In this document: one piece after another, positions 1 through 54,114 of the stretch
Layout: every line of letters starts with the position of its first letter
How positions within the stretch are numbered: the first letter of the stretch is position 1
Assembly: GCA_012514535.1 (NCBI GenBank)
Contig: JAAZAA010000096.1
Span: 1 to 54,114, forward strand
DNA length: 54,114 bases
DNA from: Myxococcales bacterium
GTDB taxonomy: Bacteria; Myxococcota_A; Polyangia; Polyangiales; Polyangiaceae
Direction of reading: 5' to 3'
Made by a program: the position numbers and the translations under genes
Notes under the pieces: model-generated
The model's database searches: none
The model's input: only the letters and a program-made list of their open reading frames with translations
What the model was told of the DNA's origin: nothing

Positions 1-2348
<2,348 letters not shown>

Positions 2349-2462
2349 TCACCCCGTACAACCGAATTTACGGGCGACCAGTCCACTCCACGGGCGGCCG
2401 ATCCACGGGCGGAGGCCCGGTTCCGGCGAGGCGCCGAGCGCCGCCCGCGGCTCACAGGCTGC

Positions 2463-3584
2463 TCAGCGGGAGATCAGCTCACCCGCCCGCAGCGTCACGT
2501 CCACCCGCTCTGCGGGCTCGAGGCCAGGCGTCACGAACAGCTCCGGTCGCGTCGTCGTCACGAACACCTGGCTCTCCGACTCCCTCAAGAAGCCGTACAC
2601 CGCGCCGGTGCGCGCTGGATCGAGCTCGCTCGACACGTCGTCGAGCAGGAGGATGGGCTGGGTGCCGCTGGCCGCGCGCACGCACTCGAGCTCCGCGAGC
2701 TTCAGGGCCAGGGCCAGGATGCGCTGCTGACCTTGGGAGGCGTGGCTACGGGCGGGGCGTCCTCCGAGCTCCAGCTGGAGCTCGTCCCGTTGGGGCCCGA
2801 AGGTGGCCGCGCCGCGCCGTAGATCGCGCTCGCGCCGCGCCCGCAGCTGCTCCTCGAAGGCGCCCGGATCCGTCGAGCCGCCCGGGACGTACGCGCCCCG
2901 AAAGGGCAGCTCCGGCGCCGCCATGCGCCGGAAGGCGGGCTCGAGGGCCTCCAGCACCGCCTCCACCGCCCGCTGCCGCCCCTGGGCGAAGCGGGCGCCG
3001 TGCTGGGCCAGCACCGCCTCGTAGGCGTCCAGATCCGCCCCGCGGGTGCCCCGCTCGCTGAGCAAGCGCTGACGCTCGCGCAGGGCCTGCTGGAAGCGCA
3101 GGCGCGCCTCCGAGCCCGCGGGATCGAGGTACAGGAGCACTCGATCGAGGAGCGTGCGGCGACGCGCGGCGGGACCGCTGGCCAGCTCGAGGTCCCCCGG
3201 ATGAAACACCACGATGGGGGTGCGCACCGCGTAATCGGAGAGCCGCTGGGGCTTCTTGCCGTCGATGAGGAACGAGCGGGCCCGCGGCCCCACGACCGCC
3301 CTCTGCTCGTGGCGCAGGGGCACGGAGCCCGACGCCTCGCCGAGCACCGTGGCCCGCACCACGGCCTGCTCGGCGCCCTCCTGGATGACGTCGCGCAGCT
3401 TGTCCGAGCGGAAGGTGCGCGACGTGGAGGCGACGTACAGGGCCTCGATGAGGCTCGTCTTGCCCTGCCCGTTGTCCCCCGCGATGACGTTGAGGCGCCC
3501 CGCGGGTGCGAAGTCGATGCTGGCCAGGTTGCGGAAGCTCCGCACCATGACCCGCTCGAAGGCCACCCTGCGGGTCACCGTCAC
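2463..3584 (-). CDS. recF: DNA replication and repair protein RecF
   Basis: SMC-like ATPase that helps load RecA at single-strand gaps with RecO and RecR in the cytoplasm. The 373-residue length fits the family. Visible motifs: Walker A GDNGQGKT near residues 37-44, the ABC-type signature SQGQQR around residue 285, and Walker B with D-loop ILLLDDVSSELD near residue 310. It starts at GTG 3584, five bases after the dnaN stop codon, so the two genes are almost certainly co-transcribed and probably translationally coupled. The gap to gyrB downstream is 246 bp. A slightly later in-frame GTG is possible as the start, but the chosen one keeps the tight dnaN junction. Confidence 0.96.
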   Translation of the reverse strand: MTVTRRVAFERVMVRSFRNLASIDFAPAGRLNVIAGDNGQGKTSLIEALYVASTSRTFRSDKLRDVIQEGAEQAVVRATVLGEASGSVPLRHEQRAVVGPRARSFLIDGKKPQRLSDYAVRTPIVVFHPGDLELASGPAARRRTLLDRVLLYLDPAGSEARLRFQQALRERQRLLSERGTRGADLDAYEAVLAQHGARFAQGRQRAVEAVLEALEPAFRRMAAPELPFRGAYVPGGSTDPGAFEEQLRARRERDLRRGAATFGPQRDELQLELGGRPARSHASQGQQRILALALKLAELECVRAASGTQPILLLDDVSSELDPARTGAVYGFLRESESQVFVTTTRPELFVTPGLEPAERVDVTLRAGELISR

Positions 3585-3589
3585 GGCCG

Positions 3590-4732
3590 TCAGATCCGCA
3601 TGGGCATGACCACGGCGAGGTAGCTTCGATCCACCGACTCGCTGCCGGGCTGGAGCACCGCCGGATCCAGCTCGCCGCTGATGCCGAGCATGACCTCGTC
3701 GTCGGGCATCGCCGCGAGCACGTGGAGGAAATACTGCGCGTTGAAGCCGATGGTCACCTCGGGACCGTCGTAGTCGACGTCGATCTCGTCGAAGCCCTCG
3801 CCCGCCTCGGGGCTCTCGCTCTCGACGCGGATGTGGCCCGGGGAGAGGGTGAGCTTCACGCCGCCCGTGCGGTCGCTCGCCGCGAGGGAGACGGCCTTGA
3901 GGGCCTCCGCGAAGGCGTTGCGGGGGACGCGCACCGCGCGCTCGCTCTGGGCGGGGATGACCTGCTGGTAGGGCGGGAACTGGGCGTCCACGAGCTTCAC
4001 GCTGAAGCGGAACCCCGCCAGCTCGAAGAACACGCTCGGGCCGCTCTGCACCAGGGAGAGCTTGGGCGTCTCGTCGTCCTTGAGCTCCGAGAAGGCCTCG
4101 TCACACAGACGACGCAGCTCCTGCACGCCCTTGAGGGGGATGAGCATGCTGGCGGTCGCCTCCGAGCCCTTCACGCCGATCTCCATCTTGGAGAGGCGAT
4201 GCCCGTCCGTCGTGACCATGCGGACGCGGTCGCCCTCCCACTCGAACAGCGCGCTACTCAAGTGCAAACGGGTCTCGTCCGTGGAGATCGAGAAGTGGGT
4301 CGCCGCGATCAAGCGCGCCATGGCGGCGATCTCGAGCTCGAGCCACTCCGCGTTCGCGTCGGGCTCCGGCAAGCTCGGAAACTCGTCGCCGGGCATGCCG
4401 TGCACGGTGTAGCGACGGGCGGACCCGGCGGCGCGGATGGTGGTGGCGGCGCCGTCGTTCACCTCGAGGGTGACCTGCCCGTCCGGCATCATCTTGACCC
4501 GCTCGTACAGGTCGCGCGCGCCGAGCGCCACGGCGCCAGGGCGCTCGATGGTCGCCTCGATGTTCCCGCTGACCGCGAGGTACAGGTCCGTCGCCGCCAG
4601 GCGGAGCTCGTTGGGGCCCACGGTCTCGAGGAGCACATTGCCCAGCACGGGCATGGTGCTCTTTTTGTCGGCCACTCCCTGGCAGCGACCGAGGACACGG
4701 AGAAGTTCTTTTTTGCTGACGGCGACGCGCAT
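3590..4732 (-). CDS. dnaN: DNA polymerase III sliding clamp (beta subunit)
   Basis: Ring-shaped processivity clamp of the replicative polymerase. The 380-residue length and the three-domain organisation match the family. Recognisable segments are the N-terminal start MRVAVSKKELLRVLGRCQGV, the TMPVLGNVLLE segment of domain I, FSISTDETRLHLSSALFE in the second domain, and the C-terminal tail SYLAVVMPMRI, which ends as clamps usually do in a short hydrophobic tail. It is the first gene of dnaN-recF-gyrB. In many bacteria dnaA lies directly upstream of dnaN; here the upstream space instead contains an origin-like non-coding region and then a cytochrome maturation operon on the same strand. Confidence 0.97.
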   Translation of the reverse strand: MRVAVSKKELLRVLGRCQGVADKKSTMPVLGNVLLETVGPNELRLAATDLYLAVSGNIEATIERPGAVALGARDLYERVKMMPDGQVTLEVNDGAATTIRAAGSARRYTVHGMPGDEFPSLPEPDANAEWLELEIAAMARLIAATHFSISTDETRLHLSSALFEWEGDRVRMVTTDGHRLSKMEIGVKGSEATASMLIPLKGVQELRRLCDEAFSELKDDETPKLSLVQSGPSVFFELAGFRFSVKLVDAQFPPYQQVIPAQSERAVRVPRNAFAEALKAVSLAASDRTGGVKLTLSPGHIRVESESPEAGEGFDEIDVDYDGPEVTIGFNAQYFLHVLAAMPDDEVMLGISGELDPAVLQPGSESVDRSYLAVVMPMRI

Positions 4733-4800
4733 CGCACAAGGGTCCTAGTCTCGGATCGATGACGCCGCCAGTCCCGGCAGGCGTCCCGAAAGGGTGAGCT

Positions 4801-5060
4801 TCTTACGACCAGTCCCCACCCCTTCTGAAGAGAGATCAGAAGAAATTTAAATTTGATCGAAGTGATCGTAGGGGCTGTGGATTCTGGGGAGAACTACTTC
4901 ATCTAGCCGCAATCGTTCACGTTTTCCAGTTTTCGGCCTGGGGGTGAACCTGGGACGGGCGGGGACGAAGTGGGGAAGGAGGCGTCGGGTGTCCCCAGCG
5001 ATCCCCAGGGGTCCACACGGCTGTCCAGAGGGCTATCCCCAGGGCGCCCCCAGGGTGTTG
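4801..5060. other. Candidate chromosomal replication origin (oriC-like region)
   Basis: Non-coding DNA just upstream of dnaN. An AT-rich island sits at about 4826-4870 and contains the perfect palindrome AAATTTAAATTT (4843-4854), a plausible unwinding element in such GC-rich DNA. Next to it is TGTGGATTC (4876-4884), two mismatches from a DnaA box in reverse orientation. At 4992, 5002, 5012, 5024 and 5036 five TCCCCA/TCCACA/TCCAGA motifs follow on the same strand with 10, 10, 12 and 12 bp steps, so close to helical phasing; the last (CTATCCCCA) is two mismatches from TTATCCACA. The neighbourhood (dnaN, recF, gyrB) supports an origin. No perfect DnaA box was seen, so this remains an inference. 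Confidence 0.5.
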
Positions 5061-5357
5061 GGGGGAATTTTTTCGTGCACTTCGATGAGTGGATGCGTAC
5101 CCGTCGGGGGATCCAGGGCGCCTCGGTGGGGGTCCGACGGAGGGTGGGGAGGGGCCGTCGAGCGGGCGCTCGTCGCGGGGGCGCTCGACGGGGGGGCGCT
5201 CGACGGGGGGGCGGATCGCGCAGGGCGGATCGCGTAGGGGCGCGTTCGCTCGGGCCCTGAGGGGCCATTGAGCAGGGGGGCGCGCCGAGGGCCCCCCACC
5301 GCTCGGGGAGGCCCGGTGACGCTCTCGTTGGGCCCCAGGCCGCCCCCGGTGGGGGAT
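5061..5357. other. Intergenic, G-rich, with 16-bp repeats at 5165-5234
   Basis: No credible gene: the open frames here are Arg/Gly-rich readings of repetitive DNA without family resemblance. At 5165-5234 the segment carries repeated gcgctcgacggggggg-like units (about 16 bp, two to three copies) followed by two cagggcggatcgcg-like copies. A GGGGGGAATTTTTT junction near 5070 separates it from the origin-like region. Confidence 0.6.
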
Positions 5358-6674
5358 TCAGTGGGCGGGCGCGGTGGGGTCGAGGCGGGCGAGGGCGTCG
5401 AGGAGCTGCCGGCGCGCCTGCTCGTGGGTGCGGGGCCCCACGTGGCCCTGGGCGAAGGCCCGCTCGACGGCCACCAGCTCCTCCAGGAGCAGCTCGCGAG
5501 CCCGCTCGAGGTCCCCCTCGCCGGCGCCGGCGCGCGCTTCGTCCCCGCGCCGCAGCCAGGCGGTGACGAGGCCGCCGAGGGCGATCAGCGCCGCCACGAG
5601 GACGGCGATCCAGCGGGCGCTCCCGTGGACCGGCAGCCCCCCGAGGTCGATGCGCACGTCGTTGAAGGTCCCCGAGCCCACCCCCGCCACGCGGCGGGTG
5701 ATGAGCACCCGGTCCCCGCTGGGTCCGCGGGTCGCCTCGGCGGGTCCGAAGCCCTCCACGTCGAGGGTCATGCCCGGCGCCGCCTCGGTGATCACCCGCA
5801 GATCCGCCACGTGGGGCGGCAAGGTGAGCTCGAAGCGCTGGGAGGCCTTGCCCTGCCGGGGCACCTGGAAGGTGAAGCGCACGTCGTGCTGACCCGGAGC
5901 GAAGGTGCCGTCCATGCGCGCCCCGCGCCCCGGCTCTTCGACGAAGCCCGCCGCCCCCTCCTTGCTGCTGTCGAAGGCCTGGAAGCCCTGGGGGAGCTGC
6001 ATGACCACGGTCCGCGGGACCCAGCTCGTGGTGCTCAGGTTGAGCACGCGGAAGAGCACCTCGACGTGGAACACGTCCTCTCGGGGCTGCAGGTAGACGA
6101 ACCCGCGCATGCCCACGAGGGCCTTCATCGGGTCCTCCGTCGTCGGGAACACGTGGAGACGGACCCGCTGACCGCGGTTCTCGTTCAGGCGGAACGGCGC
6201 GACGCCATAGGTGCCCGCGCCCCGCCGGGCGATGATCGAGTAGCTGTAGCGCAGCTCGCGGGAGAGGGAGTCGAACCGCACCTTGCCCTGCTCGTTCGTG
6301 GTGCGCTCGAGGGTCTCGTGCTTCGGGCCCTCCGCGACGCTCTCGTAGCTCACGAGGAGCTCGACGGGGATGCCCGGGGCGGGTCGCTCCAGTTCGTCGA
6401 GGACCTCGAGCTCGATGGTGCCCGCGGGGAGGGACGGATCCGGTTGGGAGGAGTCCTTGGGCGGGGGCGTGCCCACGGCGTGCCCCGGTGGCGGAGCGAC
6501 GACCGGGGGGTGCGCGGGGGCCGCCGCCTGGGCCGGCGCGGAGACGCCAGCGGGCGGAGGAGCGGCCTGAGCCGGCGGAGGCGCCGCCTGGGCGGGCACT
6601 TGTGCGCGAGCGGGGAGCGGGCTCCAGGCCGTGAGGGCCAGGGCTGCGGCGAGCAGAGCGGGGGAGCGTCTCAT
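5358..6674 (-). CDS. Exported membrane-anchored protein with carboxypeptidase-regulatory-like domain
   Basis: Not a named family that I can identify with confidence. The 438-residue protein has a signal peptide (cleavage after about LPARA, residue 24), a Pro/Ala-rich linker, and a beta-sandwich resembling carboxypeptidase regulatory domains near residues 90-165. A mid-region of extracytoplasmic beta strands follows, then one membrane helix near residues 360-382 (IAVLVAALIALGGLVTAW), and a cytoplasmic helical tail with LLLEELVAVERAFAQG and ARRQLLDALARLD. That tail resembles helical segments of CcmI-type cytochrome maturation proteins. The start ATG overlaps the preceding gene's stop (ATGA). 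As third gene behind ccmF it may present apocytochrome or tune the haem lyase, but that is inferred from context only. Confidence 0.7.
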   Translation of the reverse strand: MRRSPALLAAALALTAWSPLPARAQVPAQAAPPPAQAAPPPAGVSAPAQAAAPAHPPVVAPPPGHAVGTPPPKDSSQPDPSLPAGTIELEVLDELERPAPGIPVELLVSYESVAEGPKHETLERTTNEQGKVRFDSLSRELRYSYSIIARRGAGTYGVAPFRLNENRGQRVRLHVFPTTEDPMKALVGMRGFVYLQPREDVFHVEVLFRVLNLSTTSWVPRTVVMQLPQGFQAFDSSKEGAAGFVEEPGRGARMDGTFAPGQHDVRFTFQVPRQGKASQRFELTLPPHVADLRVITEAAPGMTLDVEGFGPAEATRGPSGDRVLITRRVAGVGSGTFNDVRIDLGGLPVHGSARWIAVLVAALIALGGLVTAWLRRGDEARAGAGEGDLERARELLLEELVAVERAFAQGHVGPRTHEQARRQLLDALARLDPTAPAH

Positions 6675-7351
6675 GGCGTCCTCTCCTCCCGAGCGGGGGA
6701 TGGCTCCTCGTCGGCCGCCGGCGGGGGGTCCTGAGACTCCTTCCCTGCCGCGGTGTCCGTCGTCTCCGCGGCGGGGCGATCGCCGTGCGCGGCGCCTTCG
6801 CTCGCGGGGGCGTCCGCCGACTGGGCGTCCGCCGACTCCTCGGCGCTCGCGTCGCTCGGCTCCTCGTCTTCGGCCTGGTTCTTCCCCTGCCGGGCCTTCC
6901 CCTGCTGGGCGAGGCGCTCTTCGAGGAGCTCTTCCGCCTTGCGACGCCGCTCCTGGAGGGTCTCGTCGACCATGAGGATGAGGCGCTTGGCCTCGGCCCG
7001 ATAGCGGGCGGACAGCTCCACGAAATCCTCCTCGCTGATCTTGCCCACGCTCCGCTCGTACTCGAGGTCCTTGAGGGCGCGCAGCACCGCCCGCTTCTGC
7101 TCCTCGGCGGCGGTCGGCGCGGCCAGGGTGAACGCCTCCTCGAAGGTCAGCTCCGTCTCCCCGGACAGGTGCTGGAGGCTCTGCCACATCAGCCCGATGA
7201 CGACGGCCAGCACCAGCGCCGCCCCCGTGAGCAGGCCCACGGGCAACCCCATGAAGGAGCCCACACCGAAGGCCAAGATCACGGTCACCAGTCCGAGGAG
7301 GAGTCCCGGTCGATCGCGGGCCAGGTCGCGCAGGGAAGAATCACTGGGCAT
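6671..7351 (-). CDS. CcmI/CycH-like cytochrome c maturation membrane protein
   Basis: The 226-residue protein has two closely spaced membrane helices (residues about 15-34 and 37-56). A cytoplasmic helical motif (RAVLRALKDLEYERSVGKIS, about residues 88-107) follows; it strongly resembles the N-terminal conserved piece of CcmI/CycH proteins, which escort apocytochrome c to the haem lyase. After a coiled-coil stretch there is an acidic Ala/Glu/Asp-rich tail of about 70 residues that looks disordered. The TPR domain of classical CcmI is absent. The gene lies 27 bp behind ccmF and overlaps the next gene by ATGA, so the three form one transcription unit. No CcmH-type CxxC motif is seen in it. Confidence 0.7.
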   Translation of the reverse strand: MPSDSSLRDLARDRPGLLLGLVTVILAFGVGSFMGLPVGLLTGAALVLAVVIGLMWQSLQHLSGETELTFEEAFTLAAPTAAEEQKRAVLRALKDLEYERSVGKISEEDFVELSARYRAEAKRLILMVDETLQERRRKAEELLEERLAQQGKARQGKNQAEDEEPSDASAEESADAQSADAPASEGAAHGDRPAAETTDTAAGKESQDPPPAADEEPSPAREERTP

Positions 7352-7378
7352 GAAGATCCAGAGAGCAGGGGAGGAACG

Positions 7379-9652
<2,274 letters not shown>

Positions 9653-10044
9653 TGCGCGCGCAGCTTAGCCCACCGAGGGAAAGCGCACACCCCGGAGTCT
9701 GGGGGAGATCAGAGGGAGATCATTTCGCGCGCTCGATGGGTACGCGCCTCGGGCTCGAGGTGTCGCGCCGAAGTGCCGCGCCGAGGTGCCGCGCCGAGGT
9801 GCCGCGCCGAGGTGTTGCGCCGCGGATCCGTCGCCCGCGACGGCTCTGCTCTCCCTTTGATGTTCCCTCCGATGCTCCCGTTCGCGCGAGCGCGCTGCGG
9901 GAAAAGCCGTGAGCGTCGTTTCGCCGCTCGTCACAGCTTTCCCGGCGCCCTGCACGACCTCTGCGGGGTGCTCGATCCGCGGCGGCCTCGGGAGAGGCGC
10001 GTGAGCTGACCTGCTTCGGTGCGCCGATCGGGCTCGGCTCACGC
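9653..10044. other. Intergenic region with 13-bp tandem repeat (9760-9824)
   Basis: No gene is supported between ccmF and pyrH; open frames here are compositional. Positions 9760-9824 contain five consecutive 13-bp units of the form gtgccgcgccgag (three perfect, two with changes). The DNA at 9825-9905 is somewhat less GC-rich and could hold the ccmF promoter, but I could not pick -35/-10 elements with confidence. Confidence 0.7.
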
Positions 10045-10791
10045 TCAGCGGGAGGAGGCCAGGGCTTCGCCGACGGTGGTGCCCAGGTTCTCGCCGCGCA
10101 GCACCCGCCGGATGTTGCCGCGGGCCATCTTGAAGACGCGAATGGGCAGGCCGTGCTCCCGGCACAGGGCGATGGCGGTGGAGTCCATCACCTTGAGCTG
10201 ATCGGTGAGGAAGCGGTCGTAGGTGACGTGCTCGAGCATCCGGGCCCCTTCGTGGCGCTCCGGATCTCGGTCGTAGATGCCCTCGACCTTGGTGGCCTTG
10301 AACAGGGCGTCGGCGCGGATCTCCATCGCTCGCAGGGACGCCGCCGTGTCCGTCGAGAAGTAGGGGTTGCCCGTGCCCGCCGCGAACACCACCACGTAGC
10401 CGCGATCCAGGTGGCGGATGGCGCGCCGGCGGATGTACGGCTCCGCGACCTCGCGGATCTCCAGGGCGGTCATCACCCGGGTGCGCACCCCGCAGCGCTC
10501 GAGGGCGTCCTGGAGCGCGAGGGAGTTGATGACCGTGGCGAGCATGCCCATGTAGTCGCTCTGGGCCCGGTCCATGCCCTGGCTGGCTCCCTTGAGCCCG
10601 CGGAAGATGTTGCCACCCCCCACGACCAGGCCGATCTGGACGCCCGTGGACTGTACGTCCGCGATCTCCTCGGCGGTGGCCCGCAGGGTCTCGGTGTCGA
10701 TCCCTCCGGCGTTCTTGTTGCTCAAGGCCTCACCGCTGAGCTTGAGCACCACCCGTTTGTACCGAAGAGAACCGAGAGCAGCGTCCGTCAC
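10045..10791 (-). CDS. pyrH: UMP kinase
   Basis: Hexameric bacterial UMP kinase of the amino-acid-kinase family, making UDP from UMP and ATP for pyrimidine nucleotide synthesis. Motifs: the phosphate-binding KLSGEAL near the N-terminus, GGGNIFRG about 40 residues later, FAAGTGNPYFSTDTAASLRA, and KVMDSTA near the C-terminus. I place the start at GTG 10791 because AAGGA lies four bases upstream and the protein (248 residues) then has the family's usual short N-terminus; a TTG at 10827 would add 12 residues with no visible ribosome site. It is often next to tsf or frr, but here it stands alone, divergent from a PPIase lipoprotein. Confidence 0.95.
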   Translation of the reverse strand: MTDAALGSLRYKRVVLKLSGEALSNKNAGGIDTETLRATAEEIADVQSTGVQIGLVVGGGNIFRGLKGASQGMDRAQSDYMGMLATVINSLALQDALERCGVRTRVMTALEIREVAEPYIRRRAIRHLDRGYVVVFAAGTGNPYFSTDTAASLRAMEIRADALFKATKVEGIYDRDPERHEGARMLEHVTYDRFLTDQLKVMDSTAIALCREHGLPIRVFKMARGNIRRVLRGENLGTTVGEALASSR

Positions 10792-10889
10792 GGCGTCCTT
10801 CGTACTCGGGCCGAGGGGGGGCTGCAATGGTCGCGGGCCCTTCGGTTCGCCTGGCCCCGAACGGCCGGGCGTAGTAATCGGGGGGCCTC

Positions 10890-12002
10890 ATGGTCGGGTC
10901 GCTACGTCCTGCGTCGGGGGCACCGCGCCTCGGGGCACCGCGCCGCCTTACGGAGCTGGGCCGCCTCCGGGTGGGCCGCCTCCGAGAGCTGGGCCTCGCG
11001 GCCCTGCTGGGCGGGCTCGCGCTCTCCTGCTCCTGCGACCGGGACGAACCCGAGGCTCCCTCGGACGGCGGGGACGCGCCGTCCGCCCAGGCTCAGAAGG
11101 GCGAGCTGACGGAGGAGCAGCGCCGCGCGGTGCTCGCCAAGGTGGGGGATCGGGTGATCACCCTGGGGGAGTACGTGCAGACCCTGGAGCGCATGGATCC
11201 CTTCGAGCGCATGCGTTACCAGTCCCCGGAGCGCAGGAGGCAGCTGCTCGACGAGATGATCGAGGTGGAGCTGCTCGCCCAGGAGGCGCAGCGCCGCGGC
11301 CTGGATCGGCAGCCCGCCACGCGGCTCCGCGTCCAGGAGATCCTGCGGGACGAGGTGCGCCAGGCCATCCGCAGGGAGCTGCCCGATCCGGCGGAGCTGC
11401 CGGAGCGGGAGGTGCGCGCCTACTACGACGCCCACCGGGACGAGTTCCGGGAGCCCGAGCGCCGGCGCGTGCTGCACATCGCCGTGGGGACCCGCGAGCT
11501 GGCGCAGAAGATCGCCCGGGAGGCCCAGGGAGCGAGCGGCGCTCGGTGGGCGGAGCTGGCGAAGGAGCACAGCCTGGATCGACGGGGCACGGAGGCGGGG
11601 GGAGCCCCGGAGCTGGCGGGGGATCTCGGGCTGGTGTCCGCGCCCGGAGAGACCCGCGGGGAGAACCCGCTCGTCCTCGAGCCCCTCCGCAAAGCCGTGT
11701 TCGAGCTGAAGGAGCTGGGCGACGTCGCCCCCGAGCCCGTGTTCGCGGGGGGCCAGTACCACGTCGTGCGCTTCGGTGGCATCAGCGGGGCCAAGGACCG
11801 CAGCTACGCGGAGGCGGAGCGCCTCGTGCGGCTCGAGCTGCTGCGAGCGCGGCTCCTCGAGCGGGAGGCCCAGCTGGAGGCGCAGCTCCGGGAGCGCTTC
11901 GAGGTGAAGATCGACGAGGCGGCCGTGCGGGCCCTGCGCCCCGGCGCGACCAAGGCCACCCCGGAGTCCCCCCCGGCGCCCGAGGCACCCACGACCCCAT
12001 GA
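10890..12002 (+). CDS. Parvulin-type peptidyl-prolyl isomerase lipoprotein
   Basis: Probable periplasmic chaperone/prolyl isomerase of the SurA/PpiC/PrsA type. The N-terminus has a long basic region, then a hydrophobic stretch ending in the lipobox LALSC (Cys about residue 47), so the mature protein should be lipid-anchored. A SurA_N-like helical region (about residues 70-170; VGDRVITLGEYVQTL and LDEMIEVELLAQEA) precedes the parvulin-like domain (about residues 185-300), with RRRVLHIAV, WAELAKEHSLD, GDLGLVS and QYHVVRFGG in the usual order. A helical tail follows. At 370 residues it is in the family range. It overlaps the following radical SAM gene by ATGA, implying co-expression. Confidence 0.85.
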   Translation: MVGSLRPASGAPRLGAPRRLTELGRLRVGRLRELGLAALLGGLALSCSCDRDEPEAPSDGGDAPSAQAQKGELTEEQRRAVLAKVGDRVITLGEYVQTLERMDPFERMRYQSPERRRQLLDEMIEVELLAQEAQRRGLDRQPATRLRVQEILRDEVRQAIRRELPDPAELPEREVRAYYDAHRDEFREPERRRVLHIAVGTRELAQKIAREAQGASGARWAELAKEHSLDRRGTEAGGAPELAGDLGLVSAPGETRGENPLVLEPLRKAVFELKELGDVAPEPVFAGGQYHVVRFGGISGAKDRSYAEAERLVRLELLRARLLEREAQLEAQLRERFEVKIDEAAVRALRPGATKATPESPPAPEAPTTP

Positions 12003-13168
12003 CGTCGCTCACGCTCTCGCAGGACGAGCAGGGAACCCAGCTGGGAGCCCCGTCGACGGGCCTCTCCACGGCGGAGCGCTGGCACGACTGGCGCTGGCAG
12101 CTCCAGAACGCCGCTCGCACCGCCGACGACCTCGCGCGAGCCCTCCAGCTGACTCCCGAGGAGCTGGAAGGCGCGCGCGCGGCGGAGCGGGCCGGGTTCC
12201 CCATCTCGATCACCCCCCACTACCTCTCCCTCGTCGACCCCAGCGATCCGCGCTGTCCGATCCGGCGCCAGGTGGTGCCCCAGGCCGCGGAAGGGCGGAG
12301 CACCCCGGGCGACCTGCGAGATCCCTTGGGGGAGGAGGATCATCAGGTGGCCCCGGAGCTGGTGCAGCGTTATCCGGATCGGGCGCTGCTGCTCGTGACG
12401 GATCGTTGCGCCGTGTACTGCCGCTTCTGCACGAGGAGCCGCATGGTCGGCGCAGGGGGCGGACCCCGGAACCTGGAGCGCCTCACCCCTGCCCTCGATT
12501 ACCTGCGGGCCCACCCTGAGGTGAAGGACGTGATCGTCAGCGGCGGCGACCCCCTGGCGATGGCCACCCCGCGTCTGGAGCGGCTCGTCGCGGAGCTCCG
12601 GACCATCGAGAGCGTGGAGACGATCCGCCTGGCGACTCGCGTGCCCGTCGCGCTGCCCCAGCGCATCGACGACGAGCTCCTCCAGGCGCTGCGGCCTCAC
12701 CACCCCCTGTGGGTGATGACCCATTTCAATCACCCCAAGGAGCTCCACCCGGACGCTCGGGCCGCCTGCCGTCGCCTGGCGGACGCGGGGTTCCCCGTGA
12801 TGAACCAGACCGTGCTCCTGCGGGGCGTCAACGACGACGCCAACGTGCTGGCGGAGCTCTTCCGGGGGCTCGTCCGGGAGCGCGTGCGGCCCTACTACCT
12901 GCTGCAGACGGATCCGGTGCGGGGCACAGGGCACCTGCGCACGTCCGTGCAGACCGGCATCGACATCATGGCCGCCCTGCAAGGGCGCCTGAGCGGCATC
13001 GCGCTGCCCAAGCTCATCCTCGACGCGCCGGGGGGCTTCGGCAAGGTGCCCATCGGACCGGAGTGGATCGTCTCTCGGGGTGACGGCGTCACGCGCGTGC
13101 GCACCCACCGCGGCGTCGAGGTCGACTATTTCGATCCCGGCGCCCCCCCCGAGACGCCCGCCGGCTGA
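11999..13168 (+). CDS. Lysine 2,3-aminomutase-like radical SAM/PLP enzyme
   Basis: Member of the KamA family, which uses a 4Fe-4S cluster, S-adenosylmethionine and PLP to convert L-lysine to beta-lysine. The 389-residue protein has the family opening HDWRWQLQNAARTADDL, then CAVYCRFC (CX3CX2C cluster ligands) followed by the PLP-contacting Arg in TRSRMVG, and SGGDPL. The two acidic residues that select lysine are conserved in KamA-like positions (QTDPVRGTGHLRT and ILDAPGGF), as is the Lys that binds PLP (GGFGKVPI). The zinc-binding C-terminal tail of clostridial KamA is missing. EpmB is a less likely alternative because the two Asp sites are KamA-like. It starts inside the stop of the PPIase gene; no lysine catabolic partner adjoins it. 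Confidence 0.85.
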   Translation: MTSLTLSQDEQGTQLGAPSTGLSTAERWHDWRWQLQNAARTADDLARALQLTPEELEGARAAERAGFPISITPHYLSLVDPSDPRCPIRRQVVPQAAEGRSTPGDLRDPLGEEDHQVAPELVQRYPDRALLLVTDRCAVYCRFCTRSRMVGAGGGPRNLERLTPALDYLRAHPEVKDVIVSGGDPLAMATPRLERLVAELRTIESVETIRLATRVPVALPQRIDDELLQALRPHHPLWVMTHFNHPKELHPDARAACRRLADAGFPVMNQTVLLRGVNDDANVLAELFRGLVRERVRPYYLLQTDPVRGTGHLRTSVQTGIDIMAALQGRLSGIALPKLILDAPGGFGKVPIGPEWIVSRGDGVTRVRTHRGVEVDYFDPGAPPETPAG

Positions 13169-13565
13169 CGGCGCCGCTGCGCGCTCTACGGCTCCATGGC
13201 CGTCGGTGGGCTCGCCGGCTCAGTGGCGCTCTACGGCGCTCTACGGCGCTCTACGGTCCGGCGGCGCCGCTGCGCGTTCCACGGCGCCGCTGCGCGCTCT
13301 ACGGCGTTGGTGGCGACGGCGCTCCACGGCGCTCCGTGCGCTCCGGGAGACCGATCGCGGTCCGCGGCACACAGGGTCGTGTCGATTCGCTCACAGGGCG
13401 CAGGCGTCGGCGAGAGCTTGACGACGCCGTTGCCGCGAGGATCTCCGTGGATCGGCGCTCGGCGTTCCTTTGGCCCAAGGGTTGCTGAGTGGGTAGACCG
13501 AGGGTCACCGCCCACGCGGCCCGACGCCTCGGAACATCCACACGAAGGAAGAAGGAAATCGCGCC
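13169..13565. other. Intergenic region with 10-bp tandem repeats (13227-13256)
   Basis: No gene supported. Three exact copies of cgctctacgg lie at 13227-13256, and related gcgctctacgg / gcgttccacgg pieces are scattered between 13176 and 13335. The last 100 bases probably hold the promoter of the downstream lipoprotein, whose ribosome site is aaggaagaaggaaat. Confidence 0.7.
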
Positions 13566-14369
13566 ATGAAGTCTGCTCCCACGCCCCGTGCTCTGTCCGT
13601 CAGCTCGCTCTTCCTCGCCAGCGGTGCGCTCGCCCTGTCCACCTGGACCGCCTGCCAGGAGCACACGCCGACCGCGGTGGCGGAGGTGTCGGCCGAGCAG
13701 GGACAGCGCGCGACCGCTCCGGACGCCCAGGGAGCCACCCCGAGGCCCGACGCCGTCGACACGGCCCGCCCCGTGGTGGAGCCGGAGTCGGAGCCCACCC
13801 CCAGCCCGCGCGCTCCCTCGAGCGCCGCGAAGGCCACCGCGTCCCCGGCGAAGAGCTCCGCCGCTCCGGCGACGACCGCCGCCGCCGCGACTCCCCCCGA
13901 GGTGAAGCGCCTCGTGATCGCCACGGCGGTGGAGAACCGCGAGCCCGTCGCCCTGGCGGGTGAGGCGCAGCCCGGCGAGCCCCTGACGGCCTTCGTCGAG
14001 GCCGCCAACCCGGGGGGCGAGCCCGCGCACATCGTGGTCACCTTCGAGCACTCCAGTGGTCGGAAGGTCGGCTTCGTGAAGCTGGAGGTGCCCGCCTCCT
14101 CGCCCCGCTACCGCACCTGGGCGCGCACCCAGAACATCAAGCAAGGGGGCGCCTGGGAGGCGGTGGTCCACCTCGAGGACGGGACGGAGCTCGCCCGGCA
14201 GAGCTTCACCGCGGCGGCGCCCACCCCGGCCGCGCACCCCAGCGCGCCGGTGGTCTCCAGCGCAACGGCTGCGCCCGACGCCACGACTCCCGCGCAGGAT
14301 CAGGGGACGCCCGCTGCGATCCCGGAGGCCGCGCCCGGCGCGATCCCCGAGGTCCCCGCGGCCTCCTGA
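13566..14369 (+). CDS. Putative lipoprotein with DUF2914-like domain
   Basis: The 267-residue protein starts with a signal sequence ending in TAC (Cys about residue 30), a plausible if imperfect lipobox. An Ala/Pro/Ser/Thr-rich linker of about 80 residues follows. Residues about 112-208 form a beta-rich domain with KRLVIATAVENREPVALAG and, near its end, YRTWARTQNIKQGGAWEAVV. The pattern of 'ENREP' at the start and 'RTW...G.W' near the end is that of DUF2914, a small extracytoplasmic domain of unknown function common in proteobacteria. The C-terminal 55 residues are again low-complexity. It is monocistronic by spacing (281 bp to the next gene). Function unknown. Confidence 0.72.
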   Translation: MKSAPTPRALSVSSLFLASGALALSTWTACQEHTPTAVAEVSAEQGQRATAPDAQGATPRPDAVDTARPVVEPESEPTPSPRAPSSAAKATASPAKSSAAPATTAAAATPPEVKRLVIATAVENREPVALAGEAQPGEPLTAFVEAANPGGEPAHIVVTFEHSSGRKVGFVKLEVPASSPRYRTWARTQNIKQGGAWEAVVHLEDGTELARQSFTAAAPTPAAHPSAPVVSSATAAPDATTPAQDQGTPAAIPEAAPGAIPEVPAAS

Positions 14370-14535
14370 CGACGGCATGCATGGGGTCCCTCGCCCTACG
14401 GGGTGTGACACAGTCGCTTCACTGGCACGCCGTGACACATCGATCACGGAGACCACCGCGGAGCGCTGACGTGGCGCGCCCCGGCGGGCAGGGCCCTGCG
14501 GGTCAGCCCCCACGAATTTATCGGCTATTCCCCCG

Positions 14536-14548
14536 AAAAGCAGCTTTT
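14536..14548. promoter_or_regulatory. Inverted repeat upstream of the propeller-lipoprotein operon
   Basis: AAAAGC-A-GCTTTT, a perfect 6-bp inverted repeat around one central base, about 100 bases before the first gene of the 14651-20595 operon. A TAATAC sequence lies at about 14583. The combination suggests a promoter/operator, but it is not matched to a known regulator. Confidence 0.35.
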
Positions 14549-14650
14549 GCAGGGTCCCGGTCCATGATTGGCCCGTAGTTTGCTAATACGTTTCCGAACT
14601 CGCCTTTTCTCCCCTCGACGGCTCCGTCGGGGAACACCGGGGACGGAAGC

Positions 14651-16297
14651 TTGAAACGTCGTTTGCTTTTCGGGAGCTTTTACAGCGCGCTGGTCCTCAT
14701 CGTCGCTGGGGCCTGCGGCGCTCAAGAAGACGCCGCTGGTGTGGGTGGTGATCCTGGGGGGAGCTGGGGGGACCCAGGCAACAGCGGGACGGGAGGGACG
14801 ACCCAGGGAGAGGGTCCCCTCCCTCCCGAAGAGGAGCTCGAGGAGGATTTCGAGGTGCCCGCGGCGGTCGGGCGTTACCTCTGGGCCGCCAACCCGAAGA
14901 GCAACCGGGTGGTCCTGGTGGACGCGACCACCCTCGGGGTGGAGGTCCTGGAGGCGGGTTTCGCGCCCACGTACCTCGCGGGGATTCCCCCGGTCGGTGA
15001 TTTTCCCGGCGGCGCGGTGGTGATCAACGAGCGCAGCGACGACGCCACCATCTTCCGTCTGCCCTCGGACGAAGACAGCCCCGTGAGCGCGGAGACGGTC
15101 ACGGTTCACTCCGTCCCCGTGCATCCGCGCGCGAACGCGTGGCGCGTCGGTCCGAAATCCCGCTTCGCCATCGCCTGGAGCGACGCGCGGGCCTTCTCCC
15201 GCGTCGATCCTACGGAGGGTCTCCAGGATCTCACCGTCATCGATCTCGACGGTGACGAGCCCGTCTCCACGCGCCTCAGCGCCGGCTATCGCCCGAGCCA
15301 GGTCGTGGTGGAGGAGAGCGGCAAGCGGGCGTACGTCGTGTCGCAGCCGGGCATCACCGTGTTGCACCTGACCCACGCGGACGGCCCCCGGGTGGAGCGC
15401 GAGCTGTTCCTGCCGGAGGAGGCCGGCGACCAGGCGCGGGACGTCTCCATCACCCCGGACGGCGCGTTCGCGTTCGTGCGCATGGCGGGGGAGAGCAGCG
15501 TGCTGATCGTCGACCTCGCGAGCGACGAGCGGATCACGGTCGATCTCCCCGCGCCCGTCACGGATCTCGACGTCAGCGCCGACGGCACCAAGGCCGTCGC
15601 CGTGATGCGGACCCCGACGGAGCCCGCCGCGGGCGCCGCGGGCGCCCCGGCAGCGACGGAGCCGTCGCGCATCGCCGTGCTGCCTCTCGACACCATCGTC
15701 ACGGATCCCGAGGACTACGAGATCCACGAGCTCGACGGGCTCTTCGGCAGCGCCGTCCTGTCGCAGGATGGCCGCTACGCCCTGGCGTTCACGAACGCGG
15801 TGGCCTCACCCCTGCTCGCCATCGTCGACCTCGAGACGGGCGAGCACCGTGAGCTCGATCTGCGGGCGCCGGTGCGGGCCGCCTTCCTCCTGGAGGACGG
15901 GTCCCACGCGGTGGTGCTGCTCACGCCTCCGGCGGGGAGCGCTCGGCGGGGGGCCTTCAGCCTGGTGCCCGTCGCAGCGGATCTGCCTCCGAAGATGGAG
16001 GGGACGGACGCTCCCACGCGCTTCGTCTCCCTGTCCTCCGATCCGCCGCGGGCGCTCGTCACGACCGTCGGGGCCGAGGACGAACCCCACGACGTCCTCC
16101 TGGCGCGCTTTCCGGGGCTCCAGGTCGACCGGATCCGTCTCGCGAGCACGCCGCTGGCCTCCGGCGTCGTGCCCGAGGCCGGGAAGGGCTTCGTGGCCCA
16201 GTCGCACCCAGAGGGTCGGGTGACCTTCGTTGGCTTGGAGGACGGCGCAGCGCAGGTCCTCACGGGCTTCGAGCTCGGCGGAAAGGTGGTGGAGTGA
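14651..16297 (+). CDS. Lipoprotein, predicted beta-propeller (first of three)
   Basis: Not assigned to a named family. The 548-residue protein has an N-terminal signal peptide with lipobox VAGAC (Cys 22, followed by Gly, so no Asp inner-membrane retention signal), then a Gly-rich linker and an acidic patch. The rest is made of repeated four-strand-like blocks such as RAYVVSQPGITVLHLTHADG, VSITPDGAFAFVRMAG and LSQDGRYALAFTNA, the style of YVTN/WD-like beta-propellers. It begins with TTG after ggggacggaag. It shares GLQD(L/I)TV, GYRPS and the C-terminal SHPEGRVT...LTGFEL..KVVE with the next gene, so the two are paralogues. Its stop overlaps the next gene. A surface or periplasmic binding or scaffolding role is inference. 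Confidence 0.75.
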   Translation: MKRRLLFGSFYSALVLIVAGACGAQEDAAGVGGDPGGSWGDPGNSGTGGTTQGEGPLPPEEELEEDFEVPAAVGRYLWAANPKSNRVVLVDATTLGVEVLEAGFAPTYLAGIPPVGDFPGGAVVINERSDDATIFRLPSDEDSPVSAETVTVHSVPVHPRANAWRVGPKSRFAIAWSDARAFSRVDPTEGLQDLTVIDLDGDEPVSTRLSAGYRPSQVVVEESGKRAYVVSQPGITVLHLTHADGPRVERELFLPEEAGDQARDVSITPDGAFAFVRMAGESSVLIVDLASDERITVDLPAPVTDLDVSADGTKAVAVMRTPTEPAAGAAGAPAATEPSRIAVLPLDTIVTDPEDYEIHELDGLFGSAVLSQDGRYALAFTNAVASPLLAIVDLETGEHRELDLRAPVRAAFLLEDGSHAVVLLTPPAGSARRGAFSLVPVAADLPPKMEGTDAPTRFVSLSSDPPRALVTTVGAEDEPHDVLLARFPGLQVDRIRLASTPLASGVVPEAGKGFVAQSHPEGRVTFVGLEDGAAQVLTGFELGGKVVE

Positions 16298-17919
16298 TGG
16301 GCGACGTGCGGCCGAGACTACGGATCGTCGAGCTGGGGGTCGGCGCCGTCGCTTTGGTCCTGGGGATCGCCCTGGGCTGCGGCTCCGAGGACGCTGCTGG
16401 CGGTCGAGGAAGCAGCGGCGGAGGTTGGCCTCCTTCGCTCGGCGACGGGAACGGCAACGGCTCGGGGGATGGTGACTACCTGCCCCCGGGAGGCGGTCAT
16501 GGCGGGGCCGTCCCGGAGCTCCCCGAAGAGGAGAAGGATCTCAGCGTCTTCCGCGCGCCCGTCGTCACGGGGAAGCACCTGTGGTTCGTCAACCCGGAGA
16601 GCAGCCGCGTGGCGCTCATCGACGCCACGGACTTCGAGGTGCGGGTGCTCGACGGAGGGTTTCGCCCCACCTACGTCGCCGCGGTGCCAGCGGAGGACGA
16701 CGTGAGCTCCGCCCTGGTGCTCAACGTCGGCAGCGGGGACGCGACCTGGTTCCGCCTGAAGGGCAGGAAGATCACCGACCGCACCTTCCCCATCGCCCAC
16801 CGCGCCAACCGCTGGGCGGTGTCGCCCTCCGGACGCTGGGCGACCGCGTGGAGCGCCGAGGAGCCCGACGAGCGCCTCGATCCCACCGAAGGTCTGCAGG
16901 ACATCACCGTGGTTGATCTCGGCGTCGAGCCGCCCGTGACCCACCGGCTCACCGTCGGTTATCGCCCGTCGGCGCTGTCCTACTCCGCCGGGGAAGAGGA
17001 GCTGATCGTGGTCTCCGAGGCGGGCATCAGCCTGGTCGACCTGTGGGGGAGCAGCCCCGTCTCCACGGGCTGGATCGATCTCGGCAGCGCCAGCGGCCGC
17101 GGCGTCGCCGTCACGCCGAGCGGCGAGTACGCCCTCGTGCGGCGCGCGGGGGAGCCGGTGGTCAGCATCCTCCCCCTGGATGGCTCGCCTCCCGCGGAGG
17201 TGCAGCTCGGCGGCGCGGTGACGGATCTCGAGCTCGACGCGGAGGGGCGGCGCGCCGTCGCGGTGGTGCGGGAGAAGCGGCAGATCGCCGTCTTCGACGT
17301 GGAGGCGGCCTTCGCCGATCCCGCCAAGGTCGACGTGGCGACGGTCCCGGGTGAAATCTTCGGGAGCGTCGCGCTGAGCCCCGACGGGGACGTCGCCGCC
17401 CTCTACACGACGGCCCTCGACAGCGGACGCGTCGTGATCGCCGATCTCCGCGCCGGTGACACCTATCTCGAGACCCGCACCGTGGACGTGAAGGGGCCCG
17501 TGCTGAGCGTGCGCACGACCACGGGCGGTGATCACGCCGTCGTGCTCATGGGCAAGGGCGCCCAGAGCACCAACCCGGGCTCCTTCGCGGTGGTGTCCCT
17601 GCGGGAGCCGCGGTTCCCGCGGGTCGAGGCCACGGCCGCGCCCGTGCATCAGGTGGCCGTGAGCGCCGACTACGCGCTGGTGACCACCCGCGATGGCGCC
17701 GCGGGGATCTTCGAGAGCCACCTCATCGAGATGGCTTCGGGACGGCTCGACAAGGTGCGCCTGTCGAGCCCGCCCACGGCGGTGGGCATCCTCGGTGAGC
17801 AGGGCCTCGGCTACGTGGCGCAGTCCCACCCAGAGGGGCGCGTGACCGTCTTGAACTTCGCCAGCGCCACCGCCCGTACCCTCACGGGCTTCGAGCTGGC
17901 CTCCAAAGTCGTGGAGTGA
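16297..17919 (+). CDS. Lipoprotein, predicted beta-propeller (second of three)
   Basis: The 540-residue paralogue of the preceding protein. Signal peptide with lipobox ALGC (Cys followed by Gly), a Gly/Asn/Asp-rich linker, and then propeller-like repeats (LWFVNPESSRVALIDATDF, VAVTPSGEYALVRRAGE, VALSPDGDVAALYTTALD). The blocks DPTEGLQDITVVDL and SHPEGRVTVLNF match the first protein at equivalent positions. The ATG at 16297 overlaps the upstream stop codon (TGATG); an in-frame GTG one codon earlier is possible. Its own stop is followed one base later by the next start, so the genes are probably translationally coupled. No catalytic motif was recognised. Confidence 0.75.
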   Translation: MGDVRPRLRIVELGVGAVALVLGIALGCGSEDAAGGRGSSGGGWPPSLGDGNGNGSGDGDYLPPGGGHGGAVPELPEEEKDLSVFRAPVVTGKHLWFVNPESSRVALIDATDFEVRVLDGGFRPTYVAAVPAEDDVSSALVLNVGSGDATWFRLKGRKITDRTFPIAHRANRWAVSPSGRWATAWSAEEPDERLDPTEGLQDITVVDLGVEPPVTHRLTVGYRPSALSYSAGEEELIVVSEAGISLVDLWGSSPVSTGWIDLGSASGRGVAVTPSGEYALVRRAGEPVVSILPLDGSPPAEVQLGGAVTDLELDAEGRRAVAVVREKRQIAVFDVEAAFADPAKVDVATVPGEIFGSVALSPDGDVAALYTTALDSGRVVIADLRAGDTYLETRTVDVKGPVLSVRTTTGGDHAVVLMGKGAQSTNPGSFAVVSLREPRFPRVEATAAPVHQVAVSADYALVTTRDGAAGIFESHLIEMASGRLDKVRLSSPPTAVGILGEQGLGYVAQSHPEGRVTVLNFASATARTLTGFELASKVVE

Positions 17920-17920
17920 C

Positions 17921-19483
17921 ATGAAAAAGACCTGGATTGCTTGGGGAGTGCTGCTCGCTGCGTGCGGCGGCCGCGACGCGCGCTGGGAAGCGAGCTACGA
18001 GAGCACGACCAGCTACGGCCTGCATGGCGCGGTCGCGCTGCAGGACGCGGCGCTCGATCGCTTCTTGCTGGTGACCTCGCCGGCGGCTCACGAGATCGAC
18101 GTCACGCCCATCCCTGTCGGAAAGAACGTCACCGCCGTCGCCGTCTCCCCCAACAAACGGCGCATGTTCGTGCTGTCCAAGGGTGAGCAGCCGAGGTACC
18201 GCCCCGACGACGAACGCCCGCGGCTGATCGTCATCGATGGAGGCACGCGCCCCAAGCTGGAGAGCTCCTTCGACCTCGACGATCCGCTCTCGAAGCTCGC
18301 CATCGACCCTCAGGGCGAGTGGATCGCCGCCTACGAGGCGGACAGCACGGTGACCAACCCCAACGAGATCGTCCTGTTCTCCCTGGAGGACGGCGTCACG
18401 CGGCGCTCCAAGACGATCCGCAGCTTCGGCGGGTTCCCCCTCGAGCTCGTGTTCACCGATCCGCTCACCCTGCCCTCCGGCTCGGCGCGCCGCTTCCTGG
18501 TGGTGCGGACGGATCGGGACATCACCCTGGTCGATCTCTCGGATCTGGACCGCTCCGAGATCACCGTGAAGCTGCCGGAGACGGAGGAGGGCAAGTCCAC
18601 GCGGCCGGCGCAGGTCGTCTTCGACGACGGCGATCCGGACGAGCCGGGAGACGCCCGCCTCGCGGTGCGGCTCCAAGGGGAGTCGGACATCGTCCTGCTC
18701 GATCTGGGAGCGGCGTCGGGCGATCGCGAGTTCACGATCACGCCGAACATCGTCGACGCGGGGGGCGTGCCCTCGGCCATCGACTTCGTGCGCACGGACG
18801 GCGGGCTCCGCCTGGCGGCGCTGGTGCCCACGCGCAAGCAAGCGACGCTCGTGGATCCGGAGACGACGGCCACCGAGACGGTGACCTTTCCGGTGGCGTA
18901 CAGCAGCATGACGCGCATCACGGACGCCGTGAGCTCGCCGCCCGTCGGCGGCGACGTGGCCCTGCTCTGGAGCAAGGACGCGCGCGGCATCGCGTTCTGG
19001 TCCCTGGGGCAGACGAGCGGCACGCCCTACCGCAGCATCGACGCGAACGATCTCGATCTCGCGGTGGGGGCCGTCATCGACGTGCCGGCGCCGAACCGTC
19101 ACTTGAAGCTCCTCTCGAGCGAGAACGCGGATCGCTTCTTCATTCTGGATCTCGAGAAGCGACAGACGTTCCCCATGCTCACGCGGCAGCAGGGCTTCGA
19201 GGTCACGGTCGCCCCGGATGGCGGGCGCCTGTGGGCGTATCGCGAGGGGAGCGGTGAGCTCTCGAGCGTGGAGCTGACGGATCTGCATCCGACCGCGTTG
19301 AGCGTGCGGCTCGGGGTGAGTCGGGTGCACGACATCCGGCGCGGAGGGTCGGGGCGCGCCGCCCTGGTGCTGCACGGCACCGACGGCAGCTCCGGCCGCG
19401 CGTCGGTGACGCTCCTCGACGCCCAGTCCCCGGACTCCGCGGACTCTCGCTTCTTCGACGGCTTGTACTTGGAGGGACTGTGA
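17921..19483 (+). CDS. Lipoprotein, predicted beta-propeller (third of three)
   Basis: The 520-residue protein has a short signal peptide and clear lipobox LLAAC (Cys 15, followed by Gly). The Gly-rich linker of its two neighbours is missing. Repeated blade-like segments include VTAVAVSPNKRRMFVLSKG, LAIDPQGEWIAAYEAD, FEVTVAPDGGRLWAYREG and RFFILDLEKR. It is more diverged from the first two than they are from each other, but has the same size, anchor and fold style. Position: one base after the second propeller gene and overlapping the outer-membrane gene by TGA/GTG. The three-in-a-row arrangement suggests the products act together, perhaps as a complex on the inner face or surface of the outer membrane. 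Confidence 0.72.
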   Translation: MKKTWIAWGVLLAACGGRDARWEASYESTTSYGLHGAVALQDAALDRFLLVTSPAAHEIDVTPIPVGKNVTAVAVSPNKRRMFVLSKGEQPRYRPDDERPRLIVIDGGTRPKLESSFDLDDPLSKLAIDPQGEWIAAYEADSTVTNPNEIVLFSLEDGVTRRSKTIRSFGGFPLELVFTDPLTLPSGSARRFLVVRTDRDITLVDLSDLDRSEITVKLPETEEGKSTRPAQVVFDDGDPDEPGDARLAVRLQGESDIVLLDLGAASGDREFTITPNIVDAGGVPSAIDFVRTDGGLRLAALVPTRKQATLVDPETTATETVTFPVAYSSMTRITDAVSSPPVGGDVALLWSKDARGIAFWSLGQTSGTPYRSIDANDLDLAVGAVIDVPAPNRHLKLLSSENADRFFILDLEKRQTFPMLTRQQGFEVTVAPDGGRLWAYREGSGELSSVELTDLHPTALSVRLGVSRVHDIRRGGSGRAALVLHGTDGSSGRASVTLLDAQSPDSADSRFFDGLYLEGL

Positions 19484-20595
19484 GCAAGGTGCACTACATC
19501 CGCGGAGCTTCGGCTCGTACCCTGAGCGGTCTCGGCTGCATCGCGGCCCTGCTGGTGGCCTCGGGCGCCGCGGCCCAGCCGGCTCAACCCGCTCAACCCG
19601 CGCAACCCGAACCCGCGCAACCCGAACCCGCTCCGTCGGCCCCGGCTCCGGCGGTCCAGCCCGTTCGATCCGAGCCCGCGCCGTCCGCCGAAGGAGCAGA
19701 GCCCGGCGAGCCGACCGCGCCCGCGACGCAGCCCCCGGCACATGAACCGCCCCAGGATCCCAGCTGGACCCTGGAGGACGCCCCCGAGACCGCCGAAGGC
19801 GCCGCTGCCGAGGGCTCTCCGGCTCCCACAGCGACCGACGGCGCCCCCGCGACGGCCCCGGGCGCCGCGACGGCGGACACCGACCCCGCGCAGGAAACGG
19901 ACGATCCCGCCGCGCCGCGCCGCTACCCCCTCCCCGCGACGACGGAGGTCTCGATCGAGCCCCCACCGGATCCGGAGACCGTGCCCTTCACCCACCACCA
20001 GCTGCGCTGGGAGGTCCAGGTGGGCTTGCGCAACTCCTGGATCCCGAGCGACGGCTACGACGCCTTCGCGGAGAACGACGCCTTCACGCAGCTGAGCGTG
20101 GGCATCGGGCGCGGCGTGTTCCGGAGCGATCGTTGGAGCGTGGCGGCGCTCGGGTTCTGGGAGTTCGGCTCCAAGAGCGCGTCGGTGCGGGGCGCCGAGA
20201 GCCGCTACTCGGCGCATCGGCTCAGCGTCGCCCTGGAAGGCCGTTACCACGCGCTGCACTGGCTCTACGGCTACGGCCGCCTGGCGCCGGGAGCGACCCA
20301 CACCAACGCGCACCTCGACGCGCCGCGGCAATCCTTTGGTCACGAGGCGAAGACCTGGGTGGTCAGCACGGACGTCGCCCTGGGCGTCGCGGCGCGGCTG
20401 CTCGGCGACCCCGATGGCCGCCAGCCTGGAGAGCGCCTGTGGTTCTTCGTCGAAGGCGGCTACGGCTGGTCCGCCACGCAGAACCTCCTCCTCCGCCCGA
20501 CGAGCGGCGCCCCCGAGCGGGCGAGCAGCGTGGATCTCGGCGAGCTCTCCCTCTCCGGCGGCTTCGGAAAGGCAGGCGTCCTCCTCAGCTTCTGA
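19480..20595 (+). CDS. Outer-membrane beta-barrel protein with Pro-rich periplasmic linker
   Basis: The 371-residue protein has a signal peptide (cleavage after about SGAAA, residue 32), a long Ala/Pro/Gln/Glu-rich linker (residues about 33-165, starting with QPAQPAQPAQPEP-type repeats), and a C-terminal region of about 190 residues with alternating hydrophobic beta strands: HQLRWEVQVGLRNSW, WSVAALGFWEFG, RLSVALEGRYHALHWLYGYG, LWFFVEGGYGWSAT. It ends in LLSF; a terminal Phe is typical of outer-membrane barrels recognised by BamA. The size suggests about 8 strands. It starts with GTG overlapping the third propeller lipoprotein's stop, which makes it the likely membrane anchor or partner of those lipoproteins. 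The family is not identified. Confidence 0.78.
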   Translation: MSKVHYIRGASARTLSGLGCIAALLVASGAAAQPAQPAQPAQPEPAQPEPAPSAPAPAVQPVRSEPAPSAEGAEPGEPTAPATQPPAHEPPQDPSWTLEDAPETAEGAAAEGSPAPTATDGAPATAPGAATADTDPAQETDDPAAPRRYPLPATTEVSIEPPPDPETVPFTHHQLRWEVQVGLRNSWIPSDGYDAFAENDAFTQLSVGIGRGVFRSDRWSVAALGFWEFGSKSASVRGAESRYSAHRLSVALEGRYHALHWLYGYGRLAPGATHTNAHLDAPRQSFGHEAKTWVVSTDVALGVAARLLGDPDGRQPGERLWFFVEGGYGWSATQNLLLRPTSGAPERASSVDLGELSLSGGFGKAGVLLSF

Positions 20596-20743
20596 GCAGG
20601 GGTTCAGCGGGTGTAGCGGGTGTGGACCTGCTCCGCCCGCCGCGCCGTCCTCGACATGTTCCTGGCTCCCGGTTGGTGAGGGTCGATTGGTCCGGGATCG
20701 CGCGGGGACTATGCTCTGGGCCCCGACTCGGAGATGATTCCCC

Positions 20744-22540
20744 ATGGGTGAGCGGCAGCAGGACCTTCGTCCGTCTCTGGGAGGGGAAGGCCGTCTGCCG
20801 GGCATCGGTGAGCTCGTCGCGGGCAAGTACCGCGTGGAGCGGTTCCTCGGCGTGGGAGGCATGGGCACCGTGCTCTCGGCGCGCCACGAGCAGCTCGGGC
20901 AAGTGGTCGCCCTGAAGGTGCTCCACCCGCAGTCTCGGGACGAGCCGGAGTCCGTCTCGAGGTTCATGCGCGAGGCGCAGCTCGCCGCCTCCCTCGAGAG
21001 CGATCACGTCGTGCGCACCTTCGACGTGGGGACCCTCGACGACGGTGTGCCGTTCCTCGTGATGGAGCGGCTCTTCGGCGAAGACCTCGGGCGGGTGCTG
21101 GAGCGGCACGGCAAGCTCGTCGTCCCCCACGCGGTCGAGTGCGTCTACCAGGCGGCTCTCGGCGTCGTGGACGCCCACGCAGCGGGCGTGATCCACCGGG
21201 ATCTCAAGCCGTCGAACCTCTACCTGACGCGGCGTCGCGACGGGACCGCCTGCGTCAAGGTGCTGGACTTCGGCATCTCCAAGGCCCTCGTCGAGGGCGG
21301 CGTCGACGGAGAGGTCCAGCTCACCCGCACGCGCAACGTCGTGGGGTCGCCCCTGTACATGTCGCCGGAGCAGGTGCGCGACTCCAAACAGGTGGACCCG
21401 CGCAGCGACGTCTGGTCCCTGGGCGTGATCCTGTATCAGCTCCTGAGCGGCCGCCCTCCCTTCGACGGAGAGACGATGCCCGCGGTGTGCGCGCGCATCG
21501 CGGCGGATCCGCCGCCCCCCGTCGACCGCGACGACGCGCCCCCCGAGCTCCTCGCGGTCCTGGATCGCTGCCTGCAGAAGGATCCGGCGCTCCGCTTCGG
21601 CTCCGCCCTCGAGCTGTGCGCGGCGCTCCGTCCCTTTCGGCCCGAGGGGCCGCTGTCGTTCGCCCTCCTGTCCGACGAGGCGCTGGCGCTGCGCGACAGC
21701 GGGCCCCGCCCGAGCCGCCCCCCAGGAGCCCTGGAGTTCCAGCCTGCCGACGGCGCCCGCGATCCGCCCCCTGGAGACGGCGCCGCCCTGTCTCTGCCCG
21801 CGGAGGGCCTCGCCCCTGCCGCCGCGCTCCACCCTCCGAGCGGCCGCCACCCGAGCGACTCGGTGACGCGCACCCTGGCGGCGCCCCAGGAGACCGCGCC
21901 CGGGCGACGCCGGGCAGCGGTGGTCGCCGCGTTGCTGCTCGTGGCCGGGGCCTCGAGTGGGCTCTGGTTCGTCGCGGCGTCGAGGAGCCCTGCGGCCTCC
22001 AAGGACGCTGCGGTGTCGGGGAGCCCGTCGGGGAGCCCTGCGAAGGAACCGCCGCCCGGCTCCGCTCCCGGGGAAAGGGCGCCCGCGGCCCTCGTGACCC
22101 TCCGCGTCGACTCCGTACCTGCGGGGGCGGAGGTGTGGGAAGGGGACCGGGTGCGGGGACGGACTCCCCTCGACGTGCAGGTTCCCCGGGGCGCGCCGCC
22201 GCCGCGTCTGCGCCTGCAATTGGAGGGTCACGCCCCGTTCGCGCTCGAGGAGCCGCCCCTCGAGCGCGATCGGGAGCTCCGGGTGCAGCTGATCCCCGCG
22301 ACGCCCGCTGCATCCGGCGCCGTGGATCCCGTCGTCGACCCCGTCGTCGAATCCGGCGCGCCCGCAGCGCCCCCAAAGGGCACCGTCACAGGGCCGGCCA
22401 CCGCTGCGCCGCGCCCCCCCCCCCCCCCGCGCCCTTCCGCTGCGCCGCGCCCCGCTCCCCGACCCACGTCCGGCGCCACCGCCTCCCCGACCCGTCAGCC
22501 CCCGCGAAACGACGATCCGGGAATCCGCACCCAGCGCTAG
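20744..22540 (+). CDS. Membrane Ser/Thr protein kinase with C-terminal PEGA domain
   Basis: Hanks-type kinase (598 residues). The cytoplasmic catalytic domain (about residues 27-295) has the glycine loop GVGGMGTV, catalytic Lys in VALKVL, HRDLKPSN, DFGIS and SPEQ, so it should be active. A disordered linker follows, then one membrane helix near residues 387-411 (AAVVAALLLVAGASSGLWFV). The extracytoplasmic PEGA domain lies at about 449-520 (VDSVPAGAEVWEGDRVRGRT), and the tail is Pro/Ala-rich. The codons for that tail contain a run of 15 C (22414-22428). PEGA domains are thought to bind the envelope or partner proteins. The next gene, a TonB-dependent receptor, also carries PEGA repeats, so a functional link is plausible. 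The promoter is probably in the 148 bp upstream. Confidence 0.9.
   Translation: MGERQQDLRPSLGGEGRLPGIGELVAGKYRVERFLGVGGMGTVLSARHEQLGQVVALKVLHPQSRDEPESVSRFMREAQLAASLESDHVVRTFDVGTLDDGVPFLVMERLFGEDLGRVLERHGKLVVPHAVECVYQAALGVVDAHAAGVIHRDLKPSNLYLTRRRDGTACVKVLDFGISKALVEGGVDGEVQLTRTRNVVGSPLYMSPEQVRDSKQVDPRSDVWSLGVILYQLLSGRPPFDGETMPAVCARIAADPPPPVDRDDAPPELLAVLDRCLQKDPALRFGSALELCAALRPFRPEGPLSFALLSDEALALRDSGPRPSRPPGALEFQPADGARDPPPGDGAALSLPAEGLAPAAALHPPSGRHPSDSVTRTLAAPQETAPGRRRAAVVAALLLVAGASSGLWFVAASRSPAASKDAAVSGSPSGSPAKEPPPGSAPGERAPAALVTLRVDSVPAGAEVWEGDRVRGRTPLDVQVPRGAPPPRLRLQLEGHAPFALEEPPLERDRELRVQLIPATPAASGAVDPVVDPVVESGAPAAPPKGTVTGPATAAPRPPPPPRPSAAPRPAPRPTSGATASPTRQPPRNDDPGIRTQR
22414..22428 (+). repeat. 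Homopolymer of 15 C in the kinase gene
   Basis: An uninterrupted C15 run encoding five prolines near residue 557 of the PEGA-tailed kinase. A one-base slip would change only the last 35-40 residues. It is also a place where sequencing or assembly commonly errs. Confidence 0.9.
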
Positions 22541-22695
22541 AGTGCGCGGGCCTCCCTCCCGCTCCTCCGCCCTGGAGCCGGCCTCCGGTCCCCTTCGCTT
22601 CCGCCACGCCCCATGTGCCCTCGGCTCACGTCGTCGTCCCCTCGTGGTTCGGGCTCGTCGCCGACGGAGGAGCGTCATCGCCGGCGTGGACGCCC

Positions 22696-22758
22696 GCTGG
22701 GCCGCCCCGTCACCGCGCTGGGCCGCCCCGTCGCCGCGCTGGGCCGCCCTGTCGCCGT
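22696..22758 (+). repeat. Three 21-bp tandem repeats before the receptor start
   Basis: Three copies of gctgggccgccccgtcgccg(c), with single-base differences, run directly into the ATG of the TonB-dependent receptor gene. If read in the receptor frame they would add LGRPV-type repeats that precede, and would spoil, the signal peptide. I therefore treat them as untranslated. They occupy the place where a ribosome site would normally be. Confidence 0.75.
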
Positions 22759-22759
22759 G

Positions 22760-25672
22760 ATGGCGCGCGCGGTCACTGCCGGGCTTGTCGTGGCCCTCGC
22801 CACGGCCACGGTGCTCGCGCCCCGTACCGCCCGCGCCAACGACCTGGCGGACGAGGCGGAGCTGCTGTTCCAGCTCGGCAGAGAGGCGTTCGAAGCGGAA
22901 GACTATCGCCTCGCCCTCGAGCGCTTCCTGGCCTGCAACCGGCTCGTGCCCAACCGGAACGTGACCTTCAACGTCGCCCGCAGCTACGAGCAGCTGGGGC
23001 GTTACCCCGAGGCCTACCGTCACTTCACCCGCGCGCTCATCGGCGAATCGGACGAGGACCGGCGTCGGCACGTCCACGATGCGCTGCAGCGGCTCATCGG
23101 CAAGGTGGCCGTCGTCGAGGTGATCACCCAGCCCCCCGGGGCCGCCATCTACCTGGGCCGCAAGGATCTCGGGCCCACCGGCGCCACCCCCCAGTCCCTC
23201 GGGCTGGCGGCAGGGAGCTACACGCTCATCGTCGAGCGCCCCGGGTACCAGCCGCGCGTCGTGGAGGTGGACGACATCGCCCTCGGGGAGACGCGCCGCC
23301 TCGAGATCGACCTCGACCCCATCCTGGGCCGGGTGACCCTCCACGGAGACTCCGTGCGCGGCGCCACGGTGCGGGTCGCCGGGGTGACCCTCGAGGAGTG
23401 CCGCGTCCCCTGCGACGTGGCCGTGCCGCCGGGAGAGCACGTGCTGCGGGTCGAACGGGAGGGGTATCGTCCCTACGAGACGCTCGTGGAGGTGCGCGCC
23501 GAGGGCCGCACCTGGGTGCGGCCGACCCTGGAGGTCCAGCGCGGGGCGATCCTCGTCGAGGCGGAGGAGAGCGGCGCCCTGGTGGAGATCGACGGCGCGC
23601 CCCACGGCTACACGCCCGCGCTCGTGCGCCTCCCCATCGGCGTCCACGACGTGCGCGTGAGCTTGCGCGGCTACGTGCCCGTGGAGCGCCAGGTGCGCGT
23701 CGAGGCGGGGAGCGAGGAGCGGGTCCGCGTCGAGCTGGCGCGCCTCGAGGAGGTGAACGCCGCCTCCCGCCGCACGGAGGCCGTGGCGGACGCGCCGAGC
23801 TCCGTCAGCATCATCCCTCGGGAAGAGCTGCTCTTGTTCGCCTACCCGACCATCGCCGAGGCGGTCCGCGGGTTGCCCGGGGTGTACGCGTGGGACGACC
23901 GGGCCTACGCGTCCCTCGGGTTCCGGGGACTGGGCCGCCTGGGCAGCTACGGCAACCGCGTGCTCGTGCTGCAGGACGAGCACCCCACGAACGACAACTG
24001 GGTCGGCTCGAGCTACGTCAGCTACGACGCGCGCACGGACCTGGCGGACGTGGAGCGCATCGAGGTGGTGCGCGGCCCCGGCTCGGTGCTGTACGGGACC
24101 AACGCGTTCGCGGGCGTCGTCAACGTCGTCACCCGCCCCGCGACCCGCGATCTGGGCGGGGAGGTGGGCGTGTCCGCCGTCCACGACGGGGTCGGCCGCG
24201 TGCGGCTGCGGGGCGAAGCGATCCTCGGCGAGGACTCCCAGGTGTGGATCAGCGCCGCGGGAGCCCGCGGTCAGGGACGTGAGCTCGTCCTCGACGGCGA
24301 CGGGTCGACGCCCGCCTCCACGATCCCGCGCAGCGCGGACGCCTTCGACGCGGGCACGGTGCAGGGGCGCTACACTTGGCGCTGGCTCACCGCTCAGTGG
24401 TTCGCCCACAGCTACGAGAAGCACCAGCCGACGGGGTGGTTCGAGACCCTGCCCGGGGATCCCCGCGCCCGGCAGCGGGACAGCCGCGCCTTCGTCGAGG
24501 TGCGGGCGGAGCCGACCTTCGGCGCTCTGCAGAGCCTCACGCGCGTGCACCTGAACCACTACCGCTACGACGGCTTCTTCCCGCGGGAGGTCGCCGCCGG
24601 TGGGCTGGAGGTCGACCGCTTCCGGGGCTCGTGGGTGGGGCTCGAGCAGCGCTTCGTCTACGACGCCTCCGAGAACGTGCAGGTGACCTTCGGGGGTGAG
24701 GGGCAGCACCACTTCCAGGTCGAACAGTTCGCCCGCGACGAGCGCGCCATCCTCCTGGACGAGCCCGATCGCACCCTGCGGGTCGGCGCCGCCTACGGCA
24801 TGATCGATCTCCGCCGGGATCGCTTCCGCGTCTCGGGCGGCGCGCGCCTCGACGCCTACTCGACCTTCGGGAGCTCCCTCAACCCCCGCGTCGCGGTGAT
24901 CGGGCAGCCCTACGCGGGCGGCAACACCAAGCTCCTCGTGGGCAAGGCGTTCCGCGCGCCGAGCATCTACGAGCTCTATTACAACGACGGCGGGTTCACC
25001 CAGGTGGCGAGCCCCGGCCTGGAGCCGGAGAGCGTGCTATCCTTGGAGGTGGAGCACGCGCATCGCCTCTCGCAGACCGTGCAGGTCTCGGGGTCCGTCT
25101 TCGCCACGCGTACGACGGATCTCATCGTGACCCGGGGTGAGGGCACGGCCACCCAGCCCCTGTCCTACGTGAACTCGCCCCATCCCCTGGCGACGGCGGG
25201 CCTGGAGCTGTCCGTGCGGCGGGAGTGGAGGCAGGGGTGGATGCTGGAGGGCCAGTACACCCTGCAGGCGGCCCGGTTCCTCGAGGACGAGCGGATGTCC
25301 TCCTGGCTCGCCTTTCAGAGCGCCGAGGAGCTCCGGCGGGTCGCGAACGTGCCGCCCCACATGATCGCCCTGAAGGGCGCCGTCCCCCTCTTGGGCCGGG
25401 CCCTGACCCTCGGCTCACGGCTCACGGTGCAGGCGGGGAGCCACGACCGCTTCGAGACCGTCCTGGAGGAGCCCCAGGGGCGCACGGAGGCCTTCGCGCT
25501 GTGGGACGTCGTCGTGAGCGGCTACGAGGCGCGCACGGGTCTGCGCTGGAACGCAGGGCTCTACAACGCCTTCGACTCCACGTACCTCCTCCCCGTGAGC
25601 CACGAGCTCCCGCAGCGCGCGCTGGTCCAGCGGGGGCGCACCCTGCTCCTGTCGACGGAGCTGGAGTTCTGA
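22760..25672 (+). CDS. TonB-dependent outer-membrane receptor with N-terminal TPR and three PEGA repeats
   Basis: The 970-residue protein starts at ATG 22760, which directly gives a signal peptide (cleavage after RTARA, residue 26). Residues about 27-112 are TPR-like helices (EAELLFQLGREAFEAEDYRL, NVARSYEQLGRYPEAYRHF). Three PEGA-type repeats follow at about 115-187, 188-258 and 260-330, each with a 'PxGxxVxxDG...TP...PxGxHxVxV..GY' pattern. The plug domain (about 335-460) has SSVSIIPREEL, VRGPGSVLYGTNAFAGVVNV, and the C-terminal barrel (about 470-970) ends in TELEF with terminal Phe. It should import a ligand across the outer membrane using TonB-ExbBD. The substrate is unknown. The TPR-PEGA front end replaces the usual short N-terminus and is unusual. 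Confidence 0.88.
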   Translation: MARAVTAGLVVALATATVLAPRTARANDLADEAELLFQLGREAFEAEDYRLALERFLACNRLVPNRNVTFNVARSYEQLGRYPEAYRHFTRALIGESDEDRRRHVHDALQRLIGKVAVVEVITQPPGAAIYLGRKDLGPTGATPQSLGLAAGSYTLIVERPGYQPRVVEVDDIALGETRRLEIDLDPILGRVTLHGDSVRGATVRVAGVTLEECRVPCDVAVPPGEHVLRVEREGYRPYETLVEVRAEGRTWVRPTLEVQRGAILVEAEESGALVEIDGAPHGYTPALVRLPIGVHDVRVSLRGYVPVERQVRVEAGSEERVRVELARLEEVNAASRRTEAVADAPSSVSIIPREELLLFAYPTIAEAVRGLPGVYAWDDRAYASLGFRGLGRLGSYGNRVLVLQDEHPTNDNWVGSSYVSYDARTDLADVERIEVVRGPGSVLYGTNAFAGVVNVVTRPATRDLGGEVGVSAVHDGVGRVRLRGEAILGEDSQVWISAAGARGQGRELVLDGDGSTPASTIPRSADAFDAGTVQGRYTWRWLTAQWFAHSYEKHQPTGWFETLPGDPRARQRDSRAFVEVRAEPTFGALQSLTRVHLNHYRYDGFFPREVAAGGLEVDRFRGSWVGLEQRFVYDASENVQVTFGGEGQHHFQVEQFARDERAILLDEPDRTLRVGAAYGMIDLRRDRFRVSGGARLDAYSTFGSSLNPRVAVIGQPYAGGNTKLLVGKAFRAPSIYELYYNDGGFTQVASPGLEPESVLSLEVEHAHRLSQTVQVSGSVFATRTTDLIVTRGEGTATQPLSYVNSPHPLATAGLELSVRREWRQGWMLEGQYTLQAARFLEDERMSSWLAFQSAEELRRVANVPPHMIALKGAVPLLGRALTLGSRLTVQAGSHDRFETVLEEPQGRTEAFALWDVVVSGYEARTGLRWNAGLYNAFDSTYLLPVSHELPQRALVQRGRTLLLSTELEF

Positions 25673-25694
25673 GGTCGTCGCCAGCGGGCGCGTC

Positions 25695-25710
25695 GGCTCT
25701 CCGCGGAGCC
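25695..25710. terminator. Weak hairpin between the receptor gene and tpx
   Basis: GGCTC-(TCCGCG)-GAGCC, a 5-bp stem 22 bases after the receptor stop codon, with no T run on either strand. It may help end the convergent transcripts, but is weak evidence alone. Confidence 0.25.
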
Positions 25711-25837
25711 CATCGAGTGGCGTCTGCGGCTGCGGACCTGGGCGGGGGCCCTGCGCGTCTCTGCGATCGTCCTCCGTGAGCCGGCGCCGCCGCGCCCCTG
25801 CGGTCTGCGCGGTGCGCGGCGTGCGGCGCGGAGGATC

Positions 25838-25852
25838 CTGAGCCGGGCTCAG
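25838..25852. promoter_or_regulatory. 15-bp inverted repeat over the tpx stop codon
   Basis: CTGAGCC-G-GGCTCAG is a perfect 7-bp inverted repeat centred on one base and overlapping the tpx stop codon. The loop is too short for a normal RNA hairpin, though a longer loop with fewer pairs is possible. It may mark the end of the tpx transcript. Confidence 0.25.
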
Positions 25853-26346
25853 CCGAGGGCGGCGAGCACCTTGTCGTAGTCGGGCTCGTTGGTGATCTCG
25901 GAGACGAGCTCGCTGGCGAGCACCTTGCCCTCCTCGTCGAGCACCACGATGGCGCGGGCGGTGAGTCCCTTGAGGGGACCATCCTCGAGCTTCACGCCGT
26001 AGTCCTCCGCGAAGCTGGAGCGGAACGTGGACAGCGGCACCACGTGGTCGAGGCCCTCCGCCTCGCAGAACCCCTTCTGCGCGAAGGGCAGATCGGCGCT
26101 GATCGCCAACACGACGACGTCCTTGCGCTCCCCGAGCTTCTCGTTGAACTTGCGCGCGGTCGCCTGGCAGACGCCGGTGTTGTAGCTCGGGTTGATCGTG
26201 AGCACGCGCTTCTTGCCGCTGAAATCGGCGAGGCGCTTCTCCGACAGATCCTTCGCGACGAGCTCGAAATCCGGCGCGGTGGAGCCGACGGCGGGCAGGT
26301 CGCCGTAGGTGTGGACGGGGTTGCCTTTGAACGTGACGGTTGCCAT
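25849..26346 (-). CDS. tpx: Thiol peroxidase (Tpx family peroxiredoxin)
   Basis: Reduces hydrogen peroxide and alkyl hydroperoxides using thioredoxin. The 165-residue length fits. The sequence has FKGNPVHTYGDLPAVG at the start, the peroxidatic Cys in the TGVC motif (SYNTGVCQATARKFN, about residue 60) and the resolving Cys in KGFCEAEGLDHVVPLS (about residue 93). These are the two positions that define atypical 2-Cys Tpx enzymes, and the spacing of about 34 residues agrees. No signal peptide is evident, so it is cytoplasmic as read. It is convergent with the receptor gene and divergent from pccB with a 112-bp shared upstream region. Confidence 0.95.
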   Translation of the reverse strand: MATVTFKGNPVHTYGDLPAVGSTAPDFELVAKDLSEKRLADFSGKKRVLTINPSYNTGVCQATARKFNEKLGERKDVVVLAISADLPFAQKGFCEAEGLDHVVPLSTFRSSFAEDYGVKLEDGPLKGLTARAIVVLDEEGKVLASELVSEITNEPDYDKVLAALG

Positions 26347-26458
26347 GGGGCGGAGACTGACACGGGGAGGCGCCGGCCCGCCAGGGAGTCCGCCGTGAGA
26401 TCCTTGCGAGGCGCGGAGGTCGCCGTGTCCCGTCGTCCGGGACTACACTCGGGGGCGA

Positions 26459-28015
26459 ATGACGGACACGAAGGATCCGCGGATGGCCCGGCTCGAGAGC
26501 CTGGACCAGGCGGCTTTGGAAGGTGGCGGCGCAGCGCGGCTCGCCCAACAACACGCAGCAGGGAAGCTCTCGGCGCGGGAGCGCATCGATCAGCTCCTCG
26601 ATCCGGGGAGCTTCGTCGAGCTCGATCGATTCGTGACCCACCGCTGCACCGAGTTCGGCATGGCCGACCAGAAGATCCTCGGCGACGGCGTGGTCACGGG
26701 GCACGGCACCGTCGACGGGCGCCTGGTGTACGTGTTCGCCCAGGACTTCACGGTGTTCGGCGGCTCCCTGAGCGGGGCCCACGCCGCCAAGATCATGAAG
26801 ATCCAAGACCAGGCCCTGAGCGTGGGCGCTCCCCTCATCGGCCTGTGTGACTCCGGCGGCGCGCGCATCCAGGAGGGGGTGGAGTCCCTGGGCGGCTACG
26901 CGGAGATCTTCTGGCGCAACACCCTGGCGAGCGGGGTGATCCCGCAGATCAGCGCCATTTTGGGGCCCAGCGCGGGCGGCGCCGTCTACTCACCGGCCCT
27001 CACGGACTTCGTCTTCATGAGCGAAGGCACGAGCTACATGTTCGTCACCGGACCGGACGTGGTGCGCGCCGTCACCCACGAAGAGGTCACCAAGGAGGAG
27101 CTCGGGGGCGCCCTGACCCACGCCAGCAAGAGCGGCGTGTGCCATTTCGTGGCGCCGAACGACGGCGCGGTGCTCGCGGGGATCCGACGGCTCTTGAGCT
27201 ATCTGCCCCCGAACAACGCCGAGGATCCCCCGGTGCGGGCGACCACGGATCCCCTCGATCGGGACCTCACGGTGCTGGACGATTTCGTGCCCACGGAGAG
27301 CGATCGGCCCTACCGGATGGCGGATTTGATCCGGCACGTCATCGACGACGGGGATCTCTACGAGGTCCATGAGCACTACGCCCGCAACATCGTGGTCGGC
27401 TTCGCTCGCATCGGCGGACGCCCCGTCGGGGTCGTGGGGAACAACCCCGCGCACCTCGCCGGCGTGCTCGACATCGACGCCAGCAAGAAGGCCGCGCGCT
27501 TCGTGCGCTTCTGTGATTGCTTCAACATCCCCCTGGTGACCTTCGTGGACGTGCCCGGCTTCCTCCCGGGGGTCGACCAGGAGCACCGGGGCATCATCAC
27601 GTCCGGCGCGAAGCTGCTCTACGCCTACTGCGAGGCCACGGTCCCGAAGCTCACCGTGATCACCCGCAAGGCCTACGGCGGCGCCTACGACGTGATGAGC
27701 AGCAAGCACATCCGCGGGGATCTCAACCTGGCGTTCCCCACGGCGGAGGTCGCCGTGATGGGCCCCGAGGGCGCCGTGAACATCATCCATCGTCGCGCCC
27801 TGGAGCGCGCGGAGGATCCCGTGGCGGAGCGGGCGCGGCTCGTGGCGGAGTACCGGGAGCGCTTCGCCAACCCCTACCACGCCGCGTCCCTCGGTTTCGT
27901 GGACGAGGTGATCCCGCCGCGCCTCGTGCGCATGCGTCTGGGTCGCGCCCTGGACGTGCTCCGCACGAAGCGCGCCCAGCTCCCGCCGAAGAAGCACGGC
28001 AATTTGCCGTTGTGA
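26459..28015 (+). CDS. pccB: Acyl-CoA carboxylase carboxyltransferase (propionyl-CoA carboxylase beta type)
   Basis: Transfers carboxyl from biotin to propionyl-CoA (or acetyl-CoA) to make methylmalonyl-CoA (or malonyl-CoA). The 518 residues match the usual single-chain beta subunit, with both crotonase-fold halves. The N-half has [37 protein letters not shown] and the oxyanion segment [13 protein letters not shown]; the C-half has [18 protein letters not shown] and [20 protein letters not shown]. The sequence ends in the typical KKHGNLPL. The biotin carboxylase/carrier (alpha) subunit is not adjacent. In myxobacteria propionyl-CoA carboxylase supplies methylmalonyl-CoA for metabolism and polyketide extension, but which acyl-CoA this copy uses cannot be decided from the motifs alone. 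Confidence 0.93.
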
Positions 28016-28065
28016 GCTCCGTCGAGCTCCGGAGGCTCACGGGAGGAGCGTCGCTCCGGTCAGGC

Positions 28066-29484
28066 TCACAGGAGGAACGGGCCGAGCCCCGCTGCGACCG
28101 CGCCCAGTCCCAGGATCCACGCGCCGCGGCGCGCGGCGGGCTCGTCGTAGGCGGCGCGGGCCAGGCGGAGCCGTTGCAGCTCCGCGGCCGCGACGCGCAC
28201 CTGCGCATCCAAAACACGGAGCGGCTCCAGCAGCGCTTCGTCGACGGGGACGTGGCCCCGCTGGGCGAGCACCGCGCGTCCCAGCTCGACGAGGGCCGTG
28301 CTGCGTCGCGCACGCGCCTCCTCCAGGGCGCGGGTCGGCCCCGCGAGCTCCTGGGTCCGACGATTCGTGAAGGCGTCTCTGCGGGCGCGGACCTCCAGGG
28401 CGCGCTGGTGGGTGAGTTCACGGGCGCTCACCGCTGCGTCGCGCCGCGCGCGGGCGGCTTCGAGGGTCGCGCGTGCCTCCTCGAGCTCCGGGCGCAGCGC
28501 CGCTTCGCGCGCGTCCAGCTCCGCGAGGGGCCCGACCATTTCGGGAGGCAGGGCCCCCCCGGCGGGGCCGAGCTTGCGGCGGGCCACGTCCAGGAGCGCG
28601 CGGCGTTCGATCTCGATCCGCTTGTGGCGTCCCTCGACGCGCTCCAGACGTCCTTCGATCGCCCGCACCTCGTCGCGCGCCCGGTCGACGGACGCGCCCT
28701 GGTCCCGGAGGGTCTCGGCGAGCTCGTCGAGCTGCCGCTCGAGCTCCCTCGTCCGCTCCTCCAGCTCCGCGGCGGAGGAGCTCAGCGCCGCCTCCCCCTC
28801 GGCGATGGCAGCCTCATGGGCGCGGAGCTCGAGCATCAGGGTGTGATGACGGGCGTCCCCCTCGAGGCGCGCGCGCGCCGTCTCGGCGACGTGCATGACC
28901 CGCTCGTCGCGCTCTTTCTCGAGCGCACCGAGGGCGCGCCGGGCCTCCGCGACGCGCACGCCCAGGGCGCGGCGCCGCCTCCACACGCGGAGCGCGTAGA
29001 TCGGCGTGGCGAAAAGGAAGGAGGGCGGCGCCCCGAAGCCGGCCAGGCTGCGGATCTCCTCGGGCACGACGGGCAGCTCCTCGTCCCTGGGGGTGACGCC
29101 CGTCGGCCATGGAGGCGGAGACGCCGCCGGCGCTCCCTCGGAAATCTGCCCCGTGGCCCCGTGAGCGCTTCCTGGTGGCGCGCAGGCCAGGGGCTCGAGC
29201 TCGAGACCCAGCTCGAAGGCGCCATCGATGGTTCCATCGACGAGCTCGAAGGAGGTGTCGCCGGAGAAGGCGAGGGGCGCCCTGGCGTCGTCGCTGCCGA
29301 AGGGATCCAGCTCCGGAAGCGGCGCCGTGTCACCGAAGATCGGCGGGCCGCTCTCCCGAGGGCCCAGATCGAGCTCCAGGAAAGCGGGCGCGGTGGTCGC
29401 CGTCGCCGTCGCGGCGGGCTTGGTGGGGGGCTCCACCACGAGATCGGGGATCTCCGTCGCCAGGTCATCCTTGGTGCCGCGCAT
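28066..29484 (-). CDS. Coiled-coil membrane protein of unknown function
   Basis: No family recognised. The 472-residue product (ATG at 29484) has an acidic, Pro/Ala-rich N-terminal 140 residues. A short hydrophobic segment (PSFLFATPIYALRVW, about residues 150-165) follows, then a highly charged Glu/Arg/Ala-rich helical region of about 260 residues with heptad-like spacing, a predicted long coiled coil. The C-terminus is a hydrophobic helix (AWILGLGAVAAGLGPFLL) that could anchor it in the inner membrane. It ends 50 bp from the convergent pccB stop. It lies 98 bp downstream of a lipoprotein gene on the same strand and may share its transcript. An upstream extension of the open frame overlaps that gene and is rejected. 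Confidence 0.6.
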   Translation of the reverse strand: MRGTKDDLATEIPDLVVEPPTKPAATATATTAPAFLELDLGPRESGPPIFGDTAPLPELDPFGSDDARAPLAFSGDTSFELVDGTIDGAFELGLELEPLACAPPGSAHGATGQISEGAPAASPPPWPTGVTPRDEELPVVPEEIRSLAGFGAPPSFLFATPIYALRVWRRRRALGVRVAEARRALGALEKERDERVMHVAETARARLEGDARHHTLMLELRAHEAAIAEGEAALSSSAAELEERTRELERQLDELAETLRDQGASVDRARDEVRAIEGRLERVEGRHKRIEIERRALLDVARRKLGPAGGALPPEMVGPLAELDAREAALRPELEEARATLEAARARRDAAVSARELTHQRALEVRARRDAFTNRRTQELAGPTRALEEARARRSTALVELGRAVLAQRGHVPVDEALLEPLRVLDAQVRVAAAELQRLRLARAAYDEPAARRGAWILGLGAVAAGLGPFLL

Positions 29485-29582
29485 CGGGTGCTCGACCCGC
29501 GAGTATACCTCGGTTCCGCCGCGGCCCCGTCCGGGCTCTGGCTTCGTCCGCCGCTCGGCCCCGTCCGGTGCGTCCGGTCCTC

Positions 29583-30443
29583 CTAGGGAGAGGGAGCGCC
29601 GTCGCGCGTGCCCACGGTCCCCGCCTTCTGGCGGGCCGCTTCGAGCTCCTCTCCCGTCAGAGCGGGGCTCTTCGGATCCTCCGCGGGCAGGATCTGGAAG
29701 CCGCCCAGCACCGTGTTCCCGTTCGCGACGCGGTCGTACTCGACGATCAGCCCCGGGTAGTGGTGGCGCTCGACGGTGCCGTTGGCGTCGGGCTGGGGCA
29801 GGACCTCGACGCGATCGGCCGGGCGGAGCTCGGCGACGGCCACGTGCTTGTGGAGCCCCATCACGATCTCTGGAGGGAGCCCGCCGTAATAGCTGCCGAA
29901 GTAGCGGGGTTTGCCGTCGGCGGTCTTGCCCGCGGGACGATCGCGGCGGTGCAACTGGATGTGCGCGACGACGCCGTCCTTCATCGTGAACTCCACCGCT
30001 TGCTTGACGTACACGCACTTCGTCTCCGTGCGCTCGTCGCAGGGGTTCTGCATGTGCCGCTCCACGGTGGCGAAGGTCGCGCCGAAGCGGATGGGGCCGA
30101 TGCCCTGGCCCGGAAGGATCGTCAGGGGGGGGCCGACGGGCAGCGCGTGGCCGAGGGGACCCGAGGGCTCCTGCGACGCGGCGGAGGTCTCCTTGGCCCC
30201 GTTCTCGTTGGCCCTGTTCTCGTTGGATGAACTACTCTTGCCGGACTCGTTTTCGCCGGACGTGGCCCCGCCGCTCGGTCGAGGAGAGGAGCCCTCGCTC
30301 TTGCAAGCGCCGAGCAGCGCGAGCGCCGCGGCGAGTCCGCAGCCAGTGACGACGAGGTGAGCGCGCCTCGAGCGCGGGGTGCGCCGTGAGGCTCCCGACG
30401 GTTCACGAGTGCCCTGCCCGGGGGGCGGCGTGAGGGGGTTCAT
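29583..30443 (-). CDS. Putative lipoprotein of unknown function
   Basis: The 286-residue product starts at ATG 30443 and has an unusually long basic N-region before a hydrophobic stretch and lipobox LLGAC (Cys about residue 47). A Ser/Glu/Asn-rich low-complexity linker of about 50 residues includes SSNENRANENGAKE. The folded domain begins near residue 110 (ILPGQGIGPIRFGATFATVE), has one Cys pair (NPCDERTETKC), and continues with beta-rich segments such as FTMKDGVVAHIQLHR and YPGLIVEYDRVANG. The 'GIGPIRFG.T...VE' opening is seen in several uncharacterised exported bacterial proteins. A start at 30467 is also possible; neither has a strong ribosome site. It is divergent from the ArsA-like gene. 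Confidence 0.65.
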   Translation of the reverse strand: MNPLTPPPGQGTREPSGASRRTPRSRRAHLVVTGCGLAAALALLGACKSEGSSPRPSGGATSGENESGKSSSSNENRANENGAKETSAASQEPSGPLGHALPVGPPLTILPGQGIGPIRFGATFATVERHMQNPCDERTETKCVYVKQAVEFTMKDGVVAHIQLHRRDRPAGKTADGKPRYFGSYYGGLPPEIVMGLHKHVAVAELRPADRVEVLPQPDANGTVERHHYPGLIVEYDRVANGNTVLGGFQILPAEDPKSPALTGEELEAARQKAGTVGTRDGAPSP

Positions 30444-30453
30444 GGGGGCTTTG

Positions 30454-30497
30454 TTGCAGGAGAACATGCAATACTCAACGCGTGTCCGCATGCGGAC
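30454..30497. promoter_or_regulatory. Two inverted repeats in the divergent lipoprotein/ArsA promoter region
   Basis: In only 81 bases between two divergent starts lie TTGCA-(8)-TGCAA (30454-30471) and the perfect 14-bp palindrome GTCCGCATGCGGAC (30484-30497). Both have the shape of dimeric regulator sites, and the second could control both genes. The regulator is not known. Confidence 0.45.
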
Positions 30498-30524
30498 GTT
30501 CTCACTGACCCCGATGAGGGAGCT

Positions 30525-31457
30525 TTGCTCGAAAATCAGCGCTTCATCTTCGTGACGGGCAAAGGCGGCGTCGGCAAGACGACCGTGAGCGCCGCCCTGG
30601 GGGCCCACCTGGCGGCCGCGGGGCGACGCACCCTCGTCGTCGTCCCGACGGGCACCGAGAAGGCAGCCCGCCTGCTCGGGGTGCCCGCCATCGGGAACAC
30701 CCCCGTCGAGGTGCGCCCGAACCTGTACGCCGTGCACATCGATCCCGAGGACGCCATGCGCGAGTACGGGCTCATGGTCCTGAAGAGCCGGCTCCTCTAC
30801 GACACGCTGTTCGACAACCGCTACGTCCGAGGGTTTTTCCGGGGCGTTCCGGGGCTCCGGGAGTGGGCCCTGCTGGGGAAGGCCTGGTTCCTCAGCGGCG
30901 GCGCTTCGGGGGAGCAGCAGCGGAGCGGCAAGGAGGGGTCGGAGAGCTCCTTCGACGTGGTCGTGCTCGACGCCCCGGCGACGGGTCACGGCATGGAGGT
31001 GCTCCGGGTGCCGCGGGTCATCATGGACGTGGCCCCCGGGGGGCGGCTCCGGGCCGACGCCGAGGCGGCCTGGGCGACCCTCACGGATCCCGCCCAGTCG
31101 GCCATGGTGCTGGTCAGCCTGGCGGAGGAGCTCCCCGTGACGGAGACCCTGGAGCTCGCCCACACCCTGGCGGACGAGATGGGGCTCCCGATCGGGGCCC
31201 TCGTGCTGAACATGTTGAAATCGCCCCTCTTCTCGCCGACCGAGCGAGCCACCCTCCTCGACGCGCCGGTGCCGACCTTCCCGGAGGGGGCGGAGGTCGC
31301 CCTGTATTACGCGGTGCGGCGGGCCTCGAGCGAGACCGTGCAGGAGGAAAGCGCCAATCGTCTCGAGGAGTTACGGCTCCCGACGGTGCGGCTGCCGCTC
31401 CTCCCCGAGGAGCCCTCCGGCTTTTCGGACGTCGAGGGACTAGCCGGCCACTTTTGA
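30525..31457 (+). CDS. ArsA/Get3-family ATPase (single-domain, orphan)
   Basis: P-loop ATPase of the SIMIBI class. The 310-residue protein begins with the deviant Walker A FVTGKGGVGKTTVSAALGAH (residues about 9-28). It then has VVLDAPATGHGMEVLRVPR, matching the switch-II/A-loop region of ArsA (D-A-P-T-G-H), and VLVSLAEELPVTETLELA. One P-loop is present, so it is a half-size ArsA or Get3-like protein that would work as a dimer; the CxxC of eukaryotic Get3 is not seen. No arsenite pump or resistance genes adjoin it, so arsenic export is not supported. Starts at TTG with gaggg close upstream. Role unknown; chaperoning membrane or tail-anchored proteins is a family-based guess. Confidence 0.82.
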   Translation: MLENQRFIFVTGKGGVGKTTVSAALGAHLAAAGRRTLVVVPTGTEKAARLLGVPAIGNTPVEVRPNLYAVHIDPEDAMREYGLMVLKSRLLYDTLFDNRYVRGFFRGVPGLREWALLGKAWFLSGGASGEQQRSGKEGSESSFDVVVLDAPATGHGMEVLRVPRVIMDVAPGGRLRADAEAAWATLTDPAQSAMVLVSLAEELPVTETLELAHTLADEMGLPIGALVLNMLKSPLFSPTERATLLDAPVPTFPEGAEVALYYAVRRASSETVQEESANRLEELRLPTVRLPLLPEEPSGFSDVEGLAGHF

Positions 31458-31506
31458 GCGTTAAGGGAGGCCGAGCGCTGCGCCCGGCGCTATGGTGGGC
31501 CCGTCC

Positions 31507-33579
31507 ATGGCAGATGCCGCACTCGAACCAGGTCGAATCCTGGCCGGCAAGTACCGGCTGGGCGAACGCTTGGGCGAAGGTGGCATGGGGGCCGTCTATC
31601 GGGCCGAGCACCTGGTGCTCCAGGCCCCCGTCGCCATCAAGGTGATCGAGCGCGAGGTGGCCGACGAGGGCACGAGGGCCCGCTTCATGCGGGAGGCCCA
31701 GGCCGCCGCGGCCCTGCGCAGCCCCCACGTGGTGCAGATCCTCGACTACGGCACCGAGGGGGATGTCCCCTTCATGGTGATGGAGCTGCTCGAGGGGGAG
31801 ACCCTGGCGCAGCGGATCAAGAGGAAGAAGCGCCTCAGCGCCCAGGAGACCACCTGGATCCTCACCCACGTGAGCCGCGCCGTCGCCAAGGCGCACGAGC
31901 TCGGGATCGTCCACCGGGATCTGAAGCCCGACAACGTGTTCCTCGTCCAGAACGAAGAGGACGAGATCGCGAAGGTGCTCGATTTCGGCGTCGCCAAGAT
32001 CGAGGCGACGAGCCTCTCCGGCGATAGCCACACCCGCACGGGTTCGCTGCTGGGGACGCCCTATTACATGAGCCCGGAGCAGGCTCAGGGCAACAAGACG
32101 GTCGACCATCGCTCGGATCTCTGGGCGCTCGGCGTCATCACCTTCGAGTGCTTGACGGGGAAGCGACCGTTCACGAGCGAGGGGCTCGGCGATCTGGTGC
32201 TGCAGATCTGCATCCGCGATCTGCCCGTCCCGAGCGACCTGGCTCCCGTCCCCATCGGCTTCGACGCCTGGTTCGCCAAGGCGGTGCAGCGGGAGCCCGA
32301 CGAGCGGTTCCAGTCCGCCAAGGAGCTCGCCGACGCGCTCCGGGAGGCGCTGGGTGGCAAGGACTCCCCCTCCGTCCCGGACATCCTCGTCACGTCGGCC
32401 CCCGACGCCACGCCGTTGCCGCTCCCTGGGGAGCGCCCCGACACGGAGGATGCCCGCCCGACGGCCCTCGAAGGGGCTGCCGCGGGACCCGTGGACGCGG
32501 CAGCAGCGACCGTGGCCGAGGAGATCGCACCCTTCTCCGCGGCCACCCTGGCCCGGAGCCGGGCGAGCTACGACGGGCGCGGGACGGACGACGCGCTCCC
32601 CTCGGGGGAAGGGGGACAGCCCCCCCTGAGCGTGTCCCTGCACGGGGCCGTGTCGGCGCCGCCGGCGCGCGTGGCGGAGGGGGCGGCTCCCCCCCGTCGT
32701 TCCAACGCGGGCCTGTTCCTCGCCGTCGGATCGGGGGCGCTCGCCGTGGGTGTGCTCACGGCGGTGCTCGCCCTCGGGGATCGGCCGGGGTTTCGGGTCG
32801 GGGACATCGAGGGGCCGAGCCCGGCGAGCACGCCGCGGAGCGCCAGCGCTCGCCCCGCGGACACGGCAACCAAGAGCGGGACCACGGATCGCCAGCCCGC
32901 GCAGCCGCGCGCCCAGCAGTCCAAGGCGAGCTCCGGTGCGGCGGACGAGGAGCCCTCCGGGACCACCCGCGTGATCGATGGCCGCTCCATCCTGGAGCCC
33001 ACCCCTGCGGATGCGGAGGCAGACACGGATCCCCTCGCCGCGACTCCCGAGGCGCCGCCGGAGACCGGCGGCACCGAGGACGGCTCCGGTGACGCGCCCG
33101 GGGAGGACAAGAACGCGGGCAAGACGGAAGGTAAGGCCTCCGCCGCGGGAGACAAACCGCCCTCCACCGGCGAGGACAAGTCCACCGCGCCGAAGACGCC
33201 CGGAGGCAAGGCCGAGTCCAGCACTCCAGCCAGCGCCACCCCCTCTGGAGCCACGCCCTCGGGAGGCAGCCCCTCGGGAGGCAGCCCCTCAGGAGGAAGG
33301 CAGCCCAGCTCCCAGCCCGGCGCAGGATCCCAGCCCGGCGCCCCGGACCCCAAACCCAGCCCCCCATCCAGCTCACCCCCGTCGCCCTCGCCCGACGGCG
33401 CCTCCCCCACCGAGCCTCCGCCCACCCCCCAGCCCGGCAGCTCCCAGCCCGGTAGCTCCCAGCCCGGCAGCTCCCAGCCCGGTAGCTCCCAACCCAGCGG
33501 TGCAGCCGCGCCCGACAAGGGCTCCCCCACGAGCGGAGACCCCACGAGCGGAGATCCTGCGCTCGGCGAATCTCCCTGA
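31507..33579 (+). CDS. Membrane Ser/Thr protein kinase with Ser/Pro-rich repetitive tail
   Basis: Hanks-type kinase of 690 residues from ATG 31507 (a GTG five codons earlier is also open). Catalytic domain about residues 12-290: GEGGMGAV glycine loop, VAIKVI lysine, HRDLKPDN, DFGVAK, MSPEQ, and the kinase-terminal Arg in DERFQSAKEL. A linker of about 110 residues precedes one membrane helix near 400-424 (LFLAVGSGALAVGVLTAVLAL). The remaining 265 residues are extracytoplasmic, low in complexity, rich in Pro, Ser, Gly, Glu and Lys, with PSGG repeats and four QPGSS repeats encoded by a 15-bp DNA unit at 33430-33489. No ligand-binding domain was recognised there. It lies 49 bp behind the ArsA-like gene and may be co-transcribed. 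Confidence 0.9.
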   Translation: MADAALEPGRILAGKYRLGERLGEGGMGAVYRAEHLVLQAPVAIKVIEREVADEGTRARFMREAQAAAALRSPHVVQILDYGTEGDVPFMVMELLEGETLAQRIKRKKRLSAQETTWILTHVSRAVAKAHELGIVHRDLKPDNVFLVQNEEDEIAKVLDFGVAKIEATSLSGDSHTRTGSLLGTPYYMSPEQAQGNKTVDHRSDLWALGVITFECLTGKRPFTSEGLGDLVLQICIRDLPVPSDLAPVPIGFDAWFAKAVQREPDERFQSAKELADALREALGGKDSPSVPDILVTSAPDATPLPLPGERPDTEDARPTALEGAAAGPVDAAAATVAEEIAPFSAATLARSRASYDGRGTDDALPSGEGGQPPLSVSLHGAVSAPPARVAEGAAPPRRSNAGLFLAVGSGALAVGVLTAVLALGDRPGFRVGDIEGPSPASTPRSASARPADTATKSGTTDRQPAQPRAQQSKASSGAADEEPSGTTRVIDGRSILEPTPADAEADTDPLAATPEAPPETGGTEDGSGDAPGEDKNAGKTEGKASAAGDKPPSTGEDKSTAPKTPGGKAESSTPASATPSGATPSGGSPSGGSPSGGRQPSSQPGAGSQPGAPDPKPSPPSSSPPSPSPDGASPTEPPPTPQPGSSQPGSSQPGSSQPGSSQPSGAAAPDKGSPTSGDPTSGDPALGESP
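33430..33489 (+). repeat. Four 15-bp in-frame repeats in the kinase tail
   Basis: Four copies of cagcccggcagctcc (alternating with cagcccggtagctcc) encode QPGSS repeats. The unit is a multiple of three, so length variation would leave the gene intact. Confidence 0.85.
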
Positions 33580-33645
33580 GCCATCTCCCTGAGCCATCTC
33601 CCTGGCCCAGCGCCGCCCCGGGGAAGCCGCGACGGTCGCCGGGCG

Positions 33646-35241
33646 TCAGCGCACGAGGCCCTGGAAGTCCAGAGGCTCCTCGGCGGGCGTCTCCTCCAGG
33701 TCGATCTGCGCCTTCTGGAGCTTGCCCGACAGATCCACGTTCACCGCCTGCCAGCGGGTGTAGGCGTCGAGGACCCAGATGCCGCTCTCGCGGGTGCCGT
33801 TCCCGCTCCACCCGTTGCCTCCGAAGGGGAGGTGGGCCTCGGCGCCCGTGGTGGAGTTGTTGATGCTCGTCATCCCCGCGCGGATGCGCTCCTTGAAGCG
33901 GAGCATGGCCGCGGCGTCCCGGGTGTAGATGGCGCTCGACAGGCCATAGGGCGTGCCGTTGGCGGCCTCGAGGGCCTGCTCGAAGCCGTCCACCTCGATC
34001 AGGTTCACCGTGGGCCCGAAGCACTCCTCCTGGGCGATGCGCATGTCCATGGTGACCCGATCGAAGATGCGCGGCGTGGCGTAGAGGCCCTTCGCCGCGT
34101 CCCCTCGGAAGTTCTTCGGCTCGTTTCCGGGCGCGATCCGCTGCCCGTCGAGCAGCAGCTCCGCTCCGTCGTCGAGGCCCTCCACGCGCTGGGCGAGCCA
34201 GCGCTCGGCGAAGCGCTGGTTGATGAACGGGCCATAGTCGACGCTCTCGTCGAGGGGATCCCCGATGGTGAGCAGCTGCGCGCGCCGCAGCAGCTGCTCC
34301 CGCACCTGAGGCATCACACGTCGATCCACGATGATGTTGCCGCAGCTCGTGCAGCGCTGCCCGGCGGTGCCGAAGGACGCCCACAGCGCCCCCTCGATGG
34401 CCAGCTCCAGATCCGCGTCCGCGAGGATGACGAGGGGGTTCTTTCCGCCGAGCTCGAGGGACGGCACCTGCAGGTTGCGCCCGCACACCTCGCCGATGCG
34501 CCTCCCCACGGCCGTCGACCCCGTGAAGGAGATTTTGTCGATGGTCCCGGCGTCCACCTCCGCCACCAAGGCCTCCCCCGCGCCGCCCGCGCCGCCCCCA
34601 TGGACGACGCTGAGCACGCCCGGAGGGAGCCCCGCCCGCTGCCAGAGATCCGCGAACAGCGCGGCGATGCCCGGGGCGTCGTCCGAGGGCTTCCAGACGA
34701 CGGCGTTCCCGCACAGGAGCGCGGGGATGAGCTTCCAGCTCGGCACCGCGATGGGGAAGTTCCCCGCCGTGATCACGCCCACCACGCCGATGGGGCGCCG
34801 GTAGGTGAAGAGCTCCTTGTCCGGGAGCTCGCTGGGCACGGTCTGCCCATAGAGGCGCCGCCCCTCGCTCAGGAAGAACTCCGCCGTGTCGATGGCCTCC
34901 TGCACGCTGCCGCGCGCCTCCCGGAGCGGTTTGCCCACCTCTCGGGCCACGAAGCGTGATAAAATTTCCTTTTGTGCCACGAGCAGCTCGCGGAGCTTCG
35001 CGATGACCTGGGCGCGGGCGGGCGCGGGCACACGGCTCCACCCCTGCTGGGCCTCGCGGGCGGCGACGCAGGCCTCGTGCACCTCCTCGGGGGTCGTCAG
35101 GGGGGCCACGGTCACGAGGTCGTCCCGCTGGGCGGGGTTGCGGCGCTCGTAGTGCTCCGCTCCCGGGCGCGCGCGCCCGGCGATCCAGTTGTCCACGACC
35201 AACGTCTTCGGGCGTCCGTCACCCTGCTCCCTGAGCTCCAT
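33646..35241 (-). CDS. Aldehyde dehydrogenase family protein
   Basis: NAD(P)-dependent oxidation of an aldehyde to the acid. The 531-residue protein carries the family motifs in order: VITAGNFPIAVPSWKLIPAL and WKPSDDAP (cofactor site), FTGSTAVGRRI (glycine motif), the general base Glu in LELGGKNP, the catalytic Cys in GTAGQRCTSCG, QEECFGP and PFGGNGWSGNGTRESG. The GTAGQRCT form resembles the ALDH7 (semialdehyde/piperideine-6-carboxylate) branch, but the substrate cannot be fixed from sequence. I use ATG 35241 because TTGAGGG lies just upstream; an ATG at 35262 would add seven residues without a ribosome site. Convergent with the second kinase. Confidence 0.9.
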   Translation of the reverse strand: MELREQGDGRPKTLVVDNWIAGRARPGAEHYERRNPAQRDDLVTVAPLTTPEEVHEACVAAREAQQGWSRVPAPARAQVIAKLRELLVAQKEILSRFVAREVGKPLREARGSVQEAIDTAEFFLSEGRRLYGQTVPSELPDKELFTYRRPIGVVGVITAGNFPIAVPSWKLIPALLCGNAVVWKPSDDAPGIAALFADLWQRAGLPPGVLSVVHGGGAGGAGEALVAEVDAGTIDKISFTGSTAVGRRIGEVCGRNLQVPSLELGGKNPLVILADADLELAIEGALWASFGTAGQRCTSCGNIIVDRRVMPQVREQLLRRAQLLTIGDPLDESVDYGPFINQRFAERWLAQRVEGLDDGAELLLDGQRIAPGNEPKNFRGDAAKGLYATPRIFDRVTMDMRIAQEECFGPTVNLIEVDGFEQALEAANGTPYGLSSAIYTRDAAAMLRFKERIRAGMTSINNSTTGAEAHLPFGGNGWSGNGTRESGIWVLDAYTRWQAVNVDLSGKLQKAQIDLEETPAEEPLDFQGLVR

Positions 35242-35344
35242 GACCCTCAAGCCTGGGCGCATCGAGGGGCCGCGGCAAGCGCGCGGCCTCCGGGGGCGCC
35301 GCGCGGCCTCCGGGGGCGGGGCCGCTCGCTCAGGGGACCGCGGC

Positions 35345-36975
35345 TCAGTGATACACCAGCCCGAGGGAGAACGAGGGCAGGACGCCCGCGCCAGCGTCCT
35401 GTTCATCGAATCCATACAGATACGACACTGATACGGCCATCCCGAGCGCCCAAGGGCCGCCGAGCGGGAGATCGTAGCCACCGGCGAGAGCGGTCGAGAA
35501 CCCGGAGGAGCTGTAGGTGTCCGTTTCGTACCAGCCGTCCTCCGAGGGATACCGAAGCGGTCTCCCCAGATCCGCGGTGAGGCCGAAGATCCCCAACCGC
35601 GCGCCGACATGGAAGCCGAGCTCGCGCGCCGGGTACCAGCGCACGAACCCCTCGACGCGAGTCACCACGGCCCACCCCGAGCCTTCGGCGGAGTCGAACC
35701 GATAGCTCGTCGAGGAGTCGCGCGCGTAGCTGAGCTGCCCTCCGAAGACCCACCCCTCAGGTCCCCCGCCGATCATGGCCTCGAGCGGAATGAAGGAGCT
35801 GTTGAGCCTGACGCCGTCGACGGACTTCGATTTCCACTCGAAGGAACCAAATCCTCCCCCCAGGTGCAGGAAGAACTTGCCCCGGGGTGAGGACGATTCT
35901 GGAATCTCGTTCGCCGACGCCGCAGGTTTTTCTTCGGCGTTCTCGAGGACGTGTTTGAGGAAGGGAGAGTCCTCGACCAAGGATGGATCGAGCTCGGCGG
36001 CGCGCTTTGCGTGGCGCTCCGCTTGCGCAAGGAGCTCCTGGCCGTCCTCCTTTTTGGCCCGACGAATCATGTGGCGGTTCCAGAAGTAAGAGGCAGCGAT
36101 GAGCTGGGCGTCCGCGGAGTCGGGCATCTCCTTGGCGAACCGACGCACCCGCTGGTTCATTTGGGTTTGTTCGGTGCTGATCTCCAGCGATCCGCGGAAC
36201 ACCCCGACGCCCTCGCTGGCGAGCAGCGACACCATGCTGGCCAGCTTTTCGGCGGATTCACGCTGGAGCTCCGCGACGTCGGGAGTCTCCACGGCGGCGA
36301 GCTCTTCGAGCTTCGCCCGGAAGATCGAGCTCGGCACGGCGCCGGCCAGCCCCATCGCGCCGGCCTTCACGTCCGAGCGCGTGACGATGATTCCATGCAG
36401 CAGTTCGTCCTCGTCGATCACCGGACCACCGGAGTTGCCCGGGTTCACGGTCATGTCTAGCTGCAAACGACCGTCCCGGCGCTTGCCGGAGACGACGCCT
36501 CGGCTCGATTGCGGGTCCATGCGCTTGACGTCCAGGGGATAACCAATTGCGAAGACGGGGGTCCGCACTCGCAGGATGGCGTCGGGCGGGGGCAGGGCCG
36601 CCACGTTGGTGAAGTGCCCCGCTACGCGGAGGAAGGCGTAGTCTTCGTCGTCGTTCACGTACTCGACCTTGGCGGGGAGCGGGGCTCTCATGCCCGGGAC
36701 GTGGACACCGACCGCTCGTGCACCCTCGATGACGTGGGCGGCCGTAAGATGAGCCCATTGTCCGTCACCAGGACGCCGCTGCCGTGGCCCGCCACCGGCA
36801 CGGCGATGTGATAGTCCGTCCCGTCCTCTTCGATCGTCACGAGCTCAGGTGCCCCCATCGCCAGCACCCGGACCGTCGCCTGGTCCACTGCCGCATAGCC
36901 CAGCTCCTGGGCGTGGGCCGTAGGGCACAGCACCAGGATCAAGACGCTCAGAGACCAGTATAATCCACGTTTCAC
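35345..36975 (-). pseudogene. Frameshifted trypsin-like protease joined to helical region and outer-membrane beta-barrel
   Basis: Two open frames form one gene interrupted by a one-base shift near 36745. The first (from GTG 36975, GAGGG about seven bases upstream) encodes a signal peptide (VLILVLCPTAHA) and the protease start, up to GSGVLVTDNGLIL. The next expected residues, (T)AAHVIEGA with the catalytic His, are in another frame that runs to 35345. That frame has the Asp (NDDEDYAFLRV) and the nucleophile Ser in NPGNSGGPV. Beyond the protease (about 250 residues) come about 120 helical residues (QAERHAKRAAELDPSL). About 190 beta-strand-rich residues follow (FFLHLGGGFGSFEW, GFVRWYPARELGFHVGARLG, ALGMAVSVSYLYG, SFSLGLVYH), resembling a small outer-membrane barrel. 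Repaired length is about 543 residues. It is either a pseudogene or a base-call error. Confidence 0.72.
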
Positions 36976-37082
36976 GGTGGCCCTCGATACCCGGCATCGA
37001 CGCGTCACACAACCGCGGCGGCTCGTCGAAGCAAGTCGTCTGTCTTGCTATTTCTGCACGCCACTCGTGCGCGCTCTGCGCC

Positions 37083-37129
37083 GGGTCATCCCTGCGCGGG
37101 GTCATCCCTGCGCCGGGTCATCCCTGCGC
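37083..37129. repeat. Three 16-bp tandem repeats
   Basis: gggtcatccctgcgc occurs exactly at 37083-37097, 37099-37113 and 37115-37129, each separated by one base. It lies in the 142-bp gap between the protease gene and the end of pgsW. No function evident. Confidence 0.85.
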
Positions 37130-38257
37130 ACCGGAGGGGACGGCGTCGTCGTTCATGGTGCGGGCTCGTTGGCGCGCGCGGTGCCCCACGAGCACGATCG
37201 TCCCGCACAACACGACGAGGAGACACGCGACGACGACGCGGCTCGGCTTGCCGCGCTGGAAGACGGCGCCCTCCCCCGGCCGGGGCGGTGTGGCGGGAGC
37301 GATGGGCAGCCCGTGCTCCTCGGCGATGGATTCGATCTGCGTGAGGTGCACGACGGGGACGCCCCGGTCCAAAAAGCGCCCGATCACCGAGTCGACCGTG
37401 GCCTTGCTCGCGGGCCAGTTCAGCCCGGGGCCGTAGACGCCCTTGCCCCGCTTGCCACCCATGGACACGGCTCCGCCGCCCACGTTGATGTACGCCACGA
37501 TCGGGCGCCCGGCGGCGGCTTCCTCGTACAGGGCCATGCGCCGGTCCACCGCCTCCTCGAGGGTTCCCTCGGGCAAGCGCAGCAGCTCGTTGCGCTCCGC
37601 CGCCTCCTCGAGCAAGCGCCGCCCAGCATCGGAGAGCCCGACGGCGCTGTCGTCCACACCGCCCAGGCTCGCCGCCACCGACACGGTGTTGAAGAGCCCC
37701 TCGTGGGCGAGGAGCCGCTCCATGTCGGGCCAGAGAAAGCCCGGGATGTTGGCGCCCCAGTTGCTCGCGCCGGTGCTGGTGATGGCGATGCCGTTCAAAT
37801 GGAGGGCGTGCAGCGCGCTCAGCACGGCGATGTTGAGGGCCGGGAAGGAGCCGGAGAAGCCGACGGCCACCGTGTCGTCCTCGCGGACGCCGATGCGCTG
37901 CAAGTACTCGACGAGCACCGCCGCGAAGTTCGGGTTCGCGCTGGTGCGCTTCGCCGAGAGGGAGCCGGCGGAGGTGGTCACGGGGCTGCCCTGCAGTCCG
38001 ATGAGGCCGCTCTCGGTGGGGTCGCTGACGGGATCGATGGGAGGGCCGCGCCGCAGCCGCGCGCGACGGATCACCTCGAAGGCCTCCTGGGCGCGCTGGG
38101 CGGCCTCGAATTTGGCGTCGTAGTCCGCCTGGGGGACGCTCCAGCGGGTGGTCTCGCCGACGAAGAGCGCCACCACCGAGAGCAGGGCGATGCCGACGAG
38201 AGCTCGCCGAGAAGCGCCCGCGGGGCGCCAGTACACCCGCCCGGTCCTCAGGGCCAC
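37118..38257 (-). CDS. pgsW: Poly-gamma-glutamate system protein PgsW
   Basis: The 379-residue protein resembles the 'poly-gamma-glutamate system protein' family that accompanies PgsB and PgsC in several Gram-negative lineages; its biochemical role is not established. Visible: an N-terminal membrane helix (LVGIALLSVVALFVG), a conserved middle with VGFSGSFPALNIAVLSALHA and STGASNWGANIPGFLWPDME, then YINVGGGAVSMG and LNWPASKATVDS, and a C-terminal membrane helix (VVVACLLVVLCGTIVLVG). I choose GTG 38257, which has GGAGG five bases upstream; an earlier GTG at 38332 would add 25 Arg-rich residues. It overlaps, in another frame, the end of a 30-residue open frame that itself overlaps the pgsC stop. 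Confidence 0.82.
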   Translation of the reverse strand: MALRTGRVYWRPAGASRRALVGIALLSVVALFVGETTRWSVPQADYDAKFEAAQRAQEAFEVIRRARLRRGPPIDPVSDPTESGLIGLQGSPVTTSAGSLSAKRTSANPNFAAVLVEYLQRIGVREDDTVAVGFSGSFPALNIAVLSALHALHLNGIAITSTGASNWGANIPGFLWPDMERLLAHEGLFNTVSVAASLGGVDDSAVGLSDAGRRLLEEAAERNELLRLPEGTLEEAVDRRMALYEEAAAGRPIVAYINVGGGAVSMGGKRGKGVYGPGLNWPASKATVDSVIGRFLDRGVPVVHLTQIESIAEEHGLPIAPATPPRPGEGAVFQRGKPSRVVVACLLVVLCGTIVLVGHRARQRARTMNDDAVPSGAQG

Positions 38258-38340
38258 GAGCCCTCCGCGGCCGTCCCGGTGCCCTCGGGGGGAGTCTGGA
38301 GCCGATCGATCGGCGCGGGCGTGTCGCTCCACGGGTTCAT
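38248..38340 (-). CDS. Possible 30-residue peptide ORF between pgsC and pgsW
   Basis: An ATG at 38340 overlaps the pgsC stop codon (ATGA) and opens a 30-codon frame ending 10 bases inside pgsW. The product (starting MNPWSDTPAPIDRLQTPP, ending EGSWP) has no recognised family. The double overlap suggests translational coupling from pgsC through this frame to pgsW. Bacillus pgs operons contain a small gene, pgsE, but I see no sequence similarity. It could equally be a leader without a functional product, or the result of a frameshift that cut off the true start of pgsW. Confidence 0.4.
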   Translation of the reverse strand: MNPWSDTPAPIDRLQTPPEGTGTAAEGSWP

Positions 38341-38798
38341 GGGGGGAGCTCCGCGCCGACGAAGAGCACCAGCAGGAGGCGCACCAGCACCGAGCAGATG
38401 GTGAGGGCGCTCAGGGTCTCGACGGGGCCCTGCCGATCCATCCAGATGGCGACCAGCCCGGGGATGATGTAGCCGATCACCGTCTCGTCGCCGGCGTCCG
38501 CCGACGCGAAGGAGTGCTCTCCCACGCGGCCGGCCACCGCTCCCAACAAATACCCGAGCAAGATGGCGAGGGCCGTGCGCCTCCGGCCGTAGACGATGAG
38601 ATACTCCCCGATGATCCGGATCGCGCCGTAGGTGAGGCCCGCGGCCACGGCCGTGACGAGCAGCCGCGCCGGCATCGTGAGGTAGAGGGCCACGTAGCCC
38701 GGCACGACCATGCCCGCGGAGGCCACGCCCAGGTACTCGGAGAGGAGCAGGCTCACCACGAGCCCGAGGCCGATGGCGATGGGGAGCAGATCCGTCAT
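38337..38798 (-). CDS. pgsC: Poly-gamma-glutamate synthesis membrane protein PgsC (CapC)
   Basis: Small integral membrane partner of PgsB (153 residues). Four to five hydrophobic segments are visible. The family opening is LLSEYLGVASAGMVVPGYVA, followed by YGAIRIIGEYLIVYGRRR and IIPGLVAIWMDRQGPVETLS. PgsB and PgsC together form the membrane-bound polymerase for poly-gamma-glutamate. Its start ATG overlaps the pgsB stop (ATGA) and its stop overlaps the next ATG in the same way, so stoichiometric expression is likely. Confidence 0.92.
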   Translation of the reverse strand: MTDLLPIAIGLGLVVSLLLSEYLGVASAGMVVPGYVALYLTMPARLLVTAVAAGLTYGAIRIIGEYLIVYGRRRTALAILLGYLLGAVAGRVGEHSFASADAGDETVIGYIIPGLVAIWMDRQGPVETLSALTICSVLVRLLLVLFVGAELPP

Positions 38799-39991
38799 GG
38801 CGCCTCCACCGAGCTCTGGCGCAGGGCCTCGAGGAGCTCGAGCCCCACGCCGCCGATGTTGCCCAGCCCCACCACGAGCCCGCCGTCGCCGCACAGCCGT
38901 CCGAGCCGCGCGAGGATGGTGTCGGCGCTCTCGTGCTCGGCGACGTGGAGGCGTCCGCGCTCGAGCCCCCCTCGCTCCGCGGCGCGGGTGAAGAACTGCG
39001 TGCCGCTGCCCACCACGACGTAGCTGTCCGCCGCCGACCACTGCACCACGGCGCGCCCGAGCTGCCGCGAGCGCTCCGGGCGGTCGATTCGACAGTTCAC
39101 CAGGGCGATGTGCCGGAGCCCCTGGCCGGCGCGGGCGAGGGCGAGCTCCCAGACGGTCTGGGTCGACTCGGGATCGTTCGCGGCGAACCCGTTCACGAAG
39201 GTGATGGGGTGACCGTCGACGACGGTCTCGTCCACCGTGAGGGCGCCCGGATCCGGCCGCGCCTCGCTCATGCCGCGCAGCGCGACCTCGCGCTCCACGC
39301 CCAGATCCGCGCACACCCGCAGCGCGACGGCGACGTTCTCGGCGTGCTCGATGTAAGGCAGACGTCGGAGCTCCTCGGCGCTCACCGGGTCGCTCGTGGT
39401 CACGTCCACCACCACGAGCTCGCTCCGTCGATCCCCGCACGCGCGAGCGAGCACATCGAGGTGCGCGCCCGGCGTGGTGTAGAGCTTGCCGTCGTAGGGG
39501 ACGCTCCCCGCCAGGGCGCAGGCCACGTCCTTCGTCGTCGGGCCCATGACCTCCAGGTGGTCCGCCCGCACGTTCGTGACGATCCCGTGGGTCGGGCGAA
39601 TCAGGTGGGCGGCGCTGACCCACTGGAGGAACGGCTCGAGGGCCATGCACTCGGCGACCAGGGCCCGCGCCCCGAGGCGATGGGCCCGGCGGACCACGTC
39701 GACCTGCTCGATGACGTTCGGGCGACTCACGCGGAAGATGGGCTGCTCGGAGCCGTCCGGATGGAGGAGCCGAGGCAGGGTGCCCGTCGTCTTGGCCACG
39801 ACGCGCCGTCGCCCGGCGCGGAGCCCCGCGGCGATGAGGCGGGTCACGCTCGACTTGCCGCGGGTCCCGTTCACGTGGACCCGCACGGGGATGGTGCGGA
39901 GCCGGCGGCGGTGCGCCAGGCTCTCCGCCACGCCGAGCAGCAGCAGCAACGAGGTCGTCGCCGCCAGGAGAAACAGCGCTGGATCGCTCAT
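38795..39991 (-). CDS. pgsB: Poly-gamma-glutamate synthase PgsB (CapB)
   Basis: ATP-dependent amide ligase related to Mur ligases and folylpolyglutamate synthase; adds glutamate through gamma-linkages at the membrane. The 398-residue protein starts with a membrane helix (ALFLLAATTSLLLLLGVAE), then the P-loop VNGTRGKSSVTRLIAAGL (about residues 41-58), the Lys/Thr motif RRRVVAKTTGTLPRLL, and THGIVTNVRADHLEVMGPT. Its length matches Bacillus PgsB. First gene of pgsB-pgsC-pgsW. A pgsA/capA phosphatase-like gene, needed for export or polymerisation in Bacillus, is not adjacent. The product could be a surface-bound or released polymer; whether the D- or L-isomer is used cannot be read from this. Confidence 0.93.
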   Translation of the reverse strand: MSDPALFLLAATTSLLLLLGVAESLAHRRRLRTIPVRVHVNGTRGKSSVTRLIAAGLRAGRRRVVAKTTGTLPRLLHPDGSEQPIFRVSRPNVIEQVDVVRRAHRLGARALVAECMALEPFLQWVSAAHLIRPTHGIVTNVRADHLEVMGPTTKDVACALAGSVPYDGKLYTTPGAHLDVLARACGDRRSELVVVDVTTSDPVSAEELRRLPYIEHAENVAVALRVCADLGVEREVALRGMSEARPDPGALTVDETVVDGHPITFVNGFAANDPESTQTVWELALARAGQGLRHIALVNCRIDRPERSRQLGRAVVQWSAADSYVVVGSGTQFFTRAAERGGLERGRLHVAEHESADTILARLGRLCGDGGLVVGLGNIGGVGLELLEALRQSSVEAP

Positions 39992-40127
39992 GTGCGTCGA
40001 TGCGAGGGCACTCGACGTACGTAGCGGCCGGCTCCCGGTGTCGGTGAAGGCAGCGCGAGCTGCGTCTCTCCCGCTGCGTGACCCAGCCTGGGGGCGGCGG
40101 CTTCAGCGGCCGGTCCGGGGCGATGAA

Positions 40128-40168
40128 GGGGCGGGAAAGGGGCGGGGAAGGGGGCGGGAGGGGGCGGG
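40128..40168 (+). repeat. GGGGCGGG array with G-quadruplex potential
   Basis: Four successive ggggcggg-type units (ggggcgggaaa, ggggcggggaa, gggggcggga, gggggcggga) sit just beyond the stop of the dual-HTH regulator. Four or more G runs with one- to three-base loops on the plus strand satisfy the usual G-quadruplex pattern. Confidence 0.7.
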
Positions 40169-40170
40169 AC

Positions 40171-41490
40171 TCAGTCCGCGTTGGTCTCTGCGTCGCCCGG
40201 CTCCGCCAGCAGCTTCAGGGCGAGCTCTCGCCGGGAGGAGATGCCGAGCTTCCTGTAGATCGACGTGATCTGGTGGTGGATCGTGTGGGGGGAGACGCCA
40301 CGGAGCCGGGCGACGCTCTGGCGGCTGCGCCCGGCGAGCAGGAGGCGCACGAGCTCGCGCTCCGCGGGGGTGAGGAGCGACGGGAGCTCCCCGGGGGCGA
40401 GCTCCACGCTGAGCACGAAGGTCTCCAGCGGGCCCTTCGAACCGCGCGCCGTGCGCAGCTCGGGCCAGGTGAGGGGAAAGCGGTCGAGCGTGTGGCGCCT
40501 CGCGTAGAGCTCGAAGGGATCGCACCCCTTCTGCGCTCCCAGCTTGCGGCGCGCGCTCGCGAGTCGCTGGCTCACGGTCGACGGGCTGAGCTGCAAGGCG
40601 GCGGCGACCTGTTTCCCGGAGCTGCCCTCGACGGCGAGCTGGAGCACGGCGCGCTCTCCCGGGGTGAGCGCGCGGGGATCCGCGCTCCCGGAGTTGCAGA
40701 ACGCGATGAACAGGCGCTTGCCGTCCGAGTCGATCCGATCGAGCACGGTCCAGCGCCCCTCGACGAGCCCTTGCCACAGCTCCAGGGCACCGTCGGGATC
40801 CCGCTGCTGCGCGCGGGTGCGCGCCCGATCCATCCCTTGGGCCGCGGCGCGAAGCCGCTCCAGGGAGTCACGAGCGGACGCCGCGCCCACCGCGTGGAGG
40901 ACGCGGCCGCGGACGTCGAGGATGGCCTCCGCGACTGGCTCGCCGAGCGCCGGCTGCCGGAGGCGTCGGCGGAGGCGCCCCGCCGTCGCGAGGTGGTGCA
41001 ACAACGAGGGGCTCAGCCGCGGCGAGAGGCCGCGCTCGGCGCTCCCCACCGGCGCGCCGATCACGATGGCCTCGTCGGCCTCCGTGTTCGACGTCAGGCC
41101 GACGAAGTCCGCGATGCCGGCGGTGTAGCGGGCGAGCTCGGGCGGGCAGCGGGCGAGCAAGGACTGGAAGCTCGGCCCCAGGCTGTGGCCTGCGGAGAAG
41201 ACCTGGGTGGTGGAGAGGCACCGCCGCACGGCGGGCACCCGACAGACGGCTTGTGTGACCTCGATGTGCTGCGGCGCGCCCTCGGCGACCACGACCGTGC
41301 GGGCTGCGAGCGCCTCCATGTCGAGCACGTAACCCACGAGGGCCGTGCGTCGCGGAGGGAGACGCGCTTGCAGCGCGACGCAGAGGGCCTCGAGCCACTC
41401 CGCCTCGGAGCTCGCCAGATCGTAGGCGGACTCCACGAAGGCGATGGGATCGAACCCCGCCTTCCGGTCGCGATTGCTTCGTACGCCCAT
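40171..41490 (-). CDS. Transcriptional regulator with two LuxR-type HTH domains
   Basis: The 439-residue protein ends in two separate LuxR/GerE-type DNA-binding domains. The first (about residues 274-322) reads LTPGERAVLQLAVEG...QVAAALQLSPSTVSQRL...RRKLGA. The second (about residues 373-430) reads LTPAERELVRLLLAGRS...VARLRGVSPHTIHHQI...YRKLGISSR. The N-terminal 260 residues are a mixed alpha/beta region without an obvious receiver phosphorylation site; it starts with FVESAYDLASSEAEWLEALC and might be GAF-like. One HTH is usual for LuxR proteins, so two in tandem is unusual. Start at ATG 41490; a TTG at 41529 is possible. It ends 180 bp upstream of pgsB on the same strand and may regulate that cluster, but this is only proximity. 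Confidence 0.8.
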   Translation of the reverse strand: MGVRSNRDRKAGFDPIAFVESAYDLASSEAEWLEALCVALQARLPPRRTALVGYVLDMEALAARTVVVAEGAPQHIEVTQAVCRVPAVRRCLSTTQVFSAGHSLGPSFQSLLARCPPELARYTAGIADFVGLTSNTEADEAIVIGAPVGSAERGLSPRLSPSLLHHLATAGRLRRRLRQPALGEPVAEAILDVRGRVLHAVGAASARDSLERLRAAAQGMDRARTRAQQRDPDGALELWQGLVEGRWTVLDRIDSDGKRLFIAFCNSGSADPRALTPGERAVLQLAVEGSSGKQVAAALQLSPSTVSQRLASARRKLGAQKGCDPFELYARRHTLDRFPLTWPELRTARGSKGPLETFVLSVELAPGELPSLLTPAERELVRLLLAGRSRQSVARLRGVSPHTIHHQITSIYRKLGISSRRELALKLLAEPGDAETNAD

Positions 41491-41584
41491 CCTGCCTGGG
41501 CCCCTCGCGTACGTGGCGCCGAGAGTCAATGCCTATTTGCTTGTCTCGTCCAATTCGTCAATTCATCCGACGGTTGGCGCGCAA

Positions 41585-41785
41585 TCAATCGTCGACGTCG
41601 TCGGAGGAATTTTCGAGCGAATCTCTCCGCTCCAGTGCGCGCAAGCGCGCCTCGGCGGCGTCGCGTATGGACTGCAGCTCTTCGATATTTTTGGCGATTG
41701 CTTCCTCGAGGGCTGCCCGCAGCTCTGTGGGTTTGTCCTTGAGATGAAGCAGACCCAGACGCCTGAGCCAATCATCCATACTCAT
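41585..41785 (-). CDS. Small helical protein of unknown function
   Basis: A 66-residue product (MSMDDWLRRLGLLHLKDKP at the start, then an amphipathic helix rich in Glu/Ala/Leu and an acidic end NSSDDVDD). Its composition is protein-like rather than the Arg/Pro/Ala-rich pattern of shadow frames, and the DNA is clearly less GC-rich than its surroundings. The ATG at 41785, or the one two codons later, lacks a strong ribosome site. No family recognised; a remnant of acquired DNA is possible. Confidence 0.5.
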   Translation of the reverse strand: MSMDDWLRRLGLLHLKDKPTELRAALEEAIAKNIEELQSIRDAAEARLRALERRDSLENSSDDVDD

Positions 41786-42290
41786 CGAGTCTCAGCGACC
41801 ATGTTCGTTTCCCCGGGGGATCGGTGAAGGCGCAGCGGCGCTGCGGATCCGGGGGGCGCCCGCGGTCTCCGTCGGGGGTCCGGAGCGGGCGAGTCGCATG
41901 TACGCGGACGGGGGCCGGTCGAACAATAGCCATTTATTTCGATCCGTCGGCGTGGCGCTCGCGCGCCGGTCACGCCGCCGCCGCCAGCGAGCCGTTCGCG
42001 CGCCCTGCGGGGGGAGACCCGTGCGGGATCACGCGCTCGAACCGCCGCGGCTCGTCGGGAGCGCTCGTCCCGCTGCCACTCTCGACGTTGGCGGAGAGAG
42101 CGCGGGTCGCGGGGGCACCGGGGGGGCACGCGGGACGTCGCGCGCCGGACGAGGGCCGAGGAAAACGGGCCCTACGTGACGGGACCCACGGAAGGAGATC
42201 CGAGGTCGACGGCGTCGCGCGCACGCCCGAGTGGACACCTCGGACCCGACTGCGCGCGCTCGCTCGAGGTGTCGGGGAGAGAAAGACTAG
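41786..42290. other. Intergenic region with no supported gene
   Basis: About 500 bases between the small ORF and the tRNA. The local dip in GC continues to about 41945 (gaacaatagccatttatttc), which may be the promoter area for the small ORF. Beyond that the DNA is GC-rich and the open frames are compositional. Confidence 0.6.
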
Positions 42291-42375
42291 CGGAGGCGAA
42301 GGGATTCGAACCCCTGGTACCTGACGGTACGGCGGTTTTCAAAACCGCTGCCTTCGACCACTCGGCCACGCCTCC
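42291..42375 (-). tRNA. tRNA-Ser (UGA anticodon)
   Basis: On the minus strand the sequence folds as a class II tRNA: 7-bp acceptor stem GGAGGCG/CGCCTCC (42369-42375 with 42292-42298), D arm GGCCGAGTGG, anticodon stem GCGGT/ACCGC with loop TTTGAAA (anticodon TGA at 42339-42341), a long variable arm (CGTACCGTCAGGTACC), and the T arm GGGGTTCGAATCCC. The discriminator is G, as in serine tRNAs. CCA is not encoded. Confidence 0.96.
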
Positions 42376-42461
42376 ACGGGGGCTTTTGGCGCGCCGGTGG
42401 GTGGTCGTCAAGGGACACGGCGGAACGCAGCGCCCACACCGCAGCGCCTTGCGCGATCGAG

Positions 42462-42588
42462 GCCGCGCGACCTGACGTCCCCCTGACGTCCTCGCAGAGT
42501 CGGTGGGCGTCCTGGTCCGTCGTGTGCCGCGCGACCTGACGTCCTCGCGGAAATCGGTGGGCGTCCTGGCGCCGCGGGGGATCGACGT
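42462..42588. repeat. Imperfect 64-bp direct repeat
   Basis: Two copies (from 42462 and from 42526) each begin gccgcgcgacctgacgtcc and contain tcggtgggcgtcctgg. Part of the unit recurs a third time after 42583 (gacgtcttgcggaaatc). They lie between the tRNA-Ser gene and a lipoprotein gene. Confidence 0.75.
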
Positions 42589-42674
42589 CTTGCGGAAATC
42601 TGTGCGCGCGCCGAGGGCAAGCCTTCGAGAACGCTGTCCGTCGCGGTGTCGGCGCTGCGCTATGATGGCCGCAC

Positions 42675-43424
42675 ATGAAAGCAGCGTGGAAGGTCGCCGG
42701 CTTCGTCCTCGGCATCGCGTTCGTGGCAGGAGCTTGCGGGCGGCGAAGTCCGTCCAGCGTGCCGCTCGGCGGTGAAGAGGACGGCAGCGTGGCGATGGCG
42801 GAGGAGCCCGCACGAGATCTCTCCCAGGGCTCTCCCGGAAGCGCCGACACCGCCGAAGACGACGCGGAGCCGGAGGAGCCCGAGGAAGACGAAGAGGAGG
42901 AGGAGCCGGACGACGAGGAGATCATCGTCATCGACGACGACGACGACGACGACGATTTCGGCGGGGACGACGTCGGGCCGACGGCCTCCTCCGGTCGCGA
43001 CACCACGTCCGCTTCGGATCGGGCCGAGGCCGTCGTCTGCGACGACTCCAAGCCAGCGATCTTCGACTGCCGCCCGCTCACCCGCACCTGCCCCGTGCTC
43101 GCGCCCCTGTGCTCGGTGCTCGAGACCGTGGTCAAGCCGAAGGTGGGGATGGCCGTCGCCGAGTGCATCGCCCAGGAGCGCTGCAATCCGGGCCCGGAGT
43201 GCATCCGGAACGCGTCGCGGCTCGCCTGCGTCGACGAGCCCGCTCGCACGTTCTGCGCGGAGCGCTACGAGGCCTGCAGCGACGAGTTCGAGGAGGCGGA
43301 GGTGACCCGAGAAGACTGCGAGTACGGAGTGAGCTCCCTGCTGCCGAACGCGCGCCGTCGCTTCACCGCTTGCCTCGCCACCTCCTGCGACATCGAGGGC
43401 TGCTTGCTGCGCCTCCTCCCTTGA
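42675..43424 (+). CDS. Cys-rich lipoprotein with acidic tract
   Basis: The 249-residue product has a signal peptide with lipobox AGAC (Cys 21). A linker dominated by Glu and Asp follows (PEEDEEEEEP...IDDDDDDDDF, residues about 58-93), in which seven GAC codons in a row form a trinucleotide repeat at 42933-42953. The C-terminal domain (about residues 115-249) contains 14 cysteines, enough for seven disulphides, with spacings such as FDCRPLTRTCPVLAPLC and CAERYEACSDEF. The pattern resembles small Cys-rich extracellular modules common in myxobacterial lipoproteins, but I cannot name a family. Such a protein would depend on periplasmic disulphide formation. It is convergent with topA. Confidence 0.75.
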   Translation: MKAAWKVAGFVLGIAFVAGACGRRSPSSVPLGGEEDGSVAMAEEPARDLSQGSPGSADTAEDDAEPEEPEEDEEEEEPDDEEIIVIDDDDDDDDFGGDDVGPTASSGRDTTSASDRAEAVVCDDSKPAIFDCRPLTRTCPVLAPLCSVLETVVKPKVGMAVAECIAQERCNPGPECIRNASRLACVDEPARTFCAERYEACSDEFEEAEVTREDCEYGVSSLLPNARRRFTACLATSCDIEGCLLRLLP

Positions 43425-43474
43425 GGCAGCGCGCTCCACGGCGACGTCGCCGGGCGGTCGGCGTGCGCTGCTTG

Positions 43475-43510
43475 CCTGCGCTGCTTGCCTGCACTGCTTC
43501 GCAGCGCAGG
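43475..43510. terminator. Strong hairpin between convergent lipoprotein and topA genes
   Basis: CCTGCGCTGC (43475-43484) and GCAGCGCAGG (43501-43510) form a perfect 10-bp GC stem around a 16-base loop, 50 bases after the lipoprotein stop. No T run follows on either strand. It could end or stabilise either transcript. The left arm is also part of a local gcgctgcttgcct repeat. Confidence 0.4.
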
Positions 43511-43707
43511 ACGGTGAGCTCCGAAGCACCCTTCGGGCGGCCGCCGGGCGCCGAAGAACGCGGAGCGCCGTCGTTCGCCGGGCTCCAGCTCGTTCGTCGC
43601 CACTCCGTTTCTTCGTTGCGGTGCGCCGCTGCTCTGACGCGCGTCAGCGCGTCGTTGCGGGTTCGCCGCCGTCGTCGCTCCGACGCGCGCCCGTCGTCGC
43701 CGCTGCC

Positions 43708-46515
43708 TCAACCTTCGGCGCTGACGCGAGCCACGGTCTTCTTGGAGCTCTTCTTGGCCGATGCCTTCTTGCTCGAGGGCGCCTTCGACGCCTTCTTCTT
43801 CGAAGAGGCCGCCTTCTTGGTGGTCTTCTTCCCCGTCGAAGCGGCCTTGGTGGTCGTCTTCTTCGCGGCCGCCTTCTTCGTGACCTTCTTCTTTTTCTTC
43901 ACGGGGCCGCGCTCCCGCCGCAGCTGCAGGAGCTCCTGGGCGCGCTCGGGCGTGATCGTGTTCGGATCGTCTTCCTTGCGCAGGGACGCGTTCGTCTCGC
44001 CGTCCGTCACGTAGGGCCCGAAGCGCCCTTCGCGCAGGGTGATCGTGCCCCCGGACACGGGATCGGTGCCGAGCTCCTTGAGGGGCTCGGCGGCCTTGCG
44101 GGCGCCCCGTCGCTGACGCGGCTGAGCGAACACCGCCAGCGCTTCTTCCAAGGTGATCGAGAAGATCTGCGACTCGGACTCGAGGCTGCGGCTGTCCGTC
44201 CCCTTCGTGAGGTAGGGGCCGTACCGGCCCAGGAGGGCCGTGATCTCCTTGCCGTCCGAGGGGTCCGTACCCACGACCCGCGGCAAGCTGAGGAGGGCCA
44301 GGGCCTCCTCGAGGGTGATCGTGTCCGGCTTCTGGGTGCTCAGCAGGGAGCTGGTCTTGGGCTTGTCCTTGCTGCCCTTCTCGAGCTCCCCGAGCTGGAC
44401 GTAGGCGCCGAACCGCCCGTTCTTCACGATCACCGGCAGACCGGACTCCGGATCCGTGCCGAGCACGCGGTCCCCGCTGGGCGCCGCCAGGAGCTCCAGG
44501 GACTTCTCCAGCGTGAGCTCGTCGGGGGCGATGTCGTCGGGCAGGCTCGCCGTCTCTTCACCCCGCTGCAGGTACGCGCCGAAACGGCCGACCCGGACCA
44601 CCACCTCGCGGCCCTGATCGTCCTTGCCGATGGGCAGGGAGTTGATGGCGCGGGCGTCGATCGAGCCGAGCTGGCTGGAGATCAGCGTCTGCAGACCCGC
44701 GTCGAGGGGCCGCGCGTTGTCGTTGCTGGGCCCGCTCCCCGCGGCGCCGTTCTTGCCGAAATAGAATTGCTTCAGCCACGGCACCGCGTGCTGCCCGCCG
44801 CTGGCGATGGAGTCGAGCTCGTCCTCCATGCGCGCGGTGAACGCGTAGTCCACGAGGTCGCCGAAGTGGTTCTCGAGCAGGCTCACTACCGCGAAGGCGC
44901 GGAACGAAGGCACCAGCGCCGTCCCGCGCCGCCACACGTAGCCCCGATCCTGGATGGTGCTGATGATCGACGCGTAGGTGGAGGGCCGCCCCACGCCGAG
45001 CTCCTCGAGCCGCCGCACCAGGGAAGCCTCCGTGTAGCGCGCGGGGGGCTGGGTCTCATGGCCTCGGGGCTCGAAGCCCTTGGCCGGCAGACGGTCTCCC
45101 TCCGCGAGAGGCGGCAAGGGGCGCTCGCGGTGCTCGAGCTCCGCCGCGGGATCGTCGCTGCCCTCCACGTAAGCCCGGAGGAAGCCGGGGAACACGATGG
45201 TGTTGCCCCGCACGGTGAACTCGGCCTCACGGCCGTCCCGCGCCTGGGCCACCAGCTTGACCACCACGCTCTCGCCCCGGGCGTCCTGCATCTGGGAGGC
45301 GATGGTGCGCTTCCAGATCAGCTCGTAGAGCTTGGCCTCGTCGACGCCCACCCGGCCGGCCACCTCCTCAGGGTGCCGGAAGGAGTCGCCCGCCGGGCGG
45401 ATCGCCTCGTGGGCCTCCTGGGCGTTCTTGACCTTGTTCTTGTAGAGCCGCGGTGCGCTCGGCAGGTAGTCGGCTCCGTAGAGCTCGCCGATGAGCTTTC
45501 GGGCAGCGTTGAGCGCCGTGTCCGACAGGGTCGTGCTGTCGGTACGCATGTAGGTGATGTACCCGTTCTCGTAGAGGCGCTGAGCGGCCCGCATGGTCCG
45601 GGATGCGGAGAACCGCAGCTTGCGGCCGGCCTCCTGCTGGAGGGTCGACGTCATGAACGGCGCGGCGGGGCTGCGCCGGTTTGGCTTCCGCTCGACGCTC
45701 GTCGTGGTCGCCGTGCTGCCCGCGAGGGCCTCGGCGAGCTCCCGCGCCGCCGCCTCGTCGAGCTGCAGCAGGTCGCCCTTCCCGAGCTTGCCCTGGTCGT
45801 CGAAATCCTTGCCGGTGGCGATGCGCCGCCCGTCGAGCGCGGAGAGGGTCGCGGGGAACTCCTTGGGGGTGCCCTCCGGCGCCTCGAAATGGCCCTCGAT
45901 GTCCCAGTAGGACGCCGCCCGGAACGCCATGCGCTCCCGCTCCCGCTCCACGACGATGCGCGTCGCGACCGACTGGACGCGGCCCGCCGAGAGCTTCGGC
46001 ATGACCTTCTTCCAGAGCACCGGCGAGACCTCGTAGCCGTAGAGGCGATCGAGGATGCGGCGCGCCTCCTGAGCGTCCACGAGCCGGCGATCCACCTCGC
46101 GGGGGTGCTCGATGGCCTCCTGAATGGCCCGCTTGGTGATCTCGTGGAAGACCATCCGCTTCACGGGCACCTTCGGCTGGAGCACCTCCAGCAGGTGCCA
46201 GGCGATGGACTCTCCCTCGCGATCTTCATCGGTGGCGAGCAGCAGCTGGTCGGCGTCCTCGAGGAGCTGCTTGAGCTTGCGGATGTGCTCCTTCTTGTCC
46301 CCGTCGACGACGTACAGGGGCCGGAAGTCGTTCTGGACGTCCACCCCGAGGCGAGCCCAGGGCTCCTTCTTGTACTTGGGGGGGATGTCGCTCGCCGACC
46401 GGGGCAGGTCACGGATGTGCCCGATCGATGACTCGACCACGAAACCTTTGCCCAGAAAGCCGGCGATGGTTCGGGCTTTGGCAGGCGACTCGACGATGAC
46501 CAGAGACTTGCTCAC
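43708..46515 (-). CDS. topA: DNA topoisomerase I with lysine-rich C-terminal tail
   Basis: Type IA topoisomerase that relaxes negative supercoils; it opposes gyrase, whose B subunit is also in this window. Toprim domain at the start ([22 protein letters not shown]), the active-site Tyr in [14 protein letters not shown] (about residue 319), and [12 protein letters not shown]. Instead of zinc fingers the C-terminal part has repeated modules of the form 'GRFGPYV/GRFGAYV' (at least five). The last 70 residues are Lys/Ala/Ser repeats ([18 protein letters not shown]) like histone H1 tails. About 935 residues. I choose GTG 46515, which has AAGGGG eight bases upstream; GTG 46524 is less well placed. 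Divergent from rpoZ. Confidence 0.96.
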
Positions 46516-46615
46516 GGCGCACACCCCTTGGGTGGGGACCCCCCGAGGGAGCCCGACGGAAAAGCTTCGGGAAAATGGCGTGCTTCACGGGCTTGTCAAC
46601 GGTCGTCCCCAAAAA

Positions 46616-46631
46616 CTGCACATTCGTGCAG
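46616..46631. promoter_or_regulatory. Inverted repeat in the topA/rpoZ divergent region
   Basis: CTGCAC-ATTC-GTGCAG, a perfect 6-bp inverted repeat with a 4-base spacer, lies between the divergent topA and rpoZ starts, next to an A5 run and a TTGTCA that could serve as a -35 element for rpoZ. Candidate operator or hairpin; the regulator is unknown. Confidence 0.35.
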
Positions 46632-46733
46632 CGGAATGGGGGAGGGCGCGAAGCTTGCCTGACCCCGTCCCGTCCGTTAGCTTCAACGACCCCGGCGGCC
46701 TTGGCACGAAGGCTGCTTTCAAGAAGGACGACG

Positions 46734-46970
46734 ATGGCCCGCGTAACCGTAGAAGATTGTCTCGAGCAGGAAGAAAACCGCTTCGCCCTCGTGGTGCTCG
46801 CTGCTCAGCGCACCCGGCAGCTCATGAAGGGCATGCCCGCGCTCGTGGACTCGAAGAACAAGGCCGCGGTCATCGCCCTGCGTGAGATCGCGAAGGGCAA
46901 GGTGCACTGGCACCGCGACACCAACGAGGTCGTGCAGGAGTACGTGCAGGAGATGAACGCCCGCGTTTGA
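46734..46970 (+). CDS. rpoZ: RNA polymerase omega subunit
   Basis: Small accessory subunit that helps fold and assemble beta-prime. The 78-residue product begins [20 protein letters not shown], the usual omega opening (MARVTVEDC), and contains [11 protein letters not shown] and [15 protein letters not shown], conserved positions that contact beta-prime. The start ATG is preceded by aagaaggac; the upstream extension of the open frame is not supported. Its stop overlaps the TTG start of the methyltransferase gene. The gmk gene, often next to rpoZ, is not present. Confidence 0.95.
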
Positions 46971-47845
46971 CGGCGCGTTCTCCGCACCCTCCGGCCCGCA
47001 CCCGGCGCACGTCGCCCGGTGCGGCCGGCCCCTCCGCACCCCACCGGGGAGCCTCCGCGGGCGCCGCTGCGCCCGCCGTCCTCGATCTGTACGACGATCC
47101 CGGCTGGTACGACGCCACGTACCGGCGACGTCGTGCGGACGTCCGGTACTACGTGGAGCGCGCTCGCCAGTGCGGTGGGCCGGTCCTCGAGTACGGCGTG
47201 GGCTCCGGGCGCGTCGCGCTCCCCACGGTGCGCGCGGGTGTCTCCGTCGCGGGGGTCGACGCGAGCGCCCCGATGCTCGCCCTCCTCGAGGACAAACGTC
47301 GTCGCCTGCCGTCGAAGCGGGCGGCTCTGCTGCGCGCCGTGCGGGGCGACATGCGCGCGGTGCGCCTCCGCGAGCGTTTCCGGCTCGTGACGGCGCCCTT
47401 CAACGTGGTGCTGCACCTCGACTCACGTCGAGACATGGAGCGCTGGCTGGCCCGCGTCCGCGAGCATTTGTTGCCGGAGGGTGAGCTGGTCTTCGACGTC
47501 TCCGTCCCCCAGCCCCTCGACCTGGCGGCGGACCCGACGATCTGGGAGAAGGCGCGCAGCTTCCGTCACCCGGAGAGCGGACGGCTGACGGAGCTGGCCG
47601 AGCGCTTCGAGTACGATCCCATCCGTCAGGTGTTGCTCGTGGAGTCGGAGCTGCGCACCGAGGGGGCGCCCCGTCCGCTCCGCGTCCCGCTCATCCACCG
47701 CCAATGGTTCCCCCGGGAGCTCGAGGCGCTGCTCCACTACAACGGCTTCGTCGACATCCGCTTCACCGCTGATTTCACGGACCTCCCCCCCGACGACCAC
47801 GTCGACTCCCTCGTGATCTCCTGTCGCGTCGGCCCCCTCCGCTGA
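46967..47845 (+). CDS. SAM-dependent methyltransferase (class I)
   Basis: The 292-residue product has a disordered Pro/Ala/Arg-rich first 40 residues and then a Rossmann-like methyltransferase. Motif I is [14 protein letters not shown] (about residues 73-86), followed by an acidic loop in [13 protein letters not shown], the Asp in RGDMRAVRL, and [17 protein letters not shown] with [14 protein letters not shown] as motifs post-II/III. The sequence fits the Methyltransf_25 type acting on small molecules or proteins; the substrate is unknown. The TTG start overlaps the rpoZ stop (TTGA), so it is expressed with omega. A later start that removes part of the low-complexity N-terminus cannot be excluded. 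Confidence 0.8.
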
Positions 47846-48007
47846 CCCTGTCGGCCTTGGCCCTCCCGGTGCGGGGCCCTGTCGGCGCTGGCCTCATCGG
47901 CGCTGGCCTCATCGGTGTTGGCCCCGTTTGGACGCGGCCCGGCGCGGCCGGGCGGACCGCGCGCGCGTGTTGCCGGCCGTCCTGGCCGTCATTAACTTCT
48001 GCGAGTC

Positions 48008-48922
48008 ATGGCGAGCGACTTCTACCAGGATCTCGGGGTGTCCCGTTCCGCGACGACGGACGAGATCCGCAAGGCGTACCGGAAGCTCGCCGCCCAGCTC
48101 CACCCGGACAAGAACCCAGGCGACAAGGCCACCGAAGATCGATTCAAGGCAGTCAACCGCGCCTACCACGTGTTGACCGACCCGGAGAAGCGCAAGCTCT
48201 ACGACGAGTTCGGCGAAGAGGCGCTCCGGGAGGGCTTCGACGCGGAGGCGGCGCGCGCGTACCGCCGCGGAGGCTTTGGTCGGGGTGCGAGCGTGGAGGA
48301 TCTGTTCGGCGGCGCCCCGGGCGGCTTCGGAGATCTGTTCGGTGATCTCTTCGGGGCGCGCAGCGCGCGGCGTCGCGGGGGTCCGCGCAAGGGGCCCGAC
48401 GCGGTCAGCGAGGTCGTGGTGGACTTCGCCTCCGCGGTGCGGGGCACGGAGCTGAAGCTCGCCCTGCAAAACGGCACCAAGGAAATCACGGTGCGCATCC
48501 CTCCGGGGGCGGCGGACGGAGACACGCTGCGCGTCCCGGGTCACGGCGGCGAGGGCATGTTCGGGGGCCCGAAGGGAGACCTCCTCCTCACGGTGCGCGT
48601 CCGACCGCACCCTTGCTTCGAACGGGATGGCCTCGATCTCTCCCTCGATCTGCCGATCACCGTGGCGGAGGCCTATTACGGCGGCAAGGTGCCGGTCCCC
48701 ACGCCGACGGGCACCGTCACCCTGACCGTGCCCAAGCACGCGCGGAGCGGTCAGATCGCGCGGCTCCGGGGCAAGGGTGTGGAGCGCCAGAACCAGGTGG
48801 GGGATCTGTACGTGCGCTTCTTGATCCAGCTCCCGACGGCGGAGTCTCCCGAGGTGGCGCGGGCCATCGATCAGCTCCAGGCCGCGAGCGACGAAGACGT
48901 GCGCGCCAAGATCCGCTTCTGA
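48008..48922 (+). CDS. DnaJ-like co-chaperone without zinc finger (CbpA type)
   Basis: Type II Hsp40. The J domain (residues 3-70) holds the essential HPD in AQLHPDKNPGDKAT and the family start DFYQDLGVSRSATTDEIRKA. A Gly/Phe-rich segment (about 85-120, with GGFGRGASVEDLFGG and FGDLFGDLFG) follows. Two beta-sandwich substrate-binding domains (about 135-285) include VRIPPGAADGDTLRVPG, GDLLLTVRVRPHPCFERDG and ITVAEAYYGGKVPVPTPTG. The four CxxCxGxG repeats of DnaJ are absent. It should stimulate a DnaK ATPase; dnaK and grpE are not nearby. 304 residues, normal for CbpA. Confidence 0.92.
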   Translation: MASDFYQDLGVSRSATTDEIRKAYRKLAAQLHPDKNPGDKATEDRFKAVNRAYHVLTDPEKRKLYDEFGEEALREGFDAEAARAYRRGGFGRGASVEDLFGGAPGGFGDLFGDLFGARSARRRGGPRKGPDAVSEVVVDFASAVRGTELKLALQNGTKEITVRIPPGAADGDTLRVPGHGGEGMFGGPKGDLLLTVRVRPHPCFERDGLDLSLDLPITVAEAYYGGKVPVPTPTGTVTLTVPKHARSGQIARLRGKGVERQNQVGDLYVRFLIQLPTAESPEVARAIDQLQAASDEDVRAKIRF

Positions 48923-48985
48923 GGCGGCCGCGTCTCCGCGCGTCTCTCTCCCCACGATCGCGTTCCCCGCGATCGCTTCTCGCGA

Positions 48986-50173
48986 TCACTCCCCCGCGCC
49001 GACCGACGCTGGTTGACCGTCCTCGGCCACGACCTGGGCCGAGCTCGCGCCCGGGCGGCTTTCACAGGGGCGCGGAGGCTCCGCGCGGACTTGCCCGGCG
49101 TCGTCGTAGCGATCGAGCTCCTGGGTGATGCGGCGCAGGATCGCCTGCTTCTCGTGGAACGGCATGAACGCGGACTTGAAGCCCGCGATGACCATGCTCT
49201 TGATGTCGCGGAAGGGCACCCCCATCGTCGTGTGCACCAGGTACAGCTCCTTGGAGACGGAGGTGTCCGTGATGAGCCGGTTGTCCGTGTTGATGGTCAC
49301 CCGGAGCCCGAGATCGAAGTAGAGCTTGAGGGGGTGGGTCGCGAGGCTCTGCACCGCCCCCGTCTGCACGTTGCTCGAGGGGCAGCACTCCAGGGGGATG
49401 CGGTGATCGTTGACGTAGTGGAGGAGGTCGCCGTTCTCCCGGAGGCGGCAGCCGTGCCCGATGCGGTGAGCGCCGCAGACGTGGATCGCCTGAGCCACCG
49501 ACTCGGGGCCGTAGGCCTCGCCCGCGTGGATCGTGCAGTTGATGTTGTTGTCTCGCACGAGCTGGAAGGCTTCCTTGTGGTGCTTGGGCGGGTTGTCCGC
49601 CTCGGCGCCCGCCAGATCGAAGCCCACGACGCCGCGCCCCTTGTAGGCCACGGCGAGCTCGGCCATCTCGTAGCTCGACTCGGGGGAGATGTTTCGGATG
49701 CCGCAGAGGATCACGTTCGACTTGATGCCGTGGGTCTCGCGGGCGCGGCGCAGGCCGTCCAGCACCGCCTCGACGACGGTGGTGAGCTTCAGGCCGTGCC
49801 GCGTGTGCAGCATCGGCGCGTACCGCACCTCCATGTAGCGGACGTTCTCGAGGTGCGCGTCCTCGGCGAGCTCGAAGGCGATGCGCTCGAGGGCTTCCTC
49901 CTCCTGCATGACCTGCAGGGTGAGCTCGAACCCCTTGAGGTAATCGACGAGGGAGCCGAAGTGGGTCCCCGCGCCGACGGCGGCGCGCACGTCTTCGGGG
50001 GTCTCGAGCCCGAGCTTCAGGCCCTGGGCGCGGGCGAGGTCCACGATCGTCTCTGGACGCAGGGAGCCGTCCAGGTGCACGTGGAGATCGGTCTTCGGGA
50101 GCTGGTGGAAGACCTCGAAGGGGACGTGCTGCGCCCCTTCGGCGGAGCGAAAGTGATTATTCTTCGGTACCAT
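48986..50173 (-). CDS. add: Adenosine deaminase family protein
   Basis: Hydrolytic deamination of adenosine/deoxyadenosine to (deoxy)inosine in purine salvage, zinc-dependent. Metal and substrate motifs are all visible in the 395 residues: TDLHVHLDGSLRPETI (zinc His pair), TIHAGEAYGPESV (His and catalytic Glu), HRIGHGCRL, and TINTDNRLITDTSVSKEL (Asp zinc ligand). The second acidic residue of the common NTDDP motif is Asn here, as in a bacterial subgroup that uses NTDNR, so a substrate difference is possible. The C-terminal 40 residues are a low-complexity tail beyond the barrel. Monocistronic by spacing; convergent with the DnaJ-like gene. Confidence 0.92.
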   Translation of the reverse strand: MVPKNNHFRSAEGAQHVPFEVFHQLPKTDLHVHLDGSLRPETIVDLARAQGLKLGLETPEDVRAAVGAGTHFGSLVDYLKGFELTLQVMQEEEALERIAFELAEDAHLENVRYMEVRYAPMLHTRHGLKLTTVVEAVLDGLRRARETHGIKSNVILCGIRNISPESSYEMAELAVAYKGRGVVGFDLAGAEADNPPKHHKEAFQLVRDNNINCTIHAGEAYGPESVAQAIHVCGAHRIGHGCRLRENGDLLHYVNDHRIPLECCPSSNVQTGAVQSLATHPLKLYFDLGLRVTINTDNRLITDTSVSKELYLVHTTMGVPFRDIKSMVIAGFKSAFMPFHEKQAILRRITQELDRYDDAGQVRAEPPRPCESRPGASSAQVVAEDGQPASVGAGE

Positions 50174-50294
50174 AGATACAAGTTAGCACAGCCGCCACCG
50201 CTGTCCCTTCGGCGCGTCTCCGCCCTGTTTCGAGGGCCGTTCCGCGAGGCTTGTTTCCGAGGCTGCATGCTGGCCCGTCGCTGGTCCCTGGCGC

Positions 50295-50362
50295 CGCTGG
50301 TTCCCTGGCACCGCTGGTTCCCTGGCACCGCTGGTTCCCTGGCACCGCTGGTTCCCTGGCAC
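50295..50362. repeat. Four perfect 17-bp tandem repeats
   Basis: cgctggttccctggcac is repeated four times head to tail without spacers, preceded by a degenerate copy (cgctggtccctggcgc). It lies in the gap between the adenosine deaminase start and the VKOR-DsbA stop. Confidence 0.9.
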
Positions 50363-50400
50363 CGCGACGGCCTCGTTCCCGGCGGGGAGCCGCTTTCGAG

Positions 50401-51768
50401 CTACTTCGACGAGCGGTCGAGGCGCGAGCGGGTGGTGCGGGCGCGTCGCTGCTGACGAGCCAGCTGCTCGGGATTCCGGGAGAGCTGGTTCCAGCCGATG
50501 CTCACGAGCGCGATCACGGCCACGAGGCAGGCCAGCACGTAGGCCCAGCCCGGCACGCCGAGCAGGTCGTCGCCCCGAGCCGCGCGATCGAGGGCGTCAC
50601 GGAAGACCTCGGTGCGCTCCGCGCCGAGGATCCGCTGTCCTCCGACGTAGGTGGTGGGGAGCCCCTCGAAGCCAGCCTCGCGCAGCAAGTCGATGTCTCC
50701 GGCGATGCGAGCGTCCGTCGCCGGATCCACGACGCAGGCGTCGAAGCGCCCGAGCTCGAGGCCCAAGCGCTCCGCGGCCGCACGGTTGGCGGCGCGAGAG
50801 AGGTCCTCGGCGGAGAACAGGTGATCGGCCATCGCCTCGCCGCGTCCCTGCTGCTCCGCGCACAGGGCGGCGCGAGCGGCCTCCTGGGCCCCGGCGTGCA
50901 TCGGCAGGGGGACGTGGCGGCGCTCGAAGTGGACGCCGTCGTACTCCCGGAGCAGCTCCGTGAGCCGACCGTGCAGGTCCCGGCAGTGGGGACACTGGAA
51001 GTCGGCGAACTCGATTACGTTGATCTTGCCCGGGACGTAGAGGTGCGCGATGGCGTCCGGCACGGAGGGCGACTGGCGCACCGTGGGCCAGAGCAGGGGA
51101 GCTCCCACCGCGAGCACTCCCAGCGCCGCCCAGACCCAGGGCTTCAGCCGGAACAGGAAGTGGCGCTCCGCGGCGATCAGGGGGTTCGGTGGGGTGTAGA
51201 CCCGGGAGTCTTCACGCCAGACGCCCCGGAGGCGCTGGGATTCGGCCATCAGCTGGTCCGAGTCGATGATGAACGTCTCGGTCAGCTCTTCCCGCGCGCT
51301 CTCCTCCCAGCCGTCCCCCCGGAGCCCGAGAGCGGCTCCGCCGATCACGAGCGCACACAGATCCACCACCACGCAGAAGGCGCAGACGTGGCCGATGACC
51401 AGGACCTGCAGGAAAATCAGGGCGAGCCCGCCGAGGGCCAGCAGCCCGGCGATGGGGATCGAGGCGCGCGCCCGGCGTTGGGCGTCGGGGATGAGGGAGG
51501 CCCCCAGAGCGGCCGAGAAGGCCGCGATGCCGAGCAGGGGCATGGGGATCGTGGGGAGCCCGGGCAGCTCGATGTAGCCGTAGCCGCTCGATCGCACGTG
51601 GGCGCAGCCCGTGCCCGCACCGCAAAAGGTGGGCTCGGGAGCGAGGTAGTCGGCCATCAAGGCGGCGCTCGTTGCCAAGGCGACGAGCGCGGCGAGCCGC
51701 AGCAGGAGAAGCCAGTGGGCGGGGCGCAAGGACACCGGTCGTATAGCCCCGCCACGTCGAGCTGTCAT
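50401..51768 (-). CDS. VKOR-DsbA fusion, membrane disulphide-forming protein
   Basis: One chain (455 residues from ATG 51768) combining a vitamin K epoxide reductase-like quinone reductase with a DsbA-like thioredoxin domain, able to form protein disulphides and pass electrons to quinone. The VKOR part (about residues 15-165) has four or five membrane helices, the loop pair Cys (TFCGAGTGCAHV) and the CXXC active site (GHVCAFCVVVDL). The thioredoxin part (about 245-420) has the CPHC active site (VIEFADFQCPHCRDLHG) and the cis-Pro segment GLPTTYVGG. A final membrane helix (GWAYVLACLVAVIALVSIGW) is followed by a basic end. It would replace DsbA/DsbB. Upstream extension of the open frame overlaps rnr and is rejected. 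Divergent from rnr. Confidence 0.9.
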   Translation of the reverse strand: MTARRGGAIRPVSLRPAHWLLLLRLAALVALATSAALMADYLAPEPTFCGAGTGCAHVRSSGYGYIELPGLPTIPMPLLGIAAFSAALGASLIPDAQRRARASIPIAGLLALGGLALIFLQVLVIGHVCAFCVVVDLCALVIGGAALGLRGDGWEESAREELTETFIIDSDQLMAESQRLRGVWREDSRVYTPPNPLIAAERHFLFRLKPWVWAALGVLAVGAPLLWPTVRQSPSVPDAIAHLYVPGKINVIEFADFQCPHCRDLHGRLTELLREYDGVHFERRHVPLPMHAGAQEAARAALCAEQQGRGEAMADHLFSAEDLSRAANRAAAERLGLELGRFDACVVDPATDARIAGDIDLLREAGFEGLPTTYVGGQRILGAERTEVFRDALDRAARGDDLLGVPGWAYVLACLVAVIALVSIGWNQLSRNPEQLARQQRRARTTRSRLDRSSK

Positions 51769-51860
51769 CCCGGTCCGGCAACTCGATTTCGCGAGGGCCC
51801 CGCGGCAGCGCCTGTCATTTCTCATCGGTTTGGGGGAGCATCCCGAGGAGAAAGAACTGC

Positions 51861-54114
51861 ATGACGCGACCACTCCCTTCGCGCGGCGATGTCGTCCGCT
51901 GTCTCTCCGACTCACCTCGCGCTCTGCACGCGCGTGAGGTGGCTACCCGGTGCGGGGTGCCGGAAGCGAAGTATTCGGATCTGCTCGAGCTGCTGGATCA
52001 GCTGACCTTCGACGGCGCCGTGCGACGCATGCCGGGCAACCGCTTCAAGGCGAAGCCGGAGGCCCTCGCCGCCGGCAGCTCCTGGGAGGGCATGCTGAGC
52101 GTCAACCCGCGAGGGTTCGGCTTCGTGACGGCGGCGGGTCAGGACGACGTCTACGTCGCCCCCGATGGGATCGGAGGCGCGCTGCACGGCGATCGGGTGC
52201 GCGTCTCCGTCATCAGCCGCTCGTCGCGGGGCGTGGAAGGCCGCATCGAGGAGATCGTCACCCGGCGCAGCACGCGCGTCGCCGGAGTGCTGCGGCGCAG
52301 CGGCAAGAGCTGCTGGCTCGAGCCCGACGATACCCGCTTGCGGGGCCCCATCGTGCTGCAGCGCCTGCGGGGCTCCGGGCACGCCGCGGGAGACGTGCGC
52401 GACGGGGTGGCGGCGATCGTGGACATCACGCGCTTCCCCCAGTTCCACGACGAGCTGCCGGAGGGGCGGCTCCTGGCGGTGCTCGGCGCCCCCGGTGACC
52501 CCAAGGTGGAGGTCGCCAAGATCCTGGTGCGGGAGCAGGTCGAGGAGGAGCACCCCGAGGAGGTCCTGGCGGAGGCGGAGCGGATGGCGGCGCGCCTGCG
52601 GCGCCTCAGCCTCGAGGGGCGCACCGATCTGCGGCACGTCCCCCTGCCGACGATCGACCCGGAGGACGCGCGGGATCACGACGACGCCCTGTGGGTCGAG
52701 CGCACCAAGGACGGCTACACGGCTTACGTCGCCATCGCGGACGTCGCCGAGTACGTGCAGGAGGGGGAGCCCCTCGACGTCGAGGCCCGGCGCCGCGGCT
52801 GCACCATCTATCTCCCCGATCGGGCCATCCCGATGCTGCCGTCGGCGCTCGCCGCCGATCTCTGCTCCCTGGTCCCCGAGCGCGATCGCTACTGCCTTTG
52901 CGTGATCGTGCAGCTCGATCGTCAGGCGCGCGTGCGGGATTTCGAGGTGGTCGAGGGGGTCATGCGCTCCGCCGCCATGCTCACCTATGGCGGCGTGGCT
53001 CGCGCCCTCGGCTTCGATCCCGAGTCTCCCCAGTCCGCTCAAGCGGAGGCCATGAAGGAGGATCTGCAGGTCCTCGACGAGCTCGCGCGCAAGCTGCGCA
53101 AGGCGCGCATGGATCGGGGCGCCCTCGATCTGGATCTCCCCGAGGCGCGGGTGCACGTCGACGAGAACACCGGCGCCCCCGTGTACGTGACGAGGCGCGC
53201 GGTCCGACCCGGCATGCGGCGCGCCTACTCCATGGTCGAGGAGCTGATGCTGCTCGCCAACGAGCTCGTCGCCCGCTGGCTCACCTCGCGCCGCGTCCCC
53301 GCCATCTATCGGGTCCACGGCACCCCCGACGAGCAGAAGCTCGAGCGCTTGGCGGAGGTCGGCGAGCAGCTCGGCGTGCGCATCGACGTGGACCGGCTGC
53401 TGCAGCCGAAGGGCCTCGCGAGATTCCTGAAGCGCCTCGAGGGTCACCCGAAGAAGCAGGTGATCGAGACCTTGCTCCTGCGCTCCCTGAAGCAGGCGGT
53501 GTACGACATCGTGAACATCGGCCACTTCGGGTTGGCCAGCGATCACTACCTGCACTTCACCTCGCCCATCCGGCGCTACCCGGACCTGCGCGTGCATCGC
53601 CAGGTGAAGGCGCTGCTCCGCGGCGCAAAGCCCGATCTCTCCAAGCAAGCCGTGGAGGACCTGCGCATGGCCGCCACGGAGTCGAGCGCGCGGGAGCGGG
53701 CCGCCATGGACGTGGAGCGGGAGGTGGTCGATCTGTATCGAGCCCTCTACATGCGCGATCACGTGGGGGAGACCTTCGAGGGGCGCGTGGCGGCGGTCAC
53801 CTCCGGCGGGCTCTACGTGACCCTGGACGAGCCCTTCGTCGACGTGCTCCTGCGCTACGAGGCGCTGGGGCCCGATCGCTACGAGGTGAGCGACGACGAG
53901 CTGAGCGCGGTCGGCGTGCGCTCCGGCGACAAGGTGACGCTCGGGGATCGCGTCCTCGTGGAGATCGAGGACGTCGCCATCCTGCGGCGGACCGTCTATG
54001 GGCGGCGCATCCCGCCGGAGCACATGGATGAGGGCGTGGAGGAGCAGCGGCCTCCTCGACGACGCGCGACGCGGCTTTCCCGAGAGGGCATCCACACCTC
54101 CGCCGCGAGCGCCG
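51861..54114 (+). CDS. rnr: Ribonuclease R (partial, runs past the right edge)
   Basis: Processive 3'-to-5' exoribonuclease of the RNB family that degrades structured RNA and takes part in rRNA and tmRNA quality control. ATG 51861 follows gaggagaaag. The N-terminal winged helix (residues about 8-65) is followed by cold-shock domains (SVNPRGFGFVTAAGQDDVYV). The catalytic RNB domain has PTIDPEDARDHDDALW (metal-binding Asp residues), and later LHFTSPIRRYPDLRVHRQV. The S1 domain begins near GETFEGRVAAVTSGGLYVTL. About 751 codons are present before the window ends, in a basic tail (RPPRRRATRLSREG), so only a short C-terminal piece is missing. The distinction from RNase II rests on the length and the tail. 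Confidence 0.95.
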   Translation, partial: MTRPLPSRGDVVRCLSDSPRALHAREVATRCGVPEAKYSDLLELLDQLTFDGAVRRMPGNRFKAKPEALAAGSSWEGMLSVNPRGFGFVTAAGQDDVYVAPDGIGGALHGDRVRVSVISRSSRGVEGRIEEIVTRRSTRVAGVLRRSGKSCWLEPDDTRLRGPIVLQRLRGSGHAAGDVRDGVAAIVDITRFPQFHDELPEGRLLAVLGAPGDPKVEVAKILVREQVEEEHPEEVLAEAERMAARLRRLSLEGRTDLRHVPLPTIDPEDARDHDDALWVERTKDGYTAYVAIADVAEYVQEGEPLDVEARRRGCTIYLPDRAIPMLPSALAADLCSLVPERDRYCLCVIVQLDRQARVRDFEVVEGVMRSAAMLTYGGVARALGFDPESPQSAQAEAMKEDLQVLDELARKLRKARMDRGALDLDLPEARVHVDENTGAPVYVTRRAVRPGMRRAYSMVEELMLLANELVARWLTSRRVPAIYRVHGTPDEQKLERLAEVGEQLGVRIDVDRLLQPKGLARFLKRLEGHPKKQVIETLLLRSLKQAVYDIVNIGHFGLASDHYLHFTSPIRRYPDLRVHRQVKALLRGAKPDLSKQAVEDLRMAATESSARERAAMDVEREVVDLYRALYMRDHVGETFEGRVAAVTSGGLYVTLDEPFVDVLLRYEALGPDRYEVSDDELSAVGVRSGDKVTLGDRVLVEIEDVAILRRTVYGRRIPPEHMDEGVEEQRPPRRRATRLSREGIHTSAASA

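Follow-up and report, generated by a model that had tools for sequence, protein, structure and literature searches.

Propeller lipoproteins of the Gram-negative outer membrane can be periplasmic assembly factors, as is BamB, the propeller lipoprotein of the BAM complex, which is found with an outer-membrane barrel. YvtN/lactonase-type (YVTN) propellers include YncE, the hydrazine synthase β subunit and 6-phosphogluconolactonase, and YncE and the lactonase propellers have seven blades. Ten-bladed propellers are rare to our knowledge, and the literature on them deals mostly, among the matches listed, with receptors of the sortilin family. Sortilin itself is a ten-bladed propeller that binds many ligands, according to PMC9356209. 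RcsF and OmpA provide a case of a lipoprotein acting together with a barrel, as described in PMC7553776. Here, we analyze a gene set that shares individual elements with each of these systems. It lies in a stretch of 54,114 nucleotides (contig JAAZAA010000096.1 of a Myxococcales bacterium), hereafter the window, and consists of the following genes.

14651–16297, forward strand: gene A1, 548 aa, TTG start (ORF and translation)
16294–17919, forward strand: gene A2, 541 aa, GTG start (ORF and translation)
17921–19483, forward strand: gene B, 520 aa, ATG start (ORF and translation)
19480–20595, forward strand: gene C, 371 aa, GTG start (ORF and translation)

A1-A2-B-C is a single tightly packed unit. 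A1 and A2 overlap by 4 nt, A2 and B are separated by 1 nt, and B and C again overlap by 4 nt. An earlier note on this DNA had described four abutting or overlapping genes at 14651–20595, and both the coordinates and the junctions are exact. No promoter or terminator was found in a scan of 14300–20800, using models that are possibly ill-suited to this organism, and a tRNA was the sole Rfam match in the window at gathering scores. By eye, A1, A2, and B each start with a leader whose end is a lipobox, with Gly following the Cys.

Judged from a nearly full-length BLASTP alignment (38% identity, E 4e-94), A1 and A2 are paralogues. Past the lipobox Cys, A1 has a tether of ∼40 residues rich in Gly, Ser, and Asp, which leads into a YVTN-type propeller domain with ten repeats, as counted by eye. 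A2, which has the same layout, groups with second copies from related loci and has as its most conserved block a C-terminal Q.HP[ED]GR..F...TGFEL motif. The tether has a median length of 34 residues in the A family (measured in the 138 of 167 proteins with a recognized lipobox). When compared with the PDB, the A-family profile matched hydrazine synthase β (5c2v, E 2e-10) and a 6-phosphogluconolactonase-like protein (3scy, E 1e-7). These matches to solved structures, together with the homology to B described below, predict that A1 and A2 are propellers. NCBIfam matches in 37 A proteins were weak and included PQQ_ABC_repeats (14 proteins), hydrazine_beta (10, best E 2e-10), L-NosZ (4, best E 2e-5) and the YVTN repeat (4), and the one PHROGs match, a weak one, fell in the leader of A2. 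Among the invariant and near-invariant positions of A are a single histidine (H512) and zero cysteines.

B shows no significant similarity to A1 or A2 by BLASTP (best E 0.05 and 0.025, respectively). Alignment of the B and A profiles with hhalign gave a probability of 99.2% (E 7.4e-20, 426 columns), which makes B a distant homologue of A along its full length, and A and B old paralogues. In a tree, A proteins of every depth form one group (SH-aLRT 99), separate from B and from B', our label for A-profile matches below 200 bits in loci L212–L231, which are possibly orthologous to B. The predicted structure of B (pLDDT 92.7, pTM 0.90) is all-β and forms one propeller of 40 strands, probably with ten blades. 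As assessed by VIA-align, this model reaches Z of at least 8 for 952 of 958 aligned chains, with the YncE structure 3vgz at Z 16.9 (253 residues, 5.0 Å), and Z 16–18 to propellers with seven, eight, or nine blades, among them the designed Cake proteins. Foldseek also returned many propellers, at low TM-scores, probably because the blade number differs. The best 50 VIA-align matches include no VPS10 structure, which carries no weight, and a PDB sequence search with B found no convincing matches. The lipobox Cys is present in all 66 alignment rows, window included, and is followed by a tether with a median length of 1 residue (94 of 107 proteins with a recognized lipobox). The invariant and near-invariant positions of B contain no histidine, and cysteine only in the lipobox; with conserved His and Cys so scant in both families, there is no obvious metal or haem site.

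C has a signal peptide, identified by eye, and a Pro/Ala-rich segment predicted to be disordered up to about residue 140. This is followed in the model by an eight-stranded OmpA/OmpX/OmpW-like barrel (residues ∼177–370) ending with a C-terminal Phe, which aligns with OmpA (9fzd) at Z 17.0 over 166 residues (2.6 Å). The C-terminal residue is aromatic in 61 of 63 C alignment rows, window included, and the Pro-rich segment differs greatly in length among relatives. Of the 63 C proteins, 11 match a generic barrel family. At E 0.01, these 63 members hit five Pfam families, none of which is the OmpA C-domain family. A PDB sequence search with C found no convincing matches. The picture drawn in the earlier note, of three Cys-Gly lipoproteins of the propeller type, the first two paralogous, and a barrel behind a Pro-rich linker, is thus borne out, with the fold predicted by structure modelling for B and C and from sequence for A1 and A2.

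How far the set extends was assessed in other genomes. Scanning named genomes with A2 alone gave 117 pattern matches, of which none was confirmed, whereas 71 loci were obtained when the A alignment served as the query. B is present in 69 and C in 62 of these, and a contig edge cuts seven of the nine loci without C. Among 40 deeper loci chosen by B, A adjoins B in 39, and in the lone exception the contig breaks off on the side that bears A in relatives of its family. A profile search (E ≤0.05, weakest match 13 bits) found C in 33 of the 40 and nothing in seven; one of these (L184) yielded C in a stop-to-stop scan, and in the other six a weakly similar ORF of barrel size abuts the end of B. These six ORFs fall into three groups with hhalign probabilities of 85–98% to the C profile, and three match the Pfam barrel family, all under its cut-off. 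A further 20 loci come from lineages in which A matches strongly and B weakly; A occurs with a divergent B' in 17 of them, and 14 of these have C by profile. In all, 126 of 132 loci pair A with B or B' (the window is included, and two contigs, L118/L172 and L138/L174, are counted twice), a count that tests the partner rather than both proteins, because loci were chosen by A or B. A genes without B or C were seen at L124, L220, and L222, which extend several kilobases on either side, and at L137 and L230, which lie at contig edges.

The alignments behind these searches exclude some short or contig-cut genes (alignments A1–A3) or have rows trimmed N-terminally to the profile match (alignments A4 and A5), and for each deeper set new profiles were built from the sets that preceded it. 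Alignment A4 uses 65 of the 70 B references found, five partial ones being excluded, plus the window. Position, not a BLAST match, was the basis for including L061, L064, L066, and L067 as C rows in alignment A3, and C matches in the same contigs under different locus names (e.g. L127, L129, and L136) are therefore partly by construction.

Spacing within the set is tight. In 97 of 102 A–B, 94 of 94 B–C, and 57 of 60 A–A junctions, a start codon falls between −30 and +60 nt of the stop before it. These counts are biased toward closeness because the nearest start was chosen. Some deep lineages have the order B-C-A. Tandem A copies reflect several independent duplications, with the order of the copies kept. 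The conserved core is A-B-C, and the second A is optional. Of the locked set of three lipoproteins and a barrel proposed in the earlier note, the recurrent tight set stands, and the second A copy is an optional duplicate.

Profile searches of 377 Myxococcota genomes matched B in 128 (96 at E ≤1e-20) and A in 196 (156 at E ≤1e-20, as read off the list), and A is also present in 94 of the 96 that match B at this stricter threshold. Carriers include the cultivated strain Minicystis rosea DSM 24000. By tblastn, A had no match in 28 of 58 relatives, including one of the two other genomes of the window's genus (89% complete). As mapped by these profiles, the A-B-C set is spread over much of Myxococcota and is not local. 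It is missing from many genomes and hence not generally essential.

To the sides of the set, we clustered the flanks of 112 loci (two contigs counted twice; 1.01 Mb scanned). Twenty-six clusters recur in at least five loci, and the only one in more than six comprises Ser/Thr kinases (17 of 112). The window's genome has 89 kinase matches in 5.77 Mb, a density that, applied to the flanks of all loci, predicts ∼15, so the kinases are not linked to the set. Within the 112 loci, none of the neighboring genes accompanies the set more often than by chance, and this includes transport and metabolic genes. In one deep group, lgt (14 of 20 loci), a NUDIX gene (11 of 20), and an Arf/MglA-like GTPase gene (9 of 20) lie near the set; at the same threshold, none of them does in the 71 named or the 40 distant loci, and this vicinity is probably a shared chromosomal block. 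The TonB-dependent receptor at 22613–25672 belongs to none of the 26 recurrent clusters.

The earlier note could not match the set to a described system, and this still holds for the libraries and literature searched. Pfam, NCBIfam, PHROGs, and PADLOC contain no family covering the lipoproteins (PADLOC gave nothing), and a literature search, whose coverage largely excludes subscription journals, found no description of A-B-C; the set is apparently not previously described. A and B share the repeat type and fold class of the YVTN/lactonase-type propellers, B joining this similarity solely via A (the hhalign match). Those propellers have about seven blades, compared with probably ten here in a propeller region of ∼465–480 residues, and lack the lipid anchor, paired A/B paralogues, and barrel gene seen here; because blade number varies among propellers, ten blades would not exclude membership of the superfamily. 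The pairing of propeller lipoproteins with an outer-membrane barrel recalls BamB. The set differs from BAM in that C is predicted to be eight-stranded, POTRA families were not found in Pfam scans, and the set is not universal. No Pfam PQQ family matched A1, A2, or B (E 1) or the family members (E 0.01), and no BamB model is among the NCBIfam matches of A or B. PQQ_2 proteins are present elsewhere in the genome. C has the predicted barrel size and fold of OmpA, OmpX, OmpW, and NspA, but, unlike OmpA, it has no C-terminal peptidoglycan-binding domain and a Pro-rich segment precedes its barrel. Compared with RcsF–OmpA, the lipoproteins here are propellers, not RcsF, and their physical partnership with C is putative. 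Sortilin, a VPS10 protein, is a eukaryotic receptor to which homology was not detected, the likeness being at most the predicted blade number. SusC/SusD-type uptake differs in that a TonB-dependent receptor is absent from the conserved set.

From their co-conservation, we infer that A, B, and C form a complex. Our main reading, to which we give a probability of roughly 0.4, is an outer-membrane complex in which B sits at the membrane with C and A is tethered as the binding subunit, with a role in recognition. All subunits would be at the outer membrane. Nearly tetherless, B would pack against the membrane and the barrel as a fixed base, and A, on its long flexible tether, would be the mobile subunit. 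Less firmly, A may be the binding part, because it was repeatedly duplicated and two diverged copies are kept in fixed order; each copy might then bind its own partner or ligand. It is this duplication, with the tether, that hints at recognition, and the duplication pattern makes recognition at the surface or envelope (adhesion, or binding to some polymer or protein partner) most likely, not transport or catalysis. Of the dedicated complex suggested in the earlier note, the barrel partner and the recurrent gene set are supported, and the complex itself is a candidate; export, one of its suggested functions, has no positive support, as C resembles small eight-stranded barrels and no transport gene co-travels.

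Of the other explanations, a chance operon of unrelated genes can be discarded: gene order by itself may be incidental, but the pairing of A with B or B' in nearly all loci refutes it, flanking families being not above chance. Rather unlikely, in our view, is a periplasmic scaffold in which propellers, barrel, and Pro-rich segment organize the envelope or aid outer-membrane protein assembly. BamB provides a precedent, the long disordered N terminus of C would be periplasmic in an OmpA-type topology, and one deep group has lgt, whose product makes lipoproteins, in the vicinity. Yet the set comes without a POTRA/BamA-type partner, many genomes do without it, the Pro-rich segment varies widely in length, and lgt, not found near the set in the 71 named or 40 distant loci, is accompanied by other housekeeping-type genes.

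It is improbable that the set is a display device, in which the tether of A would cross the membrane through C and expose A on the surface. A tethered A, a nearly tetherless B, and a dedicated barrel would suit such a device, and threading of the RcsF linker through outer-membrane barrels is a proposed model, cited in PMC7553776. That paper also argues that in its two-domain form the OmpA barrel offers the linker no open channel, and C resembles OmpA, OmpX, NspA, and OmpW; the Pfam and NCBIfam scans also matched no known family of lipoprotein exporters. Likewise improbable is an enzyme or redox complex, with A acting at the outer membrane as a propeller enzyme of the lactonase type or as a subunit for electron transfer. 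The best sequence matches of A, hydrazine synthase β and 6-phosphogluconolactonase-like proteins, and its weak hydrazine_beta and L-NosZ hits point that way, against which stand the dearth of conserved His and Cys, the lack of enzymatic matches for B, and the absence of a co-travelling metabolic gene.

Returning to the recognition complex, we tentatively extend it to a reading that we regard as doubtful: A-B-C may be an undescribed Myxococcota machine of paired ten-bladed propellers and a barrel that goes back to an early ancestor of these bacteria; repeated duplication of the tethered A would then have produced heteromeric surface recognition units. It is uncommon, in our judgement, for a conserved multi-gene outer-membrane set to extend across much of a phylum and yet lack a family name, and strong matches to B and A occur in about a quarter and about two fifths, respectively, of the 377 Myxococcota genomes. 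If the complex is real, it would represent a new building plan, with a small barrel bearing remotely paralogous propellers, of which one is on a tether and the other lies flush with the membrane.

The four genes run in tandem in the window, and their coordinates, lengths and junctions were all recovered as the earlier note had described them.

14651-16297, + strand, A1, first lipoprotein gene, ORF of 548 aa
16294-17919, + strand, A2, second lipoprotein gene, ORF of 541 aa
17921-19483, + strand, B, third lipoprotein gene, ORF of 520 aa
19480-20595, + strand, C, barrel gene, ORF of 371 aa

A1 and A2 overlap by 4 nt, A2 and B are separated by 1 nt, and B and C again overlap by 4 nt. On visual inspection, the hydrophobic leader of all three lipoproteins (A1, A2 and B) ends in a lipobox Cys with Gly after it. 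A1 and A2 are paralogues as proposed, with 38% identity across nearly their whole length, and neither gave a significant BLASTP match to B. None of the four proteins reaches the Pfam or NCBIfam cut-offs, and PADLOC and PHROGs searches of the gene set returned nothing useful. When A1 and A2 were used as queries against the window's own genome, only two weak matches were found besides their own locus.

Outside this genome, tblastn with A2 found matches in 30 of 58 relatives (31 of 59 genomes including the window's own). A scan of named genomes with a single A motif, and hence non-exhaustive, yielded 71 loci, labelled e.g. Myxococcota, Myxococcales, Polyangiaceae, Deltaproteobacteria or Proteobacteria, of which only Minicystis rosea DSM 24000 carries no MAG label. 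Their patterns are ABC (43), AABC (15), ABCA (3), AB (4), AAB (3) and A alone (2), and in one of the 71 loci B is split across two frames. In the seven loci with B and without C, the sequence stops inside B or a few hundred bases past it. The set proposed earlier is thus recurrent, and its conserved unit is A-B-C (ABC in 43/71, AABC in 15/71) rather than three lipoproteins plus a barrel. Start codons lie between −30 and +60 nt from the preceding stop at 57 of 60 A-A, 97 of 102 A-B and all 94 B-C junctions, distances that use the nearest possible start codon and are therefore biased to closeness.

Among 377 genomes of the phylum, the B profile matched 128 (92 of the 235 of good quality) and the A profile 196 (128 of 235). 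Many of these matches are weak, E 1e-20 being reached, as read from the lists, in 96 genomes for B and 156 for A. Of the 96 genomes with such a B, 94 also carry A at E 1e-10 or better, and the remaining two have cut or partial loci. In 40 distant loci picked by B, two of whose contigs duplicate named loci, A is present in 39, and C was identified by profile (E 0.05) in 33, to which a stop-to-stop scan added one more. At the end of B, the remaining six carry an ORF of barrel size that aligns with the C profile at a probability of 85-98%; the Pfam barrel family matches three of the six, all below cut-off. A is missing from a single distant locus, which ends at a contig edge; on that side, its family relatives carry A. 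Twenty deep loci, drawn from lineages with strong A and weak or no B matches, contain A and a divergent partner (B′) in 17 cases, 14 of them with C by profile. Two of the other three have a barrel-size ORF in the place of C, one matching the Pfam barrel family and one matching nothing, and in the third the contig runs out. The order is B-C-A in several deep lineages. Checked by profile across Myxococcota, A with B or B′ recurs in relatives, deep lineages included.

A was found alone in three of the 20 deep loci, including one at a contig edge. Among the named loci, L124 shows no B over several kilobases on both sides, even by stop-to-stop scan, and L137 starts at a contig edge. These A genes with no adjoining B or C (L124:4146-6107, L220:7564-9126 and L222:7829-9376, and at contig edges L137:3-1967 and L230:7495-9042) may be extra copies with a partner elsewhere, or on their way out; those in L137 and L230 could each be the last A copy of a set truncated by the contig edge. 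In four genomes of 11-13 Mb from one genus of the window's family (G015, G366, G393 and G395), A is weak (E about 1e-6 to 1e-7) and B is absent, and the set seems to have been lost.

The propeller folds proposed earlier are supported by a predicted model for B and by homology for A. The B model, computed from 66 aligned sequences (mean pLDDT 92.7, pTM 0.90), consists of 40 strands, plus a single short helix within the leader. VIA-align gave Z of 16-18 against many propellers, including YncE (3vgz; Z 16.9, 253 residues, 5.0 Å) and the designed Cake10 (6tji; Z 16.1, 329 residues spanning 36-501, 5.3 Å). The 40 modeled strands probably form ten four-stranded blades; by eye, A and B each read as ten repeats of ∼45-50 residues, and profile self-alignment finds internal repeats along both. 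Because the A profile matches the solved structures of hydrazine synthase beta (E 2e-10) and 6-phosphogluconolactonase-like proteins (E 1e-7), A is by homology a YVTN/lactonase-type propeller. B and C gave no convincing match to solved structures by sequence. The C model (63 aligned sequences) agrees with the expected barrel and Pro-rich segment: an eight-stranded barrel is predicted at residues 177-370, with pLDDT >90 almost throughout, behind a low-confidence part (residues 1-140) that is in large part Pro/Ala-rich. Its structural neighbors are OmpA, NspA, OmpW and OmpX (Z 12-17). Outer-membrane barrels are expected to end in an aromatic residue, as do 61 of the 63 aligned C proteins; the generic Pfam barrel family matches 11 of the 63.

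By a simple lipobox rule, on which the tether lengths also rest, the motif is seen in 138/167 A, 94/107 B and 13/17 B′ proteins, and the median length of the low-complexity stretch after the Cys is 34 residues for A (quartiles 11 and 42), against 1 for B and 2 for B′. The lipobox Cys is present in all 66 rows of the B alignment.

A and B are anciently related: profiles built from 29 B and 37 A sequences of relatives match along 426 columns (probability 99.2, E 7.4e-20), which begin close to the N-terminus of each and run through to its end. In an unrooted tree of 100 proteins of all depths (59 A, 25 B and 16 B′), each type forms one group (SH-aLRT 99, 100 and 97, respectively), with A apart from B plus B′ (support 99). 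Since the A proteins of every lineage cluster to the exclusion of B and B′, A would have split from these partners before the sampled lineages diverged. B′ sits between the A and B groups and would join A under midpoint rooting. Orthology of B′ with B thus does not follow from the tree by itself, but the position of B′ ahead of C and its missing tether do suggest it.

A tree was built from 146 A proteins, 143 of them different. Within the window's group, all first copies (14 rows) fall in a single clade (SH-aLRT 90), whereas the second copies share a different clade with four single copies (SH-aLRT 90). Separate duplications appear in at least four other places (f28, f56, L091/L094, L188/L189 and the A-B-C-A loci L095/L097/L101); in family f28, the 11 first and 11 second copies, with one contig counted twice, each form a clade with support of 100. 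Copy positions are kept in most of these separate duplications. Independent duplication and retention argue for a role of A in which two diverged copies are useful.

Clustering of flanking ORFs at 112 loci found no companion gene, and the set thus looks self-contained. Ser/Thr kinases are near it in 17 of the 112 loci, about the number (∼15) that chance would give if such genes were as dense as in the window's genome. Nearby genes in one deep group of Myxococcota with A-B′-C (L212-L231) are lgt (14/20), NUDIX (11/20) and an Arf/MglA-like GTPase (9/20); none of them turned up near the set in the 71 named loci or in the 40 distant ones. In the window, C is directly followed (20744-25672, +) by a Ser/Thr kinase with a PEGA domain and a TonB-dependent receptor with TPR and three PEGA stretches, which is not recurrent near other A-B-C loci. 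A frame with a lysine-2,3-aminomutase-like gene lies at 11999-13168 (+), and its relatives are near the set, on the opposite side, in another deep family (L187, L197, L200 and L202). Elsewhere, 37118-39991 (−) holds a CapC capsule-biosynthesis gene (PF14102, E 2e-30) adjoined by a Mur-ligase-type gene, presumably CapB-like, and a protein without family, which looks like a poly-gamma-glutamate type set. Adjacent recF-like and dnaN genes (2463-4732, −) suggest that the window is close to a replication origin region. At Rfam gathering scores, the window yields a single match, a tRNA gene (42291-42375, −).

Going beyond the observed gene set, lipoprotein signals, co-conservation and folds (predicted for B and C, by homology for A), we propose that A, B and C would share one outer-membrane complex. 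B would sit fixed at the membrane beside C, and A would hang on a flexible tether; less certainly, A might be the part that binds, given its tether and its repeated duplication. Rival readings are an enzyme complex, a BamB-style periplasmic scaffold, or a device that uses C to display lipoproteins. Threading of a lipoprotein linker through barrels has been proposed as a model, with RcsF-OmpA as precedent (PMC7553776). Since the same article argues that the OmpA barrel offers a linker no open channel, this precedent is two-edged and we do not rely on it.

We do not assign the proposed A-B-C complex to the BAM, OmpA, SusCD or RcsF systems, whose defining features, so far as they were examined here, it does not show. 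That the set matches no described system, as stated earlier, still holds for Pfam, NCBIfam, PADLOC, PHROGs and the literature searched, in which we found no description of it. The folds are already known; what that literature does not describe is how they are combined here, the probable number of blades, the pairing of paralogous A and B, and how widely the set is retained. We file A-B-C, known here from sequence and predicted folds, as a new variant among lipoprotein-barrel outer-membrane assemblies.
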